From Actinomycetospora lutea (GTDB lineage Bacteria > Actinomycetota > Actinomycetes > Mycobacteriales > Pseudonocardiaceae), in NCBI RefSeq assembly GCF_028737205.1, contig NZ_JAQZAL010000026.1, positions 1 to 64,000 of the forward strand: a stretch of 64,000 bases of DNA. Direction: 5' to 3'. The notes under the pieces were generated by a model. That model was not told where the DNA came from, ran no database searches, and saw only the letters and a list, made by a program, of their open reading frames with translations. Shown one piece after another: positions 1-64,000 of the stretch. The position numbers and the translations under genes are program-made. Every line of letters starts with the position of its first letter. Within the stretch, counting starts at the first letter, position 1.

Positions 1-111
1 GCTCGCGCTCGCTGAGTCCGACAGCGCGGTGGCGGCGGCATCGGCGGTCGCGGCGCCCGCGTCGGCCTGTGGCTGGCCACGATCGCGGCCGACCAACAAG
101 CACACGCCGCG

Positions 112-576
112 GTGCACGGGCAGGTCGCCCGCGGCCGCGATCTGAAGACTCTGCTGTTCCGGACAAGCCCGTTGCTCACGGCCGCCATCGGGCCATTGCT
201 GATGATCGGGCTGGCGGCCCTGGGGGTGCTGCCGCTGGTGACCGCCCTCTACCTCGCCGCCGCAGTCGATCTCGCGCTCATGTTCGTCTGGGGGTTCGGT
301 CTCGGGCGCCGGATGGGAGCGGGCCTGCTGGCTGCGCTGCTGTCGGGGCTGGTCAACCTCCTGATCGGCCTGATGGTGGTGGGAGTGAAACTCGTGGCCG
401 GCCACCAGCTCGTGCCGTATCCCGACCGGCGGCGTGGGCAGCCGGCTGATGTGGCCATCGAGCGGAGTCCGGGGATGACCCCGGAACACGCCCCGAGGTC
501 TGCCACGATCGACGCCATGACCGGCGTGACCGGCGTGACCGTCGAGCTGACCCCAGATCGAGGGCGCACGACATGA
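112..576 (+). CDS. Small integral membrane protein, 5' end uncertain
   Basis: I do not recognise a named family. The product has about three hydrophobic segments in residues 20-95, separated by short Arg-containing loops, then a hydrophilic tail of about 50 residues, so it should sit in the cytoplasmic membrane. The start is unclear: GTG at 112 is the only conventional start near the first helix, but the frame is open back to position 16 and that upstream peptide is also hydrophobic. A neighbouring frame at positions 2-60 gives an Ala-rich helix, so the gene may be the 3' part of a longer or frameshifted gene reaching beyond the left edge. Its TGA overlaps the next gene's ATG by four bases, which implies translational coupling. 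Confidence 0.5.
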   Translation: MHGQVARGRDLKTLLFRTSPLLTAAIGPLLMIGLAALGVLPLVTALYLAAAVDLALMFVWGFGLGRRMGAGLLAALLSGLVNLLIGLMVVGVKLVAGHQLVPYPDRRRGQPADVAIERSPGMTPEHAPRSATIDAMTGVTGVTVELTPDRGRTT

Positions 577-884
577 CGACGTTCGTGCTCAGACTCCAGG
601 CTCCTCGTCCGAACTTCGCGCTCGACATGACCGACGAGGAACGCGAGATCATGGGTCGCCACGCGGCCCATTGGCAGCCCTACATCGACTCCGGCCAGAT
701 GGTGGTGTTCGGGCCCGTGCTCGACGAGACCGGCTCCTTCGGGCTCGGCGTGATCGATGCCGCCGACGAGGCGGAGCTGCGAGCGTTCGCTGCCGCCGAT
801 CCGGTGGTCACCACGGGAACCGCGCAACTGCTGATCGGCACGATGCTGGCCGGGTTCGTGCGGCCCGGTGAGCGGCAGTGTTGA
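573..884 (+). CDS. YciI-like (YCII-related) domain protein
   Basis: The 103-residue product matches the dimeric ferredoxin-like YCII fold. It starts with a short beta strand carrying MTTFVLRLQ, has a helix with a conserved His (GRHAAHW, about residues 28-34), and then a G-x-V-x-FGPVLD segment typical of the family. Family members are small cytosolic proteins, some with a His/Asp active site, and the substrate is usually unknown. It overlaps the upstream membrane-protein gene by ATGA, so the two are probably co-transcribed. The family call is good; the function is not known. Confidence 0.72.
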   Translation: MTTFVLRLQAPRPNFALDMTDEEREIMGRHAAHWQPYIDSGQMVVFGPVLDETGSFGLGVIDAADEAELRAFAAADPVVTTGTAQLLIGTMLAGFVRPGERQC

Positions 885-1570
885 CACCCGCCGCACGGCA
901 TGGAGGCTGCCTCTGCCGGATCCTCGTCGGCCGAACGTCGGTACAGCCAGCTGCGGTGCGGCGGTATGCGCCTGGTGGCGGCGGTGCAACCAGCGGTAGG
1001 TGTCGTCCTCCCCATCGCAGATCAGGAACAGCTCGTCAAAGTCGGGCTGGCCGAGGTCCTGCCTGTTCTGATCGTCGACCGGGTGGGTCCGCGCTCACGT
1101 GAAAGGTCCTCCCACGAGCGGGGCTGAGTACCGGGGGTCCTGGTCCGTGACAACCCTCCGGGCGCGGCATCGCGCGGGCCACCGATGCCCTGACGTGGCC
1201 TCCTTCGTGGCCTCAAACCGCGTTAACCCGTGGGCTGGGGTGTGCACGGTGTGCCTGATGACGTGCACCGTTGGCCTCACCGAGCACGCCGTTGGTGGTG
1301 ACGAGAGTTCTTGTAGTGCGTAGCTCAACGCTCGCTGGCTGGCCCCGGGGTGCCCAGCCACTTTCGAAGCTGCCGCTGACGAGAAGGAAGCCTGCCTCGA
1401 GTCGAACTGGCAGATGGGCGTTCTGGCCCCGCCGCCGAGAGCACAAGATCGCTCCGCGTGGTGCGGGTCGTGGTGCGAACTGAGGGCTACGAGCGGCTCG
1501 TGGAGCCCTCAGGGACACGCGAGCGAGAACAAAGGCCCTGGTAGGAGCCTAGAGACACACCTTCTCGCGT
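885..1570. other. Gene-poor, decayed stretch
   Basis: I see no convincing gene here. Open frames are short, lack ribosome binding sites and have unstructured composition. On the minus strand around 1000-1085 a short stretch reads as acidic, protein-like sequence (FDELFLICDGEDD) but is closed by a stop just upstream, so it may be a gene remnant. The stretch leads into the tRNA fragment and the insertion element and looks like an old integration or deletion scar. Confidence 0.5.
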
Positions 1571-1614
1571 TCTTACAAGCCGTCGGTCGCAGGTTCGAAT
1601 CCTGCCGCGCCCAC
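1571..1614 (+). other. tRNA-Val(TAC)-like 3' fragment, candidate attachment site
   Basis: The segment reads as the 3' half of a tRNA. An anticodon loop CTTACAA (anticodon TAC) is followed by the 3' anticodon stem GCCGT, a variable loop, a perfect T-arm (GCAGG, TTCGAAT, CCTGC) and an acceptor strand CGCGCCCA. The matching 5' half is absent: the roughly 35 bases upstream contain no D-arm and no GGGCGCG acceptor strand. Fragments running from the anticodon loop to the 3' end are the usual scar of tRNA-directed integrases, so this may be one end (attL or attR) of an integrated element or its remnant. Confidence 0.6.
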
Positions 1615-1642
1615 GTTGTGGTGTCTCAGGACATCGGCATAG

Positions 1643-1666
1643 CCCCGAGCCCTCACGGGTTCGGGG
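1643..1666 (+). terminator. Hairpin terminator after the tRNA fragment
   Basis: CCCCGAGCCC and GGGTTCGGGG pair over ten bases with one G-T wobble around the loop TCAC, and are followed by TTTCGTGCTTT. This is a classic intrinsic terminator, about 30 bases downstream of the tRNA 3' end, and was probably carried with the tRNA gene. Confidence 0.7.
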
Positions 1667-1734
1667 TTTCGTGCTTTCTGGGTCGGGTTGGCTGGTGGTC
1701 GCGGTGGGGGTCGATGACCAGTTCGCGGATCAGT

Positions 1735-1789
1735 TGTCAACGGCGGCTGAATCTGGACCCCCTGGCGACGCCCGAAAGTGGACCCCTCT
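1735..1789 (+). repeat. IS21 left terminal inverted repeat
   Basis: This end begins with TGTCAACGGCGGCTGAA and contains two copies of a TGGACCCC-type subrepeat. Compared with the reverse complement of 3910-3964 it matches at 39 of 55 positions by hand count. Multiple internal subrepeats are typical transposase binding sites of the IS21 family. Confidence 0.85.
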
Positions 1790-1805
1790 CGGTGGTTGTT
1801 GATGT

Positions 1806-2615
1806 TCAGTCGGTGGTCTTGTCGGCGGTGGGGACGCGGCCGAGGTCGCGGTCTTTGAGTCGGTAGCTGTCGCCCTTGAGGGAGACGACCTCGGCGTGGT
1901 GCACGAGGCGGTCGATCATGGCTGCGGCGACGACGTCGTCGCCGAAGACTTCGCCCCAGCGGCCGAAGGGCTTGTTGCTGGTGACGATCAGCGAGGCTTG
2001 TTCGTAGCGGGAGGAGACGAGCTGGAAGAACAGGTTCGCGGCTTCGGCTTCGAAGGGGATGTAGCCGACCTCGTCGATGATCAGCAGCGGGACCCGGCCG
2101 AGCTTGACCAGCTCAGCCTGGAGCCGGCCGGCGTGGTGGGCCTCGGCGAGGCGGGCGACCCATTCGGCGGCGGTGGCGAAGGCGGTGCGGTGCCCGCCTT
2201 GGCAGGCGCGGACGCCGAGCCCGATCGCGAGGTGGGTCTTGCCGGTGCCCGGCGGGCCCAGGAAGACCACGTTCTCGCGGGCGGTGATGAAGTCCAGGGT
2301 GCCGAGGTGGGCGAGGGTCTCGCGCTTGAGGGAGCGCTGGTGCTCGACGTCGAAGTCTTCGAGGGACTTGCGGGCGGGGAAGCGGGCGGCGCGGATGCGG
2401 CCCTCGCCGCCGTGAGCTTCGCGGGCGGCGACCTCGCGTTGCAGGCAGGCGGCCAGGAACTCCTCGTGGGTCCAGCTCTCGGTCCGGGCCCGTTCGGCGA
2501 GACGCTCGACCGCGGCCGCCAGCGAGGGCGCCTTGAGCGCCCGGGTCAGGAACGCCAGCTCCGAGGCCACGTTGCGGCTACTGGTCGCGGGGGCGCCTGC
2601 GTTCTTCGGCGGCAT
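1806..2615 (-). CDS. istB: IS21 helper ATPase IstB
   Basis: The 269-residue product is an AAA+ ATPase related to DnaC. It has Walker A GPPGTGKT at about residues 120-127, Walker B LLIIDEVG, and a sensor-like VTSNKP segment. IstB binds DNA, selects the target and stimulates the IstA transposase. Its ATG overlaps the istA stop as TGATG, the usual coupled arrangement in IS21 elements. The N-terminal 70 residues are helical and rich in Ala and Glu. I see no frameshift or truncation. Confidence 0.93.
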   Translation of the reverse strand: MPPKNAGAPATSSRNVASELAFLTRALKAPSLAAAVERLAERARTESWTHEEFLAACLQREVAAREAHGGEGRIRAARFPARKSLEDFDVEHQRSLKRETLAHLGTLDFITARENVVFLGPPGTGKTHLAIGLGVRACQGGHRTAFATAAEWVARLAEAHHAGRLQAELVKLGRVPLLIIDEVGYIPFEAEAANLFFQLVSSRYEQASLIVTSNKPFGRWGEVFGDDVVAAAMIDRLVHHAEVVSLKGDSYRLKDRDLGRVPTADKTTD

Positions 2616-3895
2616 CAGACAGCCTGCGCGTCGATGTCGTTGTCGATGTCGTCGACCAGGCCGAAGAGGCGGTCGTAGTCGCCGAGGTCGCGGTAGGCGA
2701 CCTCGTCGTGCGCGGCCGCAACCGGCTGATCGCGGCGGGCCTGACGCAACCGGGCCGCGGCATCGGCGTGAACTGGGTCGGTGATCGTCTGGTGGCGGGC
2801 CCAGCAGCGGTCGTGGCGGGCGACGCGGACAACCTCCCCAGCCGCGGCCCGACCCTCAGCGAGGGTCACCGTCACCTGCTCGAGGTCAGCGCTGACCACC
2901 ACGCGACGCCCGACCGCGCTCGGGTGCACCGAGTAGTCATTGGCGTCGAGGCGGACGTAGTGATCCCGCGGCAGGCGCAGGCTGGTCGTCCAGCCCGAGG
3001 TTGCCCTCGCCGGCGCGAGCGGCGGCAGCGCCACCATCGCGTCTCGGTCGGCCTTCCAGCGGTCGAGCGGGCGGCTGAGTCGACGGTGGTGGCGCTGGTT
3101 AGCCCGGGCCAGCCAGACCCCGAGCTGACCGTTGAAGTCGCCCGGCGAGCTGAACCCGCGGCCCGGCAGGAACGAGGTCTCCAGGTACTTGTTGGCCCGC
3201 TCGACCAGGCCCTTGGCTTCCGGGTCGCCCGGGCGGCACTGCACGACCTTGATCCCCAGCGCGCCCCGGAACCCGCTCATCGCCTCGATCAGGGCCGGGC
3301 GCCCGGCGCGCCAGGAGCCGACCGCGGACTCGTTGTCCCAGACCAGCGCCCGCGGCACTGCACCCCAGCCACTGAGCAGATGCCAGTGCCCGGCCAGCAG
3401 ATCCGGACCCTGCCGGGAGGGCAACATCCGCGCGGTCATGATCCGCGAGTAGCCCGACACCATCACCAACACCGGCGGCGACCCGACCTGCCCGGCTCCC
3501 AGCGGCACGCGCGCCGGCGGGAACCACAAGTCGCACTGAGCGAGCTCGCCGGGTCGGTACTCGGTCCGCGAGGCCGGATCCGGCGGCTGATACTGCGGGC
3601 GCAGCTCCCGAACCCGGTCCTTGAGCACCGTCAACGACCGGTCCCAGCCGATCCGCTCGGCGATCACCGTTGCCGGCATCGTCGGCCACTCAGCGAGCAG
3701 CTCCCGCACGCGCGGCTCGACATCGTCGACGATCGAGCCCCTCGCCGAACGCTGATACTTCGGCGGCGCGTCCGCGGCCAGCGCCCGACGCACCGTGTTC
3801 CGACCGACCCCGAGCTGGCGCACGATCGCCTTGATCGGCATCCCCTCAGCCCGGTGCAACCGGCGGATCTCCGCCCAGTCCTCCACGCTCAGCAC
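2615..3895 (-). CDS. istA: IS21 transposase IstA
   Basis: The 426-residue product is the DDE transposase of the element. An N-terminal helix-turn-helix lies at about residues 5-40. The catalytic triad can be read as Asp122 (CDLWFP), Asp187 (VWDNES) and Glu232 (GLVERAN), with the D-E spacing usual for the integrase-fold catalytic core. A basic C-terminal region follows. It performs strand transfer together with IstB, whose gene overlaps its stop. The open frame and conserved triad suggest an active enzyme. Confidence 0.93.
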   Translation of the reverse strand: MLSVEDWAEIRRLHRAEGMPIKAIVRQLGVGRNTVRRALAADAPPKYQRSARGSIVDDVEPRVRELLAEWPTMPATVIAERIGWDRSLTVLKDRVRELRPQYQPPDPASRTEYRPGELAQCDLWFPPARVPLGAGQVGSPPVLVMVSGYSRIMTARMLPSRQGPDLLAGHWHLLSGWGAVPRALVWDNESAVGSWRAGRPALIEAMSGFRGALGIKVVQCRPGDPEAKGLVERANKYLETSFLPGRGFSSPGDFNGQLGVWLARANQRHHRRLSRPLDRWKADRDAMVALPPLAPARATSGWTTSLRLPRDHYVRLDANDYSVHPSAVGRRVVVSADLEQVTVTLAEGRAAAGEVVRVARHDRCWARHQTITDPVHADAAARLRQARRDQPVAAAHDEVAYRDLGDYDRLFGLVDDIDNDIDAQAV

Positions 3896-3909
3896 CCCTC
3901 ACTAACGGC

Positions 3910-3964
3910 AAAGGGGTCTAGATTCACCCGTCGCCACGGGGTCAGCTTTCAGCCGTCGTCAGCA
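3910..3964 (-). repeat. IS21 right terminal inverted repeat
   Basis: Read on the minus strand it begins TGCTGACGACGGCTGAAA and carries GACCCC subrepeats in the same register as the left end. It lies just upstream of the istA start and probably contains the element's promoter as well as its outer transposase site. Confidence 0.85.
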
Positions 3965-4010
3965 TCAGTGCGCCGGTGGTGGCGTTCGACCTTCTGCAGC
4001 TCACTCGGAA
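3965..4010 (-). pseudogene. IS481-type transposase C-terminal relic, split by the IS21 copy
   Basis: If the IS21 element and one target duplication are removed, the minus strand across the junction (about 4010-3965 joined to 1734-1653) reads NATTGALIRELVIDPHRD and then a short Pro/Arg-rich tail to a stop. In IS481-family transposases the C-terminus has a similar TGELLRELTLDP-type segment. The rest of the transposase is missing and an in-frame stop lies just upstream, so only a fragment remains. The assignment rests on one short motif and is tentative. Confidence 0.35.
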
Positions 4011-4016
4011 CCACGA

Positions 4017-4165
4017 TCACTCGTGGATGATCACCCCACGAATGAGGCGGCCCTCGGCCGGGTCTTCGTACCCTTCGTTCACCTGGTCGAGCTTCAGCTG
4101 GCCGTTGTTCCACAGGCGTCGCAGTCTCACGATGTCGCCGTGCGGGTTGCTGGATCCGAACTGCG
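4017..4165 (-). pseudogene. C-terminal relic of a zinc alcohol dehydrogenase
   Basis: The last about 48 codons read GDIVRLRRLWNNGQLKLD, then VNEGYEDPAEGRLIRGVIIHE and a stop. This matches the extreme C-terminus of NDMA-type and other zinc-dependent alcohol dehydrogenases, where a lysine-rich helix, a (I/V)NxGYxD element and a RGVI-HE end are characteristic. About ten residues that normally separate KLD from the NEGYED element are missing, and the upstream sequence is low-complexity and unrelated. It is therefore a degraded remnant, probably left by rearrangements around the mobile-element scar. Confidence 0.55.
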
Positions 4166-4336
4166 CGCCCGAAGTCCGTGAGGTAGCCCCGGATGTGCCG
4201 GAGGAGCCGGAATCCCTTCGGACGCGCACCGCTGTGCTCGTCCGCGGAGCGGTGAACGCCGGTCGGGAAGACTCGGGTCGTAGCCTGTGCGTGGGTGGTC
4301 GAGATCGTCCCACCGTGAGCGGATGAGGTTGGATGG

Positions 4337-4849
4337 ATGTCCGATCCGAACGAAGGCTTCTCGCAGGACCTCGGCCAGTTCTACGGCACGGCAGCGCAGG
4401 TCATCCCGGCGCTCCTGTTGATCCTCAGCGTCGAGACCGGCTTCCTGCGGCTCGCCGTGCGCGCACGGGTGGTCGACAGCGAGCGTCGTGTCGGCCTCGA
4501 GGTCGATGGGAGAGAGTGGAGCGTCCCGCGGAGCCGGCTCACGCGCGCCGTCCTGGCGGCCCTCACGGCTGCGGGTGGCGGCCTCCTCGGTGGCGGTGTC
4601 AACGCGATCAGGATCTACGTTCTGGTGTTCGCACCGCTGCTGGTCGTCGCGTCCGCTGCCGCGGAGTGCTTGGCGTTCTTCCAGCTCGCGGCGAGCTCGG
4701 CCGACCAGGTGGACGCCGGCTTCGCCGTGCCGTTCATCGGCATCGTCATCGGGATCCTGGTGCTCTGCGCCGCCGCCGGGATCTTCCTCGCGGTGCGGGA
4801 GGGTCCTGAGGCGCGGGCGACGGCCGCGGACGGCAGCGAGGACCGTTAG
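4337..4849 (+). CDS. Hypothetical membrane protein with three or four helices
   Basis: I do not recognise a family. The 170-residue product has a hydrophobic segment at about residues 20-40, a polar stretch of about 35 residues with basic and acidic residues, then hydrophobic segments near 65-85, 90-115 and 130-150, and an acidic tail. It should lie in the membrane with a soluble loop after the first helix. The ATG at 4337 is preceded by a purine-rich GAGGTTGGATGG. It stands alone between the relic region and the convergent nitrile hydratase operon, so context says nothing about its role. Confidence 0.6.
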   Translation: MSDPNEGFSQDLGQFYGTAAQVIPALLLILSVETGFLRLAVRARVVDSERRVGLEVDGREWSVPRSRLTRAVLAALTAAGGGLLGGGVNAIRIYVLVFAPLLVVASAAAECLAFFQLAASSADQVDAGFAVPFIGIVIGILVLCAAAGIFLAVREGPEARATAADGSEDR

Positions 4850-4945
4850 GAGGACGGCCCGACCCCGATGACCGTGGTGCAGTGTGCACCGTCGGTGACG
4901 CCCACCTGGTGCGCCTTCCGGTGGTACCCCGAGACGTCCAGCGGG

Positions 4946-5308
4946 TCAGGCCCCGGCCGCGTCGAGTCGCGCGCGGACCGCCTCCATCCGACGGGCCAGT
5001 TCCTCCTCGTCGATGACGTTCCGGGTCACCAGCGAGTGCGCCAGCGCCACGAGCTGGTTCTCGGGGTACGGCAGGGCGGTGTACACCTCGCGGGACATCC
5101 GGTCCTCGTCGTCGCGGCGAGTGAGCAGGGGCAGCGCGGCGCCCTCCTCGTCGAGCGCGTCGCACATGGCGTCGAGGCTGGACTTCCAGGGCGGCGCCGG
5201 ATGGGTGACGTGATACCGCGCGGCCATCCGTTCCCACGTCTGTCCGCGCTCGACGATGTGCTCCAGCGTCGGCACCCGGGTGGGGGAGGTGTCGTGGTCG
5301 GTCGTCAT
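4946..5308 (-). CDS. Nitrile hydratase accessory (activator) protein
   Basis: This 120-residue protein resembles the small proteins encoded downstream of cobalt nitrile hydratases (the P14K/NhlE/NhhG type), which help insert cobalt and exchange alpha subunits into the enzyme. These share the helical N-terminal fold of the beta subunit. Here the PWKSSLDAMCDAL segment (about residues 40-52) and the PYPENQLVALAHSL helix (about 80-93) fit that fold. It is the last gene of a beta-alpha-accessory operon, 16 bases after the alpha subunit, the same order as in Rhodococcus. A thiocyanate-hydrolase-type third subunit is the alternative reading. Confidence 0.72.
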   Translation of the reverse strand: MTTDHDTSPTRVPTLEHIVERGQTWERMAARYHVTHPAPPWKSSLDAMCDALDEEGAALPLLTRRDDEDRMSREVYTALPYPENQLVALAHSLVTRNVIDEEELARRMEAVRARLDAAGA

Positions 5309-5324
5309 GTCGGTCTCCCGTGCC

Positions 5325-6053
5325 CTAGTCGCCGTGGACCGGACGAATCGCGGGATGCACCGGTCGGCTCGCGGTCGACGTCACCCCCGGCCTGGGCAGG
5401 GCGACCCCGATCAGGCAGTCGCGGGTGACGATCTCGGCGAGCTGCTCCTCGCTCCACCCCTCCGTCCCGTCCGGCCGGACCGGGAGCACCATGAACCGGT
5501 GCTTCGAGTTCGAGTCCTCGACGCGGACCTCGACGTCCTCGGGCAGGTAGAGACCGAACTCCGCGAGGACCTGGCGCGGCCAGCGCACGATGCGACGCCG
5601 GTAGTTCGGCGTCCGGTACCACTCCGGTGACATGCCCAGCATCGGGCGGGGATAGCAGGAGCACAGGGTGCAGACGATCACGTGGTGGACCGTCGGGGTG
5701 TCCTCGAGCAGCTCGAACGCGGTGAAGTCACTGGGGGTGCCGAAGCCGGTCGGGTGGAGCCAGTCGATGCCCATCTCACGGGACGCGGCGATGGCGTCGT
5801 CCAGGGCCAGTCGCTTGAAGTCCGGGTCGAGCCAGGCCCTGGCGACGAACCGTGACCCGGCAGCCGGCTCGAGCTGCTCCACGTGCTCGGTGTAGCGGCG
5901 GTGATCGTCGGCGGTGAACAGGCCCTTCTCGATGGCGAGCTCCCGCAGCGCGATCTCCAGCACCTCGAAGTCGGTGACCTCCTCGACCACGGGCGCCGTG
6001 CCGGCGTGCTCGTGCGTGCCGTGCCCCGATCCGTCCCGGTCCGTGTCCGCCAT
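5325..6053 (-). CDS. Nitrile hydratase alpha subunit, cobalt type
   Basis: Nitrile hydratase converts nitriles to amides with a low-spin metal held in a cysteine claw. The 242-residue product has the claw VCTLCSCY, with Cys128, Cys131 and Cys133; Thr after the first Cys is the signature of the cobalt rather than the iron enzymes. The following PRPMLGMSPEWYRTPNYRRR segment and the DGWSEEQLAEIVTRD element near the C-terminus are family hallmarks. The ATG at 6053 is chosen because GAGGAGGGA lies just upstream. The N-terminus has a His-rich extension (about residues 8-18), unusual for the family. Thiocyanate hydrolase gamma is a close relative and cannot be excluded. Confidence 0.85.
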   Translation of the reverse strand: MADTDRDGSGHGTHEHAGTAPVVEEVTDFEVLEIALRELAIEKGLFTADDHRRYTEHVEQLEPAAGSRFVARAWLDPDFKRLALDDAIAASREMGIDWLHPTGFGTPSDFTAFELLEDTPTVHHVIVCTLCSCYPRPMLGMSPEWYRTPNYRRRIVRWPRQVLAEFGLYLPEDVEVRVEDSNSKHRFMVLPVRPDGTEGWSEEQLAEIVTRDCLIGVALPRPGVTSTASRPVHPAIRPVHGD

Positions 6054-6090
6054 CCCCGTCCCTCCTCGTCCCTGTGGCCGCTGTCGGTGG

Positions 6091-6912
6091 CTAGATCGCC
6101 GGTCGGAGCCAGCGCTCCGAGATCTCGGCCTGGAGCGTGTCGTTCGCGCACCCCGTGTACGCCTCCCAGAGGTCAGCCATGCGGAAGCGCACGATGTAGA
6201 ACCATTCCGATTCCTGGTCCTCCCGATCGAATGCTTCGTCCTCGGGCGCCAGGCTCTCGTAGGAAACCTTGGCCACCGTTCCGCGCGCGCCCCGCAGGTA
6301 TTCCTGGGTGCGCGTATAGAAGATCGTCGGCAGTTCGCGCACGGACACCGTGTCGCCCACCGCGAACGCGGGCGTGCCCGCCGTGCCGGCGAAGCACTGC
6401 GGATCACCCTTGCCGACCGCGTCGAGGTGGTGGCGGTTCCGGGCGACCGCCTCGACGTCCCCGGTCGTGCGGGGCGCGGCGTCGAGGGGTCCGCTGCCGT
6501 CGGCGTGACGATCCCGGACCTCGCTGACCCGCTCGATCAGCTCGCCGAGGGTGATGTGCCGCTTCTCCACCAGGACGCGGGCGACCGCCCACAGCCAGCG
6601 CCCGTAGTAGGGCAGGCCGAGGTAGTTCGTCCGCCCGAGGTCGACGTTCCCGATCCTCCGGCGTTCCTCCGAGGTCCAGATGCCCCGCCATCCCAGGACC
6701 TCACAGGTGACGAACGTGTTGAGCTCCCACTGCTCCTCCTCCTTGTCCTCGAACAAGGCGGGGGCGTCCGGCTCTCCGCCGACGTCGTGCGGGGTCTTCA
6801 TGTAGGCCTGGTACAAACCGTGGTCGATCTGGTCGGGGTACGGCCAGTCCTGGACGCGGTGCAGCGCCACACGCAACTGGCTCGACAGGTCGCCCATCAC
6901 TGAGTTGCCCAC
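6091..6912 (-). CDS. Nitrile hydratase beta subunit
   Basis: The 273-residue product has the helical N-terminal domain (HDVGG near residue 42, then a long helical region to about 140) and the C-terminal SH3-like barrel (FAVGDTVSVREL, about residues 185-196, then YTRTQEYLRGARGTVAKV). It pairs with the alpha subunit and helps form the active-site channel. As the first gene of the operon it precedes alpha by about 40 bases. Beta-alpha order is typical of the cobalt enzymes. The single fused beta chain argues against classical thiocyanate hydrolase, where this part is split in two. Base composition appears slightly less GC-rich than neighbouring genes. Confidence 0.8.
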   Translation of the reverse strand: MGNSVMGDLSSQLRVALHRVQDWPYPDQIDHGLYQAYMKTPHDVGGEPDAPALFEDKEEEQWELNTFVTCEVLGWRGIWTSEERRRIGNVDLGRTNYLGLPYYGRWLWAVARVLVEKRHITLGELIERVSEVRDRHADGSGPLDAAPRTTGDVEAVARNRHHLDAVGKGDPQCFAGTAGTPAFAVGDTVSVRELPTIFYTRTQEYLRGARGTVAKVSYESLAPEDEAFDREDQESEWFYIVRFRMADLWEAYTGCANDTLQAEISERWLRPAI

Positions 6913-6927
6913 GACGATCCCCCTGAT

Positions 6928-6945
6928 GACTAGGTAGCGCTAGTC
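6928..6945 (-). promoter_or_regulatory. Palindromic operator upstream of the nitrile hydratase operon
   Basis: GACTAG and CTAGTC form a perfect six-base inverted repeat around the spacer GTAGCG, 16 bases upstream of the beta-subunit start. Its position near the start suggests that a dimeric repressor or activator acts here. No regulator gene adjoins the operon, so the cognate protein is unknown. Confidence 0.55.
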
Positions 6946-7024
6946 TGAATGGACCAAGAGTAGGGCCACGGAGGCGACCGGGAAAGGGGCGACGCCCCGT
7001 TGTCGATCGGGACGATCCGGACCG

Positions 7025-7876
7025 TCAGCGAGCCGGCCTCACGGCGGCGAGCAGGTGGGCGGTGAGCCGGGCCGGGGCGTCCTCCTGCAGGAGGTGGCCG
7101 GCGTCCTCGATCCAGTGCAGCTCGGAGTGGGGCACGTGCTCGTGCAGCCAGGTGCCGTACTCGGGCGGGAGGATGCGGTCGTGGCGCCCCCACAGCAGGC
7201 GCACGGGGATCGTGATGTCGCCGAGCATCGGCTCGTAGGGGCGGGTGTCGGCCTCGGCGAGCTGGCGGTACTGCCGGTAGTAGGCGGCCTGGCCCTCGGC
7301 GCCGCGCCAGGGCGCGAGGTAGGCCTCGAGGGTCTCCGGGCGCAGGCCTCGGTGGCTGGCGTTGCGCAGGTGGGCGGCGACGAGCGCCTCGTGGGCGTAG
7401 CCGGGCAGGGCGGCGAACACGTCGGGGTGCTCGCGCATGAGTGCGAAGAGCCCACGTTCCCAGTGGCCGCCGCTCACGGCGTCGAAGATGGTGAGGTCGC
7501 GGTAGCGGGCGGACTCGAGCAGGTGCGCGCGCAGGACGACCGCGCCCCCGATGTCGTTGGCGACCACGCTGGGCTCGTCGAGGTCCCAGTGCTCCAGCAG
7601 CCGGGCGAAGCGCCGCGCCTGGGCCGCCAGGGTCAGGTCCTGTCCCTCGTGCTTGTCGGACTGCCCGTAGCCGAGGTGGTCGAACACGTAGACCGTCCGC
7701 GTCCGGGCGAGCGCGGGAGCGACGTCGCGCCAGAGGTACGAGGAGTAGGGGGTGCCGTGCACCAGCACGACGGGGTCCCCGCCCTCGCCCAGCCGCGCCC
7801 AGCGCACGACGCCGTCGTCGGTCTCGACGGTCTCCGGCAGGACCCAGGTGGTGCCGTCCGGCAGCTCGCGCGTCAT
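7025..7876 (-). CDS. Haloalkane-dehalogenase-like alpha/beta hydrolase
   Basis: The 283-residue enzyme has the alpha/beta hydrolase fold. An HGTPYSSYLWR oxyanion loop lies near residue 39. The nucleophile elbow reads VVANDIGGAV (about residues 100-109), placing Asp where lipases have Ser, as in haloalkane dehalogenases and some related C-halogen and epoxide hydrolases. WGRHDRILPP supplies the acid and EDAGHLLQ the catalytic His. The ATG at 7876 is preceded by AGGAGG, so the longer upstream frame is not used. It is divergent from the monooxygenase-fold gene at 7996 and shares an operator-rich promoter region with it. The substrate is unknown. Confidence 0.8.
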   Translation of the reverse strand: MTRELPDGTTWVLPETVETDDGVVRWARLGEGGDPVVLVHGTPYSSYLWRDVAPALARTRTVYVFDHLGYGQSDKHEGQDLTLAAQARRFARLLEHWDLDEPSVVANDIGGAVVLRAHLLESARYRDLTIFDAVSGGHWERGLFALMREHPDVFAALPGYAHEALVAAHLRNASHRGLRPETLEAYLAPWRGAEGQAAYYRQYRQLAEADTRPYEPMLGDITIPVRLLWGRHDRILPPEYGTWLHEHVPHSELHWIEDAGHLLQEDAPARLTAHLLAAVRPAR

Positions 7877-7897
7877 GACCCGCCTCCTATACCGATC

Positions 7898-7940
7898 TGT
7901 GAAGTCGGCGCCGACGGTAGGTTCACAGACTTGTGAAGTC
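7898..7940. promoter_or_regulatory. Repeated TGTGAAGTC operator with palindrome
   Basis: TGTGAAGTC occurs at 7898-7906 and 7932-7940. The second copy lies in a perfect palindrome, TTCACA (7922-7927), GACT, TGTGAA (7932-7937). The sites lie 22-64 bases upstream of the hydrolase start on the minus strand, so a dimeric regulator probably controls that gene. The TetR encoded at 8338-9021 is the nearest candidate. Confidence 0.55.
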
Positions 7941-7963
7941 AAGTCGTCCTTCGGCCCCCTTCC

Positions 7964-7996
7964 TTGACCAATGGTCTACGACTTACCATTGGTCAA
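7964..7996 (+). promoter_or_regulatory. Perfect 12-bp inverted repeat overlapping a start codon
   Basis: TTGACCAATGGT (7964-7975) and ACCATTGGTCAA (7985-7996) are exact inverted copies separated by nine bases. The last base of the right arm is the A of the ATG of the following gene. No Shine-Dalgarno sequence is present, so the mRNA may be leaderless and repression would act directly at transcription initiation. This palindrome is unrelated to the TGTGAAGTC sites next to it. Confidence 0.65.
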
Positions 7997-8325
7997 TGAC
8001 CGCGAGCGCACCCGTCACCTTCATCAACGTCTTCGAGATCGCCCGCGACGATCTCGAGGACTTCACGGCCGAGTGGCGCCGGCTCGGGGCGGTCATGGCG
8101 GCCGCGCCGGGCTTCCGCGGCGCCCGGCTCCACGAGGCCGTCTCCGACGAGACCCGGTTCCAGCTGGTCAACGTCGCGGAGTGGGACAGCGAGCAGGCCT
8201 GGCGCGACGCCGCCGCGAACCCGGAGATGCGGGACGCGGTCGCCCGGGCCGCCGAGGGGTCCGTGATGCGCCGGGCGGCGCACCACCCCGGCCTCTACCG
8301 GCAGACCGCCGCCTTCGAGGCGTAG
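7996..8325 (+). CDS. Antibiotic biosynthesis monooxygenase (ABM) fold protein
   Basis: The 109-residue product matches the small dimeric alpha-beta barrel ABM family. Its first strand is TFINVFEIARDDLEDF, it has a PGFRGARLHEA segment near residue 40, and it then has QLVNVAEWDSEQAW (about 58-71), the usual strand followed by helix. Members are cofactor-free oxygenases, haem-degrading enzymes or stress proteins, so the reaction cannot be fixed. The start overlaps a perfect operator palindrome. It is divergent from the dehalogenase-like hydrolase and convergent with the TetR gene 12 bases downstream. Confidence 0.75.
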   Translation: MTASAPVTFINVFEIARDDLEDFTAEWRRLGAVMAAAPGFRGARLHEAVSDETRFQLVNVAEWDSEQAWRDAAANPEMRDAVARAAEGSVMRRAAHHPGLYRQTAAFEA

Positions 8326-8337
8326 GACTGCCGTGCG

Positions 8338-9021
8338 TCACGCCAGCACGGTGTCGAGCACCCGGTCGAGACCGAGCGCGAAGAGCTCGTCCTCGGTCCA
8401 GCGCGAGCGCTCGACGAAGCCCGACCCGTCGAGCGTCGGGTAGAGGTCCGCCCGCGCGGCGAGGTACTCCTGCACCCGGCTCAGCGCGGTCGGGTCCTGG
8501 GCGCGGCGCCAGGTGCTCTCGGTCACCGCGGCGCCGATGACGAACTGGGAGAGCAGGCTGCCCGCCGCCGCCAGGTCACGTCCGGCGAGACCGGCGCGCG
8601 TCAGGGTCGCCTGCAGGAACTCGGTGCGCGCGAGCATGTTCGGCCCCAGCAGCGGCCGTCCCAGCAGGGCGGGGGACCACGGGTGGGCGAGCAGCACCGC
8701 CCGCCAGTCACCGAGCAGCGCCCGCACCGCGGCCCGCGGGTCGTCGGCGTCCGGGATCGGGACCTCGCCGAGGACCTCGTCGAGCGCGAGGTCGAGCAGG
8801 TCGTCCTTGGTGGCGACGTGCCAGTACAGCGCCGTGGACGTCACCTCGAGCCGCTGGGCGAGCCGTCGCATCGTGAGCCGCTCCGCGCCGTGGACGTCGA
8901 GCTCGGCCACGGCCACCGCCACGATGCGCGCCAACGTGAGCGGTTCGGCCCGGCGACTGCCCCGCGGGGTGATGCCACGCAGCCACACGACGTCGCGGCC
9001 GCCGTCGTCGGCGGGGTCCAT
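8338..9021 (-). CDS. TetR-family repressor
   Basis: The 227-residue protein has a TetR helix-turn-helix at about residues 45-80 (LTMRRLAQRLEV, then STALYWHVATKDDLLD) and a C-terminal ligand domain of the tetracycline-repressor type. It should bind palindromic DNA as a dimer and release it on binding a small hydrophobic ligand. The strongest local palindromes are the two in the 7877-7996 promoter region, so I infer that it controls the hydrolase and ABM-protein pair. No clear palindrome was noticed directly upstream of its own start. Confidence 0.85.
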   Translation of the reverse strand: MDPADDGGRDVVWLRGITPRGSRRAEPLTLARIVAVAVAELDVHGAERLTMRRLAQRLEVTSTALYWHVATKDDLLDLALDEVLGEVPIPDADDPRAAVRALLGDWRAVLLAHPWSPALLGRPLLGPNMLARTEFLQATLTRAGLAGRDLAAAGSLLSQFVIGAAVTESTWRRAQDPTALSRVQEYLAARADLYPTLDGSGFVERSRWTEDELFALGLDRVLDTVLA

Positions 9022-9233
9022 GCGCCGATGCTAGCCGCGGGGCGGCGCAGTCTTCCCCACCACGATCCCCTGCGGACCGTCCTGACGCCGGATGACCTCG
9101 TCCGACGTCGGTCTCGACTCCGAGGTCGGTGTCGCCCAGTCGAGGGCGCCGGCGCTCGTCGGCAGCGTCGACGGTGGTGGTCCCCGGAAGTCGGCCATGG
9201 CCGCGGGTCTCCGCGCGGTGGCCCGCCCGCCGG

Positions 9234-10691
9234 TCAGGACCCTGCTCTCGACCGCGCCCGTTCCCCGCCCCGGTCGTCCCTCGCGCCGCCGTCGGTGTCG
9301 TCCGAGGCGCGGTGACGCGCGGAGTCTCCGCGCGCGTCCGACGCCGTCGTGGAGCGGGCGTGCCGGCCGGAGGTGCGTTCCGCCGGCTCCGCACGGCGGG
9401 CGGAGGCCGGGCGGTCCCCGGACTCGTCGCGCTCCGACGGCTCCGCGGACGAGGTGGCCCGGTCGCGCGCCGGCGTGCTCGGCGCCCGCTCGCGCTCGGT
9501 GCGCTCGGTGCGCTCGGTGCGCTCGGTGCGCTCGGTGCGCTCGGTGCGGTCGGTGCGGTCGGTGCGGTCGGTGCGGTCGGTGGTACGCCCCGGCGACGTG
9601 GTGCGCGCGGAGGACGAGGCCTCGGCCCGGCCGTCGCGGTCCGGGTGGTCACGCGACGACGTGTCCCGCTCGACGGTCCGCGTGGGGCGGTCGTCGTCGC
9701 GGTCGGGCTCGGTCGTCCGGGCCGCGGGGCTCGGCTCGAATCGGGCCCGCCCGTGCTCGATGCGCCACGCGCTGAAGCTCACCGAGCTGGTCGTCGCGAC
9801 GGTCCGGTCCCGGTGCAGGCCGACCTTGAGGTAGCTCTGCTGTCCTGGGTAGAGCGTGCCGCCCGGGGGGTGGTGGTCCTCGACGACGGTCCGGCCGTCG
9901 CGCCAGACGCTGACCTCGGCCTTGTCCGGGTCGGCGGAGAAGCGGATCTGCACCCGCAACTGCGTCCACTCGCCGATCGGGGCGTGCCCCAGCGTGCGGG
10001 TGAAGGTCCGGGGGCCCGAGGGATGGCCCTCGCCGCCGTGCAGGACGAGGTCGTCGCCGTCGACCCGCAGCTCGAGGGGCGCGCGTCCCGGGCTGTCGTT
10101 CTCCCACCGGGCGATGACCTGCCGGGCGCCGCTGTCCGGGGCGAACGCCCCGTCGAGCCGCACCGCGACCACGACGTCGTGCTGGTCGCCCTCGCGCACG
10201 GCGGGGACGGCGGGCTCGATCTCGCTGCGCTGCCCGCGACCGCTCAGGTGGACCGACACCTCGCCACCGTCGACGAGGGGCGGCGCGGCGTCCACCGAGT
10301 TCCACGGCGTGCTCCGGAAGGCGTCCCGGCCGTCGGCGACCCACACATCCGGGGCCGGGGCGGCCACCGGGGGCGCGGGATCGGGGGACGGGGCGGCGGC
10401 GGGCTGGACGGGCGTCGTCGTGGCGGGCGCCGGCGCGGAGGGCACGCCGGGCGCCGGGCTCGGTGCCGCGGGGAGCCCGCCGGGGGTGGTGTCCGGTCCG
10501 GGCGGCTCCTGACGGGACCACGGCGCGACGGTAGTGGCGATGGCGACCCCGCCGGCCAGCGCGCCGACGGTCACGAGGGAGACCGCCCGGGCCCGCGCCG
10601 GACCCGGCGGGCGGCGGTGTGAGCGCACCTCGCCCGCGGACACGGGCAGCACGGGACGCGTGCCCGCGCCCGAGTCGCGATGTCGTCCCAT
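9234..10691 (-). CDS. Secreted or anchored polysaccharide-lyase-like protein with repetitive tail
   Basis: The 485-residue product has a basic N-terminus and a single hydrophobic segment at about residues 35-55 (SLVTVGALAGGVAIATTVAP), likely a signal anchor. A Pro/Ala-rich linker follows. A jelly-roll domain at about 115-320 resembles heparin-lyase-like polysaccharide lyases: RSEIEPAV, then ARWEND and a GEWTQLRVQIRFS segment. The last 160 residues are disordered, rich in Arg, Asp, Glu, Ser and Thr, and contain ten TDR or TER triplets in a row. The ATG at 10691 is the first Met before the hydrophobic segment; no strong ribosome binding site was seen. It probably acts on extracellular polysaccharide. 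Catalytic residues were not verified. Confidence 0.65.
   Translation of the reverse strand: MGRHRDSGAGTRPVLPVSAGEVRSHRRPPGPARARAVSLVTVGALAGGVAIATTVAPWSRQEPPGPDTTPGGLPAAPSPAPGVPSAPAPATTTPVQPAAAPSPDPAPPVAAPAPDVWVADGRDAFRSTPWNSVDAAPPLVDGGEVSVHLSGRGQRSEIEPAVPAVREGDQHDVVVAVRLDGAFAPDSGARQVIARWENDSPGRAPLELRVDGDDLVLHGGEGHPSGPRTFTRTLGHAPIGEWTQLRVQIRFSADPDKAEVSVWRDGRTVVEDHHPPGGTLYPGQQSYLKVGLHRDRTVATTSSVSFSAWRIEHGRARFEPSPAARTTEPDRDDDRPTRTVERDTSSRDHPDRDGRAEASSSARTTSPGRTTDRTDRTDRTDRTERTERTERTERTERTERERAPSTPARDRATSSAEPSERDESGDRPASARRAEPAERTSGRHARSTTASDARGDSARHRASDDTDGGARDDRGGERARSRAGS
9490..9581 (-). repeat. 9-bp minisatellite encoding TDR/TER repeats
   Basis: A 9-base unit (plus strand GCGCTCGGT or GCGGTCGGT) is repeated about ten times, giving four TDR and six TER triplets in the lyase-like protein's tail. 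The unit is a multiple of three, so copy-number change would alter tail length without breaking the frame. Confidence 0.85.
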
Positions 10692-11118
10692 GATCGTGCC
10701 GGGAGCCCCCTGGTCCTCGCCGTGACAAGAGTTGCGTTGCCGATCGTTGCGCACAGAAACGTCTCTGTGGGGAGCTTGGTGCCGACGAACCAGCAGGTTG
10801 CGTTGCCTGCGGACCGCCGGGCCCTCCGCCCGGCGGTCGGGCCCGCAAGGCTCGGCCACCGCACCGCCCGATCGGGTCGCCGACCGGGACCCTGCGCCGA
10901 ACGCTGCCCGCATGACCCCCGGGCGCGGGGAGCGGCGTCCGCATGAACCCGGGCGCGTGCCGCCGACCGGCGCAACATCGCCCCGCGTTCCCCGGATGTC
11001 GTAACCCCGGGCGCCGCTGCGCCGACACGGTGACGAACCGGTCCGCCCGTCGAGAGTGCGGGGGGTGGTCCACGCGGGACGGGCGCCGTGCCCGGCCCTG
11101 AGAGACCTGAGGTGGGGG
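10692..11118. other. 427-base intergenic region with a GC hairpin
   Basis: No gene is visible. The region is the probable promoter and leader of the lyase-like gene (leftward) and of the gene at 11119 (rightward). It contains a perfect 11-bp stem, GACCGCCGGGC (10812-10822) with GCCCGGCGGTC (10828-10838), and several GTTGCG/GCAACG repeats at 10733-10805. I looked for known riboswitch cores such as ydaO and cobalamin and could not match them. Confidence 0.4.
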
Positions 11119-11568
11119 ATGGCGGTTCGTCTCGACATCGTGTCGACCGGGTTCACGGTCCGGTTCCGCGGGATCGACCTGGTCGCCGGTTGCGGGCGGG
11201 ACCTGTTCGTGCCGTTCGAGCGGGTGGTGGGGACGCGGGTGCTCGCGCGGGCCGACGCCCTCGCTTCGAGTCCCCGTCTCGCCTCCCCGGGGCTGTGGTG
11301 GCCCGGCCGGCTCCGCACCGGGGCGTGGGGGATCGGCGAGCGCCGGCAGCTCTGGGCCGTCCGGCGGGGGGCCGAGCTGGTGGTGGTCTACCTCAGCGGG
11401 CGGCCGTTCCACCGCGTCGTCGTGGAGGTCGAGGAGCCCCGGTGGGCGCACCTCCGGCTCGAGGCGGCTCTGCGGCGCAGCAAGGAGACGGCTCCGCGCC
11501 GGTCGCTGGGCGGGGCGGGCACGGCCCGTCGCCGGGACACCGCCACCGATCGGTGGAGCGCACGCTGA
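11119..11568 (+). CDS. Hypothetical protein with a possible PH-like beta fold
   Basis: No family is recognised with certainty. The 149-residue product is soluble. The first 100 residues alternate short hydrophobic strands with Arg-rich turns (FTVRFRGID, RDLFVPFERVVGTRVL, RQLWAVRRGAELVVVYL), a pattern like small actinobacterial PH-domain-like proteins. The C-terminal 35 residues are basic and probably disordered. The ATG at 11119 is preceded by GAGGTGGGGG. It is a single gene between the lyase-like gene and the stress-protein operon. Confidence 0.5.
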   Translation: MAVRLDIVSTGFTVRFRGIDLVAGCGRDLFVPFERVVGTRVLARADALASSPRLASPGLWWPGRLRTGAWGIGERRQLWAVRRGAELVVVYLSGRPFHRVVVEVEEPRWAHLRLEAALRRSKETAPRRSLGGAGTARRRDTATDRWSAR

Positions 11569-11671
11569 CGGCAGGACCGGTTCGAGGAGCTCACCGGGGC
11601 GTCGCCGGACTCCACCAGGCCGATCGTGGAGGTATCCCGGCCCGCGCCGACCGACACGGTCGGGCGGGCGG

Positions 11672-12565
11672 TCATGCCCCGCCCGCCGGCGGGACGACGA
11701 GGACGGGCCGGTGCCCGTGGTGCAGCACCGCGCGGGCCACGCTGCCGAGCAGCAACTCGCGCACGAGGGACCGGCCGCGCGAGCCGACCACGATGACGCC
11801 CGAGCCCCGTGCCGCAGCTTCGTCCGCGAGCGCGTCCGCGACGGCCCGTGGCCCGACGCCGTCGGCCCGCAGCGCCCGCGCTCCCGGCGGGGTCGCGGTC
11901 GTGCCCGCTCCCGGCAGCGAGGCGTCGACGTGCGCGGTGAGGTGCGTCCGTCCCGGGAACAGCGCGGCGGCCGCCGCGCGGGCGCGCTCGGCGCCGTCCG
12001 ATCCGTCGTGGGCGACGAGCACCGGGCCCGCGACGGTGGCCGCGCGTTCCTCGGCGAGCAGCGGGGGCACGACCAGCACCGGGACGGGACTGAGCTTCGC
12101 CGTCACGGTCGAGACGCTGCGCAGCAACGCCCGGACGCCCCGCTCGCCACGGGAGCCCACGACCACGGCGGCGGGCTGCATCTCCTCGGCCAGACGCGCG
12201 AGCTGGAGGCCCTCGCCGCCGTAGACCCCGGCCACCTGCGGTTCGGCGGTCCATCCGGCCGCCCGCGCCAGGGCGACGCCGCCCGCCGCGATGTTCCTCG
12301 CGACGTCGGCGACCTCCCGCTCGACCCGCCGCGTCAGGTCGTCGGCGGTGCGCGCACGGGCCGCGAGACGGCGGTGCAGGTCCGACCCGGCGTCCGGGCG
12401 GTTCCACAGGTGGACCACCCGTGCGGTGCGGTCGGGCAGCAGGCGCGCGGCCACGGCGATGGCGCTCGCGGCCTCGCGGGACCCGTCGTACCCGGCGAGC
12501 AGCGACCCCTCCCCGTCACGGGCCGGTGGCGGATGGGGCGTCCGCCCGGGCAGTACGGCGATCAT
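11672..12565 (-). CDS. Universal stress protein with tandem UspA domains
   Basis: The 297-residue protein has two UspA folds. The first contains LLAGYDGSREAASA (about residues 22-35) and VVVGSRGERGVRALLRS (near 150); the second contains LVAHDGSDGAE and VIVVGSRGRSLVRELLLGS. The G-2x-G-9x-G(S/T) ATP-binding motif can be read in both halves. Tandem Usp proteins are cytosolic ATP-binding stress regulators, often induced by hypoxia or stasis in actinobacteria. The start overlaps the stop of the upstream membrane-protein gene by four bases (12562-12565), so they form an operon. Confidence 0.88.
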   Translation of the reverse strand: MIAVLPGRTPHPPPARDGEGSLLAGYDGSREAASAIAVAARLLPDRTARVVHLWNRPDAGSDLHRRLAARARTADDLTRRVEREVADVARNIAAGGVALARAAGWTAEPQVAGVYGGEGLQLARLAEEMQPAAVVVGSRGERGVRALLRSVSTVTAKLSPVPVLVVPPLLAEERAATVAGPVLVAHDGSDGAERARAAAAALFPGRTHLTAHVDASLPGAGTTATPPGARALRADGVGPRAVADALADEAAARGSGVIVVGSRGRSLVRELLLGSVARAVLHHGHRPVLVVPPAGGA

Positions 12566-13032
12566 CGGGCGACCTCCGCCCGGCGGTCGGGCAGCGAGCC
12601 GGGCGCGGTGACGAAGTTGGCGCTGCCCAGGAAGACGAACTCGGCGAAGCCCCCGAGCGCGATCACCGCCGGCAGGAAGATGCCGGCCACGTTCATGTCC
12701 CACACGCCGTGGGGGTAGTACACCGCGCCGGACACGAACATCGCCGCGGCCACGGTCGCGGCGATCAGGGCGACGCGCCGCAGCGCGACCGGGCGCCGCA
12801 GGGTCACCAGGATGAGCGCCCCGAGCGCGGCGAGGCCCGCGAACTGCGGCAGGCCCAGCCGGATGCCCGCCGCCGTGGCGGTGGCGGTGTCCGCCACCAG
12901 CGCCGCGACGACCCCCGCGCCACCGAGCGCCAGGGCGACGGCGCCCTCCACGCCCATCACCATCTGCGTCCGGCGGGTGAACGTCCGGGTCTCGCGTTCC
13001 TGCCGCGCGATCGCCTCTGCCTGCACGTCCAC
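12562..13032 (-). CDS. Four-helix membrane protein in operon with a stress protein
   Basis: The 156-residue product has a charged N-terminus (residues 1-22, possibly a short coiled coil) and then four hydrophobic helices (about 28-48, 58-78, 85-108 and 118-140). I do not recognise a named family. The GTG at 13032 is chosen because AGGAGGAAGGCA precedes it. It is first in a two-gene operon and overlaps the tandem UspA gene, so a role in a membrane stress response is plausible but only inferred from context. The PucR regulator gene is divergent, 144 bases away. Confidence 0.55.
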   Translation of the reverse strand: MDVQAEAIARQERETRTFTRRTQMVMGVEGAVALALGGAGVVAALVADTATATAAGIRLGLPQFAGLAALGALILVTLRRPVALRRVALIAATVAAAMFVSGAVYYPHGVWDMNVAGIFLPAVIALGGFAEFVFLGSANFVTAPGSLPDRRAEVAR

Positions 13033-13176
13033 TGCCTTCCTCCTCGATCGTGGTGGAGCGCCCGGCCGGGGCGCTCGACGTCCAGGGTGCGCCGGCGGGT
13101 GTGCCGGCCCGTTGTACAGGAGTGACAATCTCGGAGGCGGAGCTTGTCGCCCCACCATGGGTAACGGGAGGTCTGG

Positions 13177-14724
13177 ATGATCACCCTGGACCGGTTGGTC
13201 AACGTCCTGGCCGGCAGCGGCGCCCGGCTGGTCGCCGGCGCCCGGTCGCGCGACGCGCTCCTGCGGAGCCTGGTGGTCCACGACCCGACGGAGACGCCCA
13301 CCGCCTCCGGAGACGTCTTCCTGGCCATCGGGGTCGACTCGCCGGCGCACGCGGTCGACCTCGCCGCCCGGGCCGGAGCGACGGCGCTGCTCGTCCGCGC
13401 CCCGTCGCCGGTGGAGCCCGACATGGTCGCGGCGGCCGAGGCGGCGGGCATCGCCGTCGTCCTGGCCGACCCCGCGGTGTCCTGGAGCCACCTCACGGGC
13501 CTGGCCTACGGACTGGTCCTGGAGGGCCGGGAGACCGAGTCGGGCCGGGGGCCGACCGACCTGTTCGCGCTCGCCGACACCCTCGCCGCGGCGCTCGACG
13601 GCACGTCGGTGATGATCGAGGACCAGCTCTCGCGGGTGCTCGCGTACTCCAGCTCCGACGGGGCGGTGGACGCGGTGCGCTCCCAGACCATCCTGGGCCG
13701 GCGCCTGCCCGACCGTGCGCGGGCGGTGTTCGCCGAGCGCGGGGTGTTCCGCCACCTCGCCGCGTCCGACGCCCCGTTGTTCGTCGAACCCTCGCCCGCC
13801 GACGGGTTCGGCGGCCGCATGGTCGTCGCGGTGCGCGCCGGGCGCGAGCTCCTCGGCTCGCTCTGGGCCGAGACCGGCACCCCGTTCGGCGAGGCCCGCC
13901 GCCGGGTCCTCGAGGACGGCGCCCGCACCGCCGCGCTGCACCTACTGCGCTCGCGCGCGTCGGCCGACCTGGAACGGCAGGTGGAGTCCGACATGGTCGC
14001 CCGGTTGCTCGAGGGCAGCGGCGACGCCCACGCGATGATCAGCCGGCTGGGGCTGGGGCCGACCGGACTGCGGGTCGTGGCGCTGCAGGCCCACGTGGAG
14101 GACGAGCAGCACGCCGGCGTGCTGCTCACCTTCGAGCACGTCACCACCGGCTTCGGCTGGTCCCGGCCGGGCCGCAGCGCCCTGTTCGCCAACACCGTCT
14201 ACACCGTGCTCCCGGCCTCCGACGACCAGGTGCACCGCGCCCGGGCCTGGGTGGAGTCGGTGCGCGCCGGCCTGCCCGGCCATGTCGGCCTCGTGGCCGG
14301 GGTCGGCGGCACGGCCGACGCGGCGTCGCTGCCGGCCAGCCGCCGGGAGGCCGACGAGTGCCTGGCCCTGCACGCCGCCGATCCCGACGGCCCGCCGGTC
14401 GCCTACGACGAGTCCTGGGACCGGATCGTGCTGCGCCGGCTGGCCGCGGTGGCCGCCGCCGGCCGCGTGCCCGACCGCGGCCCCGTCGCCGATCTCCGCC
14501 GCCACGACCGGGAGCACGGCACCCACTACGTCGAGACGCTGCGGGCCTGGCTCGGCGCCCACGGCGACGTCGCCGCCACCGCGTCGTCCCTCGAGGTCCA
14601 CCCGAACACCGTGCGCTACCGGCTGCGGCGGATGGACGCCCTGTCCCACCTCGTCACGAGCAGCCCGGAGCAGCGCCTCGCGATGATCGTCGCGCTCGCC
14701 GCGCTCGACCAGGACCCGGCCTGA
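13177..14724 (+). CDS. PucR/CdaR-family transcriptional regulator
   Basis: The 515-residue protein has the PucR architecture: an N-terminal PucR-type sensing domain (about 1-130), a middle GAF/GGDEF-like region (about 150-390), and a C-terminal helix-turn-helix (HTH_30) ending in the signature LEVHPNTVRYRLRRMD (about 475-490). Such proteins regulate purine, amino-acid or aromatic catabolism, or stress genes. A GGGAGG ribosome site lies five bases before the ATG. TTGTACA-N4-TGACAA in the divergent region at about 13111-13127 is a possible operator. It is divergent from the membrane-protein and stress-protein operon, which is the natural target to test. Confidence 0.88.
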   Translation: MITLDRLVNVLAGSGARLVAGARSRDALLRSLVVHDPTETPTASGDVFLAIGVDSPAHAVDLAARAGATALLVRAPSPVEPDMVAAAEAAGIAVVLADPAVSWSHLTGLAYGLVLEGRETESGRGPTDLFALADTLAAALDGTSVMIEDQLSRVLAYSSSDGAVDAVRSQTILGRRLPDRARAVFAERGVFRHLAASDAPLFVEPSPADGFGGRMVVAVRAGRELLGSLWAETGTPFGEARRRVLEDGARTAALHLLRSRASADLERQVESDMVARLLEGSGDAHAMISRLGLGPTGLRVVALQAHVEDEQHAGVLLTFEHVTTGFGWSRPGRSALFANTVYTVLPASDDQVHRARAWVESVRAGLPGHVGLVAGVGGTADAASLPASRREADECLALHAADPDGPPVAYDESWDRIVLRRLAAVAAAGRVPDRGPVADLRRHDREHGTHYVETLRAWLGAHGDVAATASSLEVHPNTVRYRLRRMDALSHLVTSSPEQRLAMIVALAALDQDPA

Positions 14725-14862
14725 CCCACCGCGTCGTTGTCGGGTCACGCCAAGTCGGCGTGACCGGATTGTCATCCGGCGACCACTCACGGCCGCACCG
14801 CGCGAGCGACCCTGGGGTCACGGAGAGGACTCCGCAGCGGACGGGTCGGGAGGAGCAGGGCG

Positions 14863-15660
14863 GTGGTCGCACGCGCGGTGCCCGGGCCTGCGGTGACGGC
14901 ATCGGTCGTGCCGTCCCCGCTGGTGCCCCGGACGCGGTCGCAGGGCCCGGTCGTCGTCGGCGTCGACGGGTCGCTCGGCGTGCTCACCGCCGTGAGCTGG
15001 GCAGCCTGCGAGGCCGCTCGACGGGGCGTCGGGCTGCACCTGGTGCACGTCGGAGCCGGCGGCGAGCAGGGCGCCGGGCGCGGACCGACGGTCCTGCGCC
15101 GGGCCCGGCACACGGCGGCGGCCGTCGCGCCCGATCTGTCGGTGTCCGTCGCCCGCCCCGAGGGAGCGGCCGGGCCCGCGCTCGCGGCGCTCTCCGCGCG
15201 CGCCGACCGGCTCGTGGTCGGCGGGCGACGACCCGGCGACGATCCCCGGGCGACGCGGGACCACACGCTCGCGTCCGTGCTGGCGAGCGCCCGGTGCCCC
15301 GTCGTCGTGGTGCCCCCGCGGCGCACCGGCGCGTGGGCGTCGACGCCCTCGGCCCGCCCGGTGGTGGCGATGCTGCGCGGGACGGCCGGGGACGCGCGCG
15401 TCCTCGCCCTCGCCGCCGACGCCGCCCGCCGTCACCGCGTCGCCCTGCTGCGGGCGGTGCCGCGGACGCTCCGCCCGGCCACCGCCGTGGGCGCGCCCGA
15501 CCCGGTCGTCTGGGACGACCTCGCCGGCGTGCGCCGTCTGGCGCTCGGGGCGCAGCTGCTCGTGGTCGGCGAGGTCGGGCCGCGGTCCGCGGACGAGATG
15601 CACGGCCTCCTGCGCCGCGGGCCGTGCGCGGTGATGGTGGCTCCGCCCGACCCGGCCTGA
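14863..15660 (+). CDS. Universal stress protein, second half degenerate
   Basis: The 265-residue product begins with a flexible segment and then VVVGVDGSLGVLTAVSWA (about residues 30-47), a UspA start. DRLVVGGRRPGDD, then SVLASARCPVVVVPP, closes the first domain. The second half keeps the Usp strand order (ARPVVAMLRGTAGDARVL) but lacks a clear G-2x-G-9x-G nucleotide motif, so it may not bind ATP. Its location downstream of the PucR regulator and near a second tandem Usp suggests a stress locus. The GTG at 14863 is one of several possible starts. Confidence 0.72.
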   Translation: MVARAVPGPAVTASVVPSPLVPRTRSQGPVVVGVDGSLGVLTAVSWAACEAARRGVGLHLVHVGAGGEQGAGRGPTVLRRARHTAAAVAPDLSVSVARPEGAAGPALAALSARADRLVVGGRRPGDDPRATRDHTLASVLASARCPVVVVPPRRTGAWASTPSARPVVAMLRGTAGDARVLALAADAARRHRVALLRAVPRTLRPATAVGAPDPVVWDDLAGVRRLALGAQLLVVGEVGPRSADEMHGLLRRGPCAVMVAPPDPA

Positions 15661-15676
15661 GCCCGGGAGATCCTCG

Positions 15677-16588
15677 TCAGCGCCGCACGGCGAGGTCGCT
15701 GCGGTCGGCGAGGTCGAGCAGCTCCTGGTGCAGCCGCCCCGGGAACTGCAGCGGCAGGAAGTGGCCGCCGAGCAGCGGGACGTACCGCGCGTCGGGGAGC
15801 GATTGCGCGGTCCGCTGGAGGTCGTCGGCGGCCGCGAGGTTGTCCAGGATGCCGGCGACGACGGTGACCGGGAAGGTCGCGAAGGCGGTGTCCATGGGCT
15901 CCTGGTCGCCCGCGGCGAGCACGAGCTCGGAGTACCAGGCCCACGGGTGGGTGGCGAACTCCCGGATCACGGCGCTGGTGGCCCGCAGTCCCGGCGGCGG
16001 ACGGAGCCCGGAGAGGGCGAGGAGCGCCTCGGTGCCGTCCAGCACCGGGGGCAGCGTCGCGCTGACGCCGGCGACGACGGGCGGGCCCAGCCACCGCAGG
16101 GCCCAGGCGCCCGCCCGGCCGAGGGGTTCGCGCAGCTCGTGCAGCACGCCGGTGGGGCCGAACAGGATGTGGAACGGGTCGCCGGCGCGGCCCCCGACGG
16201 CGAGGATGCCGGCGACCCGCTCGGGGTGCCGGCGCGCGAACTCGAAGGCCACGTTCACCCCGAGCGACCACCCGAGCAGCAGCGCCCGGTCCATCCCGGC
16301 GTGGTCCATCACCGCCTCGAGGTCGGTGGCGTGGTCCTCGACGGCGATCCGGTCGAGGTCCGCGGGGACCTGCGAGGCGTCCAGGCCGCGGTGGTACCAG
16401 GAGACGGCGTGCACGCCGCACGCCGGGTCGGCGAGCAGCGGCCACGCCGACGGCGGCGCCCCCAGCCCGTTGCTGATGACCACCGGCAGGCCCGCCGCCC
16501 CGTTGTCCCAGGTCCGGATCCATGTGCCGTCGCTGCTGCGGATCCCGGGAGCCTCGCTCGGGCGGGGGTCGACCAGTGGTGCGGACAT
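15677..16588 (-). CDS. Alpha/beta hydrolase, Ser-type
   Basis: The 303-residue enzyme has a full catalytic set. The nucleophile elbow is LLGWSLGVNVA (Ser at about residue 110), a likely acid lies in VVAGILDNLAA, and the His lies in LLGGHFLPLQF. SNGLGAPPSAW (about 39-49) is the oxyanion region. The fold is that of esterases and carboxylic ester or thioester hydrolases; the substrate is unknown. It is convergent with the stress-protein gene, with a 16-base gap, and 121 bases upstream of it lies the end of a methyltransferase gene on the same strand. Confidence 0.8.
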   Translation of the reverse strand: MSAPLVDPRPSEAPGIRSSDGTWIRTWDNGAAGLPVVISNGLGAPPSAWPLLADPACGVHAVSWYHRGLDASQVPADLDRIAVEDHATDLEAVMDHAGMDRALLLGWSLGVNVAFEFARRHPERVAGILAVGGRAGDPFHILFGPTGVLHELREPLGRAGAWALRWLGPPVVAGVSATLPPVLDGTEALLALSGLRPPPGLRATSAVIREFATHPWAWYSELVLAAGDQEPMDTAFATFPVTVVAGILDNLAAADDLQRTAQSLPDARYVPLLGGHFLPLQFPGRLHQELLDLADRSDLAVRR

Positions 16589-16709
16589 GACGATGCGGTG
16601 CCCTCCCTGGGGTCCGCGGGAACGCGATGCGCGCCATGTACCGACGAGCGGACCAGCGTGCGGCCCGCGACGGGAGCACCGCTGCCCCGCGACGGGGCGA
16701 GCCGCGCGG

Positions 16710-17534
16710 CTACCGCTCGAACTCCCAGACCAGCACCCCGGGCAGGCCGACGTAGGCGTCGCGGTTCGCGTCCGGGACGAGCTCGGCGGTGGGCGTGGCG
16801 GCGGCCTCGGCGGTCAGGCGCGGTTCCTCGTGGCCGCGGACCGTGAGACCCGCGCGCAGGGCCGCCGTGGCGTAGTCGGACGGCAGGTGGGCGTGCAGGC
16901 GCATGAAGGCACGGCCCTGGTCGGTCGGGAACTGGGCCTGCCAGCCCAGCATCACCAGGAACGGGTGGACGTCGCTGATGACGATCCGGCCCCCGGGCCG
17001 GACGACCCGGGCGAGCTCGCCGATCGCCACCCCGAGGTCCTCGACGTGCACGAGCGCGAGGGCGCAGACGGCCGCGTCCACCGAGGCGTCGGCGAGGGGC
17101 AGGCGGGTCAGCTCCCCGTCCAGGAACCGGGCGTCGGGGAGCTTGGCGCGAGCGCGGGCGAGCATGGCGGAGGACTGGTCGACGCCGGTGACCGTGTGGC
17201 CGCGGCCGGCCAGGTACGCCGACCACCGGCCCGTGCCGCAGGCGGCGTCCAGGACCGCCCCGGCGGGCAGCGCGTCGAGCAGCCGGCGCATCGGCGGCTC
17301 CTCGAGCCCGAAGAGGCGCAGCGGCCGGTCGTAGGTGGCCGCCCACCGGGCGTAGCCGTCGGTGAGGTCGAGCTCGACGCCGAGGCGCTCGGCGGCCCCC
17401 CTCTCGAGCACCGCCCGCGTCTCCGCGAGACGCGCCGCGCGCGCCTCGCCCGCGTCGGCGTAGAGCGTGCGGAGCAGGGCCAGGCCCTCGACGCCGACCA
17501 TCAGCTCCTCGAGGGTGGGCCCCGGATCGGTCAC
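16710..17534 (-). CDS. SAM-dependent methyltransferase (class I)
   Basis: The 274-residue protein has an N-terminal helical region of about 85 residues, then the Rossmann core. Motif I is VLDAACGTGRWSAYLA (about 93-108), the acidic residue of motif II lies in VTGVDQSS, motif III includes LPLADASVDAAVCALALVH, and a post-core RPGGRIVISDVHPF follows. It therefore binds SAM and methylates a small molecule. The substrate is unknown. It is divergent from the glycosyltransferase gene with a 44-base gap, so the two may belong to one small-molecule tailoring unit. Confidence 0.85.
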   Translation of the reverse strand: MTDPGPTLEELMVGVEGLALLRTLYADAGEARAARLAETRAVLERGAAERLGVELDLTDGYARWAATYDRPLRLFGLEEPPMRRLLDALPAGAVLDAACGTGRWSAYLAGRGHTVTGVDQSSAMLARARAKLPDARFLDGELTRLPLADASVDAAVCALALVHVEDLGVAIGELARVVRPGGRIVISDVHPFLVMLGWQAQFPTDQGRAFMRLHAHLPSDYATAALRAGLTVRGHEEPRLTAEAAATPTAELVPDANRDAYVGLPGVLVWEFER

Positions 17535-17578
17535 CTCGGAGACGCTACCGGCGAGGACGATCGGCGCTACCGTGCTCC

Positions 17579-18731
17579 ATGCGGATCCTGGTCGCGAGCA
17601 CGGGCGGGGCCGGGCACGTCACCCCGCTGCTCCCGATCGCCGCGGCCTGCCGGCGGGCCGGCCACGAGGTCTCGCTGATCGGTCCGCCCGAGCTCGCCGC
17701 GACCGCGGAGCGCGAGGGCCTGCCCTTCGCGTCGGGCGACGTGCCGGACCCCGCGGAGCTCGGGCCGGTGTGGGCGCGGGTGCCGCACGTGTCCGTCGCC
17801 GAGGCCGAACGTCTGGTCGTCGGGCAGGTCTTCGCGACGCTGAACGTCCGCGCGATGCTCCCCGCGGTGCGCGAGACCGTGCGCACCTGGCGGCCCGACG
17901 TCGTCGTCCGCGAGCCCGCCGAGTTCGCCGCCGCGGTGGTGGCGGACGAGGAGGGCGTGCCGCACGTCCAGGTCGGCGTCGGGCTGATCTCCGCGCAGCA
18001 GCAGATGACGGAGCTCGCGGCGGACGCGGTCGAGGCGTGGCGCCCGGGGCTGACCGCGCGCATCACGGCGACCCCGTACCTGACCTTCTTCCCGCCGTCG
18101 CTCGACGCCGGGCACGGGCCGGACCCGTCGCCGACCCACCGCTTCCGGCTGCCCCGGGCCGCACCGGCGCCGTTGCCCGACCACTGGGCCGGCGACGACG
18201 GCCCCCTGGTCTACGTGACCTTCGGCAGCGTGGCCGCGGGCGTGCCCACCGCGGCGCCGATCTACGACGTCGCGCTGGAGGCGGTGGCCGACCTCCCGGC
18301 GCGCGTCCTGCTCACCACCGGCCACGGGATCGACGACGACCGGCCGGCCCCGCCCGGACCGCACGTCCACGTCGCCCGCTGGGTGCCGCAGGCCGACGTC
18401 CTCGGGAGCGCGCGCGTGGTGGTCTGCCACGGCGGGTCGGGGACGACGCTCGGGGCGCTGGCGGCCGGCGTCCCGCTCGTGATCACGCCGCTGTTCGCCG
18501 ACCAGCCGGCCAACGCGCGCCGCGTCGCGGAGCGGCGCGGGCCTCGCGGTCGGTCCCCGCGACCCCGGCGCCCCGACCAGCGCGATCGACCCCGCCGACC
18601 TGCGGCGCGCGATCACCGACGTGCTCGCCGACCCCGCCCCGCTCGCCGTGGCGCGCGGCGTCGCGGAGGAGATCGACGCGCTGCCCCCGGCCGACGACGC
18701 CGTCGACGTGATCGTCGCGGCCGCGCGCTGA
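17579..18731 (+). pseudogene. UGT/MGT-type glycosyltransferase, frameshifted near 18533
   Basis: The first about 318 codons encode a GT-B glycosyltransferase of the macroside/UGT type: MRILVASTGGAGHVTPLLP at the N-terminus, VYVTFGSVA, and the donor-site motif VVVCHGGSGTTLGALAAGVP. After ARRVAE the frame runs into Arg-rich nonsense. The expected end (GAGLAVGP, then AIDPADLRRAITDVLADP, and a stop at 18729-18731) lies in the next frame, as if one extra C or G were present around 18530-18540. Both halves are conserved, so this is either a recent frameshift or a sequencing error. If the frame is restored the protein is about 383 residues, normal for the family. Confidence 0.7.
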
Positions 18732-18734
18732 GGT

Positions 18735-20234
18735 TCAGCCGATCGCGCGGTCCCGTCCCGCCCAGTGCGGCGCGCGGAGCACCTTCTTGTCGACCTTCCC
18801 GAACGGGGTCACGGGGAGGTCGTCGACGAGCTCGACGGACTTCGGGCGCGCGTACGCCGGCAGCCGGCCCCGGCTCCAGGTCACGATCGCGTCCCGATCG
18901 GCGGCCCCCGCCGCGACGACGACCGCGTGGACGGCCTCGCCCCAGTCGTCGTGCGGCACGCCGATCACGGCGACCTGCGAGACCGACGGGTGCTCGGCGA
19001 GCACGTTCTCCACCTCGCGGCAGTACACGTTCATCCCGCCGCTGATGACCATGTCCGCGTGGCGGTCCCGCAGGTGCAGGTAGCCGGCCTCGTCGAGGAA
19101 GCCGACGTCGCCGGTCCGGATCCAGCCGCCCGGGAGGAACTCGTCCGCGGTCGCCGACGGGTCGTCGAGGTAGCCCTCGAGGACGTAGGGGGAGCGCAGG
19201 CAGACCTCGCCGGTGTCGCCCGCCGGCAGCGGCGCGAACCGCTCGTCGACGATCGCGACGTCGGCCATGATCGACGCCCGGCCGCACGAGTCGAGCAGGT
19301 CGGGGCGGGCCGGGTCGTGGTCGTCCTTCGCCAGGCGGGTGCCCCAGTTCGGGCACTCGGTCTGGCCGTAGAGCTGCACGAACACCGGCCCGAACACCTC
19401 CAGGGCGCGGGCGAGCCGGCCGGGCGTGATCGGCGCCGCGCCGTAGACGACGGTGCGCAGGCCGAGGTCCTCCGGGCCGTCCACGGCCCCGACCACATCG
19501 AGCAGGCGGTAGAGCATCGTCGGCACGAGGAAGGTCCAGGTGATGCCGCGATCCCGCAGCGCGGCGAGCACCCGGTCGGCGTCGAACCCGGGCTCGATGA
19601 CGCTCGTCGCGCCGCGGAGCAGCGCGGACTGGGCGAACAGACCGGCCGCGTGGGCCAGCGGGGTGGTCAGCAGCAGCCGGTCGTCCTGCACGATCTCGGC
19701 CTCGAGCAGCTGGGCGTACTGCACGGCGACCGCCGAGGCCTGGGTGTGCACGACGCCCTTGGGGCGCCCGGTCGTCCCGCCGGTGAAGTAGATGGCCGCC
19801 CGCGCGTCGGAACCGATGGACAGCGCGGGGAGCTCGGGCGCGCCGTCGGTGGCGAGCTCGTCGACCAGGAGCACCGGGACGTCCGGCGGGAGCTCGACGC
19901 CCAGCGCCGGGTCGACCACCACGACGCGCGCCCGGGTGGCCGCGACGATGTGCCGGACCGTGTCCGCCGGGAGCAGCGGGTTCACCGGCACCTTCACCGC
20001 CCCCAGCCGCGCCACCGCCACGTCGACGACGACGAACTCGGCGCCGTTCTGCAGGTGGAGCGCGACCGCGTCGCCGGGCGCCACCCCGTGGGCCTGCAGC
20101 TGGGCGGCGACGGCCCGGGACCAGCGGTCGACCTCGCCGAAGGTCCAGCGGCGCCCGCCCGCCTCGACGGCGACGCGGTCCCGGTACCGGTGCAGCGCGG
20201 CCGCGAACTCGGCTCCCAGCGTTCCTCGCACCAC
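18735..20234 (-). CDS. Acyl-CoA synthetase (ANL superfamily)
   Basis: The 499-residue protein has the AMP-binding P-loop YFTGGTTGRPKGVV (about residues 155-168), the YGQTE motif, GGWIRTGDVG with the hinge Asp, and the catalytic Lys in TPFGKVDKKVLR near the C-terminus. It activates a carboxylic acid to an acyl-CoA via an acyl-AMP. It is the last gene of a six-gene leftward operon with SDR, TetR, P450, thiolase and DUF35 genes. The context points to a terpenoid, steroid-like or other alicyclic acid rather than a simple fatty acid, but that is inference. Confidence 0.87.
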   Translation of the reverse strand: MVRGTLGAEFAAALHRYRDRVAVEAGGRRWTFGEVDRWSRAVAAQLQAHGVAPGDAVALHLQNGAEFVVVDVAVARLGAVKVPVNPLLPADTVRHIVAATRARVVVVDPALGVELPPDVPVLLVDELATDGAPELPALSIGSDARAAIYFTGGTTGRPKGVVHTQASAVAVQYAQLLEAEIVQDDRLLLTTPLAHAAGLFAQSALLRGATSVIEPGFDADRVLAALRDRGITWTFLVPTMLYRLLDVVGAVDGPEDLGLRTVVYGAAPITPGRLARALEVFGPVFVQLYGQTECPNWGTRLAKDDHDPARPDLLDSCGRASIMADVAIVDERFAPLPAGDTGEVCLRSPYVLEGYLDDPSATADEFLPGGWIRTGDVGFLDEAGYLHLRDRHADMVISGGMNVYCREVENVLAEHPSVSQVAVIGVPHDDWGEAVHAVVVAAGAADRDAIVTWSRGRLPAYARPKSVELVDDLPVTPFGKVDKKVLRAPHWAGRDRAIG

Positions 20235-20243
20235 GTGTTCCCT

Positions 20244-21011
20244 TCAGTGCATCGCCATGCCGCCGTCGACGCCGAGCGTGGTCCCCGTGATGTAGGAACC
20301 GGCGTCGGACGCCAGGAGCAGCAAGGGCCCGTCGAGCTCGTCGAGGCGCCCGACGCGGCCGAGGGGCGTGGCGGCGTGGACGCTCGCGGCGCCGCGCTCG
20401 TGCGCGAGCAGCGGGGCGGTCATCTCGGAGGAGAAGAAGCCGGGCGCCAGGGCGTTGACCCGGATGCCGCGACGGGCCCACTGGCGCGCCAGGTCGCGGG
20501 TCATCCCCAGCAGCCCGGCCTTGGAGGCCGAGTAGGCGGCCTGCGGGACGTCGGTCGTCGCGAGGGCCAGCGCCGAGGAGACGTTGACGATCGACCCGCC
20601 GTCACCGGCGATCATCGCCCGGCCCGCGGCGACGGCCATCTGGTAGGCGCCGAGGAGGTTGACCTCGAGGAGGCGTGCCGTCCGGGTGAGGTCGTCGCGC
20701 TCGCTGCGGCCGCCGTAGCCCGTGCCGGCGTTGTTGACCAGGACGTGCACGCCGCCGAGCTCGCGGACCGCGGCGTCGACGAGGGCGTCGCACTGGGCGG
20801 CGTCGGTGACGTCGGTCGGGACGGGCAGGCACCGGCGGCCCTCGGCGACGACGGCCTCGGCGACGGTGTCGAGCAGCTCGCGGCGGCGGGCGGCCACCAC
20901 GACGTCCGCACCGGCGCGCGCGAGGACCGCGGCGAAGTGGGCGCCGAGCCCGGACGACGCCCCGGTGACCAGGGCGACGCGCCCGTCGAGGCGGAAGTCG
21001 GGACCGGTCAC
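20244..21011 (-). CDS. Short-chain dehydrogenase/reductase
   Basis: The 255-residue enzyme is a classical SDR. The cofactor motif is TGASSGLG (about 16-23), NNAG stands near residue 93, and the catalytic Ser lies in IVNVSSALAL with YSASK (Tyr and Lys about 159-163). It oxidises or reduces a hydroxy or keto group, perhaps on a CoA thioester. The GTG start overlaps the TetR stop as GTGA, and the CoA ligase starts ten bases after its stop, so it is co-translated within the operon. Confidence 0.87.
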   Translation of the reverse strand: MTGPDFRLDGRVALVTGASSGLGAHFAAVLARAGADVVVAARRRELLDTVAEAVVAEGRRCLPVPTDVTDAAQCDALVDAAVRELGGVHVLVNNAGTGYGGRSERDDLTRTARLLEVNLLGAYQMAVAAGRAMIAGDGGSIVNVSSALALATTDVPQAAYSASKAGLLGMTRDLARQWARRGIRVNALAPGFFSSEMTAPLLAHERGAASVHAATPLGRVGRLDELDGPLLLLASDAGSYITGTTLGVDGGMAMH

Positions 21012-21724
21012 GACGAGGCCTCCGCGGCGAGCGGCTCGGAGACGGGCTCGGCGAGGGGCTCGGAGAGGGGCTCGGAGAGGGGCTCGGCGAGGGGCTCGGG
21101 GAGGGGCTCCGGCAGTGCGCCGAGCATGGCCCGCATGCTGCCGCCGGCGGCGAGCCCGCCGAGGGCGAGCGCGACGAGCTGGTCGGCCAGGCGGAGGTCG
21201 TCCTCCTCGCCGTGCGGGGTGAACCAGTGCTGCATCCAGTCGACCATGCCGACGATCGCCCGCGCGACGATGCGCGGCTCGGCGGCGAGCGAGAACTCGC
21301 CGGACGCGGCACCCTCGGCGACCAGGGCCTCGACCGCGGCCATGTACCGGGCGTCCATCTGTCGGAACTCGGCGAACCGGGCCGACTGCTCGAGGCGGCC
21401 GAGGTGCTCGAGGTACACGAACGCGGCCGGGTAGTACTCGCTGAAGATCCTGATCTGCATGCGGACCAGCTCGCGGAGCCGGACCGCGACGCCGCTGGCG
21501 GTGTCGGCGCGCAGCCGGTCGAGCTGGTCGAGCAGGGCTCGCGCGGGCTGCTCGACCACCGCCAGGAGGAGGTCCTCCTTGCTGTCGACGTAGTTGTAGA
21601 CGCTGCCCTTGAGGATGCCGACGCGGGTGGCGATGCCCTCGAGGGTGGCGTTCTCGTACCCGTGCTCGCGGAACTCCTGGCCCGCGGCCTGCAGGATCTC
21701 CGGCCAGCGGCTGGGACGGGGCAT
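21008..21724 (-). CDS. TetR-family repressor with an EPL-repeat tail
   Basis: The 238-residue protein has a TetR helix-turn-helix at about 10-50 (NATLEGIATRVGI, then KGSVYNYVDSKEDLL), similar to the KstR2 group that regulates CoA-dependent ring degradation. Residues to about 205 form the ligand domain. The last about 30 residues are repeated EPL units (PEPL, AEPL, SEPL), an unusual acidic, Pro-rich tail. The gene lies inside the operon it probably controls. The perfect palindrome at 24690-24709 in the divergent promoter region is the likely operator. Confidence 0.85.
   Translation of the reverse strand: MPRPSRWPEILQAAGQEFREHGYENATLEGIATRVGILKGSVYNYVDSKEDLLLAVVEQPARALLDQLDRLRADTASGVAVRLRELVRMQIRIFSEYYPAAFVYLEHLGRLEQSARFAEFRQMDARYMAAVEALVAEGAASGEFSLAAEPRIVARAIVGMVDWMQHWFTPHGEEDDLRLADQLVALALGGLAAGGSMRAMLGALPEPLPEPLAEPLSEPLSEPLAEPVSEPLAAEASS
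21032..21111 (-). repeat. 12-bp tandem repeat encoding EPL units
   Basis: A unit close to GAGGGGCTCGGA is repeated about six times with small changes and encodes the (P/A/S)EPL tail of the TetR protein. The unit length keeps the reading frame, so tail length could vary between strains. Confidence 0.8.
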
Positions 21725-21753
21725 GGGGGACTCCGGGTCGGCTGTGACGTCTT

Positions 21754-23028
21754 TCAGGGGGTGGAGAACTGCGCCGGGAAGCGTTGCATGCCGCGCGAGA
21801 GCAGGACGGGGTGCCATCGCAGCGGCTCGTCGGTCAGCCGCAGGTCGGGCAGGCGCGCGAACGCCCGGGGGATCGCGATCGAGGCCTCGAGGCGGGCCAG
21901 GGGAGCGCCCAGGCAGTAGTGCATGCCGATGCCGAACCCGAGCTGGCCGGACTTCTCGCGGGTGATGTCGAGGGTGTCCGGGTCGGCGAACACCGCGGGA
22001 TCGCGGTTGGCCGACGACGGGCTGAGGAACACGCGCTCGCCGCGGCGCAGGTGCCGCCCGCGCAGCTCCACGTCGTCGCCCATCACCCGCGCGACCGTCT
22101 TCGCCGGGCCGTCGAACCGCAGGGCCTCCTCGACCATCCCGCCCACGAGCTCGGGCCGTTCCCGGAGGAGCGCGAGCTGGGAGGGGTGCCGCAGCAGCGC
22201 CAGGATCCCGCTGCCGATGAGGTTCGTCGTGGTCTCGTGGCCGGCGAACAGCAGCAGGACGCCGGTGGCGATGACCTCGTCGTGGCTCAGCGCGTCCTCG
22301 TCGTCGCGAGCGCTGATCATCGCGGAGATCAGGTCGTCGGCGGGCCGGCGCTCGTGGTCGCGGACCAGGCCCGACAGGTAGGACGTCAGCTCGGCCATGC
22401 CCTCGGCGCCGACGGCGTGCCGTGTCGCGTCGCCCATGCCGCCGAAGACGAGCCCGGTGATCTGGTCGGACCAGTCCTTGAACTGCTCGCGGTCCTCGCG
22501 GGGCACGCCGAGCATGTCGGCGATCACCGAGGCGGTCAGCGGGTACGCGAAGTCGCCGATGAGGTCGACCGTGCCGGTCCCGCGCGCGACGATCCCGTCG
22601 AGGAGCTCGGTGGCGATCTCCTCGACCGAGGCGGTCATCCGCGTGACCGCGCGCGGGGTGAAGGCGCGGCTGAGCAGGCGGCGCAGCCGCAGGTGGTCGG
22701 GCCGGTCCTTGAACACCATCCAGCCCTCGAGCACCTCGAACGCGGCGCGCACCCGCGGGTCGGCGTCGGGGCCCTCGAGCTTGGCGCGGCGGTAGGGCGT
22801 GATCCGGTCGGAGGAGAACCGCTCGTCGCGCAGGGCGGCGGCGACGTCGCCGTGGCGCGTGATGAACCACGAGCGGTACTTCGTGCTCCAGTGCACGGGG
22901 TCGTGCTCGCGCAGCGCCGCGAGCAGCGGGTACGGGTCGGCCACCGCCTCGTCGCCGAGCAGGTCGGCGCGCTCGAGGTCGATGTGCTGGAGCGTCCCTC
23001 CGTCGCTGCGCTCGCCCCGGCGGGTCAC
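21754..23028 (-). CDS. Cytochrome P450 (bacterial class I)
   Basis: The 424-residue protein shows the I-helix oxygen-binding motif LLFAGHETTTN, the ExxR motif in EEALRF, and the haem-thiolate loop FGIGMHYCLGAPLAR with Cys372. It is a soluble P450 that hydroxylates a hydrophobic substrate and needs a separate ferredoxin and reductase, neither of which is encoded nearby. The GTG at 23028 overlaps the thiolase stop as GTGA. In this operon it probably carries out an early hydroxylation that exposes the substrate to SDR and CoA-ligase steps. Confidence 0.93.
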   Translation of the reverse strand: MTRRGERSDGGTLQHIDLERADLLGDEAVADPYPLLAALREHDPVHWSTKYRSWFITRHGDVAAALRDERFSSDRITPYRRAKLEGPDADPRVRAAFEVLEGWMVFKDRPDHLRLRRLLSRAFTPRAVTRMTASVEEIATELLDGIVARGTGTVDLIGDFAYPLTASVIADMLGVPREDREQFKDWSDQITGLVFGGMGDATRHAVGAEGMAELTSYLSGLVRDHERRPADDLISAMISARDDEDALSHDEVIATGVLLLFAGHETTTNLIGSGILALLRHPSQLALLRERPELVGGMVEEALRFDGPAKTVARVMGDDVELRGRHLRRGERVFLSPSSANRDPAVFADPDTLDITREKSGQLGFGIGMHYCLGAPLARLEASIAIPRAFARLPDLRLTDEPLRWHPVLLSRGMQRFPAQFSTP

Positions 23029-24158
23029 CGGGCCTCCAGCACCGTCACGACGCAGGAGTTGCCGTCGAGCACCGACACGCCGCCGCCCATGGTCTCGACC
23101 AGCCCGAGGCGCGCCCCGTCGACCTGGCGCGCCCCGCACCGTCCCCGCAGCTGCCAGCTGATCTCCGCGAGCTGCGCGAGGCCGGTGGCGCCCAGGGGGT
23201 GGCCGCGGGAGAGCAGCCCGCCCGACGGGTTGACCGGGTGCGCGCCCCCGAGCGCGGTGACGCCGCCGGCCGCGGCCTTGCCGCCGTCGCCGGGCGGCAC
23301 GAGGCCGAGCGCCTCGGTGGTCACGATCTCGCCGATGGTGAAGGCGTCGTGGACCTCGACGACGTCGACGTCGGTCGCGGCGTCGAGACCGGCGGCGGTC
23401 AGGGCGTCGCGGGCGGTGTCCGCGACGACGTCGTGGCCCCAGACGTGGGGGGAGCGGTGGTTCCACGGCGCCCCGCTGCGCAGTGCCGCGCTGCGCACCA
23501 CGACCTCGCCGGCGCCGCCGGTCGCCGCGGTGAGCACCGCGGCGGCGGCGCCGTCCGACGTGGGGCAGCACTGCAGCAGCGTCAGCGGGTCGGCGATCAT
23601 GCGCGAGGCCAGCACCTCGACGACGGTGTAGCGGCCCGAGTACTGCGCGCGGGGGTTGTGCACGGCGTGCGCGTGGTTCTTCACCGACACCGCCGCGAGC
23701 TGCTCGGCCGTCGCCGCGCCGGAGTGCAGGTAGCGGGCGGCGCTCATCGCGTACATCGCCGGCATGGCGAGCCCCGCGCGGCCCTCGGGGTCGGTGGTCT
23801 CCGGGGTGATGGCGCCGGAGAACGCCGTGCTCATCTGCTCCAGGCCGAGCGCGAGGACCCGCCCGTAGCGCCCGGTGCGGACGGCCTCGTGGGCCTCGAC
23901 GAACGCCGTCGTGCCGCTCGCGCAGGCGTTCTCCACGGTGATGATCGGGACGCCGGTGATGCCCATGGCACGCAGCACGCGCTGGGCCACCCCCGCGGGC
24001 GCGAACACGGTGCCGACCCAGACCGCGTCGACGGCCTCGACCCCGGCGTCGTCGAACGCCTCGCGCACCGCGTCCCACGCGAGCGCCACCAGGTCGCGCT
24101 CGGGCTGGCGGCCGAAGTGCGAGGTACCCACCCCGGCCACGGCGACGGACGCGCTCAC
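23025..24158 (-). CDS. SCP-x/lipid-transfer-type thiolase or aldolase
   Basis: The 377-residue protein belongs to the thiolase superfamily, non-specific lipid-transfer branch. ENACASGTTAF supplies the first-site Cys, EVHDAFTIGE is typical of SCP-x thiolases, and HPLGATG holds the catalytic His. Where thiolases have a second Cys in a CxGGG element this protein reads ETMGGGVS, so it lacks the second Cys. Such proteins paired with a DUF35 partner can act as retro-aldolases on CoA thioesters, as with Ltp2 in steroid side-chain breakdown. It overlaps both the DUF35 gene and the P450 gene by GTGA. Thiolytic or aldolytic activity cannot be told apart from sequence. Confidence 0.82.
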   Translation of the reverse strand: MSASVAVAGVGTSHFGRQPERDLVALAWDAVREAFDDAGVEAVDAVWVGTVFAPAGVAQRVLRAMGITGVPIITVENACASGTTAFVEAHEAVRTGRYGRVLALGLEQMSTAFSGAITPETTDPEGRAGLAMPAMYAMSAARYLHSGAATAEQLAAVSVKNHAHAVHNPRAQYSGRYTVVEVLASRMIADPLTLLQCCPTSDGAAAAVLTAATGGAGEVVVRSAALRSGAPWNHRSPHVWGHDVVADTARDALTAAGLDAATDVDVVEVHDAFTIGEIVTTEALGLVPPGDGGKAAAGGVTALGGAHPVNPSGGLLSRGHPLGATGLAQLAEISWQLRGRCGARQVDGARLGLVETMGGGVSVLDGNSCVVTVLEAR

Positions 24159-24526
24159 CGGTCCACCTCCACCTGCAGGTCGCCGGCGTCCGAGGTGCCG
24201 ACCAGCCACGCCGGCCGCCCGATCGGTGCCGGCTCGTCGCCGGCGACGTGGGCCAGCACCCGCGGCCCGTCGTCGAGGTCGACGTAGGCCAGCGAGTACG
24301 GCGGGGTGTGCCCGGGCACGGCGATCCGCACCACGGTGCTGCTCCAGACGGTGCCGCGGGGGCCGAAGTGCGCAGCTTCCACCGCGGCGGCGCACGCCGG
24401 GCACCGCGGCCACGCGTAGGCCACCGGCTCGGCGCAGGCCCGGCAGCGCCGGCCCACGACGACCCAGTCGCCCTGCGCCGTGCGGTGGATCTCCGGGCGC
24501 GGATCGCCGCCCGTCGGAGAGGACAT
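24155..24526 (-). CDS. DUF35 OB-fold zinc-ribbon protein
   Basis: The 123-residue product has a rubredoxin-like zinc ribbon, CRACAEP then CPACAAA (two CxxC pairs, about residues 28-50), then an OB fold with VWSSTVVRIAVPGHTPPYSL and the strand GPRVLAHV. DUF35 proteins bind acyl-CoA and partner with SCP-x-type thiolases or aldolases. The thiolase gene follows directly with a GTGA overlap, so I infer a complex. The ATG at 24526 has AGGAG five bases upstream. It is the first gene of the leftward operon. Confidence 0.88.
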   Translation of the reverse strand: MSSPTGGDPRPEIHRTAQGDWVVVGRRCRACAEPVAYAWPRCPACAAAVEAAHFGPRGTVWSSTVVRIAVPGHTPPYSLAYVDLDDGPRVLAHVAGDEPAPIGRPAWLVGTSDAGDLQVEVDR

Positions 24527-24689
24527 GAGAACTCCTGCGTCTCGACTGCCGACCATGTAAGCAAACGATGAGTCGGCTAACAACTCCCACGACGGCAGGT
24601 TTCGTGCGGCGTCAGGAGGTTAACGACGGCCTGTCGGTCCGAGTCTTGACACTGCTGGTGAGGCAGACCACAGTGTGCTTCATCGCCGA

Positions 24690-24709
24690 TGGCAAACCTT
24701 CGTTTGCCA
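24690..24709. promoter_or_regulatory. Perfect palindrome in the divergent catabolic promoter
   Basis: TGGCAAAC (24690-24697) and GTTTGCCA (24702-24709) are exact inverted arms around CTTC, 51 bases before the LLM gene. A related half site GCAAACG occurs at about 24561-24567, close to the start of the DUF35 gene. One regulator could therefore act on both operons; the operon's own TetR is the likely one. Confidence 0.65.
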
Positions 24710-24760
24710 ACCCGCCCCCCGCCCTGCAGAGCGCGCTCGAGTCGACCAGGAGGACGATCG

Positions 24761-25870
24761 ATGAAGTTCGGCTTTTTCACGATGCCGGAGCACCCGCCGA
24801 TCGAGAACTGGACGTTGTCCTACGACCGCGACCTCGCCGCGATCGTCGAGGCGGAGCGACTCGGGTTCTCGGAGTACTGGATCGGTGAGCACCACACCGG
24901 CGGGTACGAGAACGTGCCGGTGCCGGAGTTCATGATCGCCAAGGCCTCGGCGCTGACGCACACGATCCGGCTCGGTACGGGCGTGGTGAACCTCCCGTAC
25001 CAGGACCCCTTCATGGTCGCCGAGCGCCTGGCGTTCCTCGACCACCTCACGCACGGGCGGCTCGAGTACGGCTTCGGTGGCGGGGGGCTGCCGACCGACA
25101 AGGCGCTGTTCGGCCTGGAGCCCTCCGAGGCGGCGCCGCGCACCAACGAGGCCCTGGAGATCATCTGGCAGCTGCTGACCTCCGAGGACCCGGTCAGCTA
25201 CGAGGGCGTGTACTGGAAGTACGAGGACCGCCAGCTGCAGGTCGGTCCGTACCAGGACGTGCCGCCGTTCGCGATCGCCGGCCTGACCGGCACGCACAAC
25301 TACGCGAAGTGCGGCGAGAAGGGCTGGAAGCCGCTGTCGGTGCACTTCGCCCCGACCGACAACGGCACGTACATGGACGCCCCGGACCTCAAGGCGATGG
25401 GCGCCGCGATGCTGGAGGCCGGCAACCGCGCGGGCATCGCCGAGTCCGTGACCCGCGAGAACTGGCGCGTCGTGCGCGAGGTCTACGTGACCGACAACAA
25501 GGACCAGGCGCTCCGCGACATCCGTGAGGGCGTCAAGCTCTCCTACGACTACCTGTTCGGTCTCGGGCTCGGCGCCCTGATGAAGATCGGCGACGGGATG
25601 ACCGACGCGGACCTGACGCTCGACTGGATGGTCGAGAACATCCCCTGGATCGTCGGCAGCCCGGAGGAGTGCACCCGCCAGATCCAGGAGCTGGAGGAGG
25701 AGACCGGCGGCTTCGGCACCCTGCTGATCAACTGCCGCGACTGGGTCACCACCGACAAGTGGAACCGCTCGCTGGAGATGTTCGCCCGCTACGTCATGCC
25801 GAACTTCCAGGCGAACCAGCGCATGGCCCGCCGCCAGAGGATGGCCAACGTCGCGCTGGGGATCGCCTGA
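24761..25870 (+). CDS. LLM-class flavin-dependent monooxygenase
   Basis: The 369-residue protein is a luciferase-like TIM-barrel enzyme. The N-terminus MKFGFFTMPEH, then YWIGEHHTGG (about 42-51) and the RLGTGVVNLPYQDP segment (near 70-83), is typical of the limonene-monooxygenase and alkanal-monooxygenase branch. It uses reduced FMN supplied by a separate reductase, here probably the flavin reductase five genes downstream. AGGAGGACGATCG precedes the ATG. It opens the rightward operon and likely inserts oxygen into a cyclic ketone or alkene. The exact substrate is unknown. Confidence 0.88.
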   Translation: MKFGFFTMPEHPPIENWTLSYDRDLAAIVEAERLGFSEYWIGEHHTGGYENVPVPEFMIAKASALTHTIRLGTGVVNLPYQDPFMVAERLAFLDHLTHGRLEYGFGGGGLPTDKALFGLEPSEAAPRTNEALEIIWQLLTSEDPVSYEGVYWKYEDRQLQVGPYQDVPPFAIAGLTGTHNYAKCGEKGWKPLSVHFAPTDNGTYMDAPDLKAMGAAMLEAGNRAGIAESVTRENWRVVREVYVTDNKDQALRDIREGVKLSYDYLFGLGLGALMKIGDGMTDADLTLDWMVENIPWIVGSPEECTRQIQELEEETGGFGTLLINCRDWVTTDKWNRSLEMFARYVMPNFQANQRMARRQRMANVALGIA

Positions 25871-26643
25871 TGGCGCCCGGGATCACGCGCCTCGAGGGCC
25901 GCGTCGCCGTCATCACCGGCGGCGTGCAGGGGATCGGGCGTGCGGTGGCCCTGCGCTGTGCCGCCGAGGGCGCCACGGTGATCATCGGTGACCTGCAGGA
26001 CGACGACTCCACCGCCAAGCAGATCGTCGCCGACGGCGGGCAGGCGTCCCACATCGTCATGGACACCCGCCAGCGCGACGACTGGAAGCGCCTCATGGAC
26101 GAGGCGATCGGCGGGCACGGCCGGCTCGACATGCTGGGCAACATCGCCGGGGTCACCAACACCTTCGGCCCCGACAACGTCGTCGACCTCGACGACATCG
26201 GCTGGGACCACGTCGTGGGCACGGACCTGCGCGGGGTCTGGCTGGGCATGCAGGCCGCCATCCCGCGGATGCTCGAGCACGGCGGCGGGAGCATCGTCAA
26301 CATCGGCTCGATGGCCGCGCTCAAGGGGCTGGAGAACCTCGCGGCCTACTCCGCGGCCAAGGGCGGCGTCGTGAGCCTGACCCAGCAGGCGGCGATGGAG
26401 TACGGGCCCCGGGGCATCCGCATCAACTGCATCTGCCCGGGCACGATCGACACCCCGATCCTCGCGGGGATCACCGACAGCATGAAGAAGAACTTCGAGG
26501 CCGCGCACATCATCCCGCGTCTCGGCAGGCCCGAGGACATCGCGGCGGCCGCGGCCTTCCTGTTCTCCGACGACGCCGCCTTCTGCACCGGCGAGATCCT
26601 CCCCGTCGACGGCGGGTGGAACACCAAGGGCAGCGCCGGCTGA
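25870..26643 (+). CDS. Short-chain dehydrogenase/reductase
   Basis: The 257-residue SDR has TGGVQGIG (about 16-23) as its cofactor loop, a GNIAG element in place of NNAG, catalytic Ser in IVNIGSMAAL and YSAAKGG. The ATG overlaps the monooxygenase stop as TGATG. The Asp in GDLQDDD after the second strand suggests NAD(H) rather than NADP(H). It probably oxidises an alcohol to a ketone in the same degradation pathway. Confidence 0.86.
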   Translation: MAPGITRLEGRVAVITGGVQGIGRAVALRCAAEGATVIIGDLQDDDSTAKQIVADGGQASHIVMDTRQRDDWKRLMDEAIGGHGRLDMLGNIAGVTNTFGPDNVVDLDDIGWDHVVGTDLRGVWLGMQAAIPRMLEHGGGSIVNIGSMAALKGLENLAAYSAAKGGVVSLTQQAAMEYGPRGIRINCICPGTIDTPILAGITDSMKKNFEAAHIIPRLGRPEDIAAAAAFLFSDDAAFCTGEILPVDGGWNTKGSAG

Positions 26644-26722
26644 CAGCCGGCGTGAGCGTGGGGCCGGCGCCTCCCCCCGGCGCCGGTCCCGCGCGCCGTC
26701 GTGACGACCCGAAGGAGTCAGC

Positions 26723-27535
26723 GTGGACCTGTCCGGTCGGACCGCCCTGGTCACGGGCGCCGGCAGCGGCATCGGCAAGGGCATCGCGAGGGCGCTGCTC
26801 GAGGGCGGTGCGAACGTGGTCGGGCTCGAGATCGAGCCGGCCAACATCAAGTCGGCCGGTGAGGAGCTCGCGGGCGGCGATCGTCTCGCCTGGTCGGAGG
26901 GCTCGGTGACCGTCGCGGCGGACGTCGAGGCCGCGTTCGACCTCGCCGAGAGCCGCTTCGGCACGGTCGAGCACCTCGTCAACAACGCCGGTACCGCGTC
27001 GCTGTCGCTGGTGATCGACACGAGCGAGGACGACTGGGACCTCATCGTCGACACCTGCCTCAAGGGCACGTTCCTGTGCACCAGGGCGTTCGCCCGCCGG
27101 GCACTGGCCGCCGGTCGGGGCGGCTCGGTCGTCAACATCTCGTCGCTCAACGCGATCGCCGCGACCGACGGCCTGGGGCACTACTGCGCCGCCAAGGCCG
27201 GCGTCATGAACTTCACCAAGGTGTGCGCCGGGGAGCTCGGGCGCCACGGCATCCGGGTCAACGCGATCGGGCCCGGCACCGTCAACACGCCACTGGGCGC
27301 CGGCTTCACCGTCGGTCGGATCGGCCAGGAGTTCCTCGACCGCACGATGGTCGGTCCGCCGCGGCACCAGGAGCCCTCCGACATCGCCGACGTCGCGCTC
27401 TTCCTGATGTCCCCGGCGGCCGGGCGGATCACCGGCCACTTCATCCCCGTCGACGGCGGCCAGCACGTGCGCGGTCTGCACTCCTACTGGGACGTCGCCG
27501 AGGCGCAGGGCATCGTCGCGCGGCCGGCGCCGTGA
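26723..27535 (+). CDS. Short-chain dehydrogenase/reductase
   Basis: The 270-residue enzyme has TGAGSGIG (about 11-18), NNAG near 88, the catalytic Ser in VVNISSLNAI and the Tyr/Lys in HYCAAKAG. The GTG start is preceded by GAAGGAGTCAGC. The tail after the usual SDR end (GLHSYWDVAEAQG) is longer than normal. It is the second SDR of the rightward operon and overlaps the next gene by GTGA. Two SDRs in series suggest successive dehydrogenations on one substrate. Confidence 0.86.
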   Translation: MDLSGRTALVTGAGSGIGKGIARALLEGGANVVGLEIEPANIKSAGEELAGGDRLAWSEGSVTVAADVEAAFDLAESRFGTVEHLVNNAGTASLSLVIDTSEDDWDLIVDTCLKGTFLCTRAFARRALAAGRGGSVVNISSLNAIAATDGLGHYCAAKAGVMNFTKVCAGELGRHGIRVNAIGPGTVNTPLGAGFTVGRIGQEFLDRTMVGPPRHQEPSDIADVALFLMSPAAGRITGHFIPVDGGQHVRGLHSYWDVAEAQGIVARPAP

Positions 27536-28917
27536 CCACCGAGGCACGGCCGCAGGCGGTCGCCGTCGACGACCGCGGGTTCCCGCGCTTCTGGGACGCC
27601 GAGCGCGAGACCCGCAACCCCGCCGAGCGCGACCGCATCGTCCTCGAGCGCATGCAGCACCAGCTGCACTACGTCTACACCGAGCTCCCGTTCTACCGGC
27701 GCCTCTACGACGCCCACGACTTCCACCCCGACCAGGTGCGCTCGCTCGAGGACTTCACGGCGAAGGTCCCGGTGATCACCAAGAAGATGCTCATCGCCGA
27801 CCAGCGCGAGCACCCGCCGTTCGGCAGCTACACCCCCGAGTTCGCGCCGGGCCAGATCGCGCGGATCCACGGCTCGTCGGGCACCTCGGGGACGCCGACG
27901 ATGTACGCGGTCTCCCACGGCGACTGGCAGCGGGCCGCCGACGTGCACGCCATGGCGCAGTGGTGCGCGGGCATCCGGCCCGACGACCTCGTGCAGGTCG
28001 GCTTCCCGTTCGGGCTGTTCTTCGGCGGCTGGGGCGTCGTGCAGGGCGCCGAGCGGATCGGCGCCACGGTCTTCCCGCTCGGGGTCACCGACTCCGAGCG
28101 GCACCTCGAGCTGATCACCGCGCTGGGCTCGACGGTCTTCAGCGCCACGCCGTCCTACTGCATCCACCTGCTCTCGGTCGCCGAGCGCCTCGGCATCGAC
28201 CTGGCCGCGAGCAGCGTGCGGCGCATCCTGGTCGGGGGCGAGCCCGGGGGCAGCCTGCCGGGCACCCGGAAGATCATCGAGGAGGGCTGGGGCGCGATCG
28301 CCAGCGACGCCGGCTCCACCTCGGAGATGTACCCGTTCCAGACCAGCGTGGGCTGCGAGGCCGGGACCGGCACCCACCTGATCACCGACGAGGTGTTCAC
28401 CGAGGTTGTCGCCGTCGACGACCTCAACACCGCCGTCCCCGTCGGCGAGCGCGGCGCGGTCGTCTACACCCACCTCTGGCGCGCGTCGCAGCCCATGATC
28501 CGGTTCGCGCCCGGGGACGAGACGTACCTGGCCACCGACCCGTGTCCGTGCGGGCGCACCTACCCGCGCCTGCCCGAGGGGATCCTCGGCCGCCTCGACG
28601 ACATGCTCGTCATCCGCGGCGCCAACGTCTTCCCCAGCGCCGTCGAGACCGGCCTGCGCACCGTCCCGGAGCTCGGTCCCGAGTTCCGCATCCTGGTGAC
28701 CAAGGCGGGCGCGCTCGACGAGATGACCGTCGAGGCCGAGCTCACGCCCCGTGCGGCGAGCGAGGCGGTCGACCGCGAGGAGCTCGTCGGCCGGATCGAG
28801 GACGCCCTGCGGCGCAGCGTCCACATCCGCGTGCCCGTGACGCTGCTCGAGCCCGGGACCCTGCCCGAGACCACGTTCAAGGCCCGCCGCGTCGTCGACC
28901 AGCGACCGCGGAGCTGA
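27532..28917 (+). CDS. Phenylacetate-CoA-ligase-like acyl-CoA synthetase
   Basis: The 461-residue protein belongs to the PaaK branch of the ANL superfamily. It has HGSSGTSGTPTMYAVS (about 118-133) as P-loop, DAGSTSEMYPF as the A5-like motif, and the IRFAPGDETYL hinge region. The CxCGR element CPCGRTYP at about 338-345 is typical of PaaK and binds zinc in some members. It activates an aryl or cyclic carboxylic acid to its CoA ester. It is the second CoA ligase in the locus; the other is on the leftward operon. Confidence 0.84.
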   Translation: MTTEARPQAVAVDDRGFPRFWDAERETRNPAERDRIVLERMQHQLHYVYTELPFYRRLYDAHDFHPDQVRSLEDFTAKVPVITKKMLIADQREHPPFGSYTPEFAPGQIARIHGSSGTSGTPTMYAVSHGDWQRAADVHAMAQWCAGIRPDDLVQVGFPFGLFFGGWGVVQGAERIGATVFPLGVTDSERHLELITALGSTVFSATPSYCIHLLSVAERLGIDLAASSVRRILVGGEPGGSLPGTRKIIEEGWGAIASDAGSTSEMYPFQTSVGCEAGTGTHLITDEVFTEVVAVDDLNTAVPVGERGAVVYTHLWRASQPMIRFAPGDETYLATDPCPCGRTYPRLPEGILGRLDDMLVIRGANVFPSAVETGLRTVPELGPEFRILVTKAGALDEMTVEAELTPRAASEAVDREELVGRIEDALRRSVHIRVPVTLLEPGTLPETTFKARRVVDQRPRS

Positions 28918-28935
28918 CCCGGAAGGAACCGAGAC

Positions 28936-29250
28936 GTGATCGTCCAGCTGTCCGCGGACGCGGCCCGCGTGGCCGAACCCGACGACTGCACCAGCCTCCA
29001 CGTGGCGACGGCGCTGCCCGCCGACGCCGTCGACGCCGCCCTGCGCGGGACGGGGACGGGTCACCTCCAGACCGACGACGCCCTGCTCGACGTCGAGACC
29101 CTGCGCACCCGCGCCCGGGCCGGCGCCGACGCGCCGGACTGGGACGAGCGCTGGGCGAAGATGATCGACTACGCGCGGTCGAAGGGCTGGCTCACCGCGG
29201 ACGACGCCGCCGTGCGGGCCCACGTCGAGTACGACGGAGGGCGCGCGTGA
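28936..29250 (+). CDS. Small hypothetical protein in the catabolic operon
   Basis: I do not recognise a family. The 104-residue product is acidic and soluble. A short N-terminal strand (MIVQLSADAARV) precedes a helical middle, and a conserved-looking end contains DWDERWAKMIDYARSKGW. GGAAGGAACC precedes the GTG start by a few bases. It lies between the PaaK-like ligase and the flavin reductase and overlaps the latter by GTGA, so it is co-translated with it and may be an accessory subunit of the LLM monooxygenase or reductase system. That role is inference from position only. Confidence 0.6.
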   Translation: MIVQLSADAARVAEPDDCTSLHVATALPADAVDAALRGTGTGHLQTDDALLDVETLRTRARAGADAPDWDERWAKMIDYARSKGWLTADDAAVRAHVEYDGGRA

Positions 29251-29747
29251 CCGGCCCGGCGCGGGTCCGGGTGCCGCTGGCCGCCGACGACCTGCGCCAG
29301 GTCTACGGTCGCTTCCCGACCGGCGTGGTCGCCGTGTGCGCCGAGGTGGACGGCGCCCCCGTCGGGCTCGCGGTGAGCACCTTCGTCCCGGTGTCGCTCG
29401 ACCCGCCGCTGGTCAGCATCTGCGTGCGGACCGCGTCGACGACCTGGCCCGCCCTCCGGCGGGCCCCGCAGCTCGGGATCAGCGTCCTCGGGGCGCACCA
29501 CGAGGGCGTGGCCCGCGCGCTGGCCGGCCCCGCCGAGCACCGCTTCCGCGACGTCGCCACCGAGCGCCGGGACGGGGCCGCGCTCTTCGTCACCGGCGCC
29601 CCGCTGGCCCTCGCCGTGAGCGTCGTGGACGACGTCGTCGCCGGTGACCACCTCATCGCCGTGTGCCGGGTGAACGAGGTCCTCGTCGACGACGAGCACG
29701 GCCCGCTGGTGTTCCACCGCAGCGCGCTGCACCCGTGGGCCGCCTGA
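29247..29747 (+). CDS. Flavin reductase (FMN-binding split barrel)
   Basis: The 166-residue protein matches the HpaC-type flavin reductases. FPTGVVAVCAEVDG lies near residues 24-37, STFVPVSLDPPLVSICVR holds the flavin-binding SxxxPP region (about 48-65), and GDHLIAVCRVNEV comes near the end. It reduces FMN with NAD(P)H and hands it to the operon's LLM monooxygenase. The GTG start overlaps the previous gene. It is the last gene of the rightward operon. Confidence 0.9.
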   Translation: MTGPARVRVPLAADDLRQVYGRFPTGVVAVCAEVDGAPVGLAVSTFVPVSLDPPLVSICVRTASTTWPALRRAPQLGISVLGAHHEGVARALAGPAEHRFRDVATERRDGAALFVTGAPLALAVSVVDDVVAGDHLIAVCRVNEVLVDDEHGPLVFHRSALHPWAA

Positions 29748-29828
29748 GGGAATCGTTGTCGCGCCGCGACCCCTCGCTGTCCTCGGAGCGCCCAGGCTGG
29801 CCCCCCGACCGAGCCCGAGGGGGGAGCC

Positions 29829-30233
29829 ATGAGCACGCCGCACCAGTCGATCAGCCCGTGGACCTGGCAGGACCAGTTCGGCTTCGCCCAGGCGGTGGCC
29901 GCCGCACCCCCCTCGCGGTGGGTCTTCTGCTCGGGCCAGGCCTCGTCGGGCCCCGAGGGCGACACCCTGCACGTCGGCGACATGCGCGCGCAGGTGGCCC
30001 AGGCGTTCGACAACCTCGAGGCCGTGCTCGAGAAGGCGGGCGCCGACATGTCCCAGGTCGTGCGGCTGAACTACTTCACCACGGACGCGGACGCGCTCCT
30101 GGGCGCGTGGGACCTGGTCGTCGAACGCCTCGGCAAGGCCGGGATCCAGCCGGCCAGCACCTTGCTCGGCGTCGCCCGCCTCGCCTTCCCCGACATGCTC
30201 GTCGAGATCGAGGCGACGGCCCTCGTGCCCTAG
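29829..30233 (+). CDS. RidA (YjgF/YER057c/UK114) family protein
   Basis: The 134-residue product has the trimeric RidA fold: FCSGQASSGPEGD (about 33-45), an AFDNLEAVLEKAGADMSQVVRL helix-strand element, and a C-terminal ARLAFPDMLVEIEATA strand. The canonical Arg of active imine deaminases, usually in an R-xx-V(E)-V end motif, is not seen: the corresponding strand reads DMLVEIEA. It may therefore be a non-deaminase subfamily member. It follows the catabolic operon after an 81-base gap and is convergent with the LysR gene. Confidence 0.8.
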   Translation: MSTPHQSISPWTWQDQFGFAQAVAAAPPSRWVFCSGQASSGPEGDTLHVGDMRAQVAQAFDNLEAVLEKAGADMSQVVRLNYFTTDADALLGAWDLVVERLGKAGIQPASTLLGVARLAFPDMLVEIEATALVP

Positions 30234-30241
30234 TGACCGCG

Positions 30242-31177
30242 TCACCCCGCGATCCCGGCGGACGTCACCCTCCCGGTCACCTCCCGCAGGGTGGCCAGGA
30301 ACCGTTGGGGTGCCGAGGTGCCGCTCTCGCGCCGGGAACCGGTCACCGTCAGGATGCGGGATCCGACGTCGACGGCGGTCGCGAAGATGCTCACGCCCGC
30401 GGTGTGCCCGTGCGACAGGGTGAGGTCGGGGACGATGGCCGCCCCCAGTCCCGCGGCCACGAGTGCCAGCATCGTCTGCGATTCCGTGCAGATGTGCTGG
30501 TGACCGGGTCGGATCGCGTACTCGCGACAGAGCCGGTCGAGCATCTGGCGCGTCGGTCGGTCGTTCGGTGACGTGACCCAGGTGCCGGCGAGGAGTTCCT
30601 CGATGCTGCCCGGGGTCGCCCACACCCCGGGCACGGCGATACGGAACTGTTCGCGGAACAGCTCGTCCTCGACGAGACCGGGGTACGGCGTCGCCGGGCT
30701 GGTCCGGTCGACGTAGCGCTCACCGATGAGCAGGTCGAGCTCGCCCGCGCGGAGCAGGTTGACGCCCTGGGTCTCGTTCACCTCGATCACCTGCACGCTG
30801 AGTGCCGCGTCGGTGATCGCGAGCTGCTGGAGGGTCGGGACGACGAGGTGGTGCAGCGCGGTGGCGAAGCCGCCGATGCGCACCGTGCCGGACGTGCCCT
30901 CCCGCAGGCGCTCGGCCTCGCGCTGGGCCTCGGCCAGGGCGACCGCGACGTCGTCGGCACGCTGGGCGAGCGCCAGACCGGCCTCGGTGAGCCGGACGGT
31001 CCGCCCGCCACCGCGCTGCGTGCGGTCGAGCAGGGTCAGTTTCGCCTCGGCCTCGAGCCGCACCAGGTGCTGGGACACCCCCGACGCCGTCAGGTGCAGG
31101 GCGGTCGCCGCCGCGTGCACGCTGCCGGTGCGGTGCACCGCGCGCAGGACGAGGAGGCGGTGCGGGTCGATCGGCAT
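30242..31177 (-). CDS. LysR-family transcriptional regulator
   Basis: The protein has an N-terminal winged helix-turn-helix (LLVLRAVHRTGSVHAAATAL, about 7-26; SGVSQHLVRLE) and a LysR substrate-binding domain. The ATG at 31177 is chosen because the winged helix starts directly after it; a GTG at 31213 would add 12 residues. It is divergent from the alcohol dehydrogenase at 31370 with a 192-base gap, and LysR proteins commonly control such a divergent neighbour. The ligand is unknown. Confidence 0.87.
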   Translation of the reverse strand: MPIDPHRLLVLRAVHRTGSVHAAATALHLTASGVSQHLVRLEAEAKLTLLDRTQRGGGRTVRLTEAGLALAQRADDVAVALAEAQREAERLREGTSGTVRIGGFATALHHLVVPTLQQLAITDAALSVQVIEVNETQGVNLLRAGELDLLIGERYVDRTSPATPYPGLVEDELFREQFRIAVPGVWATPGSIEELLAGTWVTSPNDRPTRQMLDRLCREYAIRPGHQHICTESQTMLALVAAGLGAAIVPDLTLSHGHTAGVSIFATAVDVGSRILTVTGSRRESGTSAPQRFLATLREVTGRVTSAGIAG

Positions 31178-31369
31178 GAAGTGATGCTGAACCAGGACTG
31201 GAGCAGCTGTCACTGCCGTCGACGACCAGCGTCGTGCAGAATCGGTGCCGTCGGAGGAACGGTCGCATTCCCGTCTCCGTGGAGAATTGTCCTCTCGCCC
31301 TTCGCCGGTCCTTTCCGGACGGGGCGGCGATTCGACCCGGCCGCGATCGCCGGAACGGAGTCAGGGCGG

Positions 31370-32515
31370 ATGGAAATCATCGCCTCGGTCATGACCTGCC
31401 CCGACGAACCGTTGGAGACGGTCACGCTGGAACTGTCGGATCCGCGGCCCGACGAGGTGCTCGTGCGGCTCGCGGCCACCGGCATCTGCGCCTCCGACGC
31501 GCACACCCACACCGGGCGCATCCCGTCGCCCGCACCGTGCGTGCTCGGCCACGAGGGCGCCGGTGTCGTGGAGCGGATCGGGGCGAACGTCACCCACGTG
31601 GCCGTCGGCGACCACGTCGCGCTCTCGTGGATGCCCAGCTGCGGGGTGTGCCGCCACTGCGTCTCGGGACGGCCGGTCCTGTGCAGCGCGGCGGCCCCCG
31701 CCCTGCTCGCCGGGACGCTGCTCGACGGCACCGTCCGCCTGCACCGTGGCACCGAGCCGGTGAGCCACTACTCGTTCCTGTCGACCTTCGCCACCCACAC
31801 CGTGGTGCCCGGTTCCAGCGCCGTGCCCATCGGCCGCCACGTCCCGCTGGCCGTCGCGAGCCTGGTGGGCTGCGGCATCCTCACCGGCTACGGCGCCGTC
31901 GTGAACAAGGCCCGGGTCACCCCCGGCAGCTCGATCGTGGTGTTCGGCGCCGGCGGCGTCGGGCTGAGCGCGGTGATGGCGGCCCGCGTCAGCGGGGCCG
32001 GACAGATCATCGTCGTCGACCCGGTCGCGGCGAAGCTCGAGGAGGCGGTGGCGTTCGGGGCGACCGACGGGCTCGTCCCCTCCGACGACCTCGTCGAGCG
32101 CCTCCGCGACCTCAGCGGCGGCGGCGTCGACTACGCGATCGACGCCGCCGGGGGAGAGGGCATCCTCGGCCAGGCGTTCGGCGCGACCATCCCGGGCGGC
32201 ACCATCGTGTGCGTGGGTATGCCGGACGTCGCCGCCCGGCCCTCGCTGCCCGGCCCGGAGCTCGTGCGCGACGAGAAGATCATCACCGGCAGCCTCTACG
32301 GGTCGTCCCGGCCCAGCATCGACATCCCGTCGATCCTGCGGCAGTACACGGCGGGGACCCTGCCGCTCGACCGCATGATCACCAAGGCGTACGAACTCGA
32401 CCAGATCGACCGTGCCTTCGCCGACATGCGGGAGGGCCGGCTCAAGCGGGGCGTGGTCGTGTTCGACGAGCACCTGGCCGGGCTCGCGGGCCCGGCCGTC
32501 ACGCTGGCGGCGTAG
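31370..32515 (+). CDS. Zinc-dependent alcohol dehydrogenase (MDR family, NDMA-type)
   Basis: The 381-residue enzyme has the catalytic zinc ligands Cys (TGICASDAHTHTG, about 38-50) and His/Glu (LGHEGAGVV, about 63-71), and a structural-zinc region SCGVCRHCVSGRPVLC. The cofactor motif GAGGVGLS with VVDP indicates NAD(H). The C-terminal element AFADMREGRLKRGVVVF is typical of the class-III-like and NDMA-dependent branch. It probably oxidises an alcohol under control of the divergent LysR regulator. Confidence 0.88.
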   Translation: MEIIASVMTCPDEPLETVTLELSDPRPDEVLVRLAATGICASDAHTHTGRIPSPAPCVLGHEGAGVVERIGANVTHVAVGDHVALSWMPSCGVCRHCVSGRPVLCSAAAPALLAGTLLDGTVRLHRGTEPVSHYSFLSTFATHTVVPGSSAVPIGRHVPLAVASLVGCGILTGYGAVVNKARVTPGSSIVVFGAGGVGLSAVMAARVSGAGQIIVVDPVAAKLEEAVAFGATDGLVPSDDLVERLRDLSGGGVDYAIDAAGGEGILGQAFGATIPGGTIVCVGMPDVAARPSLPGPELVRDEKIITGSLYGSSRPSIDIPSILRQYTAGTLPLDRMITKAYELDQIDRAFADMREGRLKRGVVVFDEHLAGLAGPAVTLAA

Positions 32516-32692
32516 GCGACGTCGGCCCCGGCCGGAGAGGATCTCGAGGACCGGCCCGGGCAGCCCCGCCGCCACCACCACCACCACGCGACCAGCCCGC
32601 CCGTCGCACCTGCCCCGGCGAACACGGCGCACGGTGACCTGCGTCATGATGGCGCCGCGGACCTTCTGGATCGATGACGGGAGCACGGGCGG

Positions 32693-33718
32693 ATGCGCGT
32701 GGGTGTGCTGACCGGTGGCGGCGACTGCCCCGGTCTCAATGCGGTCATCCGGGCCATCGTCCGGCGTGGTGTCCCCGAGTACGGGTACGAGTTCCTCGGC
32801 TTCCGAGACGGCTGGCGCGGTCCGCTGGAGGCCGAGACCCGGTCGCTGGACATCCCGGCCGTGCGCGGGCTGCTCCCGCGCGGCGGCACGATCCTCGGCT
32901 CGTCGCGGACCAACCCGTTCGCCATCGAGGACGGCGTCGAGCGCATCCGGCGCAACCTCCAGTCCCTCGGCGTCGACGCGCTGGTGGCCATCGGCGGGGA
33001 GGACACCCTGGGGGTCGCGAGCGAGCTCTACGAGAAGGGCGTCAAGGTCGTCGGGGTGCCGAAGACGATCGACAACGACCTCTCCGGCACCGACTACACC
33101 TTCGGCTTCGACACCGCGGTGAACATCGCGACCGAGGCGATCGACCGTCTCCACACCACCGCCGAGTCCCACCACCGCGCGCTGATCGTCGAGGTCATGG
33201 GCCGCCACGCAGGCTGGATCGCGCTGCACTCGGGCATGGCCGGCGGAGCGAACGCCATCCTCATCCCCGAGGTCCGGTTCGACCTCGGGCAGGTCTGCGC
33301 CTGGGTGGAGAGCCGCTTCCGGTTGGACTACGCGCCGATCATCGTCGTGTCCGAGGGTGCGATGCCCCAGGGCGGCGAGGCCGTGCTGGCCTCGGGCGGG
33401 AAGGACGAGTTCGGCCACGTCCGCCTCGGCGGCATCGGCGACTGGCTGGCCCACGAGATCGAGTCGCGCACCGGCAAGGAGGCCCGCACCACCGTGCTCG
33501 GCCACGTGCAGCGCGGGGGGACGCCCAGCGCGCGCGACCGCTGGCTCGCCACCCGCTTCGGCCTGCACGCGATCGACGCCGTCGCGAGCGGGCAGTGGGG
33601 CCAGATGACCGCGCTGCGCGGCAGCGAGATCACGATGGTGCCGCTGCGCGAGGCGACCGAGCAGCTCAAGCTCGTCGACCCCGCCCTCTACGCCGAGGCG
33701 GCGGTCTTCTTCGGCTGA
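32693..33718 (+). CDS. pfkA: 6-phosphofructokinase, group III type
   Basis: The 341-residue protein phosphorylates fructose 6-phosphate in glycolysis. It begins MRVGVLTGGGDCPGLNAVIR and has the catalytic PKTIDNDLSGTDYTFGFDTA segment and the substrate motif MGRHAGWIA. At the two positions that distinguish phosphoryl donors it has the acidic GGED form and Lys in PKTIDND, the pattern of PPi-type and some actinobacterial ATP-type enzymes, so the donor cannot be decided from sequence. A near-random 177-base spacer separates it from the alcohol dehydrogenase. It is convergent with the lipase-like gene. Confidence 0.9.
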   Translation: MRVGVLTGGGDCPGLNAVIRAIVRRGVPEYGYEFLGFRDGWRGPLEAETRSLDIPAVRGLLPRGGTILGSSRTNPFAIEDGVERIRRNLQSLGVDALVAIGGEDTLGVASELYEKGVKVVGVPKTIDNDLSGTDYTFGFDTAVNIATEAIDRLHTTAESHHRALIVEVMGRHAGWIALHSGMAGGANAILIPEVRFDLGQVCAWVESRFRLDYAPIIVVSEGAMPQGGEAVLASGGKDEFGHVRLGGIGDWLAHEIESRTGKEARTTVLGHVQRGGTPSARDRWLATRFGLHAIDAVASGQWGQMTALRGSEITMVPLREATEQLKLVDPALYAEAAVFFG

Positions 33719-33726
33719 CCGACTCG

Positions 33727-34566
33727 TCACTCGGTCCCGACCAGGACCGGCCAGCCGACGCCCTCGGAGTGGAGCGTCACGCAGTCCGCCTCGGTCGGGC
33801 GGGGGAGCGGGCGGGTCCCGAGGGCCCGCAGGACGAGGCCCACCACCAGCCGCGAGCCGGGCAGCGAGGCGTGCGGCGTCCGCGCCGCCGGGCAGATCGC
33901 CTGCAGGCGGACCGCCGCGACGCCGGGCAGCGCCGCGGAGTCGGGCGGCACGACGACCTCGTCGGCGTCGGTCCACACCGAGAGCCACGGGACGGCCGGC
34001 CGCGGCCGCGTGGCGAGGTCGGTGAGCAGCGCGCTCCCCGGGGCGAGCTGGCGGCAGGCCTGCTCGCACGTCTCGGGGGCCAGGACCGTGGCCGCGGCGG
34101 CGACCTGTGTGCCCCGCAGCGGGGAGCCGAGGGTGACGACGCGGCGCACCGCCGGCGCGGTCCGCCCGGTCGCCAGGTACTGCCACACGGCGACGCCGCC
34201 CGAGGAGAAGCCGATGAGGTCGACGGTGGTGGCGCCGTGGCGCAGCAGGTCGCGGACCGTGCGGTCGATCGCGGCCGCCTGGGCGCGCAGGTCGCCGGTC
34301 CCGTGCTCCGGGAGCGTCATGACGACACTCGGCCGGCCCACGATGCGCAGCCGGAAGGCCAGGCCGTTCAGGACGTCGCGGGCCCCGCCGTGGCCGGGGA
34401 CCAGGACGACCGGACCCTTGTCGAGCGGGTCCGCGGCGGCGGGCACGCCCCACTCGCGCACGACGACGCCCGTCACGAGCGTCGCCGTCACGAGCACGAC
34501 CGCGGTCACCGCGAGGAGGAACCTCCGCCGCCGTGGCGAGCGGTCGGAGAACGGTGCCCACCGCAT
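33727..34566 (-). CDS. Membrane-anchored or secreted lipase-like alpha/beta hydrolase
   Basis: The 279-residue product has a basic N-terminus and a single hydrophobic segment (about residues 16-38), then a hydrolase domain. VVLVPGHGGARD gives the oxyanion strand, IGFSSGGVAVWQYL holds the nucleophile Ser, WTDADEVVVPP probably holds the Asp, and HASLPGS the His. Two Cys in CEQACRQL may form a disulphide, consistent with export. It resembles actinobacterial extracellular triacylglycerol lipases. It lies upstream of, and on the same strand as, the end of the nitronate monooxygenase gene. Confidence 0.75.
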   Translation of the reverse strand: MRWAPFSDRSPRRRRFLLAVTAVVLVTATLVTGVVVREWGVPAAADPLDKGPVVLVPGHGGARDVLNGLAFRLRIVGRPSVVMTLPEHGTGDLRAQAAAIDRTVRDLLRHGATTVDLIGFSSGGVAVWQYLATGRTAPAVRRVVTLGSPLRGTQVAAAATVLAPETCEQACRQLAPGSALLTDLATRPRPAVPWLSVWTDADEVVVPPDSAALPGVAAVRLQAICPAARTPHASLPGSRLVVGLVLRALGTRPLPRPTEADCVTLHSEGVGWPVLVGTE

Positions 34567-34582
34567 CCCGGCGGCCGGGGAG

Positions 34583-35572
34583 TCAGCCCGAGCGCGCGGC
34601 GTCGGCGTCGGCGGCGAGGGTCCTCACGATCTCGGCGGCGGGCCGGACGTCCGACACCAGCGAGCAGGACTCCCCGGCGTAGAGCACCGAGGCGTCCAGG
34701 TCGCCCTCGAAGCCGTCCATCGGCATGAAGATGCTGTAGCGCGGCAGGTCGACGGTCTGCCCGCCGACGGGCATCTTGCCGGTGACTTCGCCCTCGCCGG
34801 CCCGCTGGCCGCTCGCCGGCGACCCGGCCTCGAGCCACTCCTCGACGATCCGGTTGCGCAGCACCCGGTGCGCCGCGTCGGGCCACTCGACGTCGAACAG
34901 CTTGGTGTGGATGGTGTCGGCCCCGGTGGCGGCGACCACCCGGTCCTTGTACGCCGCGCGGGACTCGTCGCTGCACAGGAACCTCGTCCCGAGCGACACC
35001 GCCTGCGCCCCGAGGGCCAACGCGGCGGCCACCCCGCGGCCGTCGCCGATGCCGCCCGAGGCCACGACCGGCAGCGGCGCGACGGCGTCGACGGTGGCGG
35101 GCAGGACGGTCGCCAGCCCCTCGACGCCGCGCACGTGACCGCCCGCCTCGACGCCCTGGATCATCACCGCGTCCACGCCGGCGTCGGCGGCGGCGCGGGC
35201 CTCGTCGGCGGACCCCACGTGGGCGACCAGCCAGGAACCGGCCGCGTGGGCGCGCTCGACGTAGGGGCCCGGGTCGCCCCAGAACAGGACGAGCACCGAG
35301 ACGCCCTCCTCGAGGCAGCACTCGACCGGGGCGTCGTCGGGGAGCAGCGGCAGGATGAGGTTGGCGCCGAGGGGCCGGTCGGTGAGCGTGCGCGCCTCGC
35401 GGAGCTGCTCGCGCACCACCGGCTCGGGCAGCCCGCCCATGCCCAGCACGCCGAGCCCGCCGGCGTTCGACACCGCCGCGGCCAGGGCCGGACCGGCCAG
35501 ACCACCGCCCATCCCCGCATTCCAGATCGGGAGCTCGACTCCCAGGGTCCGGCAGAGGTCCGTGGTCAGCAT
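34583..35572 (-). CDS. Nitronate monooxygenase (NPD family)
   Basis: The 329-residue flavoprotein is a TIM barrel of the 2-nitropropane dioxygenase family. It has the N-terminal PIWNAGMGGGLAGPALAAAVSNAG, the FMN phosphate region VVASGGIGDGRGVAAALALGAQAVSLGTRFL, and the VEAGGHVRG element with the catalytic His. It oxidises alkyl nitronates such as the toxin propionate-3-nitronate. The ATG at 35572 is chosen because the barrel begins right there and GGGAG lies upstream; a longer form would start at 35614. Confidence 0.85.
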   Translation of the reverse strand: MLTTDLCRTLGVELPIWNAGMGGGLAGPALAAAVSNAGGLGVLGMGGLPEPVVREQLREARTLTDRPLGANLILPLLPDDAPVECCLEEGVSVLVLFWGDPGPYVERAHAAGSWLVAHVGSADEARAAADAGVDAVMIQGVEAGGHVRGVEGLATVLPATVDAVAPLPVVASGGIGDGRGVAAALALGAQAVSLGTRFLCSDESRAAYKDRVVAATGADTIHTKLFDVEWPDAAHRVLRNRIVEEWLEAGSPASGQRAGEGEVTGKMPVGGQTVDLPRYSIFMPMDGFEGDLDASVLYAGESCSLVSDVRPAAEIVRTLAADADAARSG

Positions 35573-35668
35573 GCCGACGCTCCCGCCCGTGGTCTGGAGG
35601 TGGTCCACCAGCACTGTCGCGCTCGGGCGGAAGCACCGTCAACGGCCGGACGGACGCACCGGGCCTGT

Positions 35669-37795
35669 TCAGGCGGTCGTGGTCAGGGCCTCCGTGAGCA
35701 GGGCGACGAGCGCCGCGTGCTGTGCGTCGGTCGAGGTCCCGAGCTCCTCGTCGGACCCGTCGAGGGCGACGGCGGCGAGGTTGGCCTTCTCGCCGAGCAG
35801 GTCGGCGATCCGGGCGTCGATGGTCTGCGCGGCGAGGATGCGCCAGGCCGTGACCGGCTGGGTCTGGCCGATGCGGTGGCAGCGGTCGATGGCCTGGGTC
35901 TGCTCCGCGGCGGTCCAGGGCAGCTCGGCGAGCACGATGTCCGAGGCCACCTGGAGGTTGATGCCCACCCCGGCCGCGGTCAGCGAGCACACGGCGACCG
36001 CGACGTCCGGGTCCTCGACGAAGGCGTCGATGTTGCGCTGCCGGACGGTGGGGGTCTGGTCGCCGCGGATCGAGGAGTACCGCACGCCCTGCTTGGCGAA
36101 CAGATCCTCGGCGGCGTCCATGACGTCGACGTGCTTGGCGAAGAACACGACCTTGCCCGAGCTGCGGGCGAGCTGGGCGGCGTAGTCGGCGGCGAGCGTC
36201 GCCTTCGCCTGCCCGATGCGGCGCATCATGCTGAAGACGTTGTCGCCGTTCGACGCGCCGGCCGCGTCCTTCTGCTCCCAGGTGGCGACGCGGGCCACGA
36301 GGTCGTGGTCGATCCCCTCGACGGGGCCGGAGTCGCGGGCGGCGAGCGCGTCGGTGTAGCGCTGCACCATCCGCTGGGCGAGGTCCCGCTCGGCCGCGCG
36401 GATCGAGCGCCCCGTCGGGCCGTCGAGCTCGACGGGGAGGTCGGCGATGCGGCGGGCCGGGATGTCGGCGGCCACGTCGATCTTCCGGCGGCGGACGACT
36501 CCACGGTCGACGACGGCCCGGCGGGCGGCGGGGTAGAAGCCCCGGTCGGCAGGGGTCAGGCCCGTCTCGGTCAGGGCGTCCATGAGGGCTCCGACCGGCT
36601 TCTTCACGTCGATCCAGCCGAGGAACTCCCAGATGGCGAGGAAGTCCTCGATGTCGTTGATCAGCGGCGTGCCGGTGAGCGCCATGAGCAGCGGGTCCGC
36701 GCTGAACGACCGGATCTTCTCCGAGAGCGCCAGCACGTGCTGCGATCGCTGCGAGGTCTTGTTCTTGATGAAGTGCGCCTCGTCGACGACCATCCCGCGG
36801 AAGCCGAAGTCGCGCAGCCACCCGACGTGCCGGTCGAGGACCTCGTAGTTGACGACGACGATGTCGGCGAAGCCGTCGACGTTCTCGCCGTCGCCCTGGA
36901 TCGCGGTGGCCTTGCGCCGCGTCGACCACAGGCCGGCCTCGCGCACCCAGTTCGTCTTGACGACGTTGGGGGCGACGACGAGCAGGGGATATGCCTTCGC
37001 CGCCTCGGCCGCGAGCAGCGCCTGCGCGGTCTTGCCCAGCCCGGGCTCGTCGGCGAGCAGGAAGGTGCGGTGGCCCTCCGCGGCGGCCGCGACGACCCCC
37101 GCCTGGTGCGGCATGAGCTCCTTGCCGCCGGCCGCCTTGCGGGAGCCGGACGTCGGCAGGGCCATGCAGGCCGCGCCGTCGCCGGCGCGCTCGAACGAGC
37201 GCAGCAGCGGGTCGAGCAGCTCCCAGCCGTCGAGGCGGGTCGGGCGGGCCGCGGTCGGGCGCGCGGCCGAGAAGTCGGGGGCCAGGAACGGGTTGGCCAT
37301 CTGCCGGGACACGACCGACTGCGGCACCACGCCCTGCTTGGCGGGCGCCGGGGCCGGCTCCTCCTCCTCGGCGGGCGGGGCCTCCTCGCGCGGCGGCGTG
37401 ATGCCCGCGCGGCGCATCATGTCGCGCTCGAGCGAGCGGGCCTCGTCGGAGACGACGGCGTCCTCGCCGAGCAGGGCCAGGAGCGCCTGGTCGCGGACGG
37501 CCGTGCGGGCCAGCGACGTCGCGACGTCGTCGAGCTTCTTGAGCCGCTCGGTGCGACGGGCGTCGCTGAGGTCCTCGTTCGCCCGGATGCGGGCGCGTTC
37601 GTCGCGCAGCAGCAGCGCGACCGCCTGGAACTTGGTGCGGGTCGCTGCCGTCGCCCGGCCCTTCTTGAGGGCGGCGCCGATCTCGTCGACCGCGCGTGTG
37701 AGCACCGAGACGACGTCCTCGCGCCGACGGCCGTTCTGCGGGCGACCGGGGTTGCCGCGGCGGCCCCGGGACTGGGGCTGGCCTCGACGAGCCAT
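35669..37795 (-). CDS. SNF2-family DEAD/DEAH helicase
   Basis: The 708-residue protein has a basic N-terminus and a helical charged region to about 150, an acidic Pro-rich linker, and a Swi2/Snf2 ATPase core. Walker A is LADEPGLGKTAQ, the DEAH box lies in VVDEAHFIKNKT, and motif III is ALTGTPLIN. In the second lobe, SLTAAGVGINL and QAIDRCHRIGQTQPV form motifs V and VI. It is a DNA translocase or remodelling enzyme with no associated nuclease here. AGGAGG precedes the ATG at 37795, so the much longer upstream frame is not coding. It stands alone and shows no defence-island context. Confidence 0.9.
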   Translation of the reverse strand: MARRGQPQSRGRRGNPGRPQNGRRREDVVSVLTRAVDEIGAALKKGRATAATRTKFQAVALLLRDERARIRANEDLSDARRTERLKKLDDVATSLARTAVRDQALLALLGEDAVVSDEARSLERDMMRRAGITPPREEAPPAEEEEPAPAPAKQGVVPQSVVSRQMANPFLAPDFSAARPTAARPTRLDGWELLDPLLRSFERAGDGAACMALPTSGSRKAAGGKELMPHQAGVVAAAAEGHRTFLLADEPGLGKTAQALLAAEAAKAYPLLVVAPNVVKTNWVREAGLWSTRRKATAIQGDGENVDGFADIVVVNYEVLDRHVGWLRDFGFRGMVVDEAHFIKNKTSQRSQHVLALSEKIRSFSADPLLMALTGTPLINDIEDFLAIWEFLGWIDVKKPVGALMDALTETGLTPADRGFYPAARRAVVDRGVVRRRKIDVAADIPARRIADLPVELDGPTGRSIRAAERDLAQRMVQRYTDALAARDSGPVEGIDHDLVARVATWEQKDAAGASNGDNVFSMMRRIGQAKATLAADYAAQLARSSGKVVFFAKHVDVMDAAEDLFAKQGVRYSSIRGDQTPTVRQRNIDAFVEDPDVAVAVCSLTAAGVGINLQVASDIVLAELPWTAAEQTQAIDRCHRIGQTQPVTAWRILAAQTIDARIADLLGEKANLAAVALDGSDEELGTSTDAQHAALVALLTEALTTTA

Positions 37796-38157
37796 GTGCC
37801 TCCTCCGGCACGACGTGCAGACGTCGTGCGTGATGGACCCGCGGAGAGCCGGGGTGGCCCCCTGCGGCGCGAGCCGGACCGCGGGTCCGCGGCGACGCCG
37901 CGTGTTCCCGGACGGCGCGTCGGATCCGGCGCCATCGGTCGGGCTCGCTGTGCCACTGCCCGAGAACGAGCAGCGGACGGCGTGCCGTCTCGACCATCGT
38001 ACTCCCGACACCGCGCGGACGTCCGACCGACGCGCCCGTGATCGCCGCGGACGTCTCTCCGCGCGGAGCCCCGTCGCTGATCTGCGTCCGAACGGTGGCC
38101 CCGGGGAGGGGTCGGCGTCCCTATGGTTGCCCCTTCCCCGGGAGAGCGAGGCTGTCG
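37796..38157. other. 362-base divergent intergenic region
   Basis: This separates the SNF2 gene (leftward) from the methyltransferase gene (rightward). The sequence is GC-rich and low in structure, with the AGGAGG of the helicase at its left end. I see no further gene, RNA or clear operator in it. Confidence 0.4.
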
Positions 38158-38946
38158 ATGACCCTGCTGCAGTTCGGGGACGAGGGCGCCCGGCGGATCG
38201 AGCGCGTGTACGCCACGCCCGACGTGATCGGGCAGCGCGAGCAGGTGCTCGAGTTGCTGGCCCCGCTCGCCGGCGAGGAGGTCCTCGACGTCGGGTCCGG
38301 ACCCGGGTTCCTGCTGCGCGCGATCGCCGAGGCGGTGGGTCCGGCGGGTTCCGCGCGGGGCCTGGACCCGAGCCCGGCGATGAACGCGGTGGCACTCGCG
38401 CGCTGCGCCGACGTCGCCTGGGTCGGCATCGACGAGGGCGGCGCGGAGGCCCTGCCCTACGCGGCCGGGTCCTTCGACGCGGTGGTGTCGACCCAGGTCT
38501 ACGAGTACGTCGTCGACGTCGCGGGGGCGCTCGTCGAGGCGCGGCGGGTGCTGCGGCCGGGCGGGCGCGTCGTCGTCCTCGACACCGACTGGGACTCGGT
38601 GGTCTGGCACGCCGCCGACCGCGAGCTGCACCGGCGCGTCATGGCGGCGTGGGAGGAGCACCTGGTCGACCCGCGCCTGCCCCGCGTCCTGCCCGGCCTG
38701 CTGGAGCGCGCCGGGTTCCGGGTCACCGACCGCCGGCTGATCCCGGTGTTCAACCCGGTGTACGCCGAGGACACCTACAGCGCCGGGACGATCGACACCA
38801 TCGGCGCCTTCGTCACCGGCCGGCAGGGCCTCACCGAGCAGGACGTGGCGCGCTGGGCCGCGGACCTGCGCTCCCGCGGCACCGACTACCTGTTCAGCCT
38901 CAACCGGTACTGCTTCGTCGCCAGCGCGACGGGGGAGCCGCCGTGA
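38158..38946 (+). CDS. SAM-dependent methyltransferase (UbiE/arsenite-type class I)
   Basis: The 262-residue protein has motif I VLDVGSGPGFLLRAIAE (about 42-58), then GLDPSPAMNAVA, motif II-III EALPYAAGSFDAVVSTQVYEYV and the post-motif LRPGGRVVVLDTDWDSV. The aromatic VYEYVVDV region and the WDSVVW segment are as in small-molecule methyltransferases. The ATG at 38158 gives a normal N-terminus. It is monocistronic and the substrate is unknown. Confidence 0.83.
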   Translation: MTLLQFGDEGARRIERVYATPDVIGQREQVLELLAPLAGEEVLDVGSGPGFLLRAIAEAVGPAGSARGLDPSPAMNAVALARCADVAWVGIDEGGAEALPYAAGSFDAVVSTQVYEYVVDVAGALVEARRVLRPGGRVVVLDTDWDSVVWHAADRELHRRVMAAWEEHLVDPRLPRVLPGLLERAGFRVTDRRLIPVFNPVYAEDTYSAGTIDTIGAFVTGRQGLTEQDVARWAADLRSRGTDYLFSLNRYCFVASATGEPP

Positions 38947-39004
38947 TCAGCGCGTGAGCTCGTCACGGTCTGGAGGCGCGTAACTGCGGCGCGTCACGGA
39001 CGAT

Positions 39005-40069
39005 GTGGCGATGGCCGAGACCGGAGCGGGCGAGCAGACGGCGCCGGACACCAAGCTCGCGCGCAACGTCGGCGCTGTCCTGCTGTTCTTCTTCATCGTG
39101 GGCGACACGCTCGGCGCGGGGATCTACACCCTCGTCGGCACGATGGCCGAGGACGTCGGCGGCGTGCTGTGGCTCCCGCTGGTGATCGCGCTCGTGGTGG
39201 CGCTGCTGACCGCGGGCACGTACGCGGAGATGATCAGCAAGTACCCGCACGCCGGCGGCGCCGCGCGCTACGCCGAGCGCGCCTACAGGACACCGTTCCT
39301 CACCTTCATCGTCGGCTTCTTCATGCTCTCGTCGGGGATCGTCACCGCCGCGCTGCTGGCCAACGCCTTCTCCGGCGACTACTTCACGACGCTGGTCGCC
39401 CTGCCCGCCGACGTCCTCGGCAGCGGGGGCGGCGACGCGTCGCGCATCCTCACGCCGTCGCCGGACCAGCCCCTGCTCACGGGCGCCTTCGCCGCGTCGG
39501 TCGTCGCGTTCTTCTCGTTCCTGGGCTTCGAGGCCGCGGCGAACATGGCCGAGGAGGTCAAGCAGCCCAGCAGGGCCTACCCGCGGGCGCTCTTCGGGGC
39601 GGTCGGCACCGCCGGTCTCGTCTACCTGCTGATCGCGCTCGGGTCCGCGATCGTGGTCGACCCGAACGTGATGGCGCAGTCCACCGGTCCGCTGCTCGAG
39701 GTGATCACCGCGTCGGGGCTGCCGATCCCCGGCTGGGTGTTCTCCCTGATCGCTCTGGTGGCGATCGCCAACGGTGCGCTGCTGTTCGTCGGCACCATCA
39801 GCACGCTCGCCGACACCACCGTGCTCCTGCTGCTGTTCGTGCTCATCTCCACGAACGTCTCGTGCCTGGTGCTCAAGAAGGACCGGGTGCCGCACGACCA
39901 CTTCCGGGTGCCCGCCGTCGTGCCGGTGCTCGCCATCGTGGCCAGCATCGTGCTGCTCACCCAGCAGTCGGTCGAGATCTGGCTGCTCGGCGCGGGCTTC
40001 GTCGTCGTCGGGACGATCCTGTTCCTCGTCGCCCTCCTCGGCCGGCGCCGCGAGACCGCGGCCGCCTGA
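39005..40069 (+). CDS. APC-family amino-acid permease, apparently internally deleted
   Basis: The protein starts with an APC permease N-terminus (VGAVLLFFFIVGDTLGAGIYTL, the discontinuous helix 1) and has the FFSFLGFEAAANMAEEVKQPSR loop of helix 6. It is only 354 residues, about 100 shorter than usual. After the second helix pair it jumps from NAFSGDYF to a DASRIL segment, and after IANGALL directly to FVGTISTLADTTVLL, so the segments that usually hold helix 5 and helices 8-9 seem to be missing although the frame is intact. It may be a non-functional permease or a minimal variant. The last gene base lies three bases from the convergent oxidase-like gene. Confidence 0.65.
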   Translation: MAMAETGAGEQTAPDTKLARNVGAVLLFFFIVGDTLGAGIYTLVGTMAEDVGGVLWLPLVIALVVALLTAGTYAEMISKYPHAGGAARYAERAYRTPFLTFIVGFFMLSSGIVTAALLANAFSGDYFTTLVALPADVLGSGGGDASRILTPSPDQPLLTGAFAASVVAFFSFLGFEAAANMAEEVKQPSRAYPRALFGAVGTAGLVYLLIALGSAIVVDPNVMAQSTGPLLEVITASGLPIPGWVFSLIALVAIANGALLFVGTISTLADTTVLLLLFVLISTNVSCLVLKKDRVPHDHFRVPAVVPVLAIVASIVLLTQQSVEIWLLGAGFVVVGTILFLVALLGRRRETAAA

Positions 40070-40072
40070 CCG

Positions 40073-40528
40073 CTACTCCCGCTCGACCGTCCGCAGGCCT
40101 CGCGTCGGCGTCCACCACTCGACGACGAGGAGCGTGGCCCGCGGATCCAGGTGGGTGTGCACGACCTCGGTGACGTCGGCGCGGAACAGGTCGCCGCCCG
40201 TCCCCTCGGTGACCTCGCCCGACACGACCGCGCGCCCCGCGATCTTGGCCTCGCCGGGCCACTGCGCCTCCTGGCCGTCGACGGGGTCGACGGTGGCGCT
40301 GTGCAGGGCGAAGCGCGGGTCGCGGCGCAGGTCGGCCCCCTTGCGGGCCGCGGGCATCGAGCCGAAGGTCAGCTCGCCGTCGTCGAACGCGGTCTCGATG
40401 CCGGAGATCCGCGGCGAGCCGTCGGCGCGCAGCGTCGCGAGCGTCTTGTGGCGGTGGGCGTCGAACAGCGCGCGGACCCGTGCTGCGAACTCCGGCACCG
40501 CGCTCTCGACATCGCGCCAGCTGGTCAT
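40073..40528 (-). CDS. PNPOx-like FMN-binding split-barrel protein
   Basis: The 151-residue product has the pyridoxamine-5'-phosphate-oxidase-like fold: HKTLATLRADGSPRISGIE (about 27-45), then a strand RFALHSATVDP and the C-terminal strand ATLLVVEWWTP. Actinobacterial relatives bind FMN, haem or F420 and act on unknown substrates. It is convergent with the permease gene and divergent from the phospholipase gene, with a 65-base gap to the latter. The function is not assignable. Confidence 0.72.
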   Translation of the reverse strand: MTSWRDVESAVPEFAARVRALFDAHRHKTLATLRADGSPRISGIETAFDDGELTFGSMPAARKGADLRRDPRFALHSATVDPVDGQEAQWPGEAKIAGRAVVSGEVTEGTGGDLFRADVTEVVHTHLDPRATLLVVEWWTPTRGLRTVERE

Positions 40529-40593
40529 GCGCCGATGATGGCGCCGGGGTCCGACACCGCCGGCGCTTGTCCCCGTTCGGCCCAGCCGCCACG

Positions 40594-42786
40594 ATGCGAA
40601 GCGTGACGACCGGGGGATCGCGGGAGCTCGGGGTCGTCTACGATGTCGACGGGGTCATGCGCATCGCGCCGATCCGCCGGCAGTGGGGCCGGCTGAGGGC
40701 ACTCGTGGCGCACGGACCGCGCGACCGGCGCTCCCTGCTCGGCATGCAGCGCGTGCTCGCGGTGCTCGCCGAGGACGACCCGCCCGCCGAGGTGTACTTC
40801 CTGACCGCCCTGCCCGACAAGCTGGTCCGTCCCCTGCGCGCGGCCCTGCGCCACGACCAGTACCCGCGCGGCACGCTGCTGATGGCCGGACGGTCGTTGT
40901 TCTCGGGGTGGCTGTTCGGTGCCGGCCTCGACCGCAAGCGCGCCACGCTCGACCGTCTCGCCGAGCAGCGCCCCGACATGTCCTTCGTGCTCGTCGGCGA
41001 CGACGCCGGCCACGACCCGGCGCTCTTCACCGGCTTCGCGGACGCCCACCCGGGGCGGGTCGCCGCGATCGCCATGCGCCGCCTGCTCGGGGTCGCGGAC
41101 GCGTCCACGTGCACCGACGGCGACGGCCCGCCGGTCGTCGAGGCCCCGAACGGCGAGGAGATGCTGCCCGGCCTGCGCGAGGTCCTGGGCCTCGGGCGGG
41201 ACGCGCGGGAGCCGCGGATCGACGACTGGTTCCTCACCGAGGCCCAGCGCGGCAACCCCGCCACGCGTCTGCGCCCGTGGACCGAGGGCAACGACGTGCG
41301 CCTGCGCGTGCACGGCACCGCCTACTACCGGGTCCTCGCCGAGCGCCTCGCCCGCACGGGACCCGGGGACCAGGTGCTCTTCCTCGGTTGGCGCGGCGAC
41401 GGCGACCAGCGGCTCACCGAGGACGGCACGACCGTCGCCGACGCGCTCGTGGACGCGGCGCGCTGCGGGGCCCGCGTGTGCGGGCTGCTGTGGCGCTCCC
41501 ACCTGTCGGCGTTCGGCTACCACGTCACGCAGAACCGCCGCCTCGCCGCCGCCCTGCGCGCCGTCGGCGCCGAGGTGCTGCTCGACCAGCGCATCCGCCC
41601 GCTCGGCAGCCACCACCAGAAGCTCGTCGTCGTCCGCCACGACACCGACCCCCGCGACGACGTCGCCTTCGTCGGCGGCATCGACCTCGTGCTCGGCGCC
41701 CGCGACGACATCGCGCACCGCGGCGACCCGCAGTCCAGCGCGGCCGCCGACGCCTACGACCGCGACCCCCGCCACGACGCCCAGCTCGAGCTGCGCGGGC
41801 CGGTGGTCCGGGACCTCCACGAGGTGTTCTTCGAGCGCTGGGTGGACCCGACGCCGCTGGTCCGGCTGCCCTGGCACGTGGTGCCCGACCTGGTCCACCG
41901 CCTGCCCCGGCACGGGTCCCTGCTCCCGGCGCCGACCCCGGACCCGCCGGCGAGCGGCTCGTGCGCGATCCAGGTCCTGCGCACCTACCCGCGCCGCACT
42001 TCGCCGACCCCGTTCGCGCCGTGGGGCGAGCGCAGCGTCGCCCGCGCGTTCATCAAGGCGCTGGGACGGGCCCAGCGACTGGTCTACGTCGAGGACCAGT
42101 ACCTGTGGTCCGCGGACGTCGCCCGCGTCTTCGCCGCCGCCCTGCGCCGCGCCCCCGGGCTGCACCTCGTCGCCGTCGTCCCGCGCCCGCACCGCGACGC
42201 CGGCCCGAACCCGGCCATGATCGGGCAGGCCGAGGCCATGGCGATGGTGCACGAGGCCGGCGGCGACCGCGTGCAGATCCTCGACGTCGAGAACGACGAG
42301 GCGAGCCCGGTGTACGTGCACGCCAAGGTGTGCGTGATCGACGACGTGTGGGCCACGGTCGGCAGCAACAACTTCAACACACGGTCCTGGACCCACGACT
42401 CCGAGCTGGTCTGCGCGGTCCTCGACGAGGAGCGCGACGGGCGGGCGCCCGCGGACCCCGGCGGCCTCGGCGACGGCGCCCGGACCTTCGCCCGCCGGCT
42501 GCGCCTCGAGCTGATGCGCGAGCACCTCGGGCTGGCCGACGACGACCCCATCCTCGACCCCGACGACGCCGCTGCGCTCGTGCGGTCGCGCGCGGCCGCG
42601 CTGGACTCCTGGCACGGCGCGGGGGCGCAGGGACCGCGGCCGCCGGGCCGGCTGCGCCGCCACACGCCCGTGCACGAACAGGTGGAGATCACCTTCCGGC
42701 GGCGCTGGATCACCGGCCCCGCCTACCGGATGGTGCTCGACCCCGACGGGCGCCCGATGCGCGCGCGCCTGCAGCGGACCTATTGA
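40594..42786 (+). CDS. Fusion of an App1-like phosphatase domain and phospholipase D
   Basis: The 730-residue protein combines two domains. The N-terminal about 200 residues resemble App1/DUF2183 phosphatidate phosphatases, a HAD-like fold: VVYDVDGVMRI (near residue 12) as the Asp-rich start, VYFLTALP, and SFVLVGDDAGHDP. Residues about 230-680 form a phospholipase D/cardiolipin-synthase-like domain. The first HKD is SHHQKLVVVRHD (near 340, with an insertion typical of an actinobacterial subgroup) and the second is HAKVCVIDD, then GSNNF (near 577). PLD makes phosphatidic acid or transfers phosphatidyl groups; App1 would dephosphorylate the product. No signal peptide is seen. The next gene overlaps its stop. 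Confidence 0.8.
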   Translation: MRSVTTGGSRELGVVYDVDGVMRIAPIRRQWGRLRALVAHGPRDRRSLLGMQRVLAVLAEDDPPAEVYFLTALPDKLVRPLRAALRHDQYPRGTLLMAGRSLFSGWLFGAGLDRKRATLDRLAEQRPDMSFVLVGDDAGHDPALFTGFADAHPGRVAAIAMRRLLGVADASTCTDGDGPPVVEAPNGEEMLPGLREVLGLGRDAREPRIDDWFLTEAQRGNPATRLRPWTEGNDVRLRVHGTAYYRVLAERLARTGPGDQVLFLGWRGDGDQRLTEDGTTVADALVDAARCGARVCGLLWRSHLSAFGYHVTQNRRLAAALRAVGAEVLLDQRIRPLGSHHQKLVVVRHDTDPRDDVAFVGGIDLVLGARDDIAHRGDPQSSAAADAYDRDPRHDAQLELRGPVVRDLHEVFFERWVDPTPLVRLPWHVVPDLVHRLPRHGSLLPAPTPDPPASGSCAIQVLRTYPRRTSPTPFAPWGERSVARAFIKALGRAQRLVYVEDQYLWSADVARVFAAALRRAPGLHLVAVVPRPHRDAGPNPAMIGQAEAMAMVHEAGGDRVQILDVENDEASPVYVHAKVCVIDDVWATVGSNNFNTRSWTHDSELVCAVLDEERDGRAPADPGGLGDGARTFARRLRLELMREHLGLADDDPILDPDDAAALVRSRAAALDSWHGAGAQGPRPPGRLRRHTPVHEQVEITFRRRWITGPAYRMVLDPDGRPMRARLQRTY

Positions 42787-43583
42787 ATGGGGCCATCGGG
42801 GAGACGACGCGCCTGCGGGCCATGAGCTTCAACATCCGCGGCTTCTCCACGCCCATCGACGGGCGGAACCGGTGGTCGCGGCGGGCCGCGGCCAACGTCG
42901 CGACGGTGCGCGAGCAGGCGCCGGACGTGCTCGGGGTGCAGGAGCTCCAGCAGGCGGCGCTCGCGACCTACCGCGAGGAGCTCACCGGCTACGACATGGT
43001 CCTCGGCCCCGCGGCCGGCCTGGGCGGGCGCCACGAGTACAACGCCATCCTCTGGGCCCGCGACCGGCTCGAGCTCCTCGACACCGGCGGGTTCTGGCTC
43101 AGCGAGACCCCGGAGGCGTCGTCGGCGTCCTGGGGCACCCGCAACGTCCGCGCCCTGAACTGGGCGAGCTTCGCGGTCCGCGGCACCGACGCGACCTTCC
43201 GCCACGTCAACGTCCACCTCGACCACTGGAGCGACCGCGCGCGGGAGGAGAGCGCGCACCTGCTCCTGCGGCGCCTCGGCGACCCCCGCCCGACCGTGCT
43301 GACCGGCGACTTCAACTGCCCGCCCGGCTCGCCGCCGCACCGGACGCTGCTCGAGCACGGGTTCGAGGACACGGCGGTCCGCGACGAGGACACCTTCCGC
43401 GGGTTCGGCCGGGTCGACGCCGCCGTGGCGCGCCGGTTCCACGGCGGGCGGCTGCGCCTCGACTGGATCCTCGTCGGCGGTCAGCCGGGCCGCTGGGACG
43501 TCGAGGACTCGTGGACCGTGCGCGACACCGGGGCGAGCGACCACGACCCGGTGGTCGCGGATCTCCGGCTGTCCGGACGTTGA
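42783..43583 (+). CDS. Endonuclease/exonuclease/phosphatase (EEP) family hydrolase
   Basis: The about 266-residue protein has the EEP fold: MSFNIRG (near 14-20), a metal-binding VLGVQELQ Glu, the HVNVHLDHW segment, the GDFNCPPGS loop and a C-terminal TGASDHDPVVADL with the catalytic His/Asp. It is similar to YbhP, which in E. coli is encoded next to the cardiolipin synthase ClsB, matching the neighbouring PLD gene here. A TTG at 42783 overlapping the PLD stop is the most likely start; an ATG at 42822 would cut into the first strand. It probably cleaves phosphodiesters of lipids or nucleic acids. Confidence 0.8.
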   Translation: MNGAIGETTRLRAMSFNIRGFSTPIDGRNRWSRRAAANVATVREQAPDVLGVQELQQAALATYREELTGYDMVLGPAAGLGGRHEYNAILWARDRLELLDTGGFWLSETPEASSASWGTRNVRALNWASFAVRGTDATFRHVNVHLDHWSDRAREESAHLLLRRLGDPRPTVLTGDFNCPPGSPPHRTLLEHGFEDTAVRDEDTFRGFGRVDAAVARRFHGGRLRLDWILVGGQPGRWDVEDSWTVRDTGASDHDPVVADLRLSGR

Positions 43584-43606
43584 CGGTTAGAGTGCTGGCC
43601 GGGGTG

Positions 43607-44302
43607 ATGCGGGTGGACCCGGACGACCACGAGGGCTACGTCGACCGCTGGTCGCGGGCCCACGGCGGTTACGACGTCCGCTCCTCGCGACCCGCCCGCG
43701 CCTGGCTGCGGATCGCGCACTTCCTCGGCGCCCCGCTGGCCCGCCGCGGCGTGCCGCCGACCCGGGTGACGCTGGTCGGCGGACTCGGCGCGGTCGCCGT
43801 CGGGGCCGTCGCCGCGCTCGGCGGGCGCTGGCCCCTGCTCGCCGCGGTCCTCGTCGTGGTCGTCGCGGTGCTCGACGGCGTCGACGGGGCGGTCGCGGAG
43901 CTGACCGACTCGGCGACCGCCTGGGGCCGCGTGGTCGACCAGCTCGTCGACCGCGTCGGCGACCTCAGCATGGTCGCCGGGCTGTGGGCCCTCGGCGCGC
44001 CCGGACCGCTGTGCGCCGCGGCCGCGGTGCTCACCGTGCTCGACGAGGCGATCCGCGGCGGGGCGGCCGCCGAGGGCGTCGGCGGGGTCGGGCTGGTGAG
44101 CTTCCCCGAGCGCCCGGCGCGCCTGGTGATCGGCGGCCTCGCGCTGCTCGCGGCGGGCGTGGTCCCGACGGCCGCCGCCACGGTGGTCTCCGTGGCCGCG
44201 GCGATCTGGACCCTGCTGGCCGTCGTCGCGACCGTGCAGCTCGTGGTCAACGTCCGGCGGCAGCTGCACGGACGGCCGCACCGCGTGATCGGGGACGCCT
44301 GA
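43607..44302 (+). CDS. CDP-alcohol phosphatidyltransferase-like membrane protein
   Basis: The 231-residue product has a polar N-terminus of about 45 residues and five or six hydrophobic helices. The family motif DG-xx-AR-x8-G-x3-D-x3-D is visible as VLDGVDGAVAELTDS, then WGRVVDQLVDRVGD, with Glu in the usual Arg position. Such enzymes use CDP-diacylglycerol to attach a head group. The ATG at 43607 is used; GTG at 43592 or 43604, or TTG at 43580 (overlapping the EEP stop), would extend it slightly. It ends the phospholipid operon. Confidence 0.8.
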   Translation: MRVDPDDHEGYVDRWSRAHGGYDVRSSRPARAWLRIAHFLGAPLARRGVPPTRVTLVGGLGAVAVGAVAALGGRWPLLAAVLVVVVAVLDGVDGAVAELTDSATAWGRVVDQLVDRVGDLSMVAGLWALGAPGPLCAAAAVLTVLDEAIRGGAAAEGVGGVGLVSFPERPARLVIGGLALLAAGVVPTAAATVVSVAAAIWTLLAVVATVQLVVNVRRQLHGRPHRVIGDA

Positions 44303-44303
44303 C

Positions 44304-44693
44304 CTACCCCGGGTCGACGATCTTCCAGTAGGAGTCCTTGCGGACGACCTTCCCCGCGCGGAACTCCCAGTGGTCGCACCCCCGGACACGCACCTCGTCC
44401 CCGTCGGGGGTGGTGCCGGTGAGCAGCCACTCCGAGACGCCGAGGTCGCCGCTCACCCAGTGCCGGTCGTCGCCGTAGTGGACGTCGGGCAGCCCCGCGA
44501 AGCGGCTCGCCAGGCCCTCCCGCACCGCCGCCCGGCCGACGAGACGCCGCCCCCAGGGATCGGGACCCCGCGGCATGTCGAGCGAGCAGTCCTCGGCGAA
44601 GAACTCCATGATCGCGTCCAGGTCGTGGGCGTTGAACGCCGCCGTGACGGCCTCCAGCGTCTCCCGGTTCGACGAACTCCCCTTAGACTCCAT
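44304..44693 (-). CDS. SnoaL-like (NTF2-fold) protein
   Basis: The 129-residue product is a compact NTF2-like cone: helix TLEAVTAAFNAHDLDAIMEF, a strand DCSLDMPRG, and the long C-terminal sheet SEWLLTGTTPDGDEVRVRG, then CDHWEFRAGKVVRKDSYW. The SnoaL family includes cyclases, isomerases and ligand-binding proteins, and the function is not determined. It lies 65 bases downstream of the alpha/beta hydrolase gene on the same strand and may be the last gene of that operon. Its end is one base from the stop of the convergent phosphatidyltransferase gene. Confidence 0.75.
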   Translation of the reverse strand: MESKGSSSNRETLEAVTAAFNAHDLDAIMEFFAEDCSLDMPRGPDPWGRRLVGRAAVREGLASRFAGLPDVHYGDDRHWVSGDLGVSEWLLTGTTPDGDEVRVRGCDHWEFRAGKVVRKDSYWKIVDPG

Positions 44694-44758
44694 GCCGCCA
44701 TGGGACGCCCCCGACCCGGCGCCGCCCGATACGTACTTCCCGCCCGGACGGCAGGCGG

Positions 44759-45601
44759 TCAGGACGCCGGCGCGAGCTCGCCCACCTCCGCGTAGAACGC
44801 GCGCAGCAGCGCGTCGAGGCGCATCTTCTGCTCCTTGCCGGCGATGACGTGCGAGGCGTCCCACCACGTCTCCTCCCGGGCGTCGGACAGGAGCTCGGCG
44901 AGCAGGCCGGTGTGGTCGACGGTGGTGATCGGGTCGCGGCCGGCGTGCAGCACGAACGCCGGGACCTGGATCGCACCGAGGCGCTCGCGCGTGTCGTGGC
45001 CCAGGCACGCCTCGACGAGCCGGCCGTGGGCGTCGGCGTGCCCGGCGAGATCGCCCCACGCCCCGGCCGGACCGAGCAGCCGGTCGCGGTGCCGGTCGTA
45101 GAACGCCGGGGCGAAGCTCAGCGACGCGCACAGCATCTGGAACGCCGCGAACCCCAGCTCCTGGTGCACGCGGCGCAGCATCGTGAGCTGGTCGGACAGG
45201 GCGGCGTCGGCGTACGCCCAGGACCCGGTCATGAACAGCGAGCGCACGAGGTCGGGGCGCCGGATCGCCAGCTCCTGGCCGATGCAGGCGCCCATCCCCA
45301 CCATGCCGAGCACGTGCACCGCGGTGTCAGACCGTCCGCCGAGGTGGTCGAGCAGCGCGGCGACGTCGTCGGCGTACGAGCCGGTGGAGGCCTCGGCGTC
45401 GGGGCGGTCCTCGCTCTCGCCCAGCCCGCGGTAGTCGAGGACGACGACCTCGAAGTCGGCGACCGCCGCGCGCGGGAGGTCGCCGAGGCGGCCGTGGCAG
45501 TAGGTGCCCCAGCCGCCCATGGCGACCATCCGCGGACGGTCCTCGCCCGCCCCGTGCACCTCGTAGTACAGACGGCGCCCGTCGACGACGATCTCAGGCA
45601 C
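44759..45601 (-). CDS. Alpha/beta hydrolase-fold protein without a canonical nucleophile
   Basis: The 280-residue protein has an alpha/beta hydrolase fold: VVVLDYRGLGESED, the acid in HAGRDPITTVDH and a His in DASHVIAGKEQ. The nucleophile elbow, normally GxSxG, reads LGMVGMGACIG (near residue 100), with no Ser, Cys or Asp at the turn. It may be inactive, use another mechanism, or serve as a ligand-binding protein. Its start overlaps the cysteine-hydrolase stop by eight bases, so it belongs to the CaiB operon. Confidence 0.72.
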   Translation of the reverse strand: MPEIVVDGRRLYYEVHGAGEDRPRMVAMGGWGTYCHGRLGDLPRAAVADFEVVVLDYRGLGESEDRPDAEASTGSYADDVAALLDHLGGRSDTAVHVLGMVGMGACIGQELAIRRPDLVRSLFMTGSWAYADAALSDQLTMLRRVHQELGFAAFQMLCASLSFAPAFYDRHRDRLLGPAGAWGDLAGHADAHGRLVEACLGHDTRERLGAIQVPAFVLHAGRDPITTVDHTGLLAELLSDAREETWWDASHVIAGKEQKMRLDALLRAFYAEVGELAPAS

Positions 45602-46214
45602 CGGCGATCGCCTCGAGCCCCGCGACGGCCTCGTCGACGCCGATGACGTCCGCGTAGCGGCGGCCCACGTCGGCGAGGTTCGCCCGGTGCGCCTCCTGCT
45701 GCTGGTCGCCGCAGCACTCGCCGACCACGATCGTGCGCAGCCCGTGGGAGAAGGCGTCGACGATCGAGGCGCGGATGCAGCCCGAGGTCATGCAGCCCAG
45801 GACGACGACGGTGTCGACGTCCCAGTAGCGCAGGATCGACGCGACCGGGGTCCCGAAGAACGCCGACGGCGCCTTCTTGATCACCAGCTCGTCGGTCGGG
45901 TGCCAGACCTTGGGGTCGATCTCCGCGCCCGCCGAGCCCGGCGTGATCTTCCCGAGCTCGGGCATCTTCCAGCGCCCCAGGTCGGCGGGGCCGTCGAACG
46001 CGACGGCGGTGTGCAGCACCGGGACCCCGAGCGCCCGGGCGCGGTCGAGCAGCGGGCCGCTGCGCTCGACCGCGTCGCGCACGGACGGGCTGCGCCCCAG
46101 CGCGAACTCGCCCTCGGTCAGCGCGCGCTGGAAGTCGACGACCAGCATCGCGGCGCGCCGCCCGAAGCCGATGTCGTGGCTGGAGTAGCCGGCGGCGTCG
46201 AACTCGTCGGTCAC
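45594..46214 (-). CDS. Cysteine hydrolase of the isochorismatase superfamily
   Basis: The 206-residue enzyme is close to N-carbamoylsarcosine amidase and maleamate amidohydrolases. The Asp of the triad is in AMLVVDFQRAL, the Lys in VIKKAPSAFFGT, and the nucleophilic Cys in VVLGCMTSGCIRAS. It should hydrolyse a C-N bond in a small amide. The GTG at 46214 is chosen because AGGAG lies eight bases upstream; the in-frame GTG at 46223 is too close to it. It follows the CaiB gene by 11 bases. Confidence 0.83.
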   Translation of the reverse strand: MTDEFDAAGYSSHDIGFGRRAAMLVVDFQRALTEGEFALGRSPSVRDAVERSGPLLDRARALGVPVLHTAVAFDGPADLGRWKMPELGKITPGSAGAEIDPKVWHPTDELVIKKAPSAFFGTPVASILRYWDVDTVVVLGCMTSGCIRASIVDAFSHGLRTIVVGECCGDQQQEAHRANLADVGRRYADVIGVDEAVAGLEAIAGA

Positions 46215-46225
46215 GGTGTCCACTC

Positions 46226-47470
46226 CTAGATGACGTCCGCCGCGCGCAGCTCGCGCACGGCCTCGGGGGTGTAGCCAAGGCGCTCGGTGAGCACCTCGTC
46301 GGTGTGCTCGCCGAGCTCGGGGCCCAGCCAGCGCACCTCGCCGGGCGAGCCCGACAGCCGCGGGAACACGTTCTGCATGGGGAACTCGCCGAAGCGCGGG
46401 TCGGCCATCGACAGGATCGACTCCCGTGCCCGGAAGTGCGGGTCGGCGAGCATCTCCTGCGCGCGGTAGATCGGCCCCGCCGGGACGCCGTGCTCCTCGA
46501 GGTGGGTGAGCACGGCGTCGGCGGTCCGCGTCGAGGTCCACGCGGCGACGATCGCATCGAGCTCCTCGGCGTGGGCCCCGCGCGCGCCGTGGGTGGCGAA
46601 GCGCTCGTCGTCGGCGAGCTCGGGGCGCCCCATGGCGCCGGCCAGGCGGCGGAAGACCGTGTCCATGTTCGCCGCCACGAGCACGCTGCCCCCGTCGCCG
46701 GTGGGGTAGACGTTGCTCGGGGCGACGCCGGGCAGTGTCGCCCCGGTGCGGGTGCGCTCGTGGCCGGCGAGCACCCACTCCGGGATCAGGGACTCGGTGA
46801 CCGCCAGGACCGACTCGTAGATCGACGCGTCGACCACCTGCCCCAGCCCGGTGCGGCGGCGGTGCTCGAGCGCGGCCAGCGCGCCGAGTGCGCCGAACAT
46901 CGCGGTCAGCGTGTCGCCGAGCGAGATCCCGCAGCGCCCCGGCGGCCGGTCGGGCTCGCCGACGAGGTGGCGCAGCCCGCCCATCGCCTCGCCGATCGAC
47001 GCGTAGCCGGCGCGGTGGGCGTAGGGGCCGGTCTGCCCGTAGCCGCTGATCCGCACCATGATCAGCCCGGGGTGCTCGGTGGCGAGCGTCGCGTGGTCGA
47101 GGCCCCAGCGCTCGAGGGTCCCGGGGCGGAAGTTCTCGACGACGATGTCGGCCTCGCCGGCCAGCTTCCGCGCGATCTCGCGACCCTCGGGAGTGCGCAG
47201 GTCGCACGTCACCGACCGCTTGTTGCGGGCGACGATCGGCCACCACAGCGAGCGGTCGTCCGCCTTCTGGCCCCACTGGCGCATGACGTCGCCGCGCTGC
47301 GGGTCCTCGATCTTGACGACGTCCGCGCCGTGGTCGGCCATCAGCTGCGCGCAGTACGGGCCGGCGAGCAGCTGCCCCATCTCGAGGACGCGGACGCCGG
47401 CGAGGGCGCCGGCGGCGGGCTCGGCGGTCTGCGGGTCGGCGACCCGGTCGTCGGCGGCGTACGCCGTCAT
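46226..47470 (-). CDS. CaiB/BaiF-family (class III) CoA-transferase
   Basis: The 414-residue protein has the family start GVRVLEMGQLLAGPYCAQLMADHGADVVKIE (split: LEMGQLLAGP, then HGADVVKIE), the catalytic Asp in ISLGDTLTAMFGALGA, and the ENFRPGTLERWGLD motif. It transfers CoA between organic acids. It is first in a three- or four-gene operon with amidase-type hydrolases, so the pathway may activate an acid freed from an amide. It is divergent from the GntR gene with only 65 bases between them. Confidence 0.9.
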   Translation of the reverse strand: MTAYAADDRVADPQTAEPAAGALAGVRVLEMGQLLAGPYCAQLMADHGADVVKIEDPQRGDVMRQWGQKADDRSLWWPIVARNKRSVTCDLRTPEGREIARKLAGEADIVVENFRPGTLERWGLDHATLATEHPGLIMVRISGYGQTGPYAHRAGYASIGEAMGGLRHLVGEPDRPPGRCGISLGDTLTAMFGALGALAALEHRRRTGLGQVVDASIYESVLAVTESLIPEWVLAGHERTRTGATLPGVAPSNVYPTGDGGSVLVAANMDTVFRRLAGAMGRPELADDERFATHGARGAHAEELDAIVAAWTSTRTADAVLTHLEEHGVPAGPIYRAQEMLADPHFRARESILSMADPRFGEFPMQNVFPRLSGSPGEVRWLGPELGEHTDEVLTERLGYTPEAVRELRAADVI

Positions 47471-47535
47471 GCACGTGCTCCTGTCTGCTGGTCGATGGCC
47501 TCGGTGTCGATAAGGTCCCGGGCCGTGGAGCTGCG

Positions 47536-48222
47536 GTGAACCGCGCCGACACGGCCTATCGCCGGCTGCGGCGCGAGATCCTCGAGGGGGTGCTCCCCCC
47601 GGGGACGCCGCTGCCCGAGGTCGAGTCGGCGGAGCGGCTCGGGGTCAGCCGCACCCCGGTGCGCGAGGCGCTGGGGCGTCTGGCGGGGGAGTCGCTGGTC
47701 GAGGTGTCGCCGCGCCGGGCCGCCCGCGTGGCCCGCTGGCGCCCCGAGATGCAGCAGGAGATCCTCGACCTGCGCGTCGTGCTGGAGTCGCACGCCGCCG
47801 AGCTGGCCGCCGGCAGCATCGGGCCCGACGACCTGGCGACGCTCGAGCAGCTCTGCGACGAGGGGGACGCGGTGGTCGCCGCGTCGACGGTCGACCTCGT
47901 CGCCTTCGCCGAGAACGCGCGCGTGTTCCACCTGGCGCTCGCCGCGGCGACCGGGCGGCCGCGCCTCGAGGCGATGGTCCACGGGCTGCTCGACGTGCCC
48001 GCGGTCGCGGCGCGCTACAGCGCCTTCCGCCCCGAGGACTTCGTGCGCAGCGCCGCCCACCACCACGAGCTCGTCGAGGCGCTGCGGGCGGGCAACGCGC
48101 CCTGGGCGGGCCACCTCATGCGGGCCCACATCCTGGCGGCGCGGGCGGCGATGCGGATCGACGGTCACGGCGACGCCACCGACGAGGCCGAGAGCTCGGG
48201 ACCGGGCGAGCCGGCCGGGTAG
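47536..48222 (+). CDS. GntR-family (FadR/FCD) regulator
   Basis: The 228-residue protein has a winged helix (YRRLRREILEGVLPPGTPL, then GVSRTPVREALGRLAGESLVE, about 10-60) and an FCD ligand domain with metal-binding His in FHLALAAATG and AHHHELVEALRAG. A GGAG five bases upstream supports the GTG start. It is divergent from the CaiB operon and convergent with the MFS gene, which it overlaps by 58 bases. CTTGYATAC repeats upstream of the MFS gene fit FCD-type operators. Confidence 0.87.
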   Translation: MNRADTAYRRLRREILEGVLPPGTPLPEVESAERLGVSRTPVREALGRLAGESLVEVSPRRAARVARWRPEMQQEILDLRVVLESHAAELAAGSIGPDDLATLEQLCDEGDAVVAASTVDLVAFAENARVFHLALAAATGRPRLEAMVHGLLDVPAVAARYSAFRPEDFVRSAAHHHELVEALRAGNAPWAGHLMRAHILAARAAMRIDGHGDATDEAESSGPGEPAG

Positions 48223-49517
48223 CGCGGCAGGCGGCGCAGCATCGCGACGCCCGCCACCGAGGCCAGGCCGCCGAGCACGAGCGCGATCGCCAGGGGCACC
48301 GACGAGCCGCCGAACGTCTGGACCAGCGCGAGCGCCGGCAGCGGCAGCAGCGCGCCGCCGATGACGTTGGCGAGGGCGAAGGACACCGCGACGCCGGTGT
48401 AGCGCAGCCGCACGGGGAACACGTCGCTCATCAGCGACGGGAGCGCGCCGTTGCCGAGGCCGTAGGGGATCACGCCGATCGCCATGGCGAGCCACAGCAG
48501 CGCCGGCTCGCCGGTCGCGACCAGCCCGAACGCCGGGAACGCCCAGACGACGGTGAAGATCCCGGCGACGAGGACGAGCCGCTCGCGCGACACCTTCTTG
48601 GCCAGCAGCGCCGCGCCGATCGTGTAGGGCACGAGCAGCAGGCCGCACAGGACCAGGCCGATCTGGACGTCGTGCGCGTCGACGCCCTCGACGTAGCTCT
48701 TGGCGTAGGCGAGCAGGCCGGTCATCAGCGCGTAGACGACGACGATGATCGCGAGCCAGGAGAGGGTCACCGCGAGGATCGGCCGGCCGGCCTCGCGCAT
48801 CGTGGCGGCGAAGGTGGCCGGGACCTCGTCGCGCGTCTGCTTGAAGTCCGGCGTCTCCTCCAGCCGCAGCCGGACGACCATGCCGAGCGCGACGAGCACG
48901 AACCCGGCGAGGAACGGCACCCGCCAGCCCCAGGACAGGAACGTCTCCTCGTCGACCGCCGACGCCACGACCAGCAGGGACGCGGCCGCCAGCGCCAGAC
49001 CGAGCACCGAGCCGACCTGGGGGAGCGAGCCGTAGAGCACCCGGCGCGACGGGGGCGCGTGCTCGACGGCCACCGCGACCGCGCCACCCCACTCACCGCC
49101 GACCGCGAGGCCCTGGACGAGGCGCAGGACCACCAGGAGCACCGGGGCGGCCACGCCGATCGCGGCGTAGGTGGGCAGCAGGCCGACGCCGGCGGACGCG
49201 ACGCCCATGAGCGAGAGCGAGAGGACCAGCGCGCCGCGACGCCCCCACCGGTCGCCGAGACGCCCGAAGACCCAGGCGCCCAGCGGCCGCACGAAGAACG
49301 CGACGGCGTGGCTGGACAGCGCGGCGAGCGTCCCGAGCCAGGGCTGCGCGCCGGGGAAGAACAGCGGCCCGAACACCAGCGCGGCGACGAAGGTGTACAG
49401 GATGAAGTCGTAGATCTCGACCAGCGTGCCGATCATGCACACGAACGCGGTGCGGCCCGGCGAGAGGCCGGTCCTCGGCGGTGCGGACGTGGGCGCCATC
49501 TGCTCGGTCGGACGCAT
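48165..49517 (-). CDS. MFS metabolite:H+ symporter (MHS-type)
   Basis: The 450-residue protein has 12 predicted helices. Its early motif FGRLGDRWGRRGALVLSL matches the MFS loop 2-3 signature, and the N-terminus GTLVEIYDFILYTFVA and EWGGAVAVAVEH are typical of the MHS branch that imports organic acids such as shikimate, citrate or 2-oxoglutarate. It is divergent from the amidotransferase gene at 49837 and is probably the uptake system for the CaiB locus. Its last 58 bases overlap the end of the convergent GntR gene. Confidence 0.88.
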   Translation of the reverse strand: MRPTEQMAPTSAPPRTGLSPGRTAFVCMIGTLVEIYDFILYTFVAALVFGPLFFPGAQPWLGTLAALSSHAVAFFVRPLGAWVFGRLGDRWGRRGALVLSLSLMGVASAGVGLLPTYAAIGVAAPVLLVVLRLVQGLAVGGEWGGAVAVAVEHAPPSRRVLYGSLPQVGSVLGLALAAASLLVVASAVDEETFLSWGWRVPFLAGFVLVALGMVVRLRLEETPDFKQTRDEVPATFAATMREAGRPILAVTLSWLAIIVVVYALMTGLLAYAKSYVEGVDAHDVQIGLVLCGLLLVPYTIGAALLAKKVSRERLVLVAGIFTVVWAFPAFGLVATGEPALLWLAMAIGVIPYGLGNGALPSLMSDVFPVRLRYTGVAVSFALANVIGGALLPLPALALVQTFGGSSVPLAIALVLGGLASVAGVAMLRRLPRYPAGSPGPELSASSVASP

Positions 49518-49596
49518 GTCCCCGCCTCTCCCGTCCCGCCGCGCGCGGGCTCCTGGGAGGACAGCGTGCAGTGATCCGGGTCATCAGCACAAGGGC

Positions 49597-49672
49597 TCTT
49601 GTATACCCGAGGGCACATCCCCGCGCCGCACATGCAGCGAGGGGCGAGGAAACCCGCATCTTGCATACACGA
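49597..49672 (-). promoter_or_regulatory. Two TCTTGYATACMCGA direct repeats
   Basis: TCTTGTATACCCGA (49597-49610) and TCTTGCATACACGA (49659-49672) are near-identical and spaced 62 bases apart in the MFS promoter region. TTGTATAC-like half sites are commonly bound by FCD-type GntR regulators, and one is encoded close by at 47536. I infer control of the MFS gene, but the sites are equally placed for the divergent gene at 49837. Confidence 0.5.
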
Positions 49673-49675
49673 ACG

Positions 49676-49719
49676 CCTCGTGGACGCCGGGGTCGGGTCC
49701 CCGACCGGCGTCCACGAGG
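49676..49719. repeat. 44-base near-perfect hairpin between divergent genes
   Basis: The left arm (49676-49697, starting CCTCGTGGACGCC) pairs with the right arm (49700-49719, ending GGCGTCCACGAGG) over 20 base pairs with a two-G bulge and a minimal loop. It lies 118 bases upstream of the amidotransferase start and is not downstream of any gene end, so it is not an ordinary terminator. It may be an attenuator, a regulator site or a small repeat element. Confidence 0.65.
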
Positions 49720-49836
49720 GCATGGCCGACCACCGAGATCGGTGGCTGAGCCCACGATGCCGCCCCCGTCCGGGTTGACCTAGCGTGGACGGCGGCTCCT
49801 GACAGGAGACGTACGACGGCACGGGGAACGGGAACG

Positions 49837-50541
49837 ATGAGCGAGGACCGACGGGTGCTGTTCCTGCAGCACCAGGACGACTGCGGGCCGGGCCACCTCG
49901 GCGATCGCGTGCGGGAGCTCGGGCTGCCGGTGGAGGTCGCCCACCTCTCCCACGGCGATCGCCCCGCGGACCCGCGCCGCTACGCCCTCGTGGTGGCCCT
50001 CGGCTCCGACGACTCGACGCTCGACGCGGCGGTCCCCTACCTCGCCGACGAGCGGGCGTTCCTGTCCGACGCCGTCGCCGCGGAGGTCCCGGTGCTCGGC
50101 GTCTGCTTCGGCGCGCAGCTGCTCGCCACCGTCCTGGGTGCCCGCGTCCGCCCGCTCGACCGCCCCGAGATCGGGTGGCTCGACGTCGACAGCGTCGCCC
50201 CCGACGTGGTCGGGCCCGGGCCCTGGCTCGTGTGGCACCTCGACGCGTTCGACTGCCCGCCCGACGCCGAGCTGCTCGCGACGACCGACGTCGCCGTGCA
50301 GGCGTTCCGGCAGGGCCCGCATCTCGGCGTCCAGTTCCACCCGGAGGCGACGCCGGAGAGCGCCGGGGCGTGGGCGGCCAAGTACGCCGGGGCCCTCACG
50401 TCGGTCGGTGTGGATCGGTCGGCCCTGCTCGCCGAGACCGACCGGCGGCAGCCCGAGTCCCGCGAACGGGCAGCTCAGCTGGTCGATCGGATGGTGAACG
50501 GCGTTTCCTCAGCGGGCGCGCGGACTACTCTGGGCTCGTGA
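49837..50541 (+). CDS. Class-I glutamine amidotransferase-like protein
   Basis: The 234-residue protein has the GATase-1 triad: the nucleophile Cys in VLGVCFGAQLLA (near 92), and His and Glu in LGVQFHPEATPES (near 167-169). The N-terminus VLFLQHQDDCGPGHLGD is as in GMP-synthase-like free-standing amidotransferases. Its partner reaction is unknown. Overlapped by the XRE-cupin gene (GTGA) and next to the N-methylglutamate locus, it may hydrolyse gamma-glutamyl amides such as surplus gamma-glutamylmethylamide; this is inference from context. Confidence 0.78.
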   Translation: MSEDRRVLFLQHQDDCGPGHLGDRVRELGLPVEVAHLSHGDRPADPRRYALVVALGSDDSTLDAAVPYLADERAFLSDAVAAEVPVLGVCFGAQLLATVLGARVRPLDRPEIGWLDVDSVAPDVVGPGPWLVWHLDAFDCPPDAELLATTDVAVQAFRQGPHLGVQFHPEATPESAGAWAAKYAGALTSVGVDRSALLAETDRRQPESRERAAQLVDRMVNGVSSAGARTTLGS

Positions 50542-51191
50542 CCTCTGCGACCGACGACCCCGGGGCGGCGGAGCCCGGCGCCGTGCCGGAGGAACCGACC
50601 GCCCCGGGTCTCGGTGAGCTCGAGCACGTCATCGCCTCCCGCACCCGGGAGTACCGGATCGCCAAGGGCCTGACGATGACGTCGCTGGCGCGCCGGGTCG
50701 GCATGTCGAAGGCCATGCTCTCGAAGATCGAGAACGCGCAGACCTCGTGCAGCCTCTCGGTCCTCTCCCGCCTGGCCGCGGCTCTGGAGATCCCGGTGAC
50801 CGCGCTGTTCCGCGGCATCGACTCCGATCGCGAGGCGGTGTTCACGCCGGCCGGACGCGGCGCGGAGATCTCACGCCGGGGCAGCAACGTCGGGCACGTC
50901 TACCGGATGCTCGGGGCGCTGCGCGGCCAGCACAAGCGCCTCGAGCCGCTCCTGTGCACGCTCACCGAGGCGAGCGAGGTCTTCCCCCTCTTCCAGCACC
51001 CGGGCACCGAGTTCCTCTTCATGCTCGACGGGGTCATGCGCTACGTGCACGGCGACGCGCAGTACGAGATGCACGCGGGCGACTCGCTGATCTTCGACGG
51101 CGAGGGTCCGCACGGCCCGTCGGAGCTGGTGCAGCTCCCGATCACCTTCCTGACGGTCACCGGCTTCGGCCACATGCCGCCGGTGCCCTGA
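50538..51191 (+). CDS. XRE-type regulator with a cupin domain
   Basis: The 217-residue protein joins a Cro/C1-type helix-turn-helix (TREYRIAKGLTMTSLARRVG, then MSKAMLSKIENAQTSCSL, about 35-75) to a C-terminal cupin (FPLFQHPGTEFLFMLDG, then MHAGDSLIFDGEGPHGP, about 145-200). PuuR-type relatives sense amines, amino acids or gamma-glutamyl compounds. It overlaps the amidotransferase gene and is convergent with folD. It is the only DNA-binding protein encoded within the locus and is the natural candidate to bind the 28-bp motifs. Confidence 0.87.
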   Translation: MTSATDDPGAAEPGAVPEEPTAPGLGELEHVIASRTREYRIAKGLTMTSLARRVGMSKAMLSKIENAQTSCSLSVLSRLAAALEIPVTALFRGIDSDREAVFTPAGRGAEISRRGSNVGHVYRMLGALRGQHKRLEPLLCTLTEASEVFPLFQHPGTEFLFMLDGVMRYVHGDAQYEMHAGDSLIFDGEGPHGPSELVQLPITFLTVTGFGHMPPVP

Positions 51192-51210
51192 GGAGGCCCC
51201 TGAGGAGTCA

Positions 51211-52131
51211 TCAGCGGCGCTTCGCCGCCCGCTCGGCGGCGAGCACCGTGTTCTGCACCAACCACACGTCGGTCACCGGCCCCACCCCGCCCGGCACGGG
51301 TGTCGCGGCACGGGCCACGGCCGCGACGGCGGGGTCCACGTCGCCGACGAGTCGAGTCCGCCCGGTCACCGGGTCGCGCACCGGGTTGATGCCGACGTCG
51401 AGGACGACCGCGCCGGGCGCGACGTGCTCCACGCCGATCAGCCCGGGGACGCCGGCGGCCACGACGAGCACGTCGCCGAGACGCGTGTACTGCGCGAGAC
51501 GCCCGGTCCGGCTGGCGTTCTCGTCGCACGTGACGACGACGGCGCCCCGCTCCGCGGCGAGGGTGGCGGCGGGCTTGCCGACGTTGTTGCTCCGCCCGAC
51601 GACGCAGATGGTCGACGCGCCGTAGAAGGCCTCGCCCTCGACGCCCACCTCGTCGAGCCACGCGTCGAGCAGGTGGAAGACCGACGCCGGGGTGGAGGGC
51701 ACGAAGCGCGGCGTCCCGAGCGCGAGCAGCCCCGCGTTCTCGGGGTGGACCGCCTCGATGTCCTTCGCCGGGTCGAGCGCGGTGAAGATCTCGCCCTCGT
51801 CGAGGTGCGGGGGGAGGGGCCGGAGCACGAGGATCCCGCTGACGGTGGGGTCCGCCCCGAGCCCGACGACGAGCTCCAGCACCTCCTCCCGCGTCGTGTT
51901 CTCCGGCAGCGGGTGATGGCGGTGCACGATGCCGACCGCCGACGCGGCGCGGGCGAGGCGCCGGGCGTAAGCCTGCGCCGCGTAGTCGGACCCCACGAGC
52001 ACGGTGGCCAGCCCGCAGCGCACGCCGAGGCCCGCGAGCCGCTCGACGTCGAACGCGACCTGCAGCTGGAGCGACCGCGCCCGTGCCCTCCCGTCGATGA
52101 CGGCGGTGGGGGACGACCTCTCGACCATCAT
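51211..52131 (-). CDS. folD: FolD-like methylene-THF dehydrogenase with altered catalytic residues
   Basis: FolD normally oxidises 5,10-methylene-THF and then hydrolyses methenyl-THF. The 306-residue product has the FolD fold, the nucleotide motif VVGRSNNVGKP and the C-terminal TPVPGGVGPVT. Aligned by eye to E. coli FolD, Lys54 is replaced by Leu59 (AYARRLAR), Gln98 by Leu103 (ILVLRPLP) and Asp121 by Glu126 (KDIEAVHP). The Lys is essential for cyclohydrolase activity, so this paralogue probably keeps only the dehydrogenase step or has changed function. It lies 15 bases after the permease gene, in the methylamine locus, where methylene-THF is the expected product. Confidence 0.82.
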   Translation of the reverse strand: MMVERSSPTAVIDGRARARSLQLQVAFDVERLAGLGVRCGLATVLVGSDYAAQAYARRLARAASAVGIVHRHHPLPENTTREEVLELVVGLGADPTVSGILVLRPLPPHLDEGEIFTALDPAKDIEAVHPENAGLLALGTPRFVPSTPASVFHLLDAWLDEVGVEGEAFYGASTICVVGRSNNVGKPAATLAAERGAVVVTCDENASRTGRLAQYTRLGDVLVVAAGVPGLIGVEHVAPGAVVLDVGINPVRDPVTGRTRLVGDVDPAVAAVARAATPVPGGVGPVTDVWLVQNTVLAAERAAKRR

Positions 52132-52146
52132 CGCCGTGCCGCCCCG

Positions 52147-53784
52147 TCAGCTCCCGGCCGCGGCGAGCAACTGGCCGATGATCACCATGACCACGCCGCC
52201 GCCCAGCACGAGATAGGGCCGCACGCCGGCGCGCCGGGGGAGCGCGACGGCCCCGCCCTGTCCGCTCTCCTTCGGCAGGTCGTCGCTGAACGAGGGGGGG
52301 AAGACGCCCTTGTCGACGACCTTGTGGCGGTAGTAGAAGACCGGGACGATGATCGCGGCCGCGACCAGGCCGGTCACGAAGGCCCCGCCGCCGAAGACGT
52401 CCGCGCCCCAGCCCAGGAGCAGGGCGTTGACGAAGGCGAGCACGGTGCCGATCGCGATGAGCGCCGTCGGCGCGCGGTAGGGCCGTGGCGCGTCCGGGTT
52501 GTCGACGCGGTGCATCCAGCCGGCGTTGAGGTTGAGGAAATTGAAGATCATGTAGCAGACGGTGGACGTCGCGAGCACGAACACGATGTCGCTGAGCAGC
52601 AGCAGCACGAGGTTGAAGACGAGGTCGGTCCACATCGCGCTCGTCGGCGCTCCGTGCCGGTTGGTGCGCGAGAGGAAGCGGGGCAGCCACCCGTCGCGCG
52701 ACCCCTGGTACAGCGTCCGCGACGAGCCGGCCATCGTCGTCATGATCGTCAGCAGCAGCGCGAGCACGAGCATGACGATGAGCAGGTTCGCGATGACGGG
52801 ACCGCCGCCGACGAGCACCGTCATCGCCTGGCCGACCCCGTTGCCGTCGACGATGTCGTCCTGGGTCAGGCGGTCAACACCGAGCACGCCCTGGAAGGCG
52901 AAGGGCACGAGCGTGTAGATGACGAGGCACGCGATGCCCGCCGAGAGGATCGCCCGCACCGTGTCGCGGCCGGGGTTCTTGAACTCGGCGGTGTAGCAGA
53001 TCGAGGTCTCGAAGGCGTACGCCGACCACGCGGCGAGGAAGAGCCCGCCGGCGAAGAGCGTCCACCCGCTCACGTCCCAGGCCCCGGAGAGCGGGACGAA
53101 CGGCTGGAAGTTGGTGGCGACCACGTCGCCGGTGATCAGGGGCACGACACCGATGACGAGCAGCGGCACGAGGACGGCGAGACCGATCACCGTCTGCACC
53201 CGTGCCGCGCGCAGGATGCCGCCGTGCTGGAGGGCGAAGACGAGGAGCAGGAACAGCGCCGCGATGATGAACTGGGCGTTCAGGCGAACCTCGAGGTCCT
53301 CCTGGATGAAGCCCAGCGGGAGCAGGGTCATCGACCAGGTGTTGATCGTCGCCTCGGCCGGGAAGAGCGCCGTCAGGACGTAGCCCGCGGCGAGCCCGGA
53401 CCCGATGGTGAGCACCGGCGACCAGGCCAGCCAGTTGCACCACACCGACAGGGGAGCGACCGGCTTCGCGTACCGCACCCAGGCCATGGCCCCGTACACC
53501 GAGGCGCCACCGGACTTGCTCGGGAACAGCCCCGCGATCTCGGCCCAGACGAACGACTGGAGCAGGCCGAAGATGATGGACACGGTCCAGACGAGCGGCG
53601 ACGGGGCGCCGACCGTCGCCGCGATCGTGCCGATGGAGAAGAGGACCAGGGCCGGGACGCCGCTGGCGATCCAGAAGGCCCCTTTCCAGTCCAGGGTGCG
53701 GTGCAGGCCGCCGGGGTCGTCCGTGGTCGTGCCCGACGAGCTCGGCGTGCGATCCGGTTCCGGGTCCCGCGTCGTCTCGGTCAT
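52147..53784 (-). CDS. APC-superfamily permease (amino acid/amine transporter)
   Basis: The 545-residue protein has about 12-14 hydrophobic segments, the APC-type GAFWIASGVPALVLFSIGTI first helix, and the FFAETSI-like element AYAFETSICYTAEFKNPGRD of helix 6. Cytoplasmic tails of about 30 and 40 residues flank the core. In this locus it probably imports methylamine, a methylated amino acid or glutamate, but substrate specificity cannot be read from sequence. It is transcribed with folD, and a copy of the shared 28-bp motif lies 250 bases upstream of its start. Confidence 0.85.
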   Translation of the reverse strand: MTETTRDPEPDRTPSSSGTTTDDPGGLHRTLDWKGAFWIASGVPALVLFSIGTIAATVGAPSPLVWTVSIIFGLLQSFVWAEIAGLFPSKSGGASVYGAMAWVRYAKPVAPLSVWCNWLAWSPVLTIGSGLAAGYVLTALFPAEATINTWSMTLLPLGFIQEDLEVRLNAQFIIAALFLLLVFALQHGGILRAARVQTVIGLAVLVPLLVIGVVPLITGDVVATNFQPFVPLSGAWDVSGWTLFAGGLFLAAWSAYAFETSICYTAEFKNPGRDTVRAILSAGIACLVIYTLVPFAFQGVLGVDRLTQDDIVDGNGVGQAMTVLVGGGPVIANLLIVMLVLALLLTIMTTMAGSSRTLYQGSRDGWLPRFLSRTNRHGAPTSAMWTDLVFNLVLLLLSDIVFVLATSTVCYMIFNFLNLNAGWMHRVDNPDAPRPYRAPTALIAIGTVLAFVNALLLGWGADVFGGGAFVTGLVAAAIIVPVFYYRHKVVDKGVFPPSFSDDLPKESGQGGAVALPRRAGVRPYLVLGGGVVMVIIGQLLAAAGS

Positions 53785-54033
53785 CGCCCGTTCCTCCGTC
53801 CTGCGCGATGCGTCAGTCGGTGCTGTGGGCGTCTCCGGACCCTCGCGCCGCTGCCCCGTCCCACCCGACCCCGGACGAGGAGCCCGGTGCGGATCGAGTC
53901 CCGGAGCGACGTCGAACAGCGTGCGGCAGTCTCGGCCGCGAGCCGTCGGATCTGCCCTTCTGCGGATGTTCGATTCGGGCCCCCGCCGCCTCGTGCGGCG
54001 CTGCGGGAGCGGGTATGAGTTCGGTGTGTGGCA

Positions 54034-54061
54034 GTAGACCGCGTTTCACCAGGCGAGACAA
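54034..54061 (+). promoter_or_regulatory. 28-bp locus motif, copy A (permease promoter)
   Basis: The sequence starts GTAGACCGCGTTTCACC and ends GAGACAA. It shares the 5' block GTAGACC and the 3' block GAGACAA with copy B at 59329 and the core GTTTCACCAG with copy C at 59420. Placed 250 bases before the permease start, it is probably a regulator site for the permease-folD operon. Confidence 0.65.
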
Positions 54062-54130
54062 CTGCCGGGCCGAGATCCGCCGAGATCGACGCCCGGACAC
54101 GGGGTCCGCCGCATCAGCGCAGGTCGGGAC

Positions 54131-54155
54131 GGACACCGGAAGGATTCCGGTGTCC
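54131..54155 (-). terminator. Hairpin after the mgs operon
   Basis: GGACACCGGAA (54131-54141) and TTCCGGTGTCC (54145-54155) form a perfect 11-bp stem with a three-base loop, 54 bases beyond the stop of the 163-residue protein. There is no U-run, which is common for terminators in high-GC actinobacteria. It probably separates the mgs operon from the permease operon. Confidence 0.6.
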
Positions 54156-54208
54156 ATCCACCCCGCGGGACCGATCGCCCCGCCGAGCCCGACCCGCGCC
54201 GTGCCGGA

Positions 54209-54700
54209 TCAGAACGTGAACGTCTTGTCCCACCGCTCCACGGTGGGAGGAGTCCAGTTCTCGCCGACGGTCGCCGATCCCTCCAGCCACGGCCCGAGCT
54301 CGGGCTGGGGGAACTTCGCGTGCTGGTGCTTGAGCCAGATCCCGTAGGAGTTGCCCTCCTGGAGGTGCTTGATGAGCACCTTGCGCGCGAACTCGTCCTC
54401 GCGCCCCGACGGGATGTCGAAGTGAATCTTGAGGAAGGCGTTCGTGTAGCGGTCGAAGACGGCCGGGATGCCGTCCTCCTCCATGAGGTGGATGTCCTCG
54501 AGCCAGTTCAGGTCGTCGCCCGGCGTCGCGGCCAGCAGGTCGATGTCCTCGACCAGGCCCGGATCGAACTGGTACGGGAAGGTCCGTCCGGTCAGCTCCT
54601 CGGTGTCGATGCCCTGGCGGGTGGTCAGCCGCCGCTGCGACAGGTCGAACTGCTTCTGGGGGTCGTGCTGCGCGGCGGAGCCCGCGGTCCCGTCAGACAT
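54209..54700 (-). CDS. Unknown 163-residue protein coupled to mgsC
   Basis: I cannot assign a family. The soluble, acidic product has no signal peptide or membrane segment. A disordered N-terminus (1-30) precedes FPYQFDPGLVEDIDLL, then DLNWLEDIHLMEEDGIP, a possible strand-helix region FLKIHFDIPSGREDEFARK, and the aromatic end GIWLKHQHAKFPQPELGPWLEG, given here in parts as IWLKHQHAKFPQPELG and PWLEG. Its ATG overlaps the mgsC stop by eight bases, so both are made together. A role as a fourth subunit, assembly factor or electron-transfer partner of N-methylglutamate synthase is plausible but only inferred from position. Confidence 0.75.
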   Translation of the reverse strand: MSDGTAGSAAQHDPQKQFDLSQRRLTTRQGIDTEELTGRTFPYQFDPGLVEDIDLLAATPGDDLNWLEDIHLMEEDGIPAVFDRYTNAFLKIHFDIPSGREDEFARKVLIKHLQEGNSYGIWLKHQHAKFPQPELGPWLEGSATVGENWTPPTVERWDKTFTF

Positions 54701-56102
54701 CCGAGCCTCCTCCGTCGTTGGCGACGTGCTTGGCGAGCAGGGTCTTGATCTCCTCGAGGGTCTGCGACTCCGTGACCCCCGGGATGTAGCTGGTGCCGGC
54801 CAGGGGCACCCGGGCCATCGCCGACGCCTCGGTGGTCAGCGCCGCGAGGTCCTCGGGCTCGAGACTGTGGACGTCGGTCTTCCCGCAGGCACGGGCGAGC
54901 ATCTGGACCTCGAGGGTCAGGGTGTGCAGGAAGTTGTAGACGCGCGTGGCGCCCTCGTCGACGTCGAGGCGCTTGCGCAGCTCCGGGTCCTGCGTGGTGA
55001 TGCCGGCCGGGTCCTTGCCGGTGTGCCAGTGGTAGAACTCGGCCGCCGAGACGCCGAAGGTGCCCTGGTAGTCGGCGCCCTCGACCTCCTTGTTCGAGCC
55101 CAGGGCCATCAGCGCGGCGCTGCCGATCGCGATGGCGTCCGCGCCGAGCGCGATGCACTTCGCGACGTCGCCGCCGTTGCGGATGCCGCCCGCCACCACG
55201 AGGTCGATCTCGTCGGCGAGGCCGACGTCCTCGAGGGCCCGGCGGGCCTCGGGGATCGCGGCCAGCAGCGGGATGCCGGTCTCCTCGGTGGCGATGTGCG
55301 GGCCGGCCCCGGTGCCGCCCTCGGCGCCGTCGAGGAAGATGACGTCCGGCCCGCACTTGGCGGCCATCCGCACGTCGTCGTAGACGCGGGAGGCGCCGAG
55401 CTTGAGCTGGATCGGGACCTGGTAGTCCGTCGCCTCGCGGACCTCCTGGATCTTCAGCGAGAGGTCGTCGGGCCCGAGCCAGTCGGGGTGCCGCGCGGGG
55501 CTGCGCTGGTCGATCCCGGCCGGCAGCGAGCGCATCTCGGCCACCTGCTCGGTGACCTTCTGGCCCATGAGGTGCCCGCCCATGCCGACCTTGCAGCCCT
55601 GGCCGATGAAGAACTCGACGGCGTCGGCGAGCATCAGGTGGTGCGGGTTGAACCCGTAACGGCTCTGGATGACCTGGTAGTACCACTTCGTGGAGAAGTC
55701 GCGCTCGGGCGGGATCATGCCGCCCTCGCCCGAGCACGTCGCCGTGCCGGCCATCGACGCGCCCTTGGCCAGGGCCATCTTGGCCTCCAGCGACAGGGCG
55801 CCGAAGCTCATTCCGGTGATGTAGATCGGGATGTCGAGCACGAGCGGGTTCTTGGCGAACCGCGACCCGAGGACGGTCTTCGTCGTGCACTTCTCGCGGT
55901 AGCCCTCGATCACGAAGCGCGTGAGCGTGCCGGGCAGGAACACGAGCTCGTCCCAGTGCGGGATCTTCTTGAAGATGCCGCCCCCGCGCATCCGGTAGCG
56001 GCCGAGATCGGCCTTCACGTGGATGTCGTTGATGACCTCGGGAGTGAAGATCCTGCTCTTGCCCAGCCCCATGCTCTCGGAGCTCGCCATCTCGTCGGTC
56101 AT
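54693..56102 (-). CDS. mgsC: N-methylglutamate synthase, FMN-binding glutamate-synthase-like subunit
   Basis: N-methylglutamate synthase turns gamma-glutamylmethylamide and 2-oxoglutarate into N-methylglutamate. This 469-residue subunit is the FMN-binding synthase barrel: TGMSFGALSLEAKMALAKGA, the flavin region LDGAEGGTGAGPHI (about 270) and VVAGGIRNGGDVAKCIALGADA. At the place where glutamate synthases have the Cys motif of the 3Fe-4S cluster it reads EFYHWHTGKDPAGITTQ with no Cys, so that cluster is probably absent. It follows mgsB by 13 bases and overlaps the 163-residue protein. GlxD of rhizobia is a close family alternative. Confidence 0.85.
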   Translation of the reverse strand: MTDEMASSESMGLGKSRIFTPEVINDIHVKADLGRYRMRGGGIFKKIPHWDELVFLPGTLTRFVIEGYREKCTTKTVLGSRFAKNPLVLDIPIYITGMSFGALSLEAKMALAKGASMAGTATCSGEGGMIPPERDFSTKWYYQVIQSRYGFNPHHLMLADAVEFFIGQGCKVGMGGHLMGQKVTEQVAEMRSLPAGIDQRSPARHPDWLGPDDLSLKIQEVREATDYQVPIQLKLGASRVYDDVRMAAKCGPDVIFLDGAEGGTGAGPHIATEETGIPLLAAIPEARRALEDVGLADEIDLVVAGGIRNGGDVAKCIALGADAIAIGSAALMALGSNKEVEGADYQGTFGVSAAEFYHWHTGKDPAGITTQDPELRKRLDVDEGATRVYNFLHTLTLEVQMLARACGKTDVHSLEPEDLAALTTEASAMARVPLAGTSYIPGVTESQTLEEIKTLLAKHVANDGGGSDV

Positions 56103-56115
56103 GTGGCCCTCTCCC

Positions 56116-56910
56116 TCACAGGACGAGCTTGCGCTCGGACGGCTCGAGGTTGTCGTAGTTGTAGAGCTGCTTGCCGCAGACGAACTTGCGGAAGGTGTCC
56201 GGCCGGTCGATGCGGTAGATCCCGAGCTTCCGGTCGAGCAGCTCCTCGTCCTCCGGCGTCATCTCGGCCTCGATGCAGTCGACCCCGAGCGCGGCGACGG
56301 TCCCGCCGACGTAGATCTCGCCGTCGTACATGGAGTCGCCCATGCCGGGCCCGACGTCGCCGCAGATGATCTGGCGGCCGCGCTGCATCATGAAGCCGGT
56401 CATGGACCCGGCGTTGCCGCCGACGACGATCGTGCCGCCCTTCTGGTCGATGCCCGTCCGGGCGCCGACGTGGCCGCGGACGACGAGGTCGCCCCCGCGC
56501 ATGGCGGCGCCGGTGAGCGAGCCCGCGTTCTTGTCGATCACCACGACGCCGGACATCATGTTCTCGGCGACCGACCAGCCGACGCGGCCGGTGATGTGGA
56601 TCTCCGGGCCGTCGCCGAGCGTGGCACCGAAGTAGCCGAGGCTGCCGTTGATGGTGATCCGGCACCGGGCGAGCAGGCCCACGGCGATCGAGTGCTTGGC
56701 GCCGGGGTTCTCGATCCTGACCTCCCGGATGCCCTCGGCGTAGATCAGCCGGCGGAGCTCGAGATTGACCAGGCGGGGGCTGAGGTCCGCGGCGTCGAAC
56801 GTCGCGGTCCCGCCCTCGACGCGGGCCACCTTCGGGGCCTCGGCGTCGGGCTCGGCGAGCCCGCGGATGTCGTTGCGGCCGCGGGTCTCCTGGTCCGTCG
56901 GCGGGTTCAT
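56116..56910 (-). CDS. mgsB: N-methylglutamate synthase, GXGXG (GltB C-terminal-like) subunit
   Basis: The 264-residue product is made of a right-handed beta helix with repeated GxGxG turns: GYFGATLGDGPEIHITG, GRVGWSVAENM, GGDLVVRGHVGARTG and GGTIVVGGNAGSMTG. This is the structural domain that closes the glutamate synthase barrel, here as a separate subunit. The C-terminal CGKQLYNYDNLEPSERKL is conserved in MgsB/GlxC proteins. Its ATG overlaps the mgsA stop as ATGA. It has no catalytic residues of its own. Confidence 0.86.
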   Translation of the reverse strand: MNPPTDQETRGRNDIRGLAEPDAEAPKVARVEGGTATFDAADLSPRLVNLELRRLIYAEGIREVRIENPGAKHSIAVGLLARCRITINGSLGYFGATLGDGPEIHITGRVGWSVAENMMSGVVVIDKNAGSLTGAAMRGGDLVVRGHVGARTGIDQKGGTIVVGGNAGSMTGFMMQRGRQIICGDVGPGMGDSMYDGEIYVGGTVAALGVDCIEAEMTPEDEELLDRKLGIYRIDRPDTFRKFVCGKQLYNYDNLEPSERKLVL

Positions 56911-57836
56911 CGCGACCACACCAGCACCTCCGACTCGTAGGGGTCGTAGGAGTCGATCTCCTGGGGGAGGACCGCGCGGATGGCGCTCTCCTCCGACGCG
57001 AGCGCGACGAGGTTCTCGCCCTCGTGCAGGACCAGCGGCTTCGCGGCCATGGCGTCCTTGGCCATGCCGAGGCTGTCCTCGGTGACCACCAGGTAGGTGA
57101 AGACCCCGTCGAGGTCCTCGAGGCTCTGCTTCATCGCGGTCTCGAGGCTCGTGCCGTCGGCGAGGCGTTCGGCCAGGTAGACCGCGATGATCTCGGAGTC
57201 GCACTCGGACTGGAACCGGTGGCCGTTGCGCTCGAGGCGCCGCCGCCACTGGTGGTAGTTCGTCAGCTGGCCGTTGTGCACCACCGCGACGTCGGAGAAG
57301 GGGTAGGCCCAGTACGGGTGGGCGCCGGCGATGTCGACGTCCGACTCGGTCGCCATCCGGACGTGGCCGATGGCGTGCGTCCCACGGAAGCTGTCGAGGT
57401 GGTACTGGTCGGCGACCGTCTGCGCGTCGCCCAGGTCCTTGACGATCTCCAGCGAGTGCCCGAGGGAGAGCACCTCGCAGCCCCGGATGTCCTCGACGTA
57501 GTCGGCGAGGGGCTTCAGCTCGCCCTCGTAGCGGAAGGTCGCCCGGTACGCGTAGGCCGATTCACCCTCGACGCGGTCGACCGTCGCCCCGATCTTGGAG
57601 AGCCGCGATTCGACCTCACGGCGGTTGCGCTCGAGGCGCTCGTTGTAGTCGAAGTCGGAGGTCTCGTTCGGGTCGGCGAGCTTGAAGCGCATCACGACGA
57701 GCTCCGACGGTTCGCCGTAGAGGGCGTATCCCGCGGAGTCCGGCCCACGGTGCTTCATGGACTGGAGCATCTTCGTCATCTCGGCACCGACGTCGCCCGG
57801 CCCGTCGGTGTGGATGATTCCTGCGATCCCACACAT
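56907..57836 (-). CDS. mgsA: N-methylglutamate synthase, class-II amidotransferase subunit
   Basis: The 309-residue protein starts MCGIAGIIHT, so Cys2 becomes the N-terminal nucleophile of a class-II glutamine amidotransferase. GHVRMATESDVDIAGAHPYW and VVHNGQLTNYHQWRR are the glutamine-binding loops, with an SECDSEIIAVYL segment after them. It is expected to release methylamine from gamma-glutamylmethylamide and pass it to the synthase subunits. GGGAGAACGAC precedes the ATG. It is first of the mgsABC set, 34 bases after gmaS. Confidence 0.87.
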   Translation of the reverse strand: MCGIAGIIHTDGPGDVGAEMTKMLQSMKHRGPDSAGYALYGEPSELVVMRFKLADPNETSDFDYNERLERNRREVESRLSKIGATVDRVEGESAYAYRATFRYEGELKPLADYVEDIRGCEVLSLGHSLEIVKDLGDAQTVADQYHLDSFRGTHAIGHVRMATESDVDIAGAHPYWAYPFSDVAVVHNGQLTNYHQWRRRLERNGHRFQSECDSEIIAVYLAERLADGTSLETAMKQSLEDLDGVFTYLVVTEDSLGMAKDAMAAKPLVLHEGENLVALASEESAIRAVLPQEIDSYDPYESEVLVWSR

Positions 57837-57870
57837 GTCGTTCTCCCTTCGTGTGATCTCGGCAGTGCGG

Positions 57871-59271
57871 TCAGGGGAGGATGTCGAGGTACTCCTTGAC
57901 GTCCCAGTCGGTGACGGCGGCGCAGAACCGCTCCCACTCGTCGCGCTTGTAGTGCTCGAAGACGCGGTACATGTCGCCCGGCATCGCGCTGCGCACGACC
58001 TCGTCGGCGTCGAGGGCCCGGAGGGCGTCCCCGAGGTTCATGGGGATCTTCCGGACCTCCTTGCCCTCGGCCATCGCGTTGTAGATGTTGCGCTCCTCCG
58101 GGGGCCCCGGGTCGAGGTTGCGCTCGATCCCGTCGCCCATCGCCTTGAGGAGGGCCGCGAAGGAGAGATAGGGGTTCACCGCGGAATCGACGGAGCGGTA
58201 CTCGAACCGGTCCGGCGAGCTCACGCGCAGTGCCGTCGTGCGGTTCTGGAATCCCCAGTCGGCGAAGAGCGGGGCCCAGAAGCCCGCGTCCCAGAGCCGA
58301 CGGTAGGAGTTCACCGTGGGGGATGTGATGCAGGTCAGGGCGGAGAGGTGCTCGAGGACGCCGCCGATGGCCGCCAGCCCGATCTTGCTGGGCAGGCGGG
58401 GGTTGTCGCCGTCGGGCAGGAACACGTTGTTCTCACCGCGGTCCCACAGCGACATGTTGTGGTGGCACCCGTTCGCCGACACCCCGGTGAAGGGCTTGGG
58501 CATGAAGCACGGGAAGGCGTTGAACTCGCGCCCGACCTGCCGGCAGATCTGGCGGTAGGTCGTCAGGCGGTCGGCGGTGAGCTCGGCGCGGTCGAACTGC
58601 CAGTTGAGCTCGAGCTGACCGGGGGCGTCCTCGTGGTCGCCCTGGATCATGTCGAGGCCCATCGCGCTGCTGTACTCCATGATCCGGTGGATCAACGGCT
58701 GCAGCTCGCTGAACTGGTCGATGTGGTAGCAGTACGGCTTGGTCATGCCGTCGACGGAGGGCGTGCCGTCGGGATTGGTCTTGAGCCACATCATCTCGGG
58801 CTCGGTGCCGATCTTGAGATGGAAGCCCGTGCGCTCCTCGAAGTCACGATGGATGCGCTTGAGGTTGCCGCGACAGTCGGACGTGAGGAACGAGCCCGGG
58901 TCCTCGGGCTCCTCGCGGCCGCGGAAGAGCGTGCAGAACACCCGCGCGGTCTTCGGGTCCCACGGGAGGACCTGGAAGGTCTCGACGTCGGGCATGCCGA
59001 CGAGCTCGGTGGCCTCCGCCCCGTAACCGATGTATTCGCCGTGCCGGTCGGTGAACAGGTTCGCCGTTGACCCGTAGACGAGCTGGAAGCCCTTCTGGGT
59101 GAAGCGCTCCCAGTGGTCGGCGGGCGCGCCCTTGCCCATGATCCGGCCCGTGACCGAGGCGAACTGGTAATAGATGTACTTGACGTCGCCCTCGTCGATC
59201 TTGCGTCGAACTTCCTCGATCGCCTCTTTGCGCCCGTCCTGGGCGACGAAGTTCTCGATGTCGGTAGGCAT
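57871..59271 (-). CDS. gmaS: Gamma-glutamylmethylamide synthetase (glutamine-synthetase-like)
   Basis: The 466-residue enzyme joins methylamine to glutamate with ATP. It carries glutamine-synthetase motifs: IGTEPEMMW (metal-binding Glu), GDHEDAPGQLELNW, the ATP-binding SANGCHHNMSLW, and the C-terminal NRTTALRVSSPDRFEYRS, then VNPYLSFAALLKA. The substitutions NGCHHN for the usual NGxGxHxH and the cluster context support GMAS rather than ammonia-assimilating glutamine synthetase. GGGAGGGCAGTGTC precedes the ATG. It opens the leftward operon and shares a 267-base promoter region with mgdA. GlnT of rhizobia is the close paralogous alternative. Confidence 0.85.
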   Translation of the reverse strand: MPTDIENFVAQDGRKEAIEEVRRKIDEGDVKYIYYQFASVTGRIMGKGAPADHWERFTQKGFQLVYGSTANLFTDRHGEYIGYGAEATELVGMPDVETFQVLPWDPKTARVFCTLFRGREEPEDPGSFLTSDCRGNLKRIHRDFEERTGFHLKIGTEPEMMWLKTNPDGTPSVDGMTKPYCYHIDQFSELQPLIHRIMEYSSAMGLDMIQGDHEDAPGQLELNWQFDRAELTADRLTTYRQICRQVGREFNAFPCFMPKPFTGVSANGCHHNMSLWDRGENNVFLPDGDNPRLPSKIGLAAIGGVLEHLSALTCITSPTVNSYRRLWDAGFWAPLFADWGFQNRTTALRVSSPDRFEYRSVDSAVNPYLSFAALLKAMGDGIERNLDPGPPEERNIYNAMAEGKEVRKIPMNLGDALRALDADEVVRSAMPGDMYRVFEHYKRDEWERFCAAVTDWDVKEYLDILP

Positions 59272-59328
59272 GACACTGCCCTCCCGGGTCACGGTCCGGT
59301 GTGGACCTCGTGAGCGCGGCCACAGTGA

Positions 59329-59356
59329 GTAGACCGTGTTCACCTGGGGGAGACAA
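59329..59356 (+). promoter_or_regulatory. 28-bp locus motif, copy B (gmaS side)
   Basis: It starts GTAGACCGTGTTCACC and ends GAGACAA, 58 bases before the gmaS ATG. Compared without gaps with copy A it matches at 21 of 28 positions; allowing one gap in the TTTCACC block the match is higher. GTAGAC and GTTCAC give the motif a weak dyad. On the minus strand TTGTCT-N17-TCTACT is arranged like a promoter, so binding could overlap the gmaS promoter. Confidence 0.68.
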
Positions 59357-59419
59357 CCGGCTGCCTCAAACTTTGTGGGATCGATGTCGCCCGGTCCGTC
59401 ACGGAGGCGGCGCCCGGCC

Positions 59420-59447
59420 TTGTCTACTCGGGGTGGACACTGTTTCA
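59420..59447 (+). promoter_or_regulatory. 28-bp locus motif, copy C (mgdA side)
   Basis: The block TTGTCTACTCGG precedes GTGGACACTGTTTCACCAG, which aligns with the GTAGACCGCGTTTCACCAG of copy A at 15 of 19 positions. It overlaps the predicted -35 element of mgdA, so a bound protein would directly affect that promoter. It is 92 bases upstream of the mgdA ATG. Confidence 0.65.
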
Positions 59448-59462
59448 CCAGCCTCGTACGGT
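59434..59462 (+). promoter_or_regulatory. Candidate mgdA promoter
   Basis: TGGACA (59434-59439) and TACGGT (59457-59462) are separated by exactly 17 bases, close to the actinobacterial housekeeping consensus of TTGACA and TANNNT. The start point would fall near 59469, giving a leader of about 70 bases before the mgdA ATG. The -35 lies inside copy C of the locus motif. Confidence 0.5.
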
Positions 59463-59538
59463 CTGCGTCACACCACCCCCTCCCGCTCGACGGGTGCCGG
59501 AGGGGTGGTCCTCGAGACGCCGAGGCGAGGACGACTCC

Positions 59539-60846
59539 ATGAACGGCAACGGGCACCGGTCCGCGAACGGCAACGGCAACGGTCACCGGCCGGCGAAGCT
59601 GCGCGGCTACTCGGCGTGGAGCCTCGTGCAGCACGGGCTGTCCCGGGGGGACTGGCCGCGCACGTGGCACGACCACGACATGCGCGACAGCTACGACGTC
59701 GTGATCATCGGTGGTGGCGTCCACGGCCTGGCCACGGCGTACTACCTGGCCCGCGACCACGGCATCACGAACGTGGCCGTCCTGGAGAAGGCCTACATCG
59801 GCTCCGGCGGGTCGGGGCGCAACACCGCGATCCTGCGGTCGAACTACCTCACCCCCGAGGGCGTGCGGTTCTACGACCGGTCGGTGAAGCTCTACGAGAA
59901 CCTGGCCGCGGACCTGAACTTCAACGTCATGTTCTCCCAGCGCGGGCACCTGACCCTGGCCCACAACGACGCGTCGCTGCGGACCATGCGCTGGCGCAGC
60001 GAGGTCAACAAGCACGAGGGCGTCGATTCCGACGTCATCGGGCCGGACGAGGTCAAGGGCCTGGTGCCCTACCTCGACACCTCGCCCGACACCCGCTATC
60101 CGATCCTCGGGGCGCTCTACCACCCGCCGGGCGGCATCGTCCGGCACGACGCGGTGGTGTGGGGCTACGCCAGGGGGGCGGACGCGAACGGCGCGCACAT
60201 CCACCAGCTCACCGAGGTCACCGACATCGACGTCGAGCACGGCCGGGTCACCGGCGTGCGGACGAACCGCGGGCGGATCGCCACGAAGGCCGTCGTCAAC
60301 TGCACGGCCGGGTGGGCGAGCCTGATCTCGGACATGGCCGGGGTGTCGATGCCGGTGCAGACCTTCCCGCTGCAGGCGGCGGTGACCGAGCCGGTGCGCC
60401 CGTTCCTCGACACCGTCGTCGTGTCGGGCACGCTGCACGTCTACGTCAGCCAGACCGACCGCGGCGAGCTCGTGTTCGGCGCCAGCGTCGACCCCTTCGC
60501 CTCCTACTCGATCCGCGGGTCGCTCGAGTTCACCGAGGGCGTGGCCGGCCACGTCCTCGAGCTGATGCCCGCCCTGTCGAAGATGCGGCTGCTGCGGCAG
60601 TGGGCGGGTCTGTGCGACATGACGCCGGACTACAGCCCGATCATGGGCCCGACGCCGGTCGAGGGCTTCTACGTCGACGTCGGCTGGGGCACGTACGGGT
60701 TCAAGGCGGGCCCGGTCTCCGGTGAGGCCATGGCCGCGACCGTCGCGGACGGGGCGCCTCCGGAGATCATCTCCTCGTTCGGGCTGGACCGCTTCGCCGA
60801 CGGGCGCCTCGTCGGGGAGAAGGGCGCCGCCGCGGTGGGCCACTGA
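59539..60846 (+). CDS. mgdA: N-methylglutamate dehydrogenase subunit A (SoxB-like flavoprotein)
   Basis: The 435-residue flavoprotein has an Asn/Gly/His-rich N-terminus (NGNGHRSANGNGNGH) and then VVIIGGGVHGLATAYYLARD, the FAD Rossmann motif at about 56-75. GGSGRNTAILRSNYLT holds the DAO-family loop, and the C-terminus has WAGLCDMTPDYSPIMGPTPVEGFYVDVGWGTYGFK, read in parts as TPDYSPIMGP and GWGTYGFK. SoxB-like subunits carry the substrate-oxidising flavin. Next to gmaS and mgsABC its substrate is most likely N-methylglutamate rather than sarcosine. GAGGACGACTCC precedes the ATG. It opens the rightward operon. Confidence 0.83.
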   Translation: MNGNGHRSANGNGNGHRPAKLRGYSAWSLVQHGLSRGDWPRTWHDHDMRDSYDVVIIGGGVHGLATAYYLARDHGITNVAVLEKAYIGSGGSGRNTAILRSNYLTPEGVRFYDRSVKLYENLAADLNFNVMFSQRGHLTLAHNDASLRTMRWRSEVNKHEGVDSDVIGPDEVKGLVPYLDTSPDTRYPILGALYHPPGGIVRHDAVVWGYARGADANGAHIHQLTEVTDIDVEHGRVTGVRTNRGRIATKAVVNCTAGWASLISDMAGVSMPVQTFPLQAAVTEPVRPFLDTVVVSGTLHVYVSQTDRGELVFGASVDPFASYSIRGSLEFTEGVAGHVLELMPALSKMRLLRQWAGLCDMTPDYSPIMGPTPVEGFYVDVGWGTYGFKAGPVSGEAMAATVADGAPPEIISSFGLDRFADGRLVGEKGAAAVGH

Positions 60847-60893
60847 TGCCCCCGCCCATCCGACCGATCGACCGATCCGGCAGGTGATGACCC

Positions 60894-61157
60894 ATGATGC
60901 TTCTGCCGTGCCCGTGGTGCGGGCCGCGGAACGCGACGGAGTTCCGCTACGGAGGGGCGACCGGTGCGCGCCCCGATCCGGTGTCGGCGACGCCGCAGCA
61001 GTGGCGGGAGTACCTCTACACGCAGACCAACCCCCTCGGGTGGTCGCGTGAGGGCTGGTACCACCGCGCCGGCTGCCGCCGCTACATCACGGTCGAACGG
61101 CACACCGGGACGAACGAGGTCCGGTCCGCCCTCGACACCGCGACGGAGGACGGCTGA
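60894..61157 (+). CDS. mgdB: N-methylglutamate dehydrogenase subunit B (SoxD-like, zinc)
   Basis: The 87-residue product has a zinc site LLPCPWCGPRNATEF (Cys6 and Cys9) with His and Cys later (WYHRAGCRRY), as in the delta subunit of heterotetrameric sarcosine oxidase. The subunit is structural. A second ATG lies at 60897, so the start could be one codon later. Its stop overlaps the next ATG as TGATG. The order B, D, A of the sox-like genes is standard. Confidence 0.87.
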   Translation: MMLLPCPWCGPRNATEFRYGGATGARPDPVSATPQQWREYLYTQTNPLGWSREGWYHRAGCRRYITVERHTGTNEVRSALDTATEDG

Positions 61158-64000
61158 TGAGCCTCACGACCCCGGACCCCACCCCGACCACCACCCGCGC
61201 CCGGCCGGGCCGGCTCGCCCCCCAGCCGGGCGAGGTGATCGACCGCCGGCGCCCCGTGACCTTCACCTGGAACGGGGTGACCCACCGCGGCTTCCGGGGC
61301 GACACCATCGCCTCGGCGCTCGCGGCGTCCGGCGAGCGCGTGTTCTCCCGGAGCTACAAGTACCACCGCCCGCGCGGCCTGCTGACCGCCGACTTCCTCG
61401 ACCCGGGCTGCAGCGTCCAGGTCGGCGACGAGCCGAACGTGCGCGGCGGGCACCGGCTCGTCGAGGACGGGATGGTCGTCAGCTCGCAGAACACCTGGCC
61501 CTCGCTGAAGTTCGACGTGAAGGCCGTCAACGGGCTGGCGGGCCGCTTCCTCGCCCCCGGCTTCTACTACAAGACGTTCATCAAGCCCCAGCGCCTGTGG
61601 CCGCTCTACGAGAAGGTGCTGCGCCGGTTCGTGCACGCCGGCGAGATCACGGCGGACGTGTCCGGTGGCGTGCCGGGCGAGACCTTCGACAAGCGCTACG
61701 CCCACCCCGACGTCGTGGTCGCGGGCGGCGGGCCCGCGGGCATGGCGGCGGCCGTCGCGGCGGCGCTCGCCGGGTCGCGGGTGATGCTCGTCGAGGAGGA
61801 GCACGAGCTGGGCGGGCACCTGCGGTGGGGCGACGCCGACGACCGCGAGGCGCTGCGCGACCTGCGCGCGCAGGTCGCCGCCGAGCCGGGGATCGAGGTC
61901 CTGACGAACTCCGTGGTCAGCGGGCGCTTCGACGACAACTGGCTCTCGATCGTCCAGCGCGGGCTGCCGCAGGTGTTCGAGCGCCTGATCAAGGCACGCG
62001 CGGCGACGATGATCGTGGCGCCCGGTCTCATCGAGCGCCCCTACGTCTTCGAGGGCAACGACCTGCCCGGCGTGATGCTCTCGACCGCCGTGCGCCGGCT
62101 GATCAACCTCTACGCGGTGCGCCCGGGCTCGCGGGCCGTCGTGCTGACGGCGAACCCCGAGGGCGACGCCGCGGTGGAGGACCTGCGCCGGGCGGGCGTC
62201 GAGATCGCCGCCGTGGTCGACGCGCGGGCGGGCGACACCGTCGTGCGCGCCACCGGCCGCTCGGAGGTCACCGGGGTGGAGCTGTCCACCGGCGCGCGGA
62301 TCGCGTGCGACCTCCTCGTCACCGCCGTCGGCTGGACCGCGCCGACGTCCCTGCTCAACATGGCGGGCGACCGGCCGGTGTACCGGCCGCAGGCGGCCCG
62401 GTTCCTGCCCGACCCGCAGCGCATGCCGGAGAACGTGCTGGCGACCGGCGGCATCGTCGGCGACGGCACGGTGACCGAGCTGGTCGCCCACGCCACGGCG
62501 ATCGGGCGCGAGGCCGCGCGCCGCGCCGCGGCCCGGGCCCGCGCGATCGGCGAGGCCGTCCCCACCCGGGGCGGGGACGCCCCGGCGCTGCCGAATCCGG
62601 ACCCCACCCCGGTCGACGTCCCCGTCCTCGCGCCCGCCGACCACCCGGAGCTGTTCCAGGGCTCCACCCACGGGTTCGTCGACTTCTGCGAGGACGTGTC
62701 GTCCAAGGACCTCGTGATCGCCGTCAAGGAGGGCTACGACTCGATCGAGCTCGTCAAGCGCTACACGACGGTCACGATGGGCCCGACCCAGGGCAAGCTC
62801 GAGACCGTCAACACGGTCGCGATCGTGGCGGCGGCGACCGGGCGCACGATGGCCGAGACGGGCACGACGACCTGGCGGCCGATGTACGCGCCGGTCACGC
62901 TGGGCGCGCTCGCCGGCCGCATCCACGAGCCGGTGCGGTACTCGCCGATGCAGAGCTGGCACGAACGCCACGGGGCGACGCCCCTGGTCGCGGGCCAGTG
63001 GATCCGCCCCGAGCACTACGGCGACCCGGCCGCCGAGGTCCGCGCCGTCCGCACCGGGGTGGGGATCATCGACGTCACCCCGATCGGCAAGCTCGACCTG
63101 CGCGGGCCGGACGTGGCGCAGCTGCTCAACCTGCTCTACGTGAACAAGTGGTCGAAGCTCGGGATCGGACGGGTCCGCTACGGGGTGATGTGCGCCGAGG
63201 ACGGCGTGGTGATGGACGACGGGGTCACCGGCCGCCTCGGCGAGGACCACTACCTGATGTCGACCACCTCGTCCGGGGCGGCGACGGTGTGGGAGTGGGT
63301 GGAGGACTGGCTGCAGACCGCCCACCCGGACTGGCGGGTCCACGTCACCCCGGTGACGACCGCCTACGCGAGCATCAACGTCGCGGGACCCCGCTCCCGG
63401 GAGCTGCTCGCCGGGCTCACCAATGTCGACCTGTCCGCCGACGCGTTCGGCTACATGCAGGTCCGCACCGGCGCCGTCGCCGGCGTGGACGACTGCGTGC
63501 TGTGGCGGATCGGGTTCACCGGCGAGCTGTCCTACGAGATCCACGTGCCGGCCTCGTACGGCCTGCACGCGTGGGAACGGCTCATGGCCCACGGCGCCGA
63601 CCTCGGGGTGCAGCCGTTCGGGGTGGAGGCCCAGCGCATCCTGCGCCTGGAGAAGGGCCACTTCATCGTCGGGCAGGACACCGACGGGCTCACCAGGGCC
63701 TACAGCGGCGCCCTGGACTGGGCGATCAAGCTCGACAAGGACGACTTCGTCGGCAAGCCGGAGCTGGTCTGGCAGCAGGAGCAGGGCGTGACGACGCAGC
63801 TCGTCGCGCTCCAGCCGGACGACCGCACGACGGTGCCCGAGGAGGCGAGCCAGATCCTGGCCGCGGACGGGCGGATCGCCGGGCGCATCACCTCGAGCCG
63901 CATGTCGCCGACGCTCGGCCGGTCCATCTGTCTCGGTCAGCTCGAGCCGGCGCTCGCGGCGCCCGGCACGGTCGTCACCGTGCGCCTGGTCGACGGCCGG
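61157..64000 (+). CDS. mgdC: N-methylglutamate dehydrogenase subunit C (SoxA-like), 3' end beyond the window
   Basis: The frame stays open for 948 codons to the right edge, nearly the full length of SoxA-type alpha subunits (about 960-1000). Domains in order are: a ferredoxin-like region (about 28-115, RSYKYHRPRG), an NAD/FAD-type domain (VVVAGGGPAGMAAAVA near 190), a SoxA-type linking segment (STHGFVDFCEDVSSKDL near 505-521, TVTMGPTQGKLE), and a GcvT-like aminomethyltransferase domain (about 590 on, HYGDPAAEVRAVRTGVGIID). The last domain hands the formaldehyde unit to tetrahydrofolate, linking the reaction to folD. The gamma subunit gene probably follows outside the window. Confidence 0.87.
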   Translation, partial: MSLTTPDPTPTTTRARPGRLAPQPGEVIDRRRPVTFTWNGVTHRGFRGDTIASALAASGERVFSRSYKYHRPRGLLTADFLDPGCSVQVGDEPNVRGGHRLVEDGMVVSSQNTWPSLKFDVKAVNGLAGRFLAPGFYYKTFIKPQRLWPLYEKVLRRFVHAGEITADVSGGVPGETFDKRYAHPDVVVAGGGPAGMAAAVAAALAGSRVMLVEEEHELGGHLRWGDADDREALRDLRAQVAAEPGIEVLTNSVVSGRFDDNWLSIVQRGLPQVFERLIKARAATMIVAPGLIERPYVFEGNDLPGVMLSTAVRRLINLYAVRPGSRAVVLTANPEGDAAVEDLRRAGVEIAAVVDARAGDTVVRATGRSEVTGVELSTGARIACDLLVTAVGWTAPTSLLNMAGDRPVYRPQAARFLPDPQRMPENVLATGGIVGDGTVTELVAHATAIGREAARRAAARARAIGEAVPTRGGDAPALPNPDPTPVDVPVLAPADHPELFQGSTHGFVDFCEDVSSKDLVIAVKEGYDSIELVKRYTTVTMGPTQGKLETVNTVAIVAAATGRTMAETGTTTWRPMYAPVTLGALAGRIHEPVRYSPMQSWHERHGATPLVAGQWIRPEHYGDPAAEVRAVRTGVGIIDVTPIGKLDLRGPDVAQLLNLLYVNKWSKLGIGRVRYGVMCAEDGVVMDDGVTGRLGEDHYLMSTTSSGAATVWEWVEDWLQTAHPDWRVHVTPVTTAYASINVAGPRSRELLAGLTNVDLSADAFGYMQVRTGAVAGVDDCVLWRIGFTGELSYEIHVPASYGLHAWERLMAHGADLGVQPFGVEAQRILRLEKGHFIVGQDTDGLTRAYSGALDWAIKLDKDDFVGKPELVWQQEQGVTTQLVALQPDDRTTVPEEASQILAADGRIAGRITSSRMSPTLGRSICLGQLEPALAAPGTVVTVRLVDGR

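Follow-up and report, generated by a model that had tools for sequence, protein, structure and literature searches.

The analysed window comprised 64,000 nucleotides of a contig of 81,338 bp, which runs on rightward past the window's edge at 64000. At positions 49837 to 64000, a first-pass annotation had placed gmaS, mgsA, mgsB and mgsC genes running leftward, mgdA, mgdB and mgdC genes running rightward, and flanking permease, folD, amidotransferase and XRE-cupin genes, all of which were present in that layout. The leftward block began with the glutamate-amine ligase GSx, a proposed γ-glutamyl-dimethylamide synthetase (57871–59271, minus strand). The GATase, GXGXG and FMN glutamate-synthase domains of MgsABC-x followed on three adjacent minus-strand genes: the class II amidotransferase subunit MgsA-x, which starts with MCGI (56907–57836, PF13522), the GXGXG subunit MgsB-x (about 56116–56910, PF01493, start inferred from the sequence), and the FMN glutamate-synthase-domain subunit MgsC-x (54693–56102, PF01645). 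Between MgsC-x and the TMAO permease (52147–53784, minus strand; NF053774, 804 bits with a cut-off of 690) lay a gene absent from the earlier list, encoding a conserved protein of 163 amino acids designated X163 (54209–54700, minus strand). FolD, a methylene-THF dehydrogenase/cyclohydrolase, was located at 51211–52131 on the same strand.

The divergent promoter region had the 267 bases previously claimed (59272–59538) and contained two mirrored 23-nt sites at 59333–59355 (minus) and 59421–59443 (plus). To its right, SoxB-SoxD-SoxA-SoxG-like genes followed in that order on the plus strand: the N-methylglutamate dehydrogenase subunits MgdA (59539–60846), MgdB (60894–61157, PF04267) and MgdC (61157–64069, truncated by the window at 64000), and MgdD (contig 64062–64721), the fourth subunit that had been expected past the right edge and was found there on the same contig. 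Further along the contig, beyond the window, were an EamA transporter (about 64946–66031), the TMAO demethylase Tdm (66459–68828; NF053776, 1190 bits with a cut-off of 1100), the trimethylamine monooxygenase Tmm (68859–70199; NF058570, 799 bits with a cut-off of 675), and a sarcosine-oxidase-like flavoenzyme designated DAO (about 72768–74102).

The divergent arrangement had been regarded as distinct, but it is shared, with MgdA divergent beside GSx in 10 of the 80 named loci. Nor is an actinobacterial host new by itself, since the N-methylglutamate pathway has already been reported from Mycobacterium, as stated in a 2015 survey (PMC5023230). At the left end of the locus, the XRE-cupin regulator (about 50538–51191, start inferred, plus strand; HTH_3, Cupin_2) had similar proteins forming a cluster present in 21 of the 80 GSx loci, its identity being checked in one cluster member (L014). 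The accessory class I glutamine-amidotransferase-like protein (49837–50541, plus strand; Pfam GATase) had weak matches (31–37%) in the GSx loci L122, L124, L125 and L128 and the remnant L127; the gene calls behind these matches were greedy and unreliable in GC-rich loci, and named matches only were used.

The ligase and its partner genes

The naming of the ligase as GmaS was not borne out. GSx scored 322 bits against TIGR03105 (cut-off 470), both at full length and without its first 21 residues, while a canonical paralogue on another contig of the same genome (C14), accompanied by its own MgdABCD, scored 594 bits. In the ligase phylogeny, 26 GSx rows formed one clade (support 100) and 16 GmaS rows, including 7cql and 9qur, formed a separate one (support 88), so that the window ligase clustered away from GmaS, outside the clade of the two solved enzymes, an outcome that the first-pass annotation had itself named as a refutation. 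Canonical GmaS was thus ruled out by score and placement. Glutamine synthetase was ruled out as well, as GSx has neither Asp50 nor the flap Glu.

The amine-site residues of RhGmaS, with roles taken from PMC7948447, were Lys30, Tyr147, Gln175, Asp177, Glu179, Glu186 and Asn188. All seven, together with the flap Trp300, were kept in every one of the 102 GSx rows, of which 90 were distinct. These residues, which do not separate dimethylamine from methylamine, mark the GSx pocket as an alkylamine site. According to the same paper, the solved RhGmaS is poor on dimethylamine, with a Km of 16.07 × 10^3 (in the table's unit) versus 58 for ethylamine, and its Km is reportedly lowest for methylamine.

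The synthase genes separated in the same manner, with 22 MgsC-x rows split from six canonical rows in the MgsC tree (support 100). The order GSx-MgsA-MgsB-MgsC followed by X163 was kept in 55 of the 57 loci with room for it. X163, with an alignment of 28 rows, gave no Pfam domain match, and identification by fold failed, the best fold-search hit having an E value of 2.3.

Compared with paralogues in the same genome, GSx was 29% and MgsA-x 33% identical, while the dehydrogenase subunits were far closer to the C14 copies, at 87% for MgdA, 78% for MgdC, 72% for MgdB and 56% for MgdD; a third MgdA-like copy on contig C21 was 49% identical. The pattern looks as if two amine entries would meet at N-methylglutamate. 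Sarcosine oxidase was tentatively rejected for the Sox-like genes of the window because their nearest genome paralogues adjoin canonical GmaS. The locus has the synthase and dehydrogenase subunit types and the ligase amine-site residues of the N-methylglutamate pathway (GmaS, MgsABC, MgdABCD), but differs in that its ligase and MgsC fall in separate clades and X163 follows MgsC. In addition, the set often includes DAO and accompanies Tdm in genomes lacking DmmA. The description as a complete methylated-amine locus stood as far as the glutamate linkage and all four dehydrogenase subunits are concerned; for methylamine itself the C14 locus is the better assignment, and the window locus fits dimethylamine.

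Association with Tdm and near-exclusion of DmmA

Among 396 evenly sampled Actinomycetota genomes, 10 of the 11 with Tdm carried GSx, versus 3 of the 385 others (Fisher p = 1.3e-16), these three carrying GSx-like genes without Tdm. GSx lay about 5–14 kb from Tdm on the same contig in six genomes (G028, G238, G436, G511, G586 and G615) and in the locus L156.

The trimethylamine cluster of Ruegeria pomeroyi, as described in PMC13390433, comprises Tmm, Tdm, DmmDABC, GmaS-MgsABC and MgdABCD. The present cluster shares its overall task as well as Tmm, Tdm and MgdABCD, but has GSx and Mgs-x instead of DmmA: no match to a DmmA-type protein (PF11927) was found in the draft genome (96.3% complete, 3.0% contamination). 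Among 66 Tdm-positive genomes from two groups, the Actinomycetota and a Rhodobacterales-like order, 47 had high-scoring DmmA only, 17 GSx only, one both and one neither (Fisher p = 1.3e-13), with a DmmA cut (>212 versus ≤186 bits) that was chosen after the gap was seen. The genome with neither (G578) contained truncated DAO and GSx stretches and was treated as a remnant. High-scoring DmmA occurred in 0 of the 50 genomes of named GSx loci, and a low-scoring PF11927 gene was present in five of the seven GSx-only genomes of the Rhodobacterales-like order. Absences in these genome searches, which scored only the first candidates (2–4 per genome), are not final.

The first-pass reading, in which GSx is a second GmaS acting on methylamine in an ordinary N-methylglutamate pathway beside TMAO genes, is in our judgement unlikely. 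It agrees with the full GmaS amine-site set, with the accompanying MgsABC and MgdABCD, and with known pathways, which place methylamine downstream of TMAO. However, with canonical GmaS already on C14, it would make the loci that combine canonical and GSx sets redundant (L017, L018, L025, L035, L048 and L155, the canonical set being partial in some), and it leaves the near-exclusion of GSx and DmmA unexplained, because DmmA makes methylamine that still needs a ligase.

Shared inheritance in a few lineages could also produce the association with Tdm and the exclusion of DmmA if GSx took another amine, for example a different secondary amine. The transitions on the Tdm tree were few, and an underpowered test with five independent pairs gave three opposite, none the same and two without difference (p = 0.25); the GSx genes without Tdm also fit this reading. 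Yet the pattern repeats in the Actinomycetota and in the Rhodobacterales-like order, and the short distances between GSx and Tdm on single contigs speak against it, so that we regard it as very unlikely.

Counting against the dimethylamine reading set out below, twelve Rhodobacterales-like genomes with Tdm-like proteins below the cut-off (1023–1080 bits) had neither GSx nor high-scoring DmmA, and these proteins may represent another paralogue; the Tdm of L156 scored only 1082 bits, close to this range. The L156 stretch, from a 1.2 Mb alphaproteobacterial contig, ran through an edge Tmm match, betaine-type ABC transporter genes, Tdm, DAO, GSx, MgsABC, X163, an ammonium transporter and canonical GmaS. 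An MgdA-like candidate in L156 was rejected as a member of a PLP-dependent enzyme family.

A candidate route for dimethylamine

The locus is probably a TMA/TMAO catabolic cluster in which dimethylamine is handled via a glutamate-linked route and not by a dimethylamine monooxygenase, a reading drawn entirely from genomic evidence. By homology, Tmm would convert TMA to TMAO, and Tdm would cleave TMAO to dimethylamine and formaldehyde. GSx would then join dimethylamine to glutamate with ATP to give γ-glutamyl-dimethylamide, from which MgsABC-x would pass the amine to 2-oxoglutarate, yielding N,N-dimethylglutamate. DAO would remove one methyl group as formaldehyde to leave N-methylglutamate, which MgdABCD would convert to glutamate and methylene-THF, with FolD carrying the C1 unit onward. 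Every substrate and product given here for GSx, MgsABC-x and DAO, and any role of X163 in the route, is one that we infer.

The DAO model matched the folds of sarcosine oxidase, dimethylglycine oxidase and dimethylglycine dehydrogenase, and no sequence relative was found in the PDB at 1e-10. Among Actinomycetota, DAO was present in 10 of 10 GSx-positive, Tdm-positive genomes and absent from the one DmmA-positive genome; it was absent from six of eight GSx-positive genomes of the Rhodobacterales-like order, giving 12 of the 18 GSx-positive, Tdm-positive genomes tested. In genomes without DAO, MgdABCD may perform both demethylation steps. A single genome (G657) carried DAO with DmmA and without GSx.

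Since DAO adjoins the GSx block in many genomes and canonical GmaS and Mgs genes co-exist in several, GSx might instead act on dimethylamine to form an amide that is demethylated to γ-glutamylmethylamide and joins the canonical Mgs route, Mgs-x being a spare copy. This is highly improbable given the dedicated MgsABC-x genes colinear with GSx, the separate MgsC-x clade, and the nearest folds of DAO, which act on N-methyl amino acids and not on amides. The proposed N,N-dimethylglutamate route resembles the demethylation of dimethylglycine by DMGDH or DMGO and then of sarcosine by sarcosine oxidase, in which flavoproteins with folds that the DAO model matches likewise N-demethylate a dimethylated amino acid in two steps, but it is predicted to proceed on glutamate from free dimethylamine and not on glycine betaine products.

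On balance, we lean towards GSx-MgsABC-x-X163-(DAO) being an unrecognised dimethylamine pathway via γ-glutamyl-dimethylamide and N,N-dimethylglutamate in Actinomycetota, Proteobacteria and one record titled Chloroflexi. No paper describing such a pathway was found in a search of the open-access literature, most subscription journals being outside its scope. Dimethylamine in bacteria without DmmDABC has been called a metabolic bottleneck, and SAR11 lacks the genes, according to Lidbury et al., 2017 (PMC5520151); for Gram-positive bacteria that use methylamine, the 2015 survey (PMC5023230) found no candidate for a separate dimethylamine enzyme. If true, the GSx route would fill this bottleneck, and the locus supplies candidate genes for dimethylamine handling in such bacteria. 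Estimates of methylamine users would also be affected if GSx is counted as gmaS in similarity surveys. The Proteobacteria with GSx included streamlined alphaproteobacteria of 1.2–1.4 Mb. The small, low-GC genomes G717 and G892 may be of a streamlined type, as suggested by size and GC content only.

A TMA/TMAO gene cluster crossing the window edge

In the draft genome of A. lutea (6.53 Mb, completeness 96.3%, contamination 3.0%), contig C25, whose positions 1-64000 form the window, extends to 81,338 bp. All genes named in the first-pass annotation, which had read 49837-64000 as a divergent N-methylglutamate pathway locus, were present in that layout with a gap of 267 bases, and the fourth dehydrogenase subunit, which it had placed past the right edge, SoxG/MgdD, was found at 64062-64721 by extending the contig rightward. 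MgdD was followed by an EamA transporter, a TMAO demethylase (Tdm, 1190 bits against a cut-off of 1100), a trimethylamine monooxygenase (Tmm, 799 against 675 bits), an aminotransferase near the BhcA model but below its cut-off (70693-71913), and a DAO-type, sarcosine oxidase-like flavoprotein (DAO). An acylase-like gene (75068-77389) and a second XRE-cupin gene (79403-79909) also lay right of Tmm. The leftward permease exceeded the cut-off of the TMAO permease model (804 against 690 bits). With Tdm, Tmm and a TMAO permease alongside, the locus is, judged by its gene content, a TMA/TMAO cluster; the window ended too early to show this.

Two mirrored 23-nt sites were present in the divergent gap, and the XRE-cupin protein is a candidate for binding them. 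The search pattern was built from these sites and so matches them by construction; allowing up to 3 mismatches, it also located similar sites upstream of the GmaS-like ligase gene in 5 of 16 loci examined (L012, L013, L022, L026, and L029).

A ligase distinct from canonical GmaS

The GmaS identity given to this ligase (GSx, 57871-59271, minus strand) did not hold, since GSx scored 322 bits against the TIGR03105 cut-off of 470, both at full length and without its first 21 residues, and fell outside the GmaS clade. Without these residues, it matched two solved GmaS proteins at approximately 206-210 bits, while its paralogue on contig C14 reached 404-408 bits and a TIGR03105 score of 594 bits. 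In a 44-row tree, made by a quick method with two long outgroup branches, GSx formed a single clade of 26 rows (support 100), separate from 16 GmaS rows (support 88) to which 7cql, 9qur, and the C14 paralogue belong. The accompanying MgsC-x was likewise placed apart from six canonical MgsC copies (support 100, 28-row tree). Among the matches listed, the closest named relative was Actinomycetospora succinea (97% in GSx).

The residue roles in the amine site of the reference RhGmaS were taken from an excerpt of PMC7948447. Lys30, Tyr147, Gln175, Asp177, Glu179, Glu186, Asn188, Trp300, Arg312, and Arg317 were kept in 102/102 aligned GSx rows, of which 90 were distinct because some genes had been entered twice. 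At three positions, GSx uniformly departed from RhGmaS: Ala48 (Val), Tyr174 (Ile), and His237 (Asn). Its loop after position 48 was longer, a comparison across distant families that calls for caution. GSx thus still looks like an amine ligase.

The second locus of the genome (C14:1-20000) contained canonical GmaS, MgdABCD, a GntR/FCD regulator, an amino-acid permease, MgsA, and MgsB, with no MgsC visible because the contig begins at MgsB. Between C25 and C14, the ligases shared 29% identity and MgsA 33%, whereas MgdA, MgdC, MgdB, and MgdD shared 87%, 78%, 72%, and 56%, respectively. On the simplest reading, this pattern would represent two amine-specific entries meeting at one product, N-methylglutamate. 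A third Sox-like set on contig C21 (L011:6841-14124; MgdA 49%, MgdC 35%), with an adjoining GcvT-like and DAO-like stretch, could be a genuine system for sarcosine or dimethylglycine.

The conserved GSx block

A search of named genomes yielded at least 589 confirmed GSx candidates, the best 80 of which were analyzed as loci. Many end at contig ends; 48 of the 80 span at least 14 kb, and in 57 the sequence downstream of GSx is 5.2 kb or longer. GSx, MgsA, MgsB, and MgsC were colinear in 55 of these 57, and in all 55 the next gene encoded a homologue of the 163-aa protein X163. An alignment of 28 X163 rows, drawn from several phyla, showed the motifs NWLED and FDR to be invariant; the family had no Pfam or fold match. 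Among the best 80, many of them truncated at contig ends, 36 contained DAO and 29 contained Tdm, Tmm, or the TMAO permease. The divergent layout, previously considered distinct, is a recurring one, since MgdA lay divergently beside GSx in 10 of these 80.

Canonical genes and GSx sets were found within one locus in L017, L018, L025, L035, and L048. The block was also carried by two alphaproteobacteria with small genomes. In L155 (GC 36.5%) it was accompanied by canonical MgsABC and GmaS, and in L156 (GC 33.6%) by Tdm, canonical GmaS, betaine-type ABC transport genes, and the edge of a Tmm. Several alphaproteobacterial loci carried a 196-aa protein without a Pfam family and a carbon-nitrogen hydrolase near the block (L124:3371-3961, L122:14895-15743).

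A proposed dimethylamine route and its distribution

Stepwise conversion of dimethylglycine to sarcosine and glycine is a known chain, which the route proposed here mirrors. Dimethylamine (DMA) released by Tdm would be ligated to glutamate, and the amine would then be transferred to 2-oxoglutarate, with the substrates of these and the following steps deduced. Demethylation by DAO and finally by MgdABCD would convert DMA into two C1 units, leaving the nitrogen in glutamate. Known bacteria process DMA via DmmDABC, and an R. pomeroyi dmmA mutant fails on DMA and its precursors (PMC13390433). The open-access library searched showed no paper describing a DMA route by way of glutamate, and searching glutamyl-dimethylamide, dimethylglutamate, and dimethylglutamine by name returned no methylotrophy paper, judged by title and start of abstract. 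Sun et al. 2011 (PMC3160333) report a glxBCD operon and glnT (SAR11_1316) in HTCC1062, and PMC5023230 already reports the N-methylglutamate pathway in an actinobacterium, Mycobacterium.

DmmA was nearly always absent where GSx accompanied Tdm. In an even draw of 396 Actinomycetota genomes, Tdm exceeded the cut-off in 10, and one near-full-length protein (1031 bits) made 11. GSx (E 1e-100 or better) was present in 10 of the 11 and in 3/385 others (p 1.3e-16), and PF11927, the DmmA family, in one (G278, 212.9 bits), the genome without GSx. Among 244 genomes in the Rhodobacterales-like order of a Paracoccaceae genome, 55 had Tdm over the cut-off. PF11927 scores there split into a high group (219-240 bits), taken as DmmA, and a low group (186 bits or less). 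Of the Tdm-positive genomes, 46 had DmmA only, 7 GSx only, one both (G615), and one neither (G578), a split with p 3.1e-7. In G578, truncated DAO and GSx stretches run together beside MgsA and MgsC matches (L127, about 5170-6906), which looks like a decayed copy. Pooling both groups gave 47 DmmA only, 17 GSx only, one both, and one neither (p 1.3e-13). GSx needed 5 changes on the Tdm tree, where 5 independent pairs (3 opposite, 0 same, 2 no difference) gave an underpowered p of 0.25.

The low PF11927 group was spread over 29/47 DmmA-positive genomes, 5/7 GSx-only genomes, and 9/12 genomes with only a sub-cut-off Tdm-like protein (1023-1080 bits), and therefore does not track the DMA-gene trait. 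Neither GSx nor high-scoring DmmA was found in those 12. In G436 (C1:2672219-2675571), a low-scoring PF11927 gene adjoins a sub-cut-off Tdm-like gene. In 50 searched genomes from the 80 named loci, many of them MAGs that may be incomplete, PF11927 matched in 7, each below 186 bits, and was not found in 43. GSx was present in 31/337 Alphaproteobacteria (even draw). Since only the first candidates per genome were scored (2 for Tdm in Actinomycetota; 4 for Tdm in the Rhodobacterales-like order and for GSx in Actinomycetota and Alphaproteobacteria), absences are not final.

The AlphaFold2 model of DAO (mean pLDDT 86) was closest to the sarcosine oxidase beta subunit, then to monomeric sarcosine oxidase, a proline dehydrogenase, and dimethylglycine oxidase and dehydrogenase; 20 aligned rows had a mean column identity of 70%. 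DAO (E 1e-60 or better) was present in 10/10 Actinomycetota with GSx and Tdm and was not found in G278 by the same search. In the Rhodobacterales-like order, it occurred in 2/8 GSx-positive genomes, partially in G578, and in the DmmA-positive G657, whose 59% homologue (L129:8476-9906) lies in a genome where GSx was not found. The DAO family is therefore not confined to the proposed DMA pathway. G575 lacks DAO and has MgdABC-like genes next to its GSx block, where MgdABCD may take over the DAO step.
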